From Faecalibacterium longum CLA-AA-H243 (GTDB lineage Bacteria; Bacillota; Clostridia; Oscillospirales; Ruminococcaceae), in contig NZ_JAJEQG010000025.1 in NCBI RefSeq assembly GCF_020687245.1, forward strand, positions 1 to 34,361: a stretch of 34,361 bases of DNA. Direction: 5' to 3'. The translations under genes and the position numbers were made by a program. Shown here piece after piece: positions 1 through 34,361 of this stretch; the first letter of the stretch is position 1; each line of letters begins with the position of its first letter. Under the pieces are notes generated by a model. That model ran no database searches. It was not told where the DNA came from and saw only the letters and a list, made by a program, of their open reading frames with translations.

Positions 1-1
1 C

Positions 2-430
2 AATATTATGATCTCCACCACCAAGCTGTCTGCCCGGACTGTTCTCCGGGCGGTAAAAGCGGCGATTCGGTTGTACCAGTCCAAGGCATCCCAAGGCAAG
101 CAGAGCGTCCGCACCCTTCTGCGGCAAAACCGGGGCGTTTCCAGCGTGGAGATCAGCAAGACCGGCATCCGTGGGTTGGAACGCTACGCCAAAAAGTACG
201 GCATCGACTACGCCATCCGAAAGGACACCTCCGAGGTGCCGCCCCGGTATCTGGTCTTTTTCAAAGCCCCGGATGCAGAAGCCTTCCAATCGGCGTTCAA
301 GGAGTATTCGGCATCCCTGCTGAACAAGGACAAACGCCCCTCGGTGCTGGCACGATTGCAGGAGCTGGTGCAGGCGGCGGCAGAACTCCCCGGCAAAGTC
401 CGGCACAAGGAACAGGAGCGTGGGCTGTGA
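2..430 (+). CDS. PcfB-like (DUF3801) conjugation protein, 5' partial
   Basis: Small soluble protein of the PcfB/DUF3801 type that sits next to the coupling protein in Gram-positive conjugative elements; in the pCF10 system PcfB contacts the VirD4 homologue PcfC. The visible part, about 143 residues, contains the family-like stretches ISTTKLSARTV near the start and a central GVSSVEI segment, followed by a Lys/Arg-rich tail. The frame is open to the left window edge and the first ATG (position 8) has no visible Shine-Dalgarno sequence, so the true start probably lies outside the window. Its stop overlaps the GTG start of the coupling protein, implying translational coupling. Family call is by resemblance and context. 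Confidence 0.72.
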   Translation, partial: NIMISTTKLSARTVLRAVKAAIRLYQSKASQGKQSVRTLLRQNRGVSSVEISKTGIRGLERYAKKYGIDYAIRKDTSEVPPRYLVFFKAPDAEAFQSAFKEYSASLLNKDKRPSVLARLQELVQAAAELPGKVRHKEQERGL

Positions 431-2193
431 CCACAAAAAAGCTGACAAAGCTGCTGGCGCTGTACCTGCCCTATCTTCTGCTGGGGCTGGTGGCAACCAA
501 CCTTGGTGAGGCGTGGCGGCTTGCGGAGGGCAAAGAGCTGGGCGATAAGATCATGTCCATGATGGGCACCGTTCCGCTGGCGTTTGCAAACCCTCTGCCC
601 AGCCTGCATCCGCTTGATATTCTGGTGGGTTTGTGCTGCGGTGCAGGGTTACGGCTGGCGGTCTATCTGCGTGGCAAAAACGCCAAGAAGTACCGCCACG
701 GCATGGAGTACGGCTCTGCCCGGTGGGGCAGTGCGAAAGACATTGAACCATTCATGGCTCCCAAGTTTTCCGACAACATCATTTTAACCAAGACAGAGCG
801 GTTAATGATGAGCAATCGTCCACCTGACCCCAAGAACGCCCGGAACAAAAATGTGCTGGTGGTCGGCGGCTCCGGCTCTGGCAAAACGAGATTTTGGCTG
901 AAACCGAACCTCCTGCAATGCCATAGTTCCTATGTCGTAACCGATCCGAAAGGTACAATCGTGCTTGAATGTGGGCAGGCCATGCTGAAAAATGGTTATA
1001 AGGTAAAAGTTCTGAACACCATCAATTTTAAAAAGTCCATGCACTACAACCCCTTTGCCTATGTCCACAGCGAGAAGGACATTCTAAAACTGGTCACGAC
1101 CCTGATGACCAACACCAAGGGCGAGGGGTCCGGCGGCGATCCATTTTGGGAGAAAAGCGAACGTCTTTTGCTCACTGCCCTGATCGCCTATCTGCATTAT
1201 GAAGCCCCGGTGGAGGAACAAAACTTCGCTACTTTGCTGGAAATGCTGAACACCATGCAGGTACTGGAGGACGACGAGGAATACCAGAACCCTGTGGACT
1301 TGCTGTTTGAGGAACTGGCAAAAAAGAAGCCCAACAGCTTTGCCGGGCGGCAGTACAAACTTTACAAGCTGGCTGCCGGCAAGACCGCAAAATCCATCCT
1401 CATTTCCTGCGGTGCCAGATTAGCCCCCTTCGACATCCAAGAGTTGCGAGACCTTACCATGTACGATGAACTGCAACTGGACACGCTGGGTGACCGGAAA
1501 ACGGCACTGTTCCTTATCATGAGCGATACGGACAGCACCTTTAACTTTCTGATTTCCATGATCTACACCCAGCTTTTTAACTTGCTGTGCGACAAAGCCG
1601 ATGATGTGTACGGCGGTAAGCTGCCCATTCATGTGCGGTGCCTCATTGATGAGTGTGCCAACATCGGGCAGATCCCCAATCTGGAAAAGCTGGTAGCAAC
1701 CATCCGCAGCCGTGAGATCTCAGCCTGCCTTGTTTTGCAGGCGAGAAGCCAGTTGAAAGCCATCTACAAGGACAATGCGGACACCATCGTAGGCAACATG
1801 GACAGCCAGATTTTCCTCGGCGGCAGTGAGCCTACCACCCTGAAAGACCTGTCCGAAATGCTAGGCAAGGAGACCATCGACGCCTTCAACACCTCGGATA
1901 CCCGTGGCAACAGCCCCAGCTACGGCACTACGTTCCAGAAGATGGGGCACGAATTATTGAGCCGGGACGAGCTGGCGGTGCTGGACGGCGGCAAGTGTAT
2001 TTTGCAGCTGCGTGGCGTCAGACCGTTTCTCTCGAACAAATACGACCTGACCCAGCACCCCAACTACAAGTTGACCTCGGACTATGACCCCAAAAACACC
2101 TTCGATATTGAAAAGTATCTGAACCGCAAAGAAAAAATCCACCCCGGTGATGAGTTCATCGTGGTGGACGCTGATTCGCTCCCGTCTGCCTAA
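427..2193 (+). CDS. VirD4/TraG-type type IV coupling ATPase (CD1115 family)
   Basis: Membrane-anchored AAA+ ATPase that links the relaxase-DNA complex to the type IV secretion channel. The 588-residue protein has two N-terminal hydrophobic segments (about residues 10-28 and 60-80), the Walker A motif GGSGSGKT near residue 147, a TDPKG segment shortly after it, and a Walker B-like CLIDECANIG near residue 406, followed by the ARSQ region typical of TraG/VirD4 proteins. The start is GTG, preceded by AGGAG and overlapping the stop of the upstream pcfB-like gene by 4 bases. It heads the transfer operon that continues with Maff2, VirB6, PrgI and VirB4. Length and motifs fit a complete protein. Confidence 0.93.
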   Translation: MTTKKLTKLLALYLPYLLLGLVATNLGEAWRLAEGKELGDKIMSMMGTVPLAFANPLPSLHPLDILVGLCCGAGLRLAVYLRGKNAKKYRHGMEYGSARWGSAKDIEPFMAPKFSDNIILTKTERLMMSNRPPDPKNARNKNVLVVGGSGSGKTRFWLKPNLLQCHSSYVVTDPKGTIVLECGQAMLKNGYKVKVLNTINFKKSMHYNPFAYVHSEKDILKLVTTLMTNTKGEGSGGDPFWEKSERLLLTALIAYLHYEAPVEEQNFATLLEMLNTMQVLEDDEEYQNPVDLLFEELAKKKPNSFAGRQYKLYKLAAGKTAKSILISCGARLAPFDIQELRDLTMYDELQLDTLGDRKTALFLIMSDTDSTFNFLISMIYTQLFNLLCDKADDVYGGKLPIHVRCLIDECANIGQIPNLEKLVATIRSREISACLVLQARSQLKAIYKDNADTIVGNMDSQIFLGGSEPTTLKDLSEMLGKETIDAFNTSDTRGNSPSYGTTFQKMGHELLSRDELAVLDGGKCILQLRGVRPFLSNKYDLTQHPNYKLTSDYDPKNTFDIEKYLNRKEKIHPGDEFIVVDADSLPSA

Positions 2194-2214
2194 CCCGGTA
2201 GGCGGTTTTATTTT
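2188..2214 (+). terminator. Possible weak terminator overlapping the coupling-protein stop
   Basis: A short stem (GCCTA with TAGGC, loop ACCCGG) spans the stop codon and is followed by a T-rich stretch (TTTTATTTT). The stem is only five pairs, so partial termination or a chance structure are both possible. Confidence 0.4.
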
Positions 2215-2332
2215 ACCCGGACCAGAGAGGTACACCAGCAAGCCCACTCCCGCCGCAGTTTGCGGCTTCATTATGCAGCTTCAGGTGTGTACGAATGGTC
2301 TACAATTTTTTCAAAATAAAGGAGAAACGACT

Positions 2333-2548
2333 ATGGAATTCTTTAACTCTGCTATCGAAGTTCTTCAGACTCTGGTTGTCGCTCTGGGTGCCGGTCTCGG
2401 CGTGTGGGGTGCCATCAACCTGCTGGAAGGTTACGGTAACGACAACCCCGGCTCCAAGTCTCAGGGCATGAAGCAGCTCATGGCTGGCGGCGGTGTCGCT
2501 CTGGTGGGCATCACCCTCATTCCTCTGCTGTCTGGTCTGTTCGGCTAA
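2333..2548 (+). CDS. Maff2 family small membrane protein
   Basis: A 71-residue protein with two hydrophobic helices (about residues 9-28 and 50-69) separated by a Gly/Asn/Ser-rich loop (GYGNDNPGSKSQG). This matches the Maff2 family found beside VirB6/TrbL-like genes in CD1115-type elements; by position and topology it resembles VirB2-like pilin-sized subunits, but the function is not established. The ATG at 2333 is chosen because it follows AAAGGAGAAA at good spacing; the frame is open further upstream without a comparable ribosome site. The codon choice is strongly biased (many CTG, GGT/GGC), which suggests high expression. Confidence 0.88.
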   Translation: MEFFNSAIEVLQTLVVALGAGLGVWGAINLLEGYGNDNPGSKSQGMKQLMAGGGVALVGITLIPLLSGLFG

Positions 2549-2554
2549 GAGCCG

Positions 2555-2580
2555 CAGGCGGGGTTTCCCGCCTGTACATA
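2555..2580 (+). repeat. Hairpin followed by TACATA (copy 1 of 4)
   Basis: A perfect eight-pair stem CAGGCGGG/CCCGCCTG with loop GTTT, immediately followed by TACATA, just after the Maff2 stop. The same arrangement recurs after three other backbone genes (9105, 14375, 23101). There is no T-tract, so it is not a classical intrinsic terminator; an mRNA 3'-end or processing element is possible. Confidence 0.6.
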
Positions 2581-2676
2581 CGCAATCGCTCCATCTCTGC
2601 TGTGGATAACAGCCCTTTATAATAAGGAGCGCATTGCATCGAATATCCACCTGATAACTGAAAGGGAGTGTTTTCT

Positions 2677-2745
2677 ATGCAGTTTTTGACCCACATTATT
2701 TTTCTTCTGAACCTGCTCAAGACCCTCATCAACCACTTCAGCTAA
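2677..2745 (+). CDS. Possible 22-residue hydrophobic peptide
   Basis: A short reading frame lies between the Maff2 and VirB6-like genes. It has an ATG preceded by AAAGGGAG at about eight bases, and encodes a 22-residue peptide that is mostly hydrophobic (FLTHIIFLLNLL) with a short polar end. The stop is 16 bases before the next start. The ribosome site and the position inside the transfer operon support translation; the small size makes chance occurrence possible. It could be a small membrane subunit or a leader peptide coupling translation to the VirB6 gene. Confidence 0.35.
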   Translation: MQFLTHIIFLLNLLKTLINHFS

Positions 2746-2761
2746 GGACGGTGAATGCTGA

Positions 2762-3628
2762 ATGGAAACCGTTCTCAAAGCCATTGCCGATTGGATCAAA
2801 GGCATCCTGACGGCAGGCATTATGTCAAACCTTTCCGGTCTGTTCGACGATGTGAACACGCAGGTCGGCAACATCGCACAGCAGGTGGGCACCAAACCCT
2901 CCAGCTTTGAGCCGCGCGTTTTTGCGATGATCGAAGCTCTTTCTCGGAATGTGGTGCTGCCCATTGCAGGCATCATCCTGACCTTCATCGCCTGTTACGA
3001 GTTGATAGAGATGATCACCCAGCACAACAACATGGCGCAGTTTGAGCCTGCCCTCATCATGCGCTGGATTTTTAAGACCGCTGTTTCGGTGTGGCTCATC
3101 AGCAACACCTTCGATATTGTGATGGCGGTGTTCGACATCACCCAGAAGGTAGTGTCCGATTCCAGCGGCATCATTGCCGGAAACACCCGTGTCAACGACA
3201 TTGGCCTGTCGATGTTGGAAGCCAGCCTGATGCAGATGGACGTAGGCCCCCTGTTCGGGCTATTCCTGCAAAGTTTCTTCATCGGCATCACTATGCGGAT
3301 CTTGAGCATCATCATTTTTGTGATCGTCTACGGGCGTATGATTGAAATCTACTGCATGGTAAGCCTTGCGCCCATCCCCATGGCAACATGGGGCAACCAC
3401 GAGCAGTCGCACATGGGGCAGAACTACCTGAAATGCCTGTTTGCGCTGGGCTTTCAAGGCTTTCTCATCCTCATCTGCGTGGCAATTTATGCCGTGCTGA
3501 TCCAGAGCGTGGCAATTTCCGGGGATGCCATCAACTCCATTTGGAGCATTGTGGGCTATACCGTTCTGCTTTGTTTCAGCCTGTTCAAGACCAGCTCCGT
3601 GACGAAATCCGTCCTCGGAGCGCACTAA
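2762..3628 (+). CDS. VirB6/TrbL-like polytopic membrane protein
   Basis: A 288-residue inner-membrane channel component of the type IV secretion system. The sequence starts with an amphipathic stretch (KAIADWIKGILTAGIMSNL) and then shows about five to six hydrophobic helices, at roughly residues 60-85, 100-125, 160-190, 190-215, 225-255 and 260-280. This is the TrbL/VirB6-like protein that normally lies between Maff2 and PrgI in CD1115-type elements. ATG start with AAGGACGGTG upstream. The C-terminus is short and cytoplasmic-looking. The family call rests on topology and gene order, not on catalytic motifs, since the family has none. Confidence 0.82.
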   Translation: METVLKAIADWIKGILTAGIMSNLSGLFDDVNTQVGNIAQQVGTKPSSFEPRVFAMIEALSRNVVLPIAGIILTFIACYELIEMITQHNNMAQFEPALIMRWIFKTAVSVWLISNTFDIVMAVFDITQKVVSDSSGIIAGNTRVNDIGLSMLEASLMQMDVGPLFGLFLQSFFIGITMRILSIIIFVIVYGRMIEIYCMVSLAPIPMATWGNHEQSHMGQNYLKCLFALGFQGFLILICVAIYAVLIQSVAISGDAINSIWSIVGYTVLLCFSLFKTSSVTKSVLGAH

Positions 3629-3641
3629 AGGAGGTGCTTAC

Positions 3642-4007
3642 TTGGCTGCGTATATTTCCGTTCCCCGTGACCTGACGAAAGTAAAATCGAAGGTCGCATT
3701 CAACCTGACCAAACGGCAGCTTGTCTGCTTTGGCACAGCGGCTCTCATTGGAGTGCCGCTGTTTTTTGTTCTCCGAGATTCCGGCGGCAACACTGCCGCC
3801 ACCCTCGGCATGATGGCGGTGATGCTGCCGGCGTTCTTCCTTGGAATGTACGAAAAGAACGGTCAGCCCATGGAAAAGCTGCTGTCGTACTATGTGCAGT
3901 CCCGGTTTCTCCGCCCGAAGATTCGCCCCTACAAGACCAACAACTACTATGCGATTTTGATGAAGGGAGGCATGACCCATGATCCCGTTTTGGAAAAAAA
4001 ACGGTAA
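3642..4007 (+). CDS. PrgI family transfer protein
   Basis: A 121-residue protein of the PrgI family, the small two-helix membrane protein placed directly before VirB4 in Gram-positive conjugation systems (VirB3-like position). Key features are the N-terminal YISVPRDLTKVKSKV segment, two hydrophobic helices at about residues 28-44 and 49-68, and the FLGMYEKNGQPMEKLL continuation typical of the family. The start is TTG at 3642, set by a near-perfect AAAGGAGGTG eight to nine bases upstream. Its 3' end overlaps the VirB4 start by 29 bases, which implies coupled translation. Confidence 0.88.
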   Translation: MAAYISVPRDLTKVKSKVAFNLTKRQLVCFGTAALIGVPLFFVLRDSGGNTAATLGMMAVMLPAFFLGMYEKNGQPMEKLLSYYVQSRFLRPKIRPYKTNNYYAILMKGGMTHDPVLEKKR

Positions 4008-6372
4008 GCACAACAAGCCGCAGTCTGCGCAGAAGCGCAGGCAGAACGCAAAGCCTGCTGTTCCCCGGACCGCCCAGCAGTCCATCCCCATGCAGCGGAT
4101 GTTTGAGGATGGCACCTGCCGGGTGAAGCCCAACTACTACACCCGCACCATCCAGTATCAGGACATCAATTACCAGCTCGCCCAGCAGGAGGATAGGACT
4201 GCGATTTTTGAGGAATGGTGCAGTTTTCTGAACTTCTTTGATTCCAGCATCAAATTTGAACTGTCCTTTGTGAACATGGCAACCGACAGCACCGAGTTTG
4301 AAAAGAGCATCCGCATTCCGTTCCAGAAGGACGGTTTCGATGATGTGCGTGCGGAGTATTCCCAGATGCTGCGCCAGCAGCTTGCCAAGGGCAATAATGG
4401 TCTGACCAAGACCAAATTTATCACCTTTGGTGTGGAGGGCGAAAACATGGCACAGGTCAAGCCCCGGCTTGACCACATCCAAAACGATTTGCTCAACAAC
4501 TTCCACCGGCTGGGGGTGCAGGCAAAGCCCCTGAACGGTGTCCAGCGGCTGAAGCTCATGCACGATATGTTCAACATGGACGGTGCCAGCAAGTTTCACT
4601 TTGACTGGAAAGACCTTGTGAAAAGCGGCCTTTCCGTCAAAGATGCCATTGCACCGACTGCCTTTGCGTTTAAGAACTCCCGGACGTTCCAGATGGGCGG
4701 CATCTTCTGCGCCGCCAGCTTTTTGAGCATCACGGCATCCGACATCAGCGACCAGCTTCTGAAGGATTTTCTGGATATGGATTCCAGCCAGATCGTTACA
4801 ATGCACATCCAGTCCGTAGACCAGAACCGTGCCATCAAGACGGTGAAGCGCACCATCACGGAACTGGATCGCAGTACCATTGAAGAGCAGAAAAAAGCCA
4901 TCCGTGCCGGGTATGATATAGACATTCTGCCGTCAGATTTGAAAACCTACGGCAGAGATGCCAAGGCTCTTTTGAAGGAATTGCAGAGCCAGAACGAACG
5001 GATGTTTCTTGTCACTTTTTTGGTGCTGAACACCGGGCGCACGGAGCAGGAACTGGAAAACAACGTCTTTCAGGCCAGCTCCATCGCCCAGAAGCACAAC
5101 TGTAATCTGTGCAGGCTGGATTTCCAGCAGGAGCAGGGCTTGATGAGCAGCCTGCCGCTGGCTGACAGTCAGATCGAAATTCAGCGAGGGCTGACCACCA
5201 GCAGCACGGCCATCTTCATTCCGTTCACCACACAGGAACTTTACCAGTCCGGCAAAGAGAGCCTGTACTACGGGCTGAATGCCCTGTCCAACAACTTGAT
5301 CATGGTGGACCGGAAGAAGCTGAAGAACCCGAATGGCTTGATTTTGGGCACTCCGGGAAGCGGCAAAAGTTTCTCGGCAAAGCGTGAGATTGCCAATGCG
5401 TTTCTGGTGACGGATGATGATATTATCATCAATGATCCTGAGGGAGAGTATTCTCCGCTGGTGAACCGGCTGAAAGGTCAGGTCATCAAAATCAGCCCCA
5501 ACAGCACCCAGTTCATCAACCCCATGGACATCAATGCCAACTATTCTGAGGAGGATAATCCCCTGTCCCTGAAAGCCGACTTTATCCTTTCGCTGTGCGA
5601 ACTTGTGGTGGGCGGCAAGGAAGGGCTGCTGCCGGTGGAGAAAACCGTCATTGACCGCTGTGTGCATCTGATCTACCGCAAATATTTTGCGAACCCCTGC
5701 CCGGAGAATATGCCCATCCTTGAGGACTTGTACAATGCCCTTCTTCAGCAGGACGAAAAGGAAGCCCACCACGTTGCCACGGCTCTGGAAATCTATGTGA
5801 AAGGCTCCCTGAACCTGTTCAATCATCGCACTAACGTGAACGTCAATAACCGCATCGTCTGCTACGACATCAAGGAACTGGGCAAACAGATGAAGAAACT
5901 CGGTATGCTCATTGTGCAGGATCAGGTCTGGGGGCGTGTCACGGCAAACCGCAGCAGCGGAAAGTCCACACGGTATTATATGGACGAGATGCACCTGCTT
6001 CTGAAAGAGGAGCAGACTGCGGCGTATTCCGTGGAGATCTGGAAGCGTTTCCGCAAGTGGGGCGGTATTCCCACGGGGCTGACCCAGAACGTGAAAGACC
6101 TCCTTTCTTCCCGTGAAGTCGAGAATATTTTCGAGAACAGTGACATGATCATCATGCTGAATCAGGCGGCGGGAGACCGGCAAATTCTCGCAAAGCAGCT
6201 CAATATTTCGCCCCATCAGCTTTCCTATGTGACCCACTCCGGCGAGGGCGAAGGGCTGCTGTTTTTCGGCAATGTCATTCTGCCGTTTGTGGACCGTTTC
6301 CCCACCGATCTGGAACTCTACCGCATTATGACCACCAAGTTGGGTGAAGTCTCGGAGGGCGCGCAGAAATGA
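3979..6372 (+). CDS. VirB4/TraE-type secretion ATPase
   Basis: Cytoplasmic ATPase that powers assembly and substrate transport of the type IV secretion system. The 797-residue protein has an N-terminal VirB4 region, then a RecA-like ATPase domain with Walker A GTPGSGKS near residue 459, INDPEGEY soon after, Walker B YYMDEMHLLL near residue 665 and the following GGIPTGLTQN segment typical of the family. ATG 3979 is preceded by GGGAGG at eight bases. It overlaps prgI upstream and shares ATGA with the NlpC/P60 gene downstream. Complete and typical in length. Confidence 0.95.
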   Translation: MIPFWKKNGKHNKPQSAQKRRQNAKPAVPRTAQQSIPMQRMFEDGTCRVKPNYYTRTIQYQDINYQLAQQEDRTAIFEEWCSFLNFFDSSIKFELSFVNMATDSTEFEKSIRIPFQKDGFDDVRAEYSQMLRQQLAKGNNGLTKTKFITFGVEGENMAQVKPRLDHIQNDLLNNFHRLGVQAKPLNGVQRLKLMHDMFNMDGASKFHFDWKDLVKSGLSVKDAIAPTAFAFKNSRTFQMGGIFCAASFLSITASDISDQLLKDFLDMDSSQIVTMHIQSVDQNRAIKTVKRTITELDRSTIEEQKKAIRAGYDIDILPSDLKTYGRDAKALLKELQSQNERMFLVTFLVLNTGRTEQELENNVFQASSIAQKHNCNLCRLDFQQEQGLMSSLPLADSQIEIQRGLTTSSTAIFIPFTTQELYQSGKESLYYGLNALSNNLIMVDRKKLKNPNGLILGTPGSGKSFSAKREIANAFLVTDDDIIINDPEGEYSPLVNRLKGQVIKISPNSTQFINPMDINANYSEEDNPLSLKADFILSLCELVVGGKEGLLPVEKTVIDRCVHLIYRKYFANPCPENMPILEDLYNALLQQDEKEAHHVATALEIYVKGSLNLFNHRTNVNVNNRIVCYDIKELGKQMKKLGMLIVQDQVWGRVTANRSSGKSTRYYMDEMHLLLKEEQTAAYSVEIWKRFRKWGGIPTGLTQNVKDLLSSREVENIFENSDMIIMLNQAAGDRQILAKQLNISPHQLSYVTHSGEGEGLLFFGNVILPFVDRFPTDLELYRIMTTKLGEVSEGAQK

Positions 6373-8102
6373 GTGAACCGAAGCTGAACATCAAAGAGGA
6401 AACGTCCGCAAAAAAGACCCGTTCTCCCCCGAAGAAAACCAAGGTAGAGCAGACGGTGCCCAAAACGAAAAAGCTGAAAACCGATGCAGATAAAGCTGCG
6501 GAAAAGGCACAGCATCTGCGGTTTGGCAAGGCGGAACTGACCCCGGACGAACTGAGCCGGTTGAGCAAGGCGCAGAAACGAGAAATGTACGCAGCCCATG
6601 CTGCCCGGTCTGCGGTGCATCGGGAGGTTGACCAGTACGAGGACGATAATGTGGGCACGCAGGCTTTAAGCGAGGGCGAAAAGGCAGCAGGAAATGTCCG
6701 GGATATTTCCAAGAGCATCTATGCCCGGAAGCTGAAAAAGAAAGCCAAGATGCAGGGCAAGAAGGGTGCCAAAACCGCAAGATCTTCTGCACAGAAGCCG
6801 ACTTCGGCACAAGATGCAGGCGCATTCGGCACCGGTGAAGGCGGCTCCAACTGGCTTTCCCGCTGGAAACAGCGGCAAGAAATCCACAAAAACTACTATG
6901 CCGCCGCACGGTCGGGCACGGCGGCGCAGACCGCAGGCGGCAAAGCGGCATCCAACGGTGCATCTGCTGCCCGGTCCGGCGTGGAACAAACCGTAGAAAA
7001 AGGTAAAACCGCCGTCAGCACTGCCGTGAAAGGGCTGGCGAATGCCACCAAGAGCAACGCACACGTTCTGGTGATCGTGGGCGTTTTTCTTTTGCTCATC
7101 CTCATGGTCATGTCTGGCTTTTCCTCCTGTGGCATCTTATTTGGTAGCGGCACACAGGTGTCCGGGCAGACCATGTACTCTGCCGAGGACAGAGACATCC
7201 GGGGCGCAGAACAGGACTACAAGAAGCTGGAAAAGGAACTGGATAAAAAAATCAAACGCACCCCTACCAACCACCCCGGCTACAATGAGTACCAGTATCA
7301 CCTTGATTCCATCGAGCATGACCCGTGGCAGCTGACCTCGTTCCTGACCACCTTGTATGACGATTACACCCGGTCGGAGGTGCAGGGCAAGCTGAAGGAG
7401 ACCTTCAAAAAGCAGTACAAGCTGACCACATGGGTAGAGGTGCAGATACGGTATAAGACCGTCTGGGTCATCAGCCCGGCAGGAATCCCGGTTCCCACGC
7501 AGGTGCCCTACGAGTACAAAATCTTCCACACCAAATTGGTGAACAAAGGACTGGAAGTCGTTATCCGGGAAGAATTGAATGCCGACCAATGGAAACGGTA
7601 CGAGATCTTTCAGGACACACTGGGTGGTCGGCCTTATCTATTTAACGGCGGTCTGCCGCCCGGTGGTTCCGATGGCTCCGGCACACCGGGCATCGACTAT
7701 CAGGTTCCGGCAGAAGCCCTGACCGACAGCGAGTTTGCCGCCATCTACAAGGAAGCCCAAAAGTATGTGGGCACACCCTATGTGTGGGGCGGCTCCACCC
7801 CGGAAACCGGCTTTGACTGCTCCGGCTATGTCTGCTGGGTGTATAACCAGAACGGATATAACGTGGGCAGAACGACCGCCAACGGTCTGTGGAACAAGAG
7901 CCAGCACATCAGCGAAGCCGAAGCAAAGCCCGGAGATCTGGTCTTTTTCAAAGGAACCTACGACACCCCCGGCATGAGCCATACCGGGATTTATCTGGGC
8001 AATGGCATGATGGTCAGTGCCGGAGACCCCATCAAGTACGCAAACATTCACTCGTCCTACTGGGAGAAGCATCTCGCCGGGTTCGGACGACTTTCAAAAT
8101 GA
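6369..8102 (+). CDS. CD1108-type NlpC/P60 cell-wall hydrolase of the transfer system
   Basis: Membrane-anchored peptidoglycan hydrolase that opens the cell wall for the conjugation channel (VirB1-like role). The 577-residue protein has a long Lys/Ala-rich cytoplasmic N-terminus (about residues 1-225), one transmembrane helix (about 229-250), an extracytoplasmic linker region and a C-terminal NlpC/P60 domain from about residue 455. The catalytic cysteine lies in FDCSGYV (near residue 482) and the histidine in SHTGIYLG (near 537). The start overlaps the VirB4 stop (ATGA). Family knowledge: CD1108 proteins of CTn elements have this bipartite plan; cleavage specificity cannot be read from sequence. 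Confidence 0.9.
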   Translation: MSEPKLNIKEETSAKKTRSPPKKTKVEQTVPKTKKLKTDADKAAEKAQHLRFGKAELTPDELSRLSKAQKREMYAAHAARSAVHREVDQYEDDNVGTQALSEGEKAAGNVRDISKSIYARKLKKKAKMQGKKGAKTARSSAQKPTSAQDAGAFGTGEGGSNWLSRWKQRQEIHKNYYAAARSGTAAQTAGGKAASNGASAARSGVEQTVEKGKTAVSTAVKGLANATKSNAHVLVIVGVFLLLILMVMSGFSSCGILFGSGTQVSGQTMYSAEDRDIRGAEQDYKKLEKELDKKIKRTPTNHPGYNEYQYHLDSIEHDPWQLTSFLTTLYDDYTRSEVQGKLKETFKKQYKLTTWVEVQIRYKTVWVISPAGIPVPTQVPYEYKIFHTKLVNKGLEVVIREELNADQWKRYEIFQDTLGGRPYLFNGGLPPGGSDGSGTPGIDYQVPAEALTDSEFAAIYKEAQKYVGTPYVWGGSTPETGFDCSGYVCWVYNQNGYNVGRTTANGLWNKSQHISEAEAKPGDLVFFKGTYDTPGMSHTGIYLGNGMMVSAGDPIKYANIHSSYWEKHLAGFGRLSK

Positions 8103-8116
8103 TTGGAGGAATTACT

Positions 8117-8383
8117 ATGAGTGAAAAATCGGATAAGCTGCGGGCGATGTTGGCAAAAGAGAAGGAACGCCGCATCAAACTGAACAACCGTATCGAGATT
8201 TTGGAGAGGCGCATTCAGGAGGAGGATTCCGCCGAGGTCAACGAGATGGTGCGGACTGCAAAGGTCACGCCGGAACAGCTCGCCGCCCTGCTGCGGCAGT
8301 CGGCTACCGCCACCCCGAACCCGGCTGCGCTGTCTGCCGTGGGTGCAACTTTCGAGAAGGAGGTCGATGCAGATGAAGATTAA
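8117..8383 (+). CDS. DUF4315 family protein
   Basis: An 88-residue, highly charged protein with a predicted coiled coil over about residues 1-45 (KLRAMLAKEKERRIKLNNRIEILERRI) and the sequence VNEMVRTAKVTPEQLAALL that is typical of DUF4315. It is found regularly between the CD1108 hydrolase and DUF4366 in these elements. The ATG at 8117 has TTGGAGGA upstream. Its 3' end overlaps the start of the DUF4366 gene by 11 bases, so the pair is probably co-translated. Function unknown; a small scaffold or regulator of transfer is inference. Confidence 0.88.
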   Translation: MSEKSDKLRAMLAKEKERRIKLNNRIEILERRIQEEDSAEVNEMVRTAKVTPEQLAALLRQSATATPNPAALSAVGATFEKEVDADED

Positions 8384-9098
8384 GAAACTGGGCGCGCTGC
8401 TGGTATCGGCGGCACTGTGCGCTGGCATGGCGGCTCCTGCTTTTGCTTTTGAAGGCGAAGCTGCCCCGGTGGAGCAGCCGGTTCTGCCGGAAGTCGTGGA
8501 GGAAGATGTTGTCACCGTCACGGACGAAACCTCTGGTGCCCTGACCCCGGAGGGCAATCTGACGCTGGTGGACGATTACTACACCAACTACTCCGATGGC
8601 AGCGGACAGCAGTTCATTACGCTGGTGTCAAAATCGGGCGCTACCTTCTATCTGGTGATTGACCGCAACGCCAAGGGGCAGCAGACCGTTCACTTTATGA
8701 ACCTTGTGGACGAAGCCGACCTTCTGGCTCTGATGGAGGAAGATGCTGCCGATGCTTATACCGCTGAAAAAGAAGCAGCGGCGCAGGCGGAACAGGACAG
8801 GCTGAAAGCCGAGGAAGAAGCCAAGAAAGCCGCAGAAGAAGCGGCGGCATCCGGCGAGGAACAGCCCAAGGAAAACAAGGTCACAAAGATCGCATCCGGC
8901 TTTCTGGGTGTGGTCGTGCTGATCGCACTGGCGGCAGGCGGCATTTTCTATGCGTTCACAAAGCAGAAGCAGAAAAAGCAGGCCGAAAAAGAAGCCCTTG
9001 ACCCCGATGCAAACTACACCGAAGACAAGGGCGATTTTGAGATTCCGACCGAGGACGAGCCGGAGGACACCGGCAAGGAGGATAACACAGAAGAATAA
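8373..9098 (+). CDS. DUF4366 family exported membrane protein
   Basis: A 241-residue protein with a clear N-terminal signal peptide (KKLGALLVSAALCAGMAAPAFA), an extracellular domain with VTDETSGALTPEGNLTLVDDY, a Glu/Ala-rich coiled stretch (about residues 130-168), one transmembrane helix (about 176-195) and an acidic cytoplasmic tail. This plan matches DUF4366 proteins at the end of the transfer operon in CD1115-type elements. ATG 8373 is preferred over 8367 because GAAGGAGG then lies nine bases upstream. Likely an envelope accessory factor of the secretion channel; the exact role is not known. Confidence 0.87.
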   Translation: MKIKKLGALLVSAALCAGMAAPAFAFEGEAAPVEQPVLPEVVEEDVVTVTDETSGALTPEGNLTLVDDYYTNYSDGSGQQFITLVSKSGATFYLVIDRNAKGQQTVHFMNLVDEADLLALMEEDAADAYTAEKEAAAQAEQDRLKAEEEAKKAAEEAAASGEEQPKENKVTKIASGFLGVVVLIALAAGGIFYAFTKQKQKKQAEKEALDPDANYTEDKGDFEIPTEDEPEDTGKEDNTEE

Positions 9099-9104
9099 TT
9101 TTAT

Positions 9105-9127
9105 GGCGGCGTTTGCCGCCTTACATA
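9105..9127 (+). repeat. Hairpin followed by TACATA (copy 2 of 4)
   Basis: Stem GGCGGC/GCCGCC with loop GTTT, then T and TACATA, placed seven bases after the DUF4366 stop. It shares the loop GTTT and the trailing hexamer with the copy at 2555. Confidence 0.6.
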
Positions 9128-9220
9128 CTAAAAAACGGGATGCCATAAAAATAGCACCCCATTCTAATATTAAAACAAACTGAAAGTCATCCAGTTGAAA
9201 AGACCCACTTACCAGATGCA

Positions 9221-9388
9221 TTAACGCCTGTTTTGCCCGAAAACCACCCCAATTACGATAAAAATGACGAGAATAACAATGCATAATGCCTTCCATCCCA
9301 AAGTGATTTTCAAATCACTGTGATCAAAGAAAAATGCAAACACGCCAAATAAACCGCATAAGAAAGAGATAATGTTTACGATGTTCAT
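9221..9388 (-). CDS. Small two-helix membrane protein, unknown
   Basis: A 55-residue protein on the opposite strand to the transfer genes. It has two hydrophobic helices (about residues 1-20 and 32-49) around a short charged loop (DHSDLKITLGWK) and ends in GQNRR. The ATG at 9388 is chosen because AGGAGGT lies seven bases upstream; the frame is open further upstream without a ribosome site. I do not recognise a family. It lies in an AT-richer segment with the nuclease gene at 9793, also on the minus strand, suggesting both arrived as an insertion between the transfer operon and topB. Confidence 0.55.
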   Translation of the reverse strand: MNIVNIISFLCGLFGVFAFFFDHSDLKITLGWKALCIVILVIFIVIGVVFGQNRR

Positions 9389-9675
9389 ACTAGACCTCCT
9401 ATTTGTCACTGTGGATTCAAATAGGAACTCAGCATTCAAAACAGAGAATCAAATAGACGAACTGACGCCTACCCGAAGTGAACAACAACCGTAAGTCAAT
9501 GCATCATGGCACCCACCCTACACTCACATAAATGAGTGTCTGTCTGCTAATAGAGTAATACATTCGTCGCTTTCATCACATAAAATAATCGCTCTAAAAT
9601 CTAGATAATTATATCTTATGTTGCCATAGAACGTTTATATTATCAAATGCATCATATAAAATGTCTTACCAAAAG
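9389..9675. other. AT-rich stretch without a recognisable gene
   Basis: No convincing reading frame. It contains a small hairpin (CACTCA/TGAGTG, 9521-9538) and then runs into the degraded nuclease tail that starts near 9676. Confidence 0.5.
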
Positions 9676-9781
9676 GCATTTTAGAATACCTTGCCGCCTT
9701 TTCACAAAGCACCCCATCGGCGAGAGCGCACTCGATTTGTTCATCTCCACGCATTTCTTCCATTACTCGGCACATAACAGT
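9676..9781 (-). pseudogene. Remnant of a second PD-(D/E)XK nuclease gene (C-terminal tail)
   Basis: Reading the minus strand here gives MCRVMEEMRGDEQIECAL followed by ADGVLCEKAARYSK. This aligns with the tail of the intact neighbour at 9793-10593 (MCRAMEEMRKDERIECAL, then ADGMPYEKVAKYSK), except that three codons (EML) are missing. No start or upstream domain is present, so it is a gene relic, left by a tandem copy or by replacement of an older one. Confidence 0.75.
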
Positions 9782-9792
9782 ATTTTATTTTA

Positions 9793-10593
9793 TCAGGCAG
9801 ATTTCTTGCTGGCAAGTTCTTTGACTTCTTCAATAGACAATTTAGAATACTTTGCCACCTTTTCATAAGGCATTCCATCTGCGAGCATCTCCAAAGCACA
9901 CTCGATTCGTTCATCCTTACGCATTTCTTCCATTGCTCTGCACATAGTTGCCACTCCCTTCGCATCGTGCTTAAAGTATTGTACCCGATTTGCAAGCACC
10001 GGATAGAACATATCTTTTGCATCGGTACAGAAAAAGTCATGCATCAGTTTTCCGAGGGCAGTTTCATCCTTGATTTGAGAGTTCACATAGATGATATGTG
10101 ACTGGTCGTTGAAAACTGCACCGGTTTCTTCTACCATACGATGAATGTGGTAAATCGGCAATCCAGCCTTTAACACATCGTTCTCCGTGATGAAGATAAT
10201 ATATGTTTCGTTCAAGGCATCATAATTGCTGCCAGAATGAGTGAGGTTTGCATCCAGCAGGCTGCTGTTGTAGCGGGCGCGTTTTTCGCTTGCCCCACGG
10301 TCACTGCGTTGCACCTCGATATTATATGCCCGATTCTGCTCATCAACAGCCAGAATATCCAGACGAACGGAGCGTCCCTGCAAATTCTTGATACTGTACT
10401 GACCATGCACTTCACGAACCTTCAAATCCGCTCGTTTGAGAATGATTTGAAGCAAAAATTCTGCACAAGCAGGGTCTTCAAAAACCGCCGCCATGAAATC
10501 GTCATCAATCAGGCGCAGGCCTCTCAGACGTTGTAAATCCTGCTCGTGTTTACGTTCAAAATCCAGTTCTTGCTGTGTTTTGTTTTCAGACAT
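9793..10593 (-). CDS. Rpn/PDDEXK-family putative transposase nuclease
   Basis: A 266-residue protein of the PD-(D/E)XK nuclease family transposase group (PDDEXK_2, related to Rpn recombination-promoting nucleases). The core is visible as RLDILAVDEQNRAYNIEVQR (about residues 75-95), giving the Asp and the ExQ of the nuclease motif, with a preceding conserved segment LIDDDFMAAVFEDP at about residue 28. The C-terminal region (MEEMRKDERIECALEMLADG) is the usual helical tail. It is transcribed away from topB and has its own plausible promoter. Such genes are widely scattered in gut Clostridia and often multi-copy, in keeping with the relic beside it. The biological role is not settled. Confidence 0.85.
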   Translation of the reverse strand: MSENKTQQELDFERKHEQDLQRLRGLRLIDDDFMAAVFEDPACAEFLLQIILKRADLKVREVHGQYSIKNLQGRSVRLDILAVDEQNRAYNIEVQRSDRGASEKRARYNSSLLDANLTHSGSNYDALNETYIIFITENDVLKAGLPIYHIHRMVEETGAVFNDQSHIIYVNSQIKDETALGKLMHDFFCTDAKDMFYPVLANRVQYFKHDAKGVATMCRAMEEMRKDERIECALEMLADGMPYEKVAKYSKLSIEEVKELASKKSA

Positions 10594-10626
10594 TGGTTCA
10601 CCCGCTTTCTTTCTTCTTTCAAGAAC

Positions 10627-10655
10627 ATAGTACCATAATCCAATCTTTTTTACAA
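10627..10655 (-). promoter_or_regulatory. Likely promoter of the PDDEXK nuclease gene
   Basis: Reading the minus strand, TTGTAA (10655-10650) is followed after 17 bases by TACTAT (10632-10627), about 34 bases before the ATG at 10593. Both hexamers are close to the sigma-A consensus. Confidence 0.5.
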
Positions 10656-10689
10656 GATGACACCATTTATAAAAAGGAGTTGATGCTTA

Positions 10690-12765
10690 TTGTCTTATTG
10701 CTTGGTAGTGGCGGAAAAGCCCTCTGTCGGGGCAGCTTACGCAAAGGTCCTCGGTGCGACCAATCGACAGGATGGTTATTGGGAGGGCAACGGCTATCTC
10801 GTCAGCTGGTGCGTTGGTCATCTGGTGGAACTGGCTCCGCCTAATGTCTACGATGCCAAATACGTTAAGTGGAGCATTGCAGACTTGCCCATCCTACCGC
10901 AGAAGTGGCAGTATCTGGTGTCTGCCAGCACCAAAAAGCAGTTTGGCATCCTGCAAAAGCTCATGCACCGCCCGGACGTAGACAGCATCGTGAACAGTTG
11001 CGATTCCGGACGTGAGGGAGAACTGATTTTCCGCTTGGTGTACCAGCAAGCAGGCTGCAAAAAGCCCTTTTCTCGTCTGTGGCTGTCCAGCATGGAGGAA
11101 AACGCTATCCGGGAGGGCTTTGCCCACCTCAAACCGTCACCTGAATACGATGCGCTGTACAACGCAGCACTCTGCCGGGAACGCGCCGACTGGATGGTCG
11201 GCATCAATGCGTCCCGGCTTTTTTCGTGCCTGTACGGTCAACCGCTGGCGGTAGGGCGTGTTATGACCCCGGTGCTTGCTATGACCGTAGTGCGGGAAGC
11301 CGCCATCGCCGCCTTTGTGCCGGAGAAATTCTACACGGTTGCCCTGACCCTTGCGGACGGCGGCACCGCATCCAGCAAGCGGTTTGCCCAGAAAGCGGAT
11401 TCCGAACTGCTGCTTTCCAAATGCCGAAAGGAGGGGCGTGCCACGGTGCAAAAGATGGAACGCAAGGAGAAGTCCGAAAGCCCATCACAACTCTATGACC
11501 TTACCGCATTGCAGCGGGATGCAAACCGTCTGTTGGGATTTACGGCGCAGCAGACGTTGGATTATGCCCAAAGTCTTTACGAAAAGCGGCTTATCACCTA
11601 CCCCCGCACGGACAGCCGGTTTTTGACGGAGGATATGGCGGCTTCCCTTCCGGGACTGGTGACGGACACGGGCAGGGCGTTTGCCGTGGAGGAGCCGATT
11701 CCCATCCATGTGCAGCAGGTCATCAATGGCGGCAAAGTCACCGACCACCATGCGCTGCTGCCTACGAAAAGCATGGCAAACGCAGATATTGCCGCCCTCC
11801 CTGCCGGGGAGCGGAATGTCCTGCGGCTGATTGCCGCACGGCTGCTCTGCGCTGTGGGCGAACCGCACTGCTATGCAGAAACTACGCTCACCACCATCTG
11901 CGCCGGAGAGGAATTCTCCGCAAAAGGCAAGTTGGTGCTGTCCGATGGATGGAGAGCCATGGAGCGGAAAATGCTGGGCGAACTGTTGGGCAAGCAGAAA
12001 GAACCGGCTGTTCTGCCCGATGTGCAGGAGCAGAGCCAGTGCAGCGTTGCCGGTGTCGAACTGAAAGAGGGTCAAACGTCTCCGCCAAAGCATTTCACCG
12101 AGGACCTTCTACTTCATGCGATGGAAACCGCCAGTGCAGACAGTATGCCGGAGGGCGTAGAACGTCAGGGCATCGGCACCCCGGCAACGAGAGCCGCCAC
12201 CATCGAAAAGCTGGTGCAGAAGGGCTTTCTGGAACGCAAGGGCACCAAGAAAACCAAGGTGCTGCTGCCCACGGATAAGGGAAAAGCCCTCATTACCGTA
12301 ATGCCCGAAGAGATTCAGTCTGCGGATATGACGGCTGACTGGGAAGCGAAATTGCTGCAAATCGAGCGTGGCGAAATGGAGCCGGGTGAATTTATGACTG
12401 AGATCAATACGATGATTACCGAACTGGTAAAGAACACGGAAATGAAAAAAGGAGCGAATGCACTTATGAAAAGCAAGATTATTGGTGTCTGTCCGAACTG
12501 CGGTGCAAATGTTGTGGAACGTGAAAAGGGCTGGTTCTGTGAGAACAGGGAGTGCCGTTTCGTGCTGTGGAAGGACAATGCGTTCTTCAAGCGTCTGGGT
12601 AAGCGACTGGATTCCCATGTGGCGGACAAGCTGCTGCGGGATGGGCGTGTCCGGCTGAAGGACTGCAAGAGTGCCAAGGGCAAGACCTACAATGCCACCG
12701 TGCTGCTGTCCTGTGAAGCCGATGGCCGCAGCAAGTTTTCTCTGGAATTTGAGGGTGGCTGCTGA
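10690..12765 (+). CDS. topB: DNA topoisomerase III (type IA)
   Basis: A 691-residue type IA topoisomerase, the TopB homologue common in conjugative elements, which relaxes or decatenates DNA during transfer and replication. The N-terminal TOPRIM domain starts at CLVVAEKPSVG and has SCDSGREGELIF near residue 105. The catalytic tyrosine lies in TYPRTDSR near residue 303. The C-terminal part has a zinc-ribbon-like CPNCG...CENRECRF segment (about residues 597-620). The start is TTG at 10690, preceded by AAAAAGGAG; the nearby ATG at 10683 is out of frame. The stop overlaps the next start by one base. Confidence 0.95.
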   Translation: MSYCLVVAEKPSVGAAYAKVLGATNRQDGYWEGNGYLVSWCVGHLVELAPPNVYDAKYVKWSIADLPILPQKWQYLVSASTKKQFGILQKLMHRPDVDSIVNSCDSGREGELIFRLVYQQAGCKKPFSRLWLSSMEENAIREGFAHLKPSPEYDALYNAALCRERADWMVGINASRLFSCLYGQPLAVGRVMTPVLAMTVVREAAIAAFVPEKFYTVALTLADGGTASSKRFAQKADSELLLSKCRKEGRATVQKMERKEKSESPSQLYDLTALQRDANRLLGFTAQQTLDYAQSLYEKRLITYPRTDSRFLTEDMAASLPGLVTDTGRAFAVEEPIPIHVQQVINGGKVTDHHALLPTKSMANADIAALPAGERNVLRLIAARLLCAVGEPHCYAETTLTTICAGEEFSAKGKLVLSDGWRAMERKMLGELLGKQKEPAVLPDVQEQSQCSVAGVELKEGQTSPPKHFTEDLLLHAMETASADSMPEGVERQGIGTPATRAATIEKLVQKGFLERKGTKKTKVLLPTDKGKALITVMPEEIQSADMTADWEAKLLQIERGEMEPGEFMTEINTMITELVKNTEMKKGANALMKSKIIGVCPNCGANVVEREKGWFCENRECRFVLWKDNAFFKRLGKRLDSHVADKLLRDGRVRLKDCKSAKGKTYNATVLLSCEADGRSKFSLEFEGGC

Positions 12766-13652
12766 TGGAACAGATAAAAGAAGCGGTCTACCTTATCAAC
12801 GATGAACGCTATCTGCATCTCCGGGAAAACGGTGCAGGGGTCGGCTTTGCCACCTACAACAAGGTAACTGGTGAGCCGCTGGAAAGTGGGCAGATCTCGG
12901 AAAAGAATCTGCCGCCCGATGGACGGAACGCCATCCCTGCCGCCCGGAACTGGTATCTGTTTGCACTTTCGGACGATGACCGCAAGGTCATCCAACAGGA
13001 AAGCGTAAAGATCCTCGAAAACATCCCGCAGGCGGGCATCGGCAGACGGCGCATCTGGGAGCCGGAAACGCTGCCGAAGGATATTCGTCTCATCAACAGC
13101 CACTATGACGATCTCTACCGCATTCCAGATGGCGGCGTGATTCAGGTGGATTACCCGGATGGGCGCAGCTTCACGGCACGGCTGGAACATCTGGATGATT
13201 ACCACTTTGACATGGGCGGTCTGGGCAATGTGTTCCACATCTGCCAGTTTGCCGAGGTCATGGAACGAAACCATGCAGACTTCTACCCGGAGATTCAAAC
13301 ACAGGACGAGCAGGCTGCATGGGAACTGGGCGGCAAAGGCTACCTTGCCATCCAGTCCTATGAGGATGGATGGGACTACACCATTTACCACAGCGATTAT
13401 TCTGTGATGGACGGCGGGCAGCTGAATGCCCCGGAACTGACCATTCAGGAAGCCCGTGAGCAGATTCTGGAAGCACACCACATGGAAAAGGGCCGGCGGC
13501 TACTGCAGGACTACGATGCAGTCATGGATAAAGTTGCGGAAGCCGAGGAACTGAGTGCAGACCATCGCCCTTCCACACTGGAAAAGCTGGCAGAACTGGC
13601 AAGTGATACGTCTGCGCCAAAATCCTCTGCACATTCTGCACCGGAACTGTGA
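12765..13652 (+). CDS. Uncharacterised element protein with LPD-like repeats
   Basis: A 295-residue protein that overlaps topB by one base and is clearly in its operon. Two segments look like variants of one module: an N-terminal one (AVYLINDERYLHLRENGAG) and one at about residues 185-230 (YLAIQSYEDGWDYTIY, then MDGGQLNAPELTIQEA). Modules of this kind resemble the LPD domains found in large polyvalent proteins of mobile elements, but I cannot assign a specific family. The C-terminal 40 residues are Ser/Ala/Glu-rich and probably disordered. No catalytic motif, signal or membrane segment is visible. Confidence 0.7.
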   Translation: MEQIKEAVYLINDERYLHLRENGAGVGFATYNKVTGEPLESGQISEKNLPPDGRNAIPAARNWYLFALSDDDRKVIQQESVKILENIPQAGIGRRRIWEPETLPKDIRLINSHYDDLYRIPDGGVIQVDYPDGRSFTARLEHLDDYHFDMGGLGNVFHICQFAEVMERNHADFYPEIQTQDEQAAWELGGKGYLAIQSYEDGWDYTIYHSDYSVMDGGQLNAPELTIQEAREQILEAHHMEKGRRLLQDYDAVMDKVAEAEELSADHRPSTLEKLAELASDTSAPKSSAHSAPEL

Positions 13653-13660
13653 GGTGGACG

Positions 13661-14176
13661 ATGCAGCAAAAATGGAACCAGAATTTTGACGGTGAACCCA
13701 TGACAGACATCCCGCAGAAGTTTCTGAACGCAGGGTGCGATGTTTATATGGTGATGCAGCTGCGGCATGACGAAAAAATCCTCGATGAAAGATTTGCTTC
13801 CATGCGGGAACTGCATCGTCGGGGCAAAATGCCAGACCCGGAGCATTACGAGGTCACCTACTATGCTGATCTGCCCGCCATGTGGCAGGATGTGCCGAAC
13901 AACGAGATTTTGGAAGAACTATTTCAGATGTTCAACCTCTCCCGTCCGCAGGATTTTGAGGGGCACAGCCTGTCGGTCAGCGATGTGATCGCACTCAAAC
14001 GCAATGGCAAAGTGTCTGTGCATTATGTGGACAGCATCGGCTTCAAGGAGCTGCCGGGGTTTCTGGATAAAAAGCCGGAGCACTCTTCTGTTCTGCAAAA
14101 CCTCAAGGAGAAGTGCGATGCCCCGGAGTGCAACCCAACTGGATGCCGGAAAGCGAGGGCTGAACATGAACTTTGA
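13661..14176 (+). CDS. YodL-like domain protein
   Basis: A 171-residue protein with a C-terminal segment SLSVSDVIALKRNGKVSVHY followed by VDSIGFKELPGFL, characteristic of the YodL-like domain found in mobile-element proteins of Clostridia. The N-terminal half contains a DVYMVMQLRHDE segment and a run resembling other element-borne YodL proteins. ATG 13661 is chosen because GAGG lies six bases upstream; a GTG at 13649 overlapping the previous stop is an alternative. It overlaps the TnpW-like gene downstream by 11 bases. Molecular function is unknown. Confidence 0.78.
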   Translation: MQQKWNQNFDGEPMTDIPQKFLNAGCDVYMVMQLRHDEKILDERFASMRELHRRGKMPDPEHYEVTYYADLPAMWQDVPNNEILEELFQMFNLSRPQDFEGHSLSVSDVIALKRNGKVSVHYVDSIGFKELPGFLDKKPEHSSVLQNLKEKCDAPECNPTGCRKARAEHEL

Positions 14177-14369
14177 CCACGAGGAATTGACCCTGATGAT
14201 GCTCTACAACACCGGCACCCGGCTGGGGCTGGTACACGAGTTGCGGCTGATGCAGTGCTATCTGATGCCCGATGAAACCGCCCTGCGGGAACTGTCGGAG
14301 GGGGTTATCGAAAAGTTGAAACTGCTGACCGATGCTGAGTTTGCCGAACTGGAATTTCCACTGGACTGA
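14166..14369 (+). CDS. Transposon-transfer assisting (TnpW-like) protein
   Basis: A 67-residue acidic protein with the pattern LTLMMLYNTGTRLGLVHELR, followed by MPDETALREL and LLTDAEFAEL. This pattern is what I recognise as the transposon-transfer assisting protein family (PF14202-like) of conjugative transposons. ATG 14166 lies within the end of the YodL-like gene, with GAGGGC upstream. It is the last gene of the topB operon and is followed at once by a hairpin. No enzymatic motif; the assisting role is family knowledge, not visible here. Confidence 0.75.
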   Translation: MNFDHEELTLMMLYNTGTRLGLVHELRLMQCYLMPDETALRELSEGVIEKLKLLTDAEFAELEFPLD

Positions 14370-14374
14370 TTTTT

Positions 14375-14397
14375 GCCGCCTGCGGGCGGCGTACATA
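14375..14397 (+). repeat. Hairpin followed by TACATA (copy 3 of 4)
   Basis: Stem GCCGCC/GGCGGC with loop TGCG, then G and TACATA, six bases after the TnpW-like stop. Stem composition and trailing hexamer match the copies at 2555 and 9105. Confidence 0.6.
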
Positions 14398-14590
14398 GGC
14401 TCTTTCGCGCAGATGGGTGGTTTGCATTCGGAAGTTATGATGGTGTCCATATGTATGAAGAAAGTGGATCATTCCATAAGGCTTTGAAATCCAAAACGAG
14501 GGGCTTGATGAAGCCACCGATGAAAAAGATTGCACTATAGTTTGAAAGCTGAAATAAAATTTTCGCAGATTTAAGGCAACAGCCGGTTGC
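14398..14590. other. Non-coding stretch upstream of an inserted regulator
   Basis: No supported gene. Base composition drifts from the G+C-rich backbone to the AT-rich regulator gene, which suggests a left boundary of inserted DNA here. No clear terminal repeats were seen. Confidence 0.4.
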
Positions 14591-14619
14591 TTGTGTTTGC
14601 CGGTGCAAATCATTATAAT
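14591..14619 (+). promoter_or_regulatory. Promoter of the HTH/zinc-ribbon regulator
   Basis: TTGTGT (14591-14596), a 17-base spacer and a perfect TATAAT (14614-14619), followed by AAGGTGGTGA and the ATG at 14641. The gene therefore has its own sigma-A-type promoter. Confidence 0.65.
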
Positions 14620-14640
14620 TATGTCAAGGTGGTGATATAA

Positions 14641-15075
14641 ATGGAAACAAAAGATGTGATACTAAGTCTGAGAAATAAAAATAATCTCTCTCAGGAAGAA
14701 CTGGCTGAAAAGGTATTTGTTACTCGTCAGGCAGTTTCTCGTTGGGAAACTGGTGAAACGATTCCAAATACAGAAACCTTAAAACAGCTTTCAAAATTGT
14801 TCGATGTGTCTATCAATACATTGTTAGGAACTCCGAGACAGCTTATTTGCCAATGCTGCGGAATGCCTCTTGACGATGAAACACTTAGCAAAGAACCCGA
14901 TGGCGAATTCAATGAAGATTACTGTAAATGGTGTTACAGTGATGGTCAATTCACATACGGAAGCAAAGAACAGCTTATTGATTTTTGTGTAGAACATATG
15001 GCAAATGAGAATTGGTCTGCTGAGCAAGTCAGAGCACATATGGAATCTCTAGCTACACTAAAGCATTGGAAGTAA
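14641..15075 (+). CDS. XRE-family regulator fused to a zinc-ribbon domain
   Basis: A 144-residue protein with an N-terminal Cro/CI-type helix-turn-helix (residues 5-60, NNLSQEELAEKVFVTRQAVS followed by RWETGE) and a C-terminal zinc-ribbon-like domain (ICQCCGMPLDD, then DYCKWCYSDG, about residues 70-103). This fusion is a known architecture, annotated as helix-turn-helix with putative zinc ribbon. It is AT-richer than its neighbours, has its own promoter, and ends just before a strong terminator, so it behaves as a separate insertion between the topB operon and the helicase gene. Targets are unknown; possibly a metal- or redox-responsive repressor (inference). Confidence 0.85.
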   Translation: METKDVILSLRNKNNLSQEELAEKVFVTRQAVSRWETGETIPNTETLKQLSKLFDVSINTLLGTPRQLICQCCGMPLDDETLSKEPDGEFNEDYCKWCYSDGQFTYGSKEQLIDFCVEHMANENWSAEQVRAHMESLATLKHWK

Positions 15076-15128
15076 AACGGCAAGAAATTCCAGTTTGCCA
15101 AACTACAAATCGCTTACAGTATCCCCCT

Positions 15129-15162
15129 GCGGACAGCGCCGATAGCTGTCCGCTATTTTTTT
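15129..15162 (+). terminator. Intrinsic terminator before the helicase gene
   Basis: Perfect nine-pair stem GCGGACAGC/GCTGTCCGC, loop GCCGATA, followed by TATTTTTTT. It ends only about 30 bases before the helicase start codon, so it may work as an attenuator as well as terminating the regulator gene. Confidence 0.85.
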
Positions 15163-15191
15163 ACCCTAAAATCCGAAAAAGGAGGAACGCT

Positions 15192-18100
15192 ATGCCAAGC
15201 AAAACCGAAGAATATCTCGCCCTTGCCCAGCGCACGGCGAATGGCTTAACCCGGTACTGGGAAAGCTGGACGAACTATTTGACCACTGCATCCCGGCTGT
15301 ACAAGTACCCCTTTGCAGACCAGCTGATGATCTACGCCCAGCGGCCTGATTCCACTGCCTGCGCCAGCTTCGACATCTGGAACAATCGCATGAACCGCTA
15401 TGTCCGGCGCGGCTCCAAGGGCATCGCACTGTTAGACCAGTCCAGCAGTGTGCCGCGTCTGCACTATGTCTTTGATGTGAGCGACACCGGGGTGCGCCGC
15501 AATTCCCGTGACCCGGAGGTGTGGCAGTTTAACGACGATCTGAAACAGCCGGTTTCGGAGATGCTGAGCAAGACCTACGGCATCAGCGGAGAGCGTGTCA
15601 GCCAGCAGCTTGCGGATGTTGCCGGGAAACTGGTGGCAGATTACTGGGACAACAACGGCGGAGACATCCGCGCCATCGTTGACGGCTCGCTGCTGATGGA
15701 TTATGATGAAGCCGGAGTGGAGATGCAGTTCAAAAGCGCAGCAGCAATGAGTGTCACCTACACGCTGCTGGAACGCTGCGGCTTTGAGCCTGCCGGGTGG
15801 TTCGACAAGGACGATTTTCAGGCAATCTACAATTTCTCTACCCCGGATAGTGTCTACGCCCTCGGCGCAGCCGTCAGCGACATGAGCCGGGAGGTCTTAC
15901 GCCAAATTGAGCGCACCGTTAAAACAACCATTCGCCGCCGCAATGCAGAAAGGAGCCAGTATGAATATGAACAGCAGGAACGTGACCTACTCGACCGTCG
16001 GGGACTACCAGCTCCCGAACCTGATTCTGAACCAGCCCCGGAAGCCGCTGGGCAAGTACGGCAGGCTGCGCCGGACGTACCTGAAAGACCATCGCCCAGT
16101 GCTGTACAACACGATGCTCCTGAACGGGAGCCTGTACCCGCACCTGATGGAGGTGGAGCAAACAGCAGAGGACCGGATGCAGCAGACCATAGCACAGCTC
16201 TTGAAACAGACCCCCGCCCCGGACAAGGAGCAGAATCAGATGGCATGGGTGCAGCACATGAACAGCCTGCGGGCACAGGCAGAGGAACTGGTGCTGATGG
16301 AATTGATTTACAGTTAAGTTTCTTTGATGCCCACATCCCCACCGAAGTCCAGCAAATTGAAAAAATCGACCAAGCGGAGAGCGAAAAAACGCCCTCCGCT
16401 TTTTCGTTATCTCAAGCGGAAATTGAGAACGAACTGCGCAAGCACGGTTCAGGATTTATGGGCGGTAAACAGCGCATTATGGCACTGTACCAGACCCAGC
16501 CTGACCGCAGCCTCCGTGCCAAGGCTCTGGCAAAGGAGTACGGTATCGGTGGGCACTCCCACGATTATCTGGATGGCAGCAGAGGGTTTGTCAACCACGA
16601 CTGGAAGGGACTGGAATTCGACCATTACCCCGACCACCAGAAAATCACCTTAAAATGGGCACAGGTGGAACAGTATATCGACCTGATGATCCAGTCCGAC
16701 CGTTACCTGACGGACAAAGAGAAAGAGCATTACACGCCCCCTGCGCCTGTCAACGCAGAGCCGGATGTTGAGCTTGCTCGTGCCAAAAACCTGATTCGGG
16801 AGTTTTGTCAGGAGGAATACGACTCTGAGCCGGACTTCTCCAATTTGTCCAAGATCGGCGTTGCCTACACCAACGCCACGGATGAGGAGATCCCCATTCA
16901 GGTCAACGTCGATCTGGTGGGATACCGTGTGGAGCGGTATCTGGGCGAGGTGCTGATAGACGAGCGGCAGTATGAAAGTCTGGAGGACCTGGCCGAAACC
17001 GAGCTGGAGGCGCTGGATTTTTCGGAACTGGTCAGCGTCACGGACGAGGAACTGGAGCACTACCACAGTAAGGCGGAGGAACGCCCGGCACTGTTGCCGC
17101 TGGATGCCGCTACCGAGTACAACGCCCTGAAGGAGCAGCACCCGGATGCGCTGGTGGGCTTTGAGCAGAACGGACAGTTTGAGTTTTACGCAGATGACGC
17201 GCAAAAAGTCAGTGAACTTCTGGGCGGAAAGCTTCTGGAAAAGGAAACGCCACTGGGCACCGTCCCGGTCACCGGCTTTCCCCGCAACCAGTGGGCATAC
17301 CGTGCCAAGCAGCTGTGGCAGTGCGGCGAGAACGTCTATCTTGCCGGGCTGAACGAGGACGGCACTCATCACCAGACCAAGTACCTGCGCCGGGAGGATT
17401 ATCTGCCGCTGGGTGCTACCATCCACATGGAAGGGCGTACCTTCCGAGTGGATACGGTAAACTTTGATAAGGACAGCGTTACCCTGCAGGATGTGGCACT
17501 GGCAGAAATGCGGATGCCGATTTTCCGGGAGGAACCGCTGGCTCTTGTCCGGGAGTTGTACGAGCAGGAACAGGATGTGATGGAACACCCCCTACCCGAT
17601 TACAAGGTCGGTGACAATGTTATCGTTGACCTTCCTACCCGAACTATCGAAGGCAAAATCGGCTATGTAGGCGAAACGGATGTGCGCATCGACACCAGCG
17701 CACAGGGGCAGTCGTGGGATAACGAAGTTATCAATAAGCAACAATTCGAGGACGGTCTGCGGCAGGTCACGCCGGAACTGACTGACGAAGAACTGGATGC
17801 GCTACCCATTTCTGCCGTGATGGACAGAAAGGTGCAGACCTTCCCGGATGCCGCAACCTTGGATGAAGCCCTGAATGCTGAACCTGCGCCAGAACCTGCC
17901 GGGAACTTCCACATCACGGATGATGATTTGGGTGTCGGAGGCCCCAAACAGAAATTCGCCCGGAACATCGAAGCCATCCGTACCCTGTTCAAGCTGGAGG
18001 AGGAGCACCGTGGTGCCACCGCTGAGGAACAGCGGGTTCTTTCCCAGTATGTAGGCTGGGGCGGTTTGGCAGATGCCTTTGACCCCGGCAAAGATAGTTG

Positions 18101-21100
18101 GGCAAAGGAATATGCAGAGTTGAAAGGACTGCTCTCCGAGGACGAGTATGCCGCCGCCCGTTCCAGCACTCTGAATGCTCACTACACCTCTCCGGTGGTG
18201 ATTCGCTCTATTTATGATGCGGTCGAGAAGATGGGCTTCCAGTCGGGAAACATCTTGGAACCGTCTATGGGCGTGGGCAACTTTTTTGGTATGTTACCAG
18301 ATTCTATGCAGAGCAGCCGCCTGTATGGTGTAGAACTGGACAGCATCACCGGGCGCATTGCCAAGATGCTGTATCCGCAGGCTGACATTACTGTTGCCGG
18401 CTTTGAGACCACCGACCGCCGTGATTTCTACGATTTGGCGGTGGGCAACGTGCCCTTTGGTCAGTACAAAGTCAACGATAAGGCGTACAACAAGCTGGGG
18501 TTCTCCATCCACAACTACTTTTTCGCCAAAGCTATCGACCAAGTGCGACCGGGCGGTGTCGTGGCGTTCGTCACCAGCCGTTACACCATGGACAGCAAGG
18601 ACAGCACCGCCCGCAAGCACATGGCAGAACGTGCCGATTTGCTGGGTGCGATCCGTCTGCCGAATAATGCGTTCCGTGCTAACGCTGGTACGGATGTTGT
18701 CAGCGATATTATCTTTTTGCAGAAGCGTGACCGCCCTGCGGATATTGAGCCGGACTGGGTGCAGCTTGGCAAGACCGAGGATGGCTTTGCCATCAACCAG
18801 TATTTTGTAGATCACCCGGAAATGGTTCTGGGCGAGCTGACCACCGAAAGCACCCAGTACGGACGAGAGGAATTGACCGTTGCACCTATCGAGGGCACCA
18901 GCCTTGCCGACCAGCTTGCAGAAGCGGTACAGCATATTGAGGGGCAATACACCGAAGTTGAGGTAGAAACACCAGATATTGCGGATGTCGAAAACGAGAA
19001 GCACATTCTCCCGGCTGACCCGGACGTGAAAAACTTCTCCTACACGGTGGTGGACGGCGAAGTGTTCTACCGGGAAAATTCCGTGATGACGCAGGTGGAG
19101 CTGTCTGACACCGCCAAGGGGCGCGTCACCGGCATGGTGGAACTGCGGCAGATCGTCAACGAGCTGATCGAACAGCAGTTGAACGATTACCCGGACGAGG
19201 ACATCAAGGCAACACAGGAGCGTTTGAACACCGCCTACGATGCTTTTACCGCAAAATACGGTCTGCTGAACGACCGCAAAAACGGGCGGCTGTTTGAGCA
19301 GGATTCCTCCTACTATCTGCTGTGTTCGCTGGAAAATCTGGACGAGCAGGGGCAGCTCAAATCCAAGGCGGCGATGTTCACCAAGCGCACCATCCGCCCG
19401 GAGCGCACCGTCACCAGCGTGGATACCCCCAGTGAAGCGCTGGCAGTGTCCATCGGGGAACGCGGCAAGGTGGATTTGCCCTATATGGCAGAGCTGCTGG
19501 GCACTCCCGGTGAGTACGGGCGCATTACCACCGAACTGTCCGGTGTGATCTTCAAAGACCCCAGTGCCGACCCTGCCGATCCGGAAGCGGGGTGGCAGAT
19601 GGCAGACGAGTACCTGTCCGGCGATGTACGGGCAAAGCTGCGAATGGCGCAGTTCGCCGCCGAAACCAACCCGGAATTTGCGGTCAATGTGGATGCGCTG
19701 ATTAAGGCACAGCCCAGAGAACTGGAAGCATCTGAAATTGATGTGCGGCTGGGTGCCACATGGCTTGCGCCTGAAATCATTCAAAAATTTATGACCGAGA
19801 CTTTCCAGATCCCCTACTATCTGCGTCATGCAGTCAAGGTGAGATATTCTCCGTATACCGCAGAGTGGCGTGTGGAGGGTAAAACTGCCACCGGGCGGGG
19901 CGATATTATCTCCTCCGAGACCTACGGCACATCCCGTGCCAATGCCTACAAGATTCTGGAAGAAACCCTGAACCTGAAAGATGTCCGCATCTACGACACC
20001 ATCGAGGATGCTGATGGCAAACCCAAGCGTGTGCTGAACAAGCGGGAGACCATGCTGGCGCAGCAGAAACAGCAGGTCATCAAGGACGCTTTTGCGAACT
20101 GGGGCTGGCAGGACCCCCAGCGGCGCATTGCGCTGGTGAAGCAGTACAACGAGCTGTTTAACTCCACCCGCCCCCGTGAATACGATGGCTCCCACATCCA
20201 TTTCGTCGGCATGAACCCGGAGATCACTCTCCGGGAACACCAGCGCAACGCCATTGCTCATGTGCTTTATGGCGGTAATACGTTGCTTGCACACGAAGTT
20301 GGCGCAGGCAAAACCTACGAAATGGCGGCATCCGCTATGGAAGCAAAACGGCTGGGGCTGTGCCAGAAAAGTCTTTTTGTAGTGCCCAACCATTTGACGG
20401 AGCAATGGGCATCGGAGTTTCTGAATCTCTATCCTAACGCCAAACTCTTGGTGGCACGGCGCAAGGACTTTGAAACTGCCAACCGCAAAAAATTCTGCGC
20501 CCGCATCGCCACCGGCGACTACGATGCCGTCATCATCGGCCATTCGCAATTTGAGCGCATCCCGCTGTCCTTTGAACGGCAGGAGCGCATCATTCAGGAG
20601 CAAATTGATGAAACGCTTGCCGCCATCAACGAACTGAAAGCCCATGCAGGTGAGAATTTCTCCATCAAGCAGATGGAAAAGACCCGGAAAACGCTGGAAA
20701 CCAAGCTGGAAAAACTGCGCTCCGATGAGCGTAAAGACGATGTAATTACCTTTGAACAACTGGGCGTTGACAGGCTTTTTGTGGACGAGAGCCATTTTTA
20801 CAAGAACCTCTTTTTGACCACAAAAATGCGGAATGTCGCAGGATTATCCACCAGCGAAGCGCAGAAATCCAGCGATATGTTCGGCAAGTGTCGCTATCTG
20901 GATGAGATCACCGGCGGGCGGGGCGTGGTGTTCGCCACGGGCACGCCCGTGAGCAATTCCATGACCGAGTTGTACACGGTCATGCGGTATTTGCAGTACA
21001 GCACCTTGCAGCAGAAAAAGCTGACCCACTTCGACTGCTGGGCATCCACTTTTGGAGAGACCACCACTGCAATCGAGCTTGCGCCGGAAGGTACAGGCTA

Positions 21101-22766
21101 TCGGGCGAGAACGAGATTTGCCAAGTTCTTCAACCTCCCGGAACTGATGTCCATGTTCAAGGAGGTTGCGGACATTAAAACATCCGACCAGCTCCATCTG
21201 CCTGTGCCCGAAGCGAAGTTTGAAACCGTGGTGGCGAAACCGTCCGACATCCAAAAGGAAATGGTGCAGGAACTGAGCAAACGTGCCGCAGAAATCCACT
21301 CCGGTACCGTGGATGCCTCAGTGGACAATATGCTCTGTGTCACCAACGACGGCAGAAAGATCGGCTTGGATGTGCGCCTGATGAACCCCATGCTGCCGGA
21401 CGACCCCAACAGCAAGCTGAACGTATGCGTTCAGAACGTGCTGAAGATCTGGGAGGAAGGCAAAGACCAGAAGCTGACCCAACTTTTGTTCTGTGACCTC
21501 TCAACACCAAAGAACGATGGCAATTTCAACGTCTACGATGACATTCGCAAAAAGCTGGTTGCTGCCGGTGTGCCGGAAAACGAGATCGAGTTTATCCACA
21601 ACGCAGATACCGAAGCAAAAAAAGCGGCATTGTTCTCCAAAGTGCGCTCCGGCGATGTGCGAGTTTTGCTCGGAAGCACGGCGAAAATGGGAGCGGGCAC
21701 CAACGTCCAGTCCCGGCTTGTGGCGGTGCATCATCTGGATGTTGGCTGGAAGCCCAGCGACATGACCCAGCGCAATGGTCGCATCATCCGTCAGGGCAAT
21801 ATGAATAAGGAAGTCAAGGTGTTCAATTACGTCACGGAAGGGACATTTGACTCGTACTTGTTTCAGACCCTTGAGAATAAACAGCGGTTTATCAGCCAAA
21901 TCATGACTTCCAAATCTCCTGTTCGCTCCTGCGAGGATGTGGACGAACAGGCACTTTCCTATGCGGAGATCAAGGCATTGTGTGCTGGAAATCCATTGAT
22001 TAAAGAAAAAATGGATTTGGACGTGCAGGTGGCAAAGCTGAAGGTGTTGAAAGCCGACCACCAGAGCCAGAAATTCCGCTTGCAAGACAAGCTGCTCACA
22101 AAATTCCCGGCTGACATTCAGGAAACGAACGCCTATATTGCCGGGCTGAAAGGGGATGCACAGCTTGCCGACGCCTATCCGCAGGGCAAGGAGGAGTTTT
22201 GCGGCATGACCATCAAAGGTGTTGCCTACGATGAGAAAAAGACCGCCGGTGAGCGTCTGGTGCTTGCCTGCTCCGAACTGCCCAACGCCGAAGAAAAAGT
22301 GATCGGCAGCTACCGGGGCTTTGAGTTGTCTCTGCGGTTCGATACCTTCCGCAGCGAATATCAGGCGATTCTGAAGGGGCAGCGGAGGTACCCGGTGCCC
22401 TTGGGCACCGACCCACTGGGCAACATCATCCGTCTGGATAACTCCCTGAACAACTTCCCGGAGCGTATCACCGCCGCAGAAAACGAGCTGGATACCCTGC
22501 ATCAGCAGCAGGCAGCGGCACAGATTGAGGTGGAAAAGCCCTTCCCGCAGGAGGAAGAACTGGCAGAGAAGTCCGCACGACTTGCAGAATTGAACGCTCA
22601 GTTGGATGTGGACGAAAAGAGCCACGAGCCGGAACAGGATGAGGAAGAACAGGAGGATGCACCTCGCCGTCCCTCGGTGCTGGCGGCACTGGAAGAAAAG
22701 TCGGACAAGACGGAGCCGGTGAAGCCCTTCCGCAGTTATTACGACAAGGATGGTGATGCCCGGTGA
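15192..22766 (+). CDS. Giant N6-methylase/SNF2-type helicase polyvalent protein
   Basis: A 2524-residue protein of the helicase-methylase type carried by CD1115-like elements. In order: an N-terminal region with a WNNRMNRYVRRGSKGIALLD segment; a Pro/Ala/Glu-rich linker (about 255-375) that overlies the nested tnpV-like frame; LPD-like modules; a segment resembling MutS domain I (YNALKEQHPDALVGFEQNG, near 640); the N6-adenine methylase core with EPSMGVGNF near 1021 and NVPFGQY near 1083; then a superfamily 2 helicase with HEVGAGKT near 1700, DESH near 1865 and GRIIRQGN near 2196; and a coiled, acidic tail. ATG 15192 follows AAAAAGGAGGAA. Likely protects or unwinds the element's DNA during transfer; this is inference. 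Confidence 0.9.
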   Translation: MPSKTEEYLALAQRTANGLTRYWESWTNYLTTASRLYKYPFADQLMIYAQRPDSTACASFDIWNNRMNRYVRRGSKGIALLDQSSSVPRLHYVFDVSDTGVRRNSRDPEVWQFNDDLKQPVSEMLSKTYGISGERVSQQLADVAGKLVADYWDNNGGDIRAIVDGSLLMDYDEAGVEMQFKSAAAMSVTYTLLERCGFEPAGWFDKDDFQAIYNFSTPDSVYALGAAVSDMSREVLRQIERTVKTTIRRRNAERSQYEYEQQERDLLDRRGLPAPEPDSEPAPEAAGQVRQAAPDVPERPSPSAVQHDAPEREPVPAPDGGGANSRGPDAADHSTALETDPRPGQGAESDGMGAAHEQPAGTGRGTGADGIDLQLSFFDAHIPTEVQQIEKIDQAESEKTPSAFSLSQAEIENELRKHGSGFMGGKQRIMALYQTQPDRSLRAKALAKEYGIGGHSHDYLDGSRGFVNHDWKGLEFDHYPDHQKITLKWAQVEQYIDLMIQSDRYLTDKEKEHYTPPAPVNAEPDVELARAKNLIREFCQEEYDSEPDFSNLSKIGVAYTNATDEEIPIQVNVDLVGYRVERYLGEVLIDERQYESLEDLAETELEALDFSELVSVTDEELEHYHSKAEERPALLPLDAATEYNALKEQHPDALVGFEQNGQFEFYADDAQKVSELLGGKLLEKETPLGTVPVTGFPRNQWAYRAKQLWQCGENVYLAGLNEDGTHHQTKYLRREDYLPLGATIHMEGRTFRVDTVNFDKDSVTLQDVALAEMRMPIFREEPLALVRELYEQEQDVMEHPLPDYKVGDNVIVDLPTRTIEGKIGYVGETDVRIDTSAQGQSWDNEVINKQQFEDGLRQVTPELTDEELDALPISAVMDRKVQTFPDAATLDEALNAEPAPEPAGNFHITDDDLGVGGPKQKFARNIEAIRTLFKLEEEHRGATAEEQRVLSQYVGWGGLADAFDPGKDSWAKEYAELKGLLSEDEYAAARSSTLNAHYTSPVVIRSIYDAVEKMGFQSGNILEPSMGVGNFFGMLPDSMQSSRLYGVELDSITGRIAKMLYPQADITVAGFETTDRRDFYDLAVGNVPFGQYKVNDKAYNKLGFSIHNYFFAKAIDQVRPGGVVAFVTSRYTMDSKDSTARKHMAERADLLGAIRLPNNAFRANAGTDVVSDIIFLQKRDRPADIEPDWVQLGKTEDGFAINQYFVDHPEMVLGELTTESTQYGREELTVAPIEGTSLADQLAEAVQHIEGQYTEVEVETPDIADVENEKHILPADPDVKNFSYTVVDGEVFYRENSVMTQVELSDTAKGRVTGMVELRQIVNELIEQQLNDYPDEDIKATQERLNTAYDAFTAKYGLLNDRKNGRLFEQDSSYYLLCSLENLDEQGQLKSKAAMFTKRTIRPERTVTSVDTPSEALAVSIGERGKVDLPYMAELLGTPGEYGRITTELSGVIFKDPSADPADPEAGWQMADEYLSGDVRAKLRMAQFAAETNPEFAVNVDALIKAQPRELEASEIDVRLGATWLAPEIIQKFMTETFQIPYYLRHAVKVRYSPYTAEWRVEGKTATGRGDIISSETYGTSRANAYKILEETLNLKDVRIYDTIEDADGKPKRVLNKRETMLAQQKQQVIKDAFANWGWQDPQRRIALVKQYNELFNSTRPREYDGSHIHFVGMNPEITLREHQRNAIAHVLYGGNTLLAHEVGAGKTYEMAASAMEAKRLGLCQKSLFVVPNHLTEQWASEFLNLYPNAKLLVARRKDFETANRKKFCARIATGDYDAVIIGHSQFERIPLSFERQERIIQEQIDETLAAINELKAHAGENFSIKQMEKTRKTLETKLEKLRSDERKDDVITFEQLGVDRLFVDESHFYKNLFLTTKMRNVAGLSTSEAQKSSDMFGKCRYLDEITGGRGVVFATGTPVSNSMTELYTVMRYLQYSTLQQKKLTHFDCWASTFGETTTAIELAPEGTGYRARTRFAKFFNLPELMSMFKEVADIKTSDQLHLPVPEAKFETVVAKPSDIQKEMVQELSKRAAEIHSGTVDASVDNMLCVTNDGRKIGLDVRLMNPMLPDDPNSKLNVCVQNVLKIWEEGKDQKLTQLLFCDLSTPKNDGNFNVYDDIRKKLVAAGVPENEIEFIHNADTEAKKAALFSKVRSGDVRVLLGSTAKMGAGTNVQSRLVAVHHLDVGWKPSDMTQRNGRIIRQGNMNKEVKVFNYVTEGTFDSYLFQTLENKQRFISQIMTSKSPVRSCEDVDEQALSYAEIKALCAGNPLIKEKMDLDVQVAKLKVLKADHQSQKFRLQDKLLTKFPADIQETNAYIAGLKGDAQLADAYPQGKEEFCGMTIKGVAYDEKKTAGERLVLACSELPNAEEKVIGSYRGFELSLRFDTFRSEYQAILKGQRRYPVPLGTDPLGNIIRLDNSLNNFPERITAAENELDTLHQQQAAAQIEVEKPFPQEEELAEKSARLAELNAQLDVDEKSHEPEQDEEEQEDAPRRPSVLAALEEKSDKTEPVKPFRSYYDKDGDAR
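15961..16317 (+). CDS. TnpV-like protein nested in the helicase gene
   Basis: A 118-residue protein encoded entirely inside the helicase gene on the same strand in another frame. Family-like features are VGDYQLPNLIL, GKYGRLRRTYLKDHRPVLYN, PHLMEVEQTAEDRMQQTI and the C-terminal QMAWVQHMNSLRAQAEEL, which match the transposon-encoded TnpV family as I know it. The ATG at 15961 has a good ribosome site (GAAAGGAG) five bases upstream. In the overlapped frame the helicase has only a low-complexity Pro/Ala/Glu linker, so the constraint appears to lie on the TnpV frame. Function unknown. Confidence 0.8.
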   Translation: MNMNSRNVTYSTVGDYQLPNLILNQPRKPLGKYGRLRRTYLKDHRPVLYNTMLLNGSLYPHLMEVEQTAEDRMQQTIAQLLKQTPAPDKEQNQMAWVQHMNSLRAQAEELVLMELIYS

Positions 22767-23095
22767 GCGACCGCCGCGACCAGCAACTCCATTTCCGGGT
22801 CAGCAAGCCGGAATTGGAGCGGATTCGGAACAAAATGGAAGCCAGCGGCATCCTGAGCATTGGCTCCTATCTGCGCAAGATGGCACTGGACGGGTATTGT
22901 CTGCATCTGGATCTGCCGCAGCTGCGCCGGATGGCGTATCTTTTGCAGATGTGTAGCAACAATCTGAACCAGTACGCCAAAGTAGCCAATGAAAACGGTC
23001 AGATTTATACTGCCGATCTGGAGGATTTGCGCGCCCGGTTGGATGAACTGATCAGCGTCAGCAAGCAAATTCTTGCAAAGCTGACCGAGCTGTAA
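22763..23095 (+). CDS. mobC: MobC-like relaxosome accessory protein
   Basis: A 110-residue MobC-type DNA-binding protein that helps the relaxase at oriT. It has an N-terminal ribbon-helix-helix-like segment (LHFRVSKPELERIRNKMEAS), then ILSIGSYLRKMALDG and a C-terminal helix pair with CSNNLNQYAKVANENG, typical of the MobC family. The GTG start at 22763 overlaps the helicase stop by four bases, so translation is probably coupled to the upstream gene. It lies upstream of the relaxase gene, separated by a divergent zinc-finger gene. Confidence 0.87.
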   Translation: MSDRRDQQLHFRVSKPELERIRNKMEASGILSIGSYLRKMALDGYCLHLDLPQLRRMAYLLQMCSNNLNQYAKVANENGQIYTADLEDLRARLDELISVSKQILAKLTEL

Positions 23096-23100
23096 CACTG

Positions 23101-23128
23101 CCCGCAGTCAAACACTGCGGGTTACATA
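23101..23128 (+). repeat. Hairpin followed by TACATA (copy 4 of 4)
   Basis: Stem CCCGCAGT/ACTGCGGG with loop CAAAC, then T and TACATA, six bases after the mobC stop. The stem sequence differs from the other copies but the layout is the same. Confidence 0.6.
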
Positions 23129-23147
23129 AATTTTATTAGCATAAGGA

Positions 23148-23498
23148 TTACCACTCATCTTCGTCCTCGTCATCCTTATTGAGCAGTAAATCTTCAAATT
23201 CATCGGCATCATCCGACGCAAGCCGTTCCGGGTGGAAGCGCATATCAAGCTGCTCCTGCGCAAGCTTCCGAATCTCAGGCCGCTTGTCATGGGCTTTGTT
23301 GTTCAGCCATTTTATTTGTTCTTTGGAAAGTCTCCATGGCAAAGAAAGCAGCTTGTTTTCGATCATCTGCGCAGAGCGTACATCTGGCGGCAGAGCAGCG
23401 CACTTTTTACAGATGTGCGCTGTATGACCTTTGCCCGAAAACTTTTCATTTGCTTTGTACTCGTCGCAGACTTTACAATAATGTCCGTGCTTTTTCAT
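23148..23498 (-). CDS. Zinc-finger protein of unknown function
   Basis: A 116-residue protein on the strand opposite to mobC and mobA. The N-terminal 35 residues form a zinc-binding module (HYCKVCDEYKANEKFSGKGH followed by TAHICKKC), the middle is helical (NKLLSLPWRLSKEQIKWLNN) and the C-terminus is a very acidic tail (DDADEFEDLLLNKDDEDEDEW). ATG 23498 is chosen for its AAAGGAAT upstream; the longer frame upstream would run through the mobA promoter region. Small zinc-finger proteins like this occur in Clostridia elements, but I know no function. Position suggests a regulator of mobilisation or a stand-alone insert. Confidence 0.65.
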   Translation of the reverse strand: MKKHGHYCKVCDEYKANEKFSGKGHTAHICKKCAALPPDVRSAQMIENKLLSLPWRLSKEQIKWLNNKAHDKRPEIRKLAQEQLDMRFHPERLASDDADEFEDLLLNKDDEDEDEW

Positions 23499-23585
23499 GG
23501 GACAGATTCCTTTCACAGATATTTTTACCAGTGTATCAGATTTTGAAGTCAATTCCAATTTATTTTTAAGAAAAGGGGGCGTTCG

Positions 23586-24971
23586 ATGGCCGCAACACGT
23601 TTGATTGCGCTGCACAAAAACAGGGGCAAGTCGGTTGCGGCCTGCCTGAAAAGCCGCACGGACTACGCGAAGAATCCTGACAAAACGAACAAGGGAGAAC
23701 TGGTCAGCAGCTATGAGTGCAGCCCCTTGACCGCAGACGAAGAATTTATGCTTTCCAAGCGGCAGTATGAATTTGTCACTGGGCGCATACAAAAAAATGA
23801 TGTGATCGCCTATCAAATTCGACAGTCTTTCAAGCCCGGTGAGATTACCGCCGAGGAAGCCAACAAGGTGGGCTATGAACTTGCCATGCGGTTTACCAAG
23901 GGCAAATACGCTTTTATCGTTGCCACCCACACAGACCGGGAACACATCCACAATCACATTATCTACAACTCCACTGCGCTGGACAGCACCCGAAAATTTC
24001 GGGATTTTTTATTATCCGGGCTGGCCGTGCAGCGGTTGAGCGATTTGATTTGTCTGGAACATCAGCTGTCTGTTATTGAAATCAAGCCGTACCGAGAGCG
24101 GCAGAAGCGCACCCTTTATCCACCCAGAGAAAGTAATCGTGATAAGCTGTGTGCCGTAATCGACAACATCCTGCTGAACGAGAGGCCCGCAAATTTCGAG
24201 GGCTTTCTTCAGAAGCTGGAACAGCAGGGCTACGAAATCAAACGGGGAAAGTACACTTCGGTCAAAGGAACACGGCAGAAACGCTTTATCCGTTTTCGGA
24301 CACTGGGCGCGGGATACAGTGAAGATGAAATCAAGGCGGTCATTGCCGGAGAATCCGAACACCGCCCGTATCAGAAGCAGCCACCGAAAGAGCAGCCGTT
24401 CCACCTGTTGGTGGACATTCAGGCAAAACTCTCCGAGGGCAAAAGCGAAGGCTATGCACGGTGGGCTAAACGCTACAATTTGAAAGAGATGTCCAAGACC
24501 CTGATTTTTTTGCAGGAAAATAAAATCGGCAGCATTGAGGAGATGCAGGAGCGTGTGGATGCTGCTACTGCTCACTATCACGAACTGGGCGATTCCATTA
24601 AAGATTCTGAAAATCGACTGGCAGAAATTGCGGTGCTGAAAGCACACATCATCAACTACGCCAAGACGCGACCAGTCTATGATGCCTACCGAAAGACCGG
24701 ATACAGCAAGCACTTTCTGGAAGGTCATCGTGCAGAGATCACACTGCACAAGGCAGCGAAAGCGGCATTCGATGAAGCTAACCTGAAAAAGCTCCCCAAG
24801 GTGAAAGAACTGGATACGGAATATTCCAAGCTGCTGACGGAAAAGAAAGCACTCTACCCGGACTATCGTAAAGCGAAAGAAGAAATGCAGGAGCTTCTTC
24901 GTGCAAAGAGAAACGTAGAACTGTTCTTTGCAGAGGAAAAGAGCAGCACCGAAAAAACGAAGTCCCGATAA
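23586..24971 (+). CDS. mobA: MobA-type relaxase (MOB-P like)
   Basis: A 461-residue relaxase that nicks oriT and pilots the strand through the channel. The Relaxase/mobilisation nuclease domain occupies about the first 250 residues: a conserved tyrosine candidate in RTDYAKNPDK (near residue 27) and the metal-binding histidine motif HTDREHIHNHIIYN (about residues 115-128). The C-terminal 200 residues are mostly coiled coil (KEMSKTLIFLQENKIGSIEE onward). ATG 23586 is preceded by AAAGGGGGC. It is followed by a strong terminator and then a region of inverted repeats that could be oriT. Complete in length. Confidence 0.9.
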   Translation: MAATRLIALHKNRGKSVAACLKSRTDYAKNPDKTNKGELVSSYECSPLTADEEFMLSKRQYEFVTGRIQKNDVIAYQIRQSFKPGEITAEEANKVGYELAMRFTKGKYAFIVATHTDREHIHNHIIYNSTALDSTRKFRDFLLSGLAVQRLSDLICLEHQLSVIEIKPYRERQKRTLYPPRESNRDKLCAVIDNILLNERPANFEGFLQKLEQQGYEIKRGKYTSVKGTRQKRFIRFRTLGAGYSEDEIKAVIAGESEHRPYQKQPPKEQPFHLLVDIQAKLSEGKSEGYARWAKRYNLKEMSKTLIFLQENKIGSIEEMQERVDAATAHYHELGDSIKDSENRLAEIAVLKAHIINYAKTRPVYDAYRKTGYSKHFLEGHRAEITLHKAAKAAFDEANLKKLPKVKELDTEYSKLLTEKKALYPDYRKAKEEMQELLRAKRNVELFFAEEKSSTEKTKSR

Positions 24972-24975
24972 ACGA

Positions 24976-25025
24976 AGATAGCCTAGGACCCTTCCCTCAT
25001 GGAAGAGCCCTAGGCTATCTTTTTT
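24976..25025 (+). terminator. Strong intrinsic terminator after mobA
   Basis: Twelve-pair perfect stem AGATAGCCTAGG/CCTAGGCTATCT with an inner loop that can itself pair (CTTCC/GGAAG), followed by a run of T. It ends the backbone transcription unit just before the cargo. Confidence 0.93.
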
Positions 25026-25058
25026 GTTATAAAAGTGTTTGGAACAAACGCGCAGCCT

Positions 25059-25164
25059 GCATCGCACGATGCGGAACGATAGGGGATTGGGCACAGCCCA
25101 ACAAGCATTTTGAATTTGGATTTGAAAAATCTGATTCAAAAATCGCGAGTTGGTACCAGCTCGC
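25059..25164. other. Cluster of inverted repeats, candidate oriT
   Basis: Four inverted repeats in about 105 bases directly after the relaxase: GCATCG/CGATGC (25059-25072), TTGGGC/GCCCAA around ACA (about 25087-25101), an AT-rich two-tier hairpin with outer arms TTTTGAAT/ATTCAAAA and inner GATTT/AAATC (25108-25141), and GCGAG-TGGTACCA-CTCGC (25145-25164, two mismatches). Dense symmetric repeats beside a relaxase gene are typical of transfer origins. The nic site cannot be read from sequence. Confidence 0.45.
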
Positions 25165-25187
25165 CCTGCTTGCCACCTCGTTTTCCT

Positions 25188-26804
25188 CTAGTTGCCTCGA
25201 AGATCGGAAATATCGATTACCTCATCACATTGTTCCAATACCTTCTGATCATGTGAAACCAATAAAATGATCGCCTGCATTTTCCTTTGTTTGAGCAGCG
25301 TCATCAGCTTTTCAATGCTATCTTTGTCAAGAGCAGAAGTCGGCTCATCCAACAGGATCAAAAAGCTTTCTTTACTTAATGCTCTTACAATTGACAGCTT
25401 TTGTTTTTCTCCCCCTGAAAGATTGTTGCCGTTTTCATTGATGTCTTTTGTCAGAAGATCGTCTATTTCCAGCATTTCTATGAGCATTTTTTGTGTCTCT
25501 GCGACAGATTGGCTTTGCTCAATTCCAAAATTCAAAAATGCCTTGACCGACATATTCAACATGACTGGAGTTTGTTCAACATAGGAAATTTTCTGCCGCC
25601 GGAGCAATGGCATATTGAGCCGATCGATCGCAATTCCGTTATAGGAAACGATTCCAGACGTTTCTCCCGAAAAAAGACCGATAAGGGCGTTCAAAAAAGT
25701 TGTCTTGCCAGTTCCATTCTGGCCGTACAGACCATAAATTCTTCCTCGATAAAATGTAATGCTGCAATGATCCAAGAGCATATGGCTTCCATGCCGGAGA
25801 GAAAAGTCTTTGCATTCAACTTTTTGAATCGAATCGATCCCCTGTTCCCCTTTTTCCTCGTCGGGTGATTTCAAAATCTTTTCAATACGTTGAAAAGATA
25901 TTTTGGCATCCTGATAACTTCCAGCCAATCCAATAAAGTATGAAATTGAGCTGATAATCATATTGAAATACGTGTTTATTATGGAAAAGAAACCAACACT
26001 AAGACTACCTGTACTTACTTTGTAGCCGCCAATCCCGACAATGCACACATAAATCAATAAAACTACAAATTGATTTAAATTTGTAAATACGTAGCTTACT
26101 TTGATTGCATGTATCGATGATCCCATCATTTTATCAAAAGCTTCTTGAAATCGACTTTTCATCTCAATATTCAAGGTGTTTCTTTTAATATATTCAAACT
26201 TATTAATCTGTTCTGAACAGCGTGAAAAAAACTCATTCGATTTTTCTTTTTGTATCCTCCGAGAGATATACAATCCCTTCTGATTCCAGAGAAATGTAAT
26301 AATATATACCGGTATCACAGAGAAAACAATCATACAAAGCAATTTATCTGCTCTTAGCACAATTATAGCACTAATAATAATTGTCGCAATTTGAAAGAAA
26401 AAGCTTAGTATGTTGGCAGAGAAAAAAGTTACAAGTGTAGAAGTATCTTTGTTGATTTGATCTATATAATAAGCATTATCAACATTCGTATACTCGCTGT
26501 ATCTTGAGTTAAAAATTTTTTGATAGATATTACTACTGATACTTGCAACTAGCTTCTGATTGAATTTTGTTGATGCCACCGACATAAAATATCGACAGAA
26601 CATTTGCAGACTTCCAATAACAGCGATAACTACGACAAACCAAATAAGCAATTTAAAAGATATCTCTGTAATCAGAAAATCAATATAAAGTCCAGATATG
26701 TATGGAGTCAATATTCCAATAAGCCATAAAAACAATGTGATTGAAAGATAGGCAATCGCTTCTCGCCTAACCTCCTTGATTTTACTCATTAAAAAGCAAA
26801 ACAT
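25188..26804 (-). CDS. ABC exporter (fused membrane and ATPase domains) of the RiPP cluster
   Basis: A 538-residue half-transporter with an N-terminal membrane domain (about six helices, residues 15-300) and a C-terminal nucleotide-binding domain: Walker A GQNGTGKTT near residue 361, signature LSGGEKQKLS near 464, Walker B FLILLDEPTSALD near 482 and the H-loop LLVSHDQ near 516. There is no N-terminal C39 peptidase domain, so it does not cleave a leader itself. ATG 26804 is chosen because GGTGAT lies five bases upstream; GTG 26816 is an alternative. It is the last gene of the minus-strand operon, downstream of the precursor and an attenuator-like hairpin. Likely exports the modified peptide and/or gives self-protection. 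Confidence 0.85.
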   Translation of the reverse strand: MFCFLMSKIKEVRREAIAYLSITLFLWLIGILTPYISGLYIDFLITEISFKLLIWFVVVIAVIGSLQMFCRYFMSVASTKFNQKLVASISSNIYQKIFNSRYSEYTNVDNAYYIDQINKDTSTLVTFFSANILSFFFQIATIIISAIIVLRADKLLCMIVFSVIPVYIITFLWNQKGLYISRRIQKEKSNEFFSRCSEQINKFEYIKRNTLNIEMKSRFQEAFDKMMGSSIHAIKVSYVFTNLNQFVVLLIYVCIVGIGGYKVSTGSLSVGFFSIINTYFNMIISSISYFIGLAGSYQDAKISFQRIEKILKSPDEEKGEQGIDSIQKVECKDFSLRHGSHMLLDHCSITFYRGRIYGLYGQNGTGKTTFLNALIGLFSGETSGIVSYNGIAIDRLNMPLLRRQKISYVEQTPVMLNMSVKAFLNFGIEQSQSVAETQKMLIEMLEIDDLLTKDINENGNNLSGGEKQKLSIVRALSKESFLILLDEPTSALDKDSIEKLMTLLKQRKMQAIILLVSHDQKVLEQCDEVIDISDLRGN

Positions 26805-26826
26805 TTTTATCACCAATCAATATCAT

Positions 26827-26888
26827 AAAAAGCAAGAGCATTGCAACCCTATGGAGAGAATTCCCAAAAGAATCACAATGCCCTTGCT
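26827..26888 (-). terminator. Terminator/attenuator between precursor and exporter
   Basis: Thirteen-base arms AGCAAGAGCATTG (26831-26843) and CAATGCCCTTGCT (26876-26888) pair with one mismatch. On the minus strand the structure is followed by TTTTTA. It lies after the precursor stop and just before the exporter start, which fits partial termination that gives more precursor than transporter mRNA. Confidence 0.75.
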
Positions 26889-26900
26889 CATATAATTGTG

Positions 26901-27077
26901 TCAGCTCATGGTAAATGTGCCTGAACACTCATACGAATTGTAAATCGGCTCGCACGTAAAATCAAAATCGTAACACTGACTCGGGCAAGGCGGTGTGTAT
27001 CCAATGAGACACAAATCCTCAGGACATTCATCGCATACTCTCGGCATGTTAACAATGGGAGGAATTAAAATGTTCAT
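26901..27077 (-). CDS. Seven-cysteine RiPP precursor peptide (candidate)
   Basis: A 58-residue peptide that short-gene filters miss. ATG 27077 has a near-ideal ribosome site (AAAGGAGAA) and the gene stops with TGA at 26901. The first 14 residues (MNILIPPIVNMPRV) carry no cysteine and may serve as a short leader. The rest has seven cysteines at residues 15, 18, 23, 31, 35, 42 and 51, with many Asp, Glu, Tyr, Pro and Thr between them and a SGTFTMS end. The size, cysteine spacing and place between a SPASM maturase and an exporter support a precursor of a thioether-bridged peptide (sacti- or ranthipeptide type). No double-glycine cleavage site. I do not recognise a named family, and no bridge pattern can be deduced. 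Confidence 0.8.
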   Translation of the reverse strand: MNILIPPIVNMPRVCDECPEDLCLIGYTPPCPSQCYDFDFTCEPIYNSYECSGTFTMS

Positions 27078-27155
27078 ACTGTTCTCCTTTCGATTATAAT
27101 ATTAGAGATAACATCAATATTAGCATGCATCTACCGATGCTATTCTCATCCATCA

Positions 27156-27914
27156 TTAATTTTTAAAATGGACTTCGATTCGACCATTCTCCACGTAGAG
27201 ATTCATTGCGTGTTGATTCGCAGCATCCAAGCGAGATTTCAACATACAAGAACCATTTTTGACCCTAGCCTTTACCGTGTAATCCTCATACCTGCCTACA
27301 ACATCTCCCTTGATCTCTCCGTTCTTCACCGTGCAATCGTATTGAGAGGAAGTTGGATGTTCGAACACTACGGAGCCGTTTTCAATTTCTGATTTTATTC
27401 TGTCAGACTGTGTTTTTGAAAACACCGAAGATCCATTTTTTAACTCAGTGCAGATTTCCTTGGCTGTAATAGAATCCATCTCTACATTGCCTCCGGACGG
27501 ATTTTCTACAACGATCGACTTATACTGACGCTGGGGCAGGACAATCTCCAGGTCATAGGCGCTGTCCACCTCAAACTGCATAATCGTTCCGTTGATGGTG
27601 ACAACTTTCGGGGGTGGGGCTTTTAATTTTTGGACGACCAGGGTGCCGTTCTCGACCTGAATCTCGTACAGTGCTTCCGCTGTCGTATCCGCATAGCGGA
27701 CGCAGACTTCCTCTCCCTCCCCCGGTAGGAAGCGGACCGTCGACCCCTCCTCCTGGACTTGGACAGCGGTCACTTCCTCCAATGTTGAAAACTGTCGCCT
27801 TACCGCCTGTACTTCTGTGGGTTGCTCTGCCAATACATGCATTCCCATCCCCCCCATCACACTAAAGATCCAAACAGTAGAAACCAAGGGAATCAAGAAT
27901 CGCGATACAGGCAT
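27156..27914 (-). CDS. Secreted DUF4097-like beta-repeat protein in the RiPP operon
   Basis: A 252-residue protein with an N-terminal signal peptide or anchor (FLIPLVSTVWIFSVMGGMGMHVLA) followed by short beta-strand repeats of the type KNGSSVF, ENGSVVF, VKNGEIKG and VENGRIEV, spaced about 20 residues apart. This is the look of DUF4097/putative-adhesin beta-solenoids. ATG 27914 has GGGAGGT seven bases upstream. It lies 39 bases after the maturase stop and 78 bases before the precursor start, so it belongs to the operon. Its role is not known: a surface receptor, chaperone or immunity protein is inference. The 5' half is locally G+C-richer than the rest of the cargo. Confidence 0.7.
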   Translation of the reverse strand: MPVSRFLIPLVSTVWIFSVMGGMGMHVLAEQPTEVQAVRRQFSTLEEVTAVQVQEEGSTVRFLPGEGEEVCVRYADTTAEALYEIQVENGTLVVQKLKAPPPKVVTINGTIMQFEVDSAYDLEIVLPQRQYKSIVVENPSGGNVEMDSITAKEICTELKNGSSVFSKTQSDRIKSEIENGSVVFEHPTSSQYDCTVKNGEIKGDVVGRYEDYTVKARVKNGSCMLKSRLDAANQHAMNLYVENGRIEVHFKN

Positions 27915-27953
27915 ATTATTACCTCCCTTTAATATTTGAGCTTTGTTCAGACA

Positions 27954-29246
27954 TTATGTTGTGGAAACAAGGGTTCGTGTATATTCAATAAGGTAGTCCT
28001 TCATGCGAAAATTCAATTGATGACAAATTGTTTTACCTTCCACACGACTATGGGGGCAGCCTCCCATACACACCGGCAACAGCTTGCATTCTTTGCACTT
28101 GGGATCTTCAAAGAAATCGCAAGATGAATATTCGGAAATCAATTTTGTGCTTTGCAGACTATTTTCTCCAAAGTTGATATTCCCGACTGCTTTTGAAATC
28201 TCACCAATATCGTTCCAGCACTTATACAAATATCCTTTTTCATCAACGACCCACCCGTTATAGAAATCAGAAACGCAGTGATTGCCACGAGGTCTCGGAT
28301 ATGTTGTTTGAAACGGAATATTGTTTTTCTTCATAAAATACAAGTTGTATTTTGAATAGAGTTCATTTGTAAGACATTTATCAGCCTCATACGTTCCATT
28401 GTATGGAATAACCAGCCCGAGATAGGGGTGGATGTATTCCAACATGTTTTCTTGCTTCAAATGAGATACTACCTCGTTGGCTAATTCGATATTTTTAATA
28501 TCGACGTTGATTCTTAGATGCACATGTAAGATACCACAGATACTTTTTAGATTATTCATAATAACATCGTATGTTCCCTGTCCATTAACCGTTGGACGCC
28601 GTTCATTATGAATTTCTTTTGGTCCATCCACAGTAACTTGTGCATATCGTACATTATATTTTTTCAGCTTTTCTGCATTTTCCGGCGTCAAAAGATACCC
28701 ATTTGTAATAATTCCCGCTTGGTATTGAAGCTCTTTCTCTTCACACAAAGCTATAATCTGTTCGGACAGGCTTTCGATGACAGACATTCCCAAAAGAGGT
28801 TCTCCACCAAACCAAGTAACATTAATGTTTTTCACTCCATCCAAGTGGGATTTGATAAAGTTCATCAATGCAATTTGTGTTTCCCCATCCATCAGGGAAT
28901 TGCCATAATGCCCTTTCTCAAAACAATAAATGCATCTGAAATTACACGCCATCGTAGGTGCAATAGTTAAGGATAGCAAATTCTTGTTATACCGCCCCTG
29001 CATCATATTGGTTTTGATTAGGAACTTCTCGTCCACTTCTGCTGGAAGCAGATAACCGCATTTCAAAAGATTCTTGAGGAACTCCGCATCCTCAATTTCT
29101 TTTCCTTTCTCCTGAAACCCCTTATACTGCTTATACTGATCTTCATGCACTACTGCCAGTGCACCAGTGCGTGAGTTGTAAAATACAATCTGATCTTTGC
29201 CCAGGTCATCATAAATGAAGTTGTAGGCAGATTCCTTTAGGTGCAT
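27954..29246 (-). CDS. Radical SAM/SPASM peptide maturase
   Basis: A 430-residue radical S-adenosylmethionine enzyme that should install thioether or related crosslinks in the neighbouring Cys-rich peptide. The N-terminal 85 residues carry the ESAYNFI...YNSRTGALAVV pattern common to SPASM peptide maturases. The SAM-binding cluster motif is CNFRCIYC (Cys 101, 105, 108), followed by WFGGEPLL. The C-terminal SPASM domain shows the full spacing, with Cys near 324 and 343 (GYLYKC), then 376, 384, 387 (CKEC), 393, 397 (CMGGC) and 408, so two auxiliary Fe-S clusters are expected. ATG 29246 is chosen over 29267 because CAGGAGGGAT lies seven bases upstream. First gene of the operon. Confidence 0.92.
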   Translation of the reverse strand: MHLKESAYNFIYDDLGKDQIVFYNSRTGALAVVHEDQYKQYKGFQEKGKEIEDAEFLKNLLKCGYLLPAEVDEKFLIKTNMMQGRYNKNLLSLTIAPTMACNFRCIYCFEKGHYGNSLMDGETQIALMNFIKSHLDGVKNINVTWFGGEPLLGMSVIESLSEQIIALCEEKELQYQAGIITNGYLLTPENAEKLKKYNVRYAQVTVDGPKEIHNERRPTVNGQGTYDVIMNNLKSICGILHVHLRINVDIKNIELANEVVSHLKQENMLEYIHPYLGLVIPYNGTYEADKCLTNELYSKYNLYFMKKNNIPFQTTYPRPRGNHCVSDFYNGWVVDEKGYLYKCWNDIGEISKAVGNINFGENSLQSTKLISEYSSCDFFEDPKCKECKLLPVCMGGCPHSRVEGKTICHQLNFRMKDYLIEYTRTLVSTT

Positions 29247-29306
29247 TTTAATCCCTCCTGTGAACAACTTTTGTCTGGCAGCCCTTATTCCAGCGCTTTG
29301 GTCGTC

Positions 29307-29373
29307 TTTATATTAGCACTGTTGAGAGATGAATTTGGCATTTTTCAGTACAAACAGGCTTTTGTGCAGTGAA
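29307..29373 (-). promoter_or_regulatory. RiPP operon promoter with LytTR-type direct repeats
   Basis: Reading the minus strand: TTTTTCACTGCACAAA with ACTG at 29370-29367, a second half-site TTTGTACTGAAAAA with ACTG at 29349-29346, exactly 21 bases later, then a -10 box TATAAA at 29312-29307, 37 bases downstream of the second ACTG. The expected -35 position has no consensus, which fits activation by a bound regulator. The same layout occurs before agrB. Confidence 0.7.
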
Positions 29374-29470
29374 AAAGGGAATTGTGGCAGCTGTGGCCTC
29401 CTCTACACAAAAAAAGATCCCCAAAAACGCGGCTTCTTGCTGCGCCACTTCTGGTAAATCAACGCATATA

Positions 29471-29506
29471 TAACAAAAGTGACCTTGGTTCATTCACCAA
29501 GGTCAC
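29471..29506 (-). terminator. Intrinsic terminator of the XRE repressor gene
   Basis: Perfect ten-pair stem GTGACCTTGG/CCAAGGTCAC with an eight-base loop, overlapping the repressor stop codon. On the minus strand it is followed by TTTTGTTA. It would insulate the RiPP operon from repressor transcription. Confidence 0.85.
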
Positions 29507-29745
29507 TCGATCCCTAAGAGCCACAAAACGGAAACATTCAACGTCTTTGCTATCATCTTTATCTCATAATCAGCAACAAAGCGAGTGCCGATCTCAATTC
29601 TACTGATACAGTCTCTTTCTAATTCCACTCCTTCCAGCTTTAACCGTACAGCCAACGCTTTCTGTGATAGATGCATCTTGATTCGAGCTTCTCGAATGCG
29701 TTCTCCGCTAATATTTTTCTTGCCATTAAAATCATAGATTTTCAT
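29503..29745 (-). CDS. Small XRE-family transcriptional regulator
   Basis: An 80-residue, single-domain Cro/CI-type DNA-binding protein with the helix-turn-helix at about residues 13-65 (ISGERIREARIKMHLSQKAL, then DCISRIEIGTRFVADYEI) and a short end (LLGIE). ATG 29745 follows GAGG at seven bases; GTG 29751 is too close to that site. It sits between the RiPP operon and the agr-like genes and is divergent from the response regulator. Three TGCTAA elements in the divergent promoter region are likely binding sites, so it may repress itself and the agr-like genes. It is complete and ends in its own terminator. Confidence 0.85.
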   Translation of the reverse strand: MKIYDFNGKKNISGERIREARIKMHLSQKALAVRLKLEGVELERDCISRIEIGTRFVADYEIKMIAKTLNVSVLWLLGIE

Positions 29746-29761
29746 AGGCACGCCTCATTTT

Positions 29762-29820
29762 ATGCTAATCATCAGAACTTTTCTTGACTTTAGCATAAAT
29801 CCAAGCTTTAATTGTGCTAA
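29762..29820. promoter_or_regulatory. Likely operators: three TGCTAA elements
   Basis: TATGCTAAT (TGCTAA 29763-29768), inverted TTTAGCATA (29789-29797) and TGTGCTAAAG (TGCTAA 29815-29820) stand 25-27 bases apart in the divergent region between the XRE gene and the response regulator. The first two form an inverted repeat. This is a plausible autoregulatory operator set. Confidence 0.5.
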
Positions 29821-29844
29821 AGATAAGCACATCTTAAAAAATCA

Positions 29845-29874
29845 TTGACAGAGTGAGGCAAATAGCTGTATGGT
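29845..29874 (+). promoter_or_regulatory. Promoter of the agrA-like gene
   Basis: TTGACA (29845-29850), 18-base spacer, TATGGT (29869-29874). Transcription would start near 29881, which excludes the upstream in-frame ATG at 29870 as the main start and supports ATG 29912. Confidence 0.6.
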
Positions 29875-29911
29875 AAAAAGAAAAAGGCAAGTCGAAAGGT
29901 GCGTGTCTCTT

Positions 29912-30628
29912 ATGAGAATTGCTATTCTTGATGATGATCCGCGATTCTCTGATAAATTATATCAGAAAATCAGTATGGAGTTTGCAAAACGAGATTGGGC
30001 TTTAAACTGCCGTATTTTCTCCCATCCGCAAGATCTGCTAAATTCTAATCTTGGCACTCTGCACGCTGTATTTTTGGATGTTGATATGCCAGAGATGAAC
30101 GGCCTGGAGGTTGCCTCTCAAATCCGTCAGCACTACCCCGACCTTATATTGGTATTTATAACGGCCTTTTTGCAATTTGCCCCCAGTGGATATAAAGTTA
30201 GTGCTTTCCGTTATATTTTGAAAGAAAACTATATAGAAGAACTTGACTCCTGTCTGGATGCGATTCAAGACAAACTCTTGGACGGCAAGGAAACGATCGT
30301 GGTTGACTCAAAAAACCTTCAGATTGAAATTCCCTTACGAGACATTTTATACGTTGAGGGTACTCCCTATCGTTGTGTTTTATTACACACAACAGAAGCT
30401 GCTTCCCCTGTATTAGAGTGCCGTGGAAAAATGAACGATTATACCGAACGGTTGTCTGGCAAAGGCTTTATTCGCCTGCAAAAAAGTTTTCTCGTTAATA
30501 TGTCTTATATCAGCAAAATTTCAGGATATACAGCGCAATTACGAAATGGCGAGATCTTAAAGGTCTCTGAAAAAGATTACAAAGCAATCTGTGCAGAGTA
30601 TCTTATGTGGAAAGGCCGCCGCTTATGA
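29912..30628 (+). CDS. agrA: AgrA-like LytTR response regulator
   Basis: A 238-residue response regulator with an N-terminal receiver domain (MRIAILDDDP at the start, phosphoacceptor Asp56 in FLDVDMPEMNG) and a C-terminal LytTR DNA-binding domain (about 135-236) containing ILYVEGTPYRCVLL and GFIRLQKSFLVNMSYISKI. This is the family of AgrA, which binds pairs of short direct repeats one helical face apart. ATG 29912 has AAAGGTG upstream and lies downstream of a promoter. Its stop shares ATGA with the kinase gene. Predicted to activate the agrBD and RiPP promoters through the 21-base repeats; that link is inference. Confidence 0.88.
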   Translation: MRIAILDDDPRFSDKLYQKISMEFAKRDWALNCRIFSHPQDLLNSNLGTLHAVFLDVDMPEMNGLEVASQIRQHYPDLILVFITAFLQFAPSGYKVSAFRYILKENYIEELDSCLDAIQDKLLDGKETIVVDSKNLQIEIPLRDILYVEGTPYRCVLLHTTEAASPVLECRGKMNDYTERLSGKGFIRLQKSFLVNMSYISKISGYTAQLRNGEILKVSEKDYKAICAEYLMWKGRRL

Positions 30629-31950
30629 GTTATGAACTATCCCTCCTCTTAAACTATTTTGTAGTATTTATCGAAGTTTTAGCTTTTATGGTTTTTTCCG
30701 GCGCTTTCTTTCAGAAAAAGATCACCTCAAGTAAATTTATACTCTCTACCGTTGTGTTGACGGGTCTGAACTTTATTTGCCTGGCGATTTCAGAGTCAAA
30801 TGTGCTTTTCAAGCTGGTGCTTCTCACTTGTGTTGACTCGCTTTGGCTCGTTGTAATATACCGTGTTCCTTCGATAAAATGTATCGCAATTTCAGTTTTG
30901 TTTTCATCATTTATAAACATTGCCGACAATTTCTTTTTTATGGCCATTACAATTCTGAAAAATATCACCATGCAAGAATTGTATCGTGACCCATATGGAT
31001 ACTATCTGATTTGTTATATTGCAAAGATCTTTGAAATATTGCTATTTACGATTTTCAAATCAGCTGTAAAACAGCGATTTTATTTTCATCACACCACATG
31101 GAAACACTGGTTGAAAATTTTTGTTTTGCCCATTGTCTCTATGTTTATTTCCGTTTTCTTGTGGCATTTATATTGGATCGTTCCTTTTGCTGCAAGAGAA
31201 ATCTTATTCTGCACAATTGCTTTGTTTATAATGAATGCTTTTGCATTTATTACGCTAAATTATTTGGATCGAGAACAGCAGCTTATCCAAGATAATACAG
31301 TTTTGACACAAAACATCAAATATCAAAACGATATTGTTGAAGCTTGGGCAACCGCCTATAAGAACCAGCGAAAAATGACCCATGATTTTCAAAATCAACT
31401 CAGCATCATTTACGGCTTGGCAGAATGCGAAGCTCCTCATAGCGAATTGTTGCCCTATATTCAAACGGTCATGAAAGATAGTATGAGCACTTCACTGATC
31501 GTTAAGACGGGCAGGCTGGTTGTAGATGTGCTTTTGAGTCAGAAATACCATATCGCGCAGTCAAAAGGGGTTCACTTCTTATTTCAATTGGATGATCTCA
31601 CCTGTTTTGGACTGAAAGATGAGCATCTTGTTGTTGTCCTCTCTAATTTGGTTGACAACGCCATTGAAGCTTGTGAGAAGATCACAGATGATAAAAGTAA
31701 AAAAATCACCCTTGTGATGAAAGTAGAAGAAGAGAGCAGTTTTCTTTATATTGAAAATATGACCGCATTTCCTGTAAAAGTTTTAGACAATCAAGTTGTG
31801 CTGCCTTCCAAACGATCCGAAGAACACGGCTACGGATTGAAGAATGTTGCTGCAATTCTAAATCGTTATAAGGCCGTTTTTGCCGTAGCCTATAAAGAAG
31901 ATTCGAGCCTATTTTGCTTCTCTGCCCAAATTCCTGAAACTCTTTCATAA
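30625..31950 (+). CDS. agrC: AgrC-like GHKL sensor histidine kinase
   Basis: A 441-residue sensor kinase with about six N-terminal transmembrane helices (residues 1-205), a linker coiled coil, the phosphoacceptor His253 in KMTHDFQNQLSIIYGLAE and a C-terminal GHKL ATPase with the N-box NLVDNAIEACEK near residue 345 and the G-box EHGYGLKN near 400. This is the AgrC plan, in which the membrane domain binds the cyclic peptide pheromone. The start overlaps the regulator stop (ATGA at 30625), so the pair is co-translated. Closest alternative is another GHKL kinase of the bacteriocin type, such as ComD or BlpH; the adjacent agrB and agrD favour AgrC. Confidence 0.87.
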   Translation: MSYELSLLLNYFVVFIEVLAFMVFSGAFFQKKITSSKFILSTVVLTGLNFICLAISESNVLFKLVLLTCVDSLWLVVIYRVPSIKCIAISVLFSSFINIADNFFFMAITILKNITMQELYRDPYGYYLICYIAKIFEILLFTIFKSAVKQRFYFHHTTWKHWLKIFVLPIVSMFISVFLWHLYWIVPFAAREILFCTIALFIMNAFAFITLNYLDREQQLIQDNTVLTQNIKYQNDIVEAWATAYKNQRKMTHDFQNQLSIIYGLAECEAPHSELLPYIQTVMKDSMSTSLIVKTGRLVVDVLLSQKYHIAQSKGVHFLFQLDDLTCFGLKDEHLVVVLSNLVDNAIEACEKITDDKSKKITLVMKVEEESSFLYIENMTAFPVKVLDNQVVLPSKRSEEHGYGLKNVAAILNRYKAVFAVAYKEDSSLFCFSAQIPETLS

Positions 31951-31961
31951 GCGTATACCGA

Positions 31962-32028
31962 TTTCACTGCAAAAATAGCCAATCTCACTGCAAAATCTAC
32001 ATATAGTTCTAAAAATGTGTTATATACT
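31962..32028 (+). promoter_or_regulatory. agrBD promoter with LytTR-type direct repeats
   Basis: Two copies of TCACTGCAAAA begin at 31964 and 31985, exactly 21 bases apart, followed 36 bases after the second ACTG by TATACT (32023-32028). The -35 position is not consensus. The arrangement and the core TTTCACTGCA match the RiPP operon promoter at 29307-29373. Confidence 0.72.
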
Positions 32029-32051
32029 GTCCAAAGAGAGGTATAAAACAG

Positions 32052-32654
32052 ATGCTTCATAGCATTTCCCGCCGATTGACCGAATGGTTTTTCCGGCACA
32101 ATTGGGTCGAAGAAAACAATTACACCTGGTGTCTTTATGTAGTTGAAAAAAAACTTCTTCAATTCTGTTTTCTTCTGATCCTGTCGATTTGTTGCATTAT
32201 TTCCAATCAATATTTCAACACGCTTGTTTTTATGGCAACAATGTATTTTTTGCGTCGGCGAATGGGTGGATGGCATGCTCCTTATAATTGGATGTGTATT
32301 CTGCTGACAACAGTAACAACCTTCATTGTTCTTTATATATTCGCCCCTGTTCTGATGCGCATAAATTCGCTCACCATGTGGACACTTGATATTCTATTGA
32401 TTCTAGCTGCATTTAGAACCAACCCTATTTATCCGCCGCAACTACACTTTGAACAAGAAATCATATCTTCAAACCGGAAAAAAAAGAATTTCACACTTGT
32501 CTGTATTACAATCATACAAGTCATTTCTGTCCAGCTTGGGTTCCCTCAGGTACTGATTTTTAGTTTTAATGGCATACTAGTCAGTATACTGCTTATAGTG
32601 GCCGAGAAAATCAAACAGAAGCATGGAGGTTTTTTGTATGAAGCTGTTGAATAA
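32052..32654 (+). CDS. agrB: AgrB-like peptide-processing endopeptidase
   Basis: A 200-residue membrane cysteine endopeptidase that cleaves and cyclises the AgrD pro-peptide. The family signature is clear: RRRMGGWHAPYNWMC with His75 and Cys82, the same seven-residue spacing as the catalytic pair of staphylococcal AgrB. Several hydrophobic helices (about 35-50, 54-66, 84-104, 110-125 and 147-185) follow the usual topology. ATG 32052 has GAGAGG about ten bases upstream, and its 3' end overlaps the agrD start by 17 bases. Complete in length. Confidence 0.92.
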   Translation: MLHSISRRLTEWFFRHNWVEENNYTWCLYVVEKKLLQFCFLLILSICCIISNQYFNTLVFMATMYFLRRRMGGWHAPYNWMCILLTTVTTFIVLYIFAPVLMRINSLTMWTLDILLILAAFRTNPIYPPQLHFEQEIISSNRKKKNFTLVCITIIQVISVQLGFPQVLIFSFNGILVSILLIVAEKIKQKHGGFLYEAVE

Positions 32655-32805
32655 CATCGGAAAAGAAATCCTGAACCGCGCCATTGTTCTCGAGCGATTT
32701 GGCTGGCCTCCTTCTTGCATGGGAGGCGTATATCAGCCCGAGCGTCCCGTTTGTAACTATCCCCAGCCGGATCATGAAACTCCTCCCAAAGAACCCAACA
32801 AGTAA
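32638..32805 (+). CDS. agrD: AgrD-like cyclic thiolactone pro-peptide
   Basis: A 55-residue pro-peptide with an amphipathic N-terminal helix (MKLLNNIGKEILNRAIVLER), a short pheromone core and a charged C-terminal tail. The core SCMGGVYQPERP lines up with ACLWFTHQPEEP of the Clostridium perfringens type, which predicts a five-residue thiolactone ring CMGGV (Cys27-Val31) with an uncertain N-terminal extension. ATG 32638 follows GGAGG at eight bases and overlaps agrB. The tail is unusually long and Pro-rich and contains a second Cys39, which is not typical. Pheromone identity is a prediction. Confidence 0.85.
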   Translation: MKLLNNIGKEILNRAIVLERFGWPPSCMGGVYQPERPVCNYPQPDHETPPKEPNK

Positions 32806-32820
32806 AATAATGGACACAAA

Positions 32821-32886
32821 GACCTCAAACGAAGCTTCCCATATCCCTATTTGGAATATACAGAAGAGTCGTTTGCGGTCTTTTTT
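32821..32886 (+). terminator. Terminator of the agr-like operon
   Basis: Twelve-base arms GACCTCAAACGA (32821-32832) and TCGTTTGCGGTC (32869-32880) pair with one mismatch around a partly paired 36-base loop, followed by six T. It closes the agrBD transcript. Confidence 0.85.
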
Positions 32887-32930
32887 ATTATTTTCACCGC
32901 AGATCTTTCTCACATGAAAAGGAGGTCCTT

Positions 32931-33122
32931 ATGCAGAACGATTTTCGATCCGAGCTGTACATTTCTACCTGCCCCCGATGCGGCACCCGCCTCATGTGTG
33001 GAAAGATCATCGTCACCGGTTTGCAAAAATGTTCCAAGTGCAACCGGCACTGGGTCATCCAGATGGAAAAGAACAAAATATCTGTCACACGGGCATCCCT
33101 CTATTTTGAAGAGTTTGCCTGA
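32931..33122 (+). CDS. Small zinc-ribbon protein, unknown
   Basis: A 63-residue protein with two CxxC pairs (CPRCG at residues 14-18 and CSKC at about 34-37) and a basic C-terminal half, so one zinc ribbon is likely. The ATG at 32931 follows AAAAGGAGGT, a very strong ribosome site. It lies just after the agr terminator, where base composition returns toward that of the backbone, so it may belong to the element rather than to the cargo. I recognise no specific family; a small DNA- or RNA-binding regulator is inference. Confidence 0.62.
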   Translation: MQNDFRSELYISTCPRCGTRLMCGKIIVTGLQKCSKCNRHWVIQMEKNKISVTRASLYFEEFA

Positions 33123-33250
33123 GACCCATTCAAACTGAATATTGCATGAGACATATTGTATCTGCGTCGGATTGGGTTTAGCCCTCAGGGACGGAATTCA
33201 GGAGTCAAGAGTTTGTCAGATAGGACTGGACCGGCTATAGGCCGGACGAG

Positions 33251-33307
33251 ACCGGCAGACGGAAGCGATTTCTTTAGAGAAATTGCGGCTGTCTGCCGGT
33301 CTTTTTT
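33251..33307 (+). terminator. Strong two-tier intrinsic terminator
   Basis: Outer stem ACCGGCAGAC/GTCTGCCGGT (ten pairs) encloses an inner stem GCGATTTCT/AGAAATTGC with loop TTAG; a run of six T follows. Very stable; probably ends the zinc-ribbon transcript. Confidence 0.92.
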
Positions 33308-33394
33308 GCGTTTCGGGATCTGCTTCCGTCGCCCCTTTGGGAGTGACGTATGCGCCGAGGCTGGGAGACGTACATCGCCCGATATCCCTGAGCG

Positions 33395-33431
33395 CCAGAT
33401 TTTGCACGTTCATTCACACGTCAAGATCTGG
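33395..33431 (+). promoter_or_regulatory. Hairpin abutting the ribosome site of the XRE gene
   Basis: CCAGATTTTG-ACGT pairs with ACGTCAAGATCTGG (one bulge, one mismatch), and its last two bases are part of the GGAGGG ribosome site before ATG 33443. It could be an operator or limit translation. Confidence 0.4.
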
Positions 33432-33442
33432 AGGGTAAACCC

Positions 33443-33682
33443 ATGCGCTTTAATCCTGTGGAATGCGGAAAGAGAATGAAAGCTTTGCGCGAAAGCAAAA
33501 ACCTCACACAAATGCAGCTTGCCGAGCAGCTCAATATCAGCCTAAATCATGTAAAAGCGCTGGAGCACGCCAGAAGGCTGTTTTCTATTGATCTTGTTAA
33601 CAGACGTATTTGGTTGCAGTGTAAAGAGCGTATCGAAGATAACGAGAGCCACGCTTTTCCATGTGTGCATAGCAGTTTGTGA
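33443..33682 (+). pseudogene. XRE-family regulator, 3' end lost at the IS110 junction
   Basis: The first 52 codons encode a normal Cro/CI helix-turn-helix (CGKRMKALRESKNLTQMQLA, then EQLNISLNHVKALEHARRLF and SIDLV). From about 33598 the reading frame continues into antisense IS110 sequence (NRRIWLQCKERIEDN onward), so the last part of the 79-residue frame is chimeric. The usual final helices of such a repressor (a stretch like IxLxxxFxVSLDYLL) are missing. ATG 33443 follows GGAGGG. It is probably non-functional. It may be the backbone's own regulator, cut by a rearrangement. Confidence 0.75.
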
Positions 33683-34361
33683 GTTTTCCTGACTGGTATG
33701 TGGACGGAGAACATCCGGCATAAGCCAAAACTTTATCAGGAGAGTTGAAATTTGAAAAATCCCCCACCTCTGCAAGAATCATCGCAGCAGAATAAAATCC
33801 CATTCCGGGAATCGAAAGGATTGGCGGTTTCAATTCATCCATGATTTTCCGAATGGCATCTTCTATTTCGTTGATTTCGGAGGTAAGTTCTTGAATGAGC
33901 TTAATGGTGTGCTTTAATTCCAAAGACTTAGCAGGCATAACAGAACCAATGGATGTTCTGGCTGCATCTCGGATATGAGTAGCTCGGTCTTTTCGGTAAT
34001 GGCCTCTGGATGTTGTCACGAGGATGTTAGCCAATCTGGTCAGATGAGCTTCTGAAATCTGCTTTGCACCGGGATACTCCCTGAGAAGTGCGTAGATTGA
34101 AGTGCCGTGGATAGACGAAACAAGCTGTTCTAATTCTGGAAACAGGATCGTAACCAATCTGGACACCGACTGCTTTAGTTTGGCGCGTTCCTGAACTTTA
34201 TCAAATCGGTATCTCGTGAGTGACTTTAGTTCTTCGTTGTGATATGCTGTATCTGTGTAGGACTTAAGGTCTACATCGGACAATAGCATAGTTGCAATCG
34301 TTTTTGCATCCACACGATCGGTTTTAGTTTTGCGAAGACTGAGGCTCTTTCGATACAGGTT
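33597..34361 (-). CDS. IS110-family transposase, partial at both ends
   Basis: RuvC-like DEDD transposase/recombinase of the IS110 family. The frame is open to the right window edge and starts there with LRKTKTDRVDA, which contains the two late acidic residues of the DEDD core. The middle is coiled, and the second domain (Transposase_20) is visible as IPGMGFYSAAMILAEVGDFS followed by YAGCSPSTYQSGK, with the serine expected to act in strand exchange. The protein ends at YALYTATKYVC, where family members normally continue for about 60-90 residues, so the C-terminus is cut at the junction with the XRE gene. It is therefore 5' partial by window and 3' truncated by rearrangement, and probably inactive. 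Confidence 0.85.
   Translation of the reverse strand, partial: NLYRKSLSLRKTKTDRVDAKTIATMLLSDVDLKSYTDTAYHNEELKSLTRYRFDKVQERAKLKQSVSRLVTILFPELEQLVSSIHGTSIYALLREYPGAKQISEAHLTRLANILVTTSRGHYRKDRATHIRDAARTSIGSVMPAKSLELKHTIKLIQELTSEINEIEDAIRKIMDELKPPILSIPGMGFYSAAMILAEVGDFSNFNSPDKVLAYAGCSPSTYQSGKLTNCYAHMEKRGSRYLRYALYTATKYVC

Follow-up and report, generated by a model that had tools for sequence, protein, structure and literature searches.

Radical-SAM RiPPs under a peptide quorum circuit have been described in streptococci, where tryglysin and related products are controlled by the cytoplasmic regulator Rgg and the linear peptide SHP, according to the consulted portions of PMC8092268 and PMC13361665; in the latter portion, neither the term agr nor the term conjugative occurs. 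In Clostridium acetobutylicum, CA_C0082, a RiPP-synthetase-like gene adjoining agr and controlled by it, encodes a LanM-like protein that lacks the catalytic residues and has a role in granulose formation (PMC10301443, consulted in part). The bacteriocin promoters of the Lactobacillus plantarum pln regulon carry 9-bp repeats with a 12-bp spacer, bound by regulators of the same kind as AgrA (PMC2714321, consulted in part). Precedents are thus published for an agr-controlled LanM-like protein and for Rgg-controlled radical-SAM RiPPs, while our literature searches returned no paper on agr-controlled radical-SAM RiPPs carried by a conjugative element.

We analyzed a stretch of 34,361 nucleotides from Faecalibacterium longum CLA-AA-H243, referred to here as the window. 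Judging from its sequence, it probably carries an agr quorum module with an adjacent Cys-rich radical-SAM RiPP operon as its output, both being joint cargo of a Tn1549-like conjugative element. The locus differs from the streptococcal systems in having an agr two-component system with AgrD on a conjugative element, from CA_C0082 in having a radical SAM enzyme, and from the pln regulon in its repeat sequence; the pln bacteriocins are, in addition, unmodified.

The gene block and its mobile element

The block at 25188-32886 places an exporter, a precursor, a DUF4097 protein and a SPASM maturase opposite a complete agr system (Table 1). Every gene named by the first-pass annotation (SPASM maturase, seven-Cys precursor, exporter, secreted protein, agrA, agrC, agrB and agrD) is present, together with an XRE regulator that was absent from its list. 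The GC content of the block is about 33-45%, compared with mostly 52-59% elsewhere in the window. Other GC dips are seen at 9-11 kb and 14-15.5 kb. The block is not an assembly accident, since MT836101.1, from human faeces in Mexico, is 99.99% identical to it across 26087-33599.

Table 1. Features of the locus, with their coordinates in the window, strand and supporting evidence.
Feature	Position	Strand	Evidence
MobA/VirD2-type relaxase, final conserved backbone gene ahead of cargo slot	23586..24971	+	PF03432 1.1e-31
Cargo slot, visible part	25113..33599	.	comparison of 12 slot copies
ABC exporter	25188..26816	-	PF00664, PF00005
Precursor, 58 aa, seven Cys, leader MNILIPP	26901..27077	-	Shine-Dalgarno, leader motif
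Secreted DUF4097 protein	27156..27914	-	PF13349 1.1e-7
Radical SAM/SPASM peptide maturase	27954..29246	-	Radical_SAM PF04055; TIGR04334 292 bits
LytTR/AgrA-type direct repeat, maturase operon: TTTCACTGCA + TTGTACTGAA, 21 bp apart	29344..29374	-	22.0 bits
Terminator 3' of XRE gene	29477..29508	-	13-pair stem
XRE regulator	29503..29751	-	HTH_3
agrA, LytTR response regulator	29912..30628	+	PF04397, PF00072
agrC, GHKL histidine kinase	30625..31950	+	PF14501
LytTR/AgrA-type direct repeat, agrB promoter: TTTCACTGCA + TCTCACTGCA, 21 bp apart	31962..31992	+	33.3 bits
agrB	32052..32654	+	PF04647 1.1e-16
agrD, predicted signal core CMGGV	32638..32805	+	position and relatives

AgrA, AgrB, AgrC and AgrD occur together, with paired direct repeats 5' of agrB; the start codons of agrA (29912), agrC (30625) and agrD (32638) were refined by reading the sequence. 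AgrD scored 13.4 bits against TIGR04223, under the cut-off of 19, and was recognized through its position and relatives; the predicted core lies in the context ERFGWPPS-CMGGV-YQPERP.

As judged from its genes, the element whose cargo slot is occupied by the peptide and agr block is conjugative with a Tn1549-like gene set. Profile matches identified VirD4/T4SS coupling, TrbL, TraG-like, topoisomerase and MobA/VirD2 relaxase genes; the Tn1549-like backbone (VirD4, TrbL, VirB4-like, relaxase) was found, and VirD4 matches the CD1115 family. Near-identical or homologous relaxase copies are present in 20 of 31 genomes of the genus. The left border of the slot lies at 25112 in eight of the 12 compared copies and at 25173-25176 in three, while on the right the backbone restarts near position 33806 once the coordinates are continued into MT836101. 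The window stops short of an integrase, and MT836101 runs on into a recombinase-like ORF recognized by eye. An Rfam search of 24900-34361 and a DNA search of the plasmids collection each gave zero matches.

Maturase, precursor and accessory proteins

The best family model for the maturase is Clo7bot (TIGR04334), matched over its full length at 292 bits, which is far under the curated cut-off of 600 bits and leaves the enzyme outside the family by that measure. The locus resembles Clo7bot systems in its short Cys-rich precursor with a shared leader motif, but the precursor has no model match and most relatives of the maturase lack a nearby agr. In the wide sense, its maturase cysteines and its Cys-rich precursor with the leader motif place it among the Clo7bot-like Cys-rich RiPPs. 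The radical SAM and SPASM cysteines are invariant or almost so across 30 sequences, and the structure model has a pLDDT of 93. The nearest solved structures, by both profile and fold, are 5WGG/5WHY, which we take to be CteB, and 8VPO (TigE); the maturase is only 16-19% identical to them and their chemistry is not transferable. Searches of genome_contigs and viral_contigs with exact maturase peptide patterns found no relative.

The precursor ORF, whose Shine-Dalgarno sequence is clear, has zero matches among NCBIfam/Pfam-type family models. Its leader motif is one found beside the relatives of the maturase, in 31 of 75 same-strand candidate ORFs versus none of 30 on the opposite strand, with a pattern drawn up post hoc, after the candidates had been viewed. 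No C39 peptidase domain was found in the ABC exporter, neither a leader-removing protease nor a proven immunity gene was seen at the locus, and no immunity family was recognized there. The DUF4097 protein, weakly similar to LiaX/LiaG and with an unusable structure model (pLDDT 36), possibly has an immunity or accessory role. The XRE gene is kept beside agrA in the genomes G774 and G236, and its terminator sets the maturase operon apart from it.

Promoter repeats and the pairing of agr with maturases

In the circuit that we consider probable, AgrB and AgrD would release a small thiolactone (predicted CMGGV) that AgrC would sense, and AgrA would bind the paired repeats 21 bp apart 5' of agrB, leading to autoinduction, and 5' of the maturase operon, leading to output. 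The maturase would modify the 58-aa precursor and the ABC protein would export the modified peptide; the DUF4097 protein may shield the producing cell and the XRE protein may gate agrAC.

A repeat matrix trained solely on the agrB promoters of G774 and G236 ranked the agrB promoter first in the window and the maturase-operon promoter second. The score of the latter was reached in none of 300 window-sized and none of 20,000 promoter-sized simulations; with looser spacing it was 21.4 bits, matched by one of 60. The 21-bp offset is identical at four sites, and the same spacing is shown by the PlnC/PlnD repeats (PMC2714321, consulted in part). A stricter combined repeat pattern found the agrB site alone in the organism's own genome, which counts against the wiring at that strictness.

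Homologous clusters in which maturase and agr never co-occur, the outcome named beforehand as refuting, were not what the comparison returned: G774 and L164 pair agr with related maturases. In G774, the same slot holds a homologous agr and a maturase from a different lineage, with no site directly 5' of the peptide operon, located about 100 bp behind agrD. L164, a Defluviitaleaceae MAG, has agr beside a close maturase, the closest named relative, and is the only one of 88 other maturase loci with agr. A different agr lies beside a WgkB-like system in G367. Two further loci of the genus are incomplete (G754 has agr with a short agrC and no agrA found; the maturase of G758 is a fragment), and G236 has a close agr with no maturase nearby. 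Second-subtype repeats precede a secreted-protein gene at the agr loci L130 and L249, the cargo site of L126 is weak (equalled in eight of 60 simulations), and the strong sites of L244 sit before ORFs other than its maturase fragment. A lactococcin-972-like identity, considered for the L130 ORF at 12575-12916, was dropped after zero NCBIfam and Pfam matches. The reading of the agr-linked maturases as one clade was set aside: well-supported branches force three changes, but these may be one gain and two losses, 74 of 500 shuffles were as low, and the branch of one row is very long.

These data also bear on whether agr and the RiPP operon are chance neighbors in a cargo hotspot, with the RiPP outside AgrA control. 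We find this improbable: the second-best site of the window coincides precisely with the maturase promoter and shows the 21-bp offset, the pairing recurs in G774, G367 and L164, and of the 19 AgrB genes in the genus four have a TIGR04085 match no more than 10 kb away, where 0.34 would be expected. However, the slot holds many cargo types, most compared copies lack agr, the maturase promoter has a weak, degenerate right half-site, and the maturase family is mostly agr-free. Less probable still is that agr, a density signal carried on a conjugative element, chiefly controls transfer with the peptide incidental, given that the matrix scan found no site above the simulated maximum 5' of the transfer genes and that agr genes occur in only three of the 12 compared slots (L126, L130 and L136), if a weak match to agrA in L128 is left aside. 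The gene content given in the first-pass annotation held and its interpretation is partly supported; its suggestion of a peptide signal tied to donor density found no specific support, because the transfer genes lack an above-chance site and AgrD already supplies a signal.

The putative peptide product and possibly exchangeable cargo

The product of the operon, which is probably under agr control, is most likely a bacteriocin-like effector. It is rather unlikely that the RiPP, while still under agr, is instead a signal, metal-binding or envelope-active peptide, although the DUF4097 protein weakly resembles envelope-stress proteins and the agr-controlled LanM-like protein works in granulose formation rather than killing (PMC10301443, consulted in part). 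As to a signal, agr already has its own, and the slot neighbors include a WgkB-like system; a streptococcal system of this type yields tryglysin, which inhibits streptococci (PMC8092268, consulted in part).

Related elements combine comparable circuits with different peptide systems, a pattern that suggests exchangeable bacterial weapons. We tentatively propose that conjugative elements of gut Clostridia may carry an "agr socket", in which agr modules would be combined anew, within one slot, with peptide-modifying systems that are unrelated (two Clo7bot-like lineages, WgkB-like), 21-bp repeats wiring in each of them. If this is true, differing AgrD cores (CMGGV, CTSIL, CSGWL) would mark separate signaling groups; at high density each group would arm a peptide of its own, and the element type would define kin and competitor. 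The locus makes exact predictions as to two promoters, a single repeat geometry and a single signal core, and further peptides of this sort can be sought by looking on conjugative elements for agr loci flanked by 21-bp repeats. The finding would widen quorum-controlled radical-SAM peptides from streptococcal Rgg/SHP to thiolactone agr systems of gut anaerobes, on movable elements, and it hints at a way in which a mobile element might police the cells that carry it.

Gene content of the island and its cargo slot

The first-pass annotation had described a SPASM maturase, a precursor, an exporter and an accessory protein facing an agr system; this gene content was right, and an XRE regulator absent from that list is added here (see the table). 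Because a terminator closes the XRE gene, the maturase operon needs a promoter of its own. The domain-model search found no C39 peptidase domain in the ABC exporter, so leader removal is not accounted for.

The window is a complete contig in a 2.96-Mb genome. The faecal contig MT836101.1, deposited as 'Bacteriophage sp.', matches its cargo region with one mismatch and extends further; identity breaks at 33599 within a small XRE gene, which is intact in MT836101. Twelve relaxase loci, picked from a longer list, were compared at the slot behind the relaxase gene. Similarity to the window stops at 25112 in eight, at 25173-25176 in three and earlier in one, and the backbone resumes at 33806 in five, near 33854-33860 in three and is not seen in four. 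The cargo behind the left border varies between loci (named by eye, except where models matched); apart from G774, G367 and G776, the compared slots lack a complete agr.

Features of the window and of the compared loci
Sequence	Feature	Coordinates	Strand	Remarks
Window	Conjugative backbone	1-25000		matched by 14 human faecal 'Bacteriophage sp.' records (10 listed)
Window	Match to MT836101.1	26087-33599
Window	Maturase, DUF4097 protein, precursor, ABC exporter		minus
Window	Terminator, 13 pairs	29508-29477
Window	XRE regulator	29503-29751		between the two gene groups
Window	XRE-agrA intergenic region	29745-29850		repeated TTTAGCATAA-like half-sites, G774 alike (by eye)
Window	agrA, agrC, agrB, agrD		plus
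Window	IS110-family transposase gene (PF01548, PF02371)	33597-34313		contig end
G774	XRE, agr, maturase, two Cys-rich ORFs, exporter			cargo
G774 (L136)	Two further strong AgrA-type repeat sites	12783, 14222		before secreted-protein-like ORF; upstream of GAF/BTAD regulator
G367	Other agr, WgkB-like maturase (294 bits, cut-off 650), PqqD-like protein, WGK-containing short ORF, two exporters			cargo
L126	WgkB-like maturase, WGK-containing short ORF, PqqD-like protein, two ABC exporters	12534-17500		adjoining agr, same slot
G776	agr, permease and ABC genes			cargo, no maturase nearby
G772 (L092)	agrA, agrC	5792-7869		no agrB or agrD found nearby
G772 (L092)	31.0-bit repeat site	9417		before lipoprotein-like gene near agrA-agrC
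G236 (L094)	DUF4097-like protein	6022-6792		divergent from another agrA-agrC pair; second DUF4097 link to agr
L164	AgrD-like ORF, Ser at ring-Cys position (ASWGGIYQPKTP)	4243-4404		adjoins agr genes and two maturases
Own genome (L018, G000:C54)	Second, distant maturase (27% identity)	5377-6591		adjoins ABC gene

Promoter repeats ahead of agrB and the maturase operon

The maturase promoter, like the agrB promoter in the window, in G774 and in G236, has two half-sites spaced exactly 21 bp apart. With a matrix built on just two agrB promoters, those of G774 and G236, the window's agrB promoter scores 33.3 bits and its maturase promoter 22.0, followed by 15.7, 14.2 and 12.3, the first two of which overlap the leading sites. 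No simulation, whether of 300 at window size (mean maximum 14.1) or of 20000 at promoter size, attained 22.0 bits. A looser matrix (20-22 bp) leaves the leaders unchanged at 39.0 and 21.4, the latter attained in 1/60 simulations. Measured by eye, the distance from the right half-site end to a -10-like hexamer is 28 bp in loci L093 and L031 and in the maturase promoter, and 28-30 bp in the window's agrB promoter. PlnC and PlnD use repeats of 9 bp, spaced by 12 bp and placed directly upstream of -35 (PMC2714321), and S. aureus AgrA likewise binds direct repeats upstream of the promoters it controls (PMC4227749).

The degenerate half-site of the maturase promoter, TTGTACTG, reappears in the 31.0-bit site of G772, whose agrA-agrC pair and repeat site may form a listener circuit. 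Two results speak against the wiring. Searched across the own genome, the strict pattern found the agrB site only, and the maturase promoter site was not matched. In G774, the strong sites lie ahead of agrB and of ORFs other than the peptide operon, with none directly before that operon, which lies ~100 bp behind agrD. For a second repeat subtype, leave-one-out matrices ranked the agrB promoter first in 5/5 loci. L130 and L249 have a second site (0/60 simulations) ahead of a secreted-protein-like ORF; in L249 a short ORF resembling a precursor comes next, then a maturase and an exporter. Two sites of L244 (each 0/60) precede ORFs without Pfam match, the second site of L126 is weak (8/60), and the matrix scan gave none in L245. 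The TTTAGCATAA-like half-sites are possibly XRE operators.

Distribution of agr and its pairing with maturases

Among 31 genomes of the genus, agrC relatives occur in 29 at E 1e-8, the close full-length ones being in G772 (67%), G236 (50%, and a second at 32%) and G774 (42%). G236 has its close agr with XRE and no maturase in 19 kb. AgrB gave 19 matches in 14/31 genomes. Four of these matches, one being that of the window, have a TIGR04085 match no more than 10 kb away, against an expectation of 0.34 (Poisson p 4e-4, indicative only since the loci are not independent); 3/18 remain with the window left out. One of the four, G758, has a maturase fragment only, and in G754 a maturase missed by TIGR04085 lies beside agrB of an incomplete agr. 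The predicted AgrD cores CMGGV (window), CTSIL (G774) and CAGII (G236) are preceded by ERFGWPP(S/T) and followed by YQPERP, and WPP precedes related cores in G367, G776, G758 and G754.

In a tree of 31 maturases, four are agr-linked; their placement takes three changes, the same number that the supported branches impose. 74/500 shuffles were as low, so the agr label is not clustered. The window groups with L164 (93/74), a Defluviitaleaceae MAG locus, within a supported set of five, and the G774 maturase with one from Collinsella (98/94). The window and G774 have homologous agr genes (agrC E 1.3e-111, agrB 7.7e-26), and their maturases fall in different supported groups, which makes re-pairing of agr with different maturases the simpler reading; a single gain followed by losses may also account for the pattern.

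Outside the genus, relatives of the maturase at E 1e-60 occur in 8/396 family and 2/394 order genomes; both counts include the own genome. Models for agrB and agrC made for this analysis were run over the 8 family loci and 80 loci from named genomes (the 80 best-matching of 387 relatives), and agr was found at L164 only, with several loci short enough that misses are possible. At L164, the best maturase match among these 80 (40%), agr is accompanied by two maturases, an exporter and an ORF that resembles AgrD but lacks Cys. PF04647 matches 9 of the 49 genomes behind 50/80 loci; by coordinates, L164's match is on its maturase contig.

Maturase, precursor and precedents

The maturase scores 292 bits with TIGR04334 (cut-off 600), 268 with TIGR04463 (525) and 133 with PapB (340). 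Across 30 aligned sequences, three radical SAM and five SPASM cysteines are invariant and two more nearly so. Its predicted structure (pLDDT 93, pTM 0.90) is nearest to 5WHY (Foldseek E 2.8e-19, 18% identity) and 8VPO (E 1.7e-18, 16%); profile ranking of solved structures places 5WGG first and 8VPO fourth. The precursor matched no domain or family model. Its leader, MNILIPP, fits M-x-[YFWIH]-[ILVM]-x-x-P, common to Cys-rich ORFs adjoining related maturases (31/75 same-strand vs 0/30 opposite-strand candidates; 12/20 loci, the window among them); the pattern was composed after inspecting the same sequences, so the opposite-strand control bears the weight.

The literature searched, mostly without subscription papers, held none on 'Clo7bot', and the novelty claim reaches only as far as that literature. 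A single paper, on a C. difficile genome, came up for AgrD together with radical SAM and conjugative. Precedents are CA_C0082, an agr-controlled LanM-like protein some of whose homologues sit with agr in lanthipeptide clusters (PMC10301443); the Rgg/SHP RaS-RiPPs (PMC8092268, PMC13361665, the latter giving no matches in a term search); and the ranthipeptide clusters of Faecalibacterium (PMC12802319).

Since agr was found at one of 88 loci, agr control is not a general trait of the maturase family. The central idea of the first-pass annotation, that the maturase operon would be an output of agr, gains comparative and cis-regulatory support, and our best guess is that the peptide may have a bacteriocin-like role.
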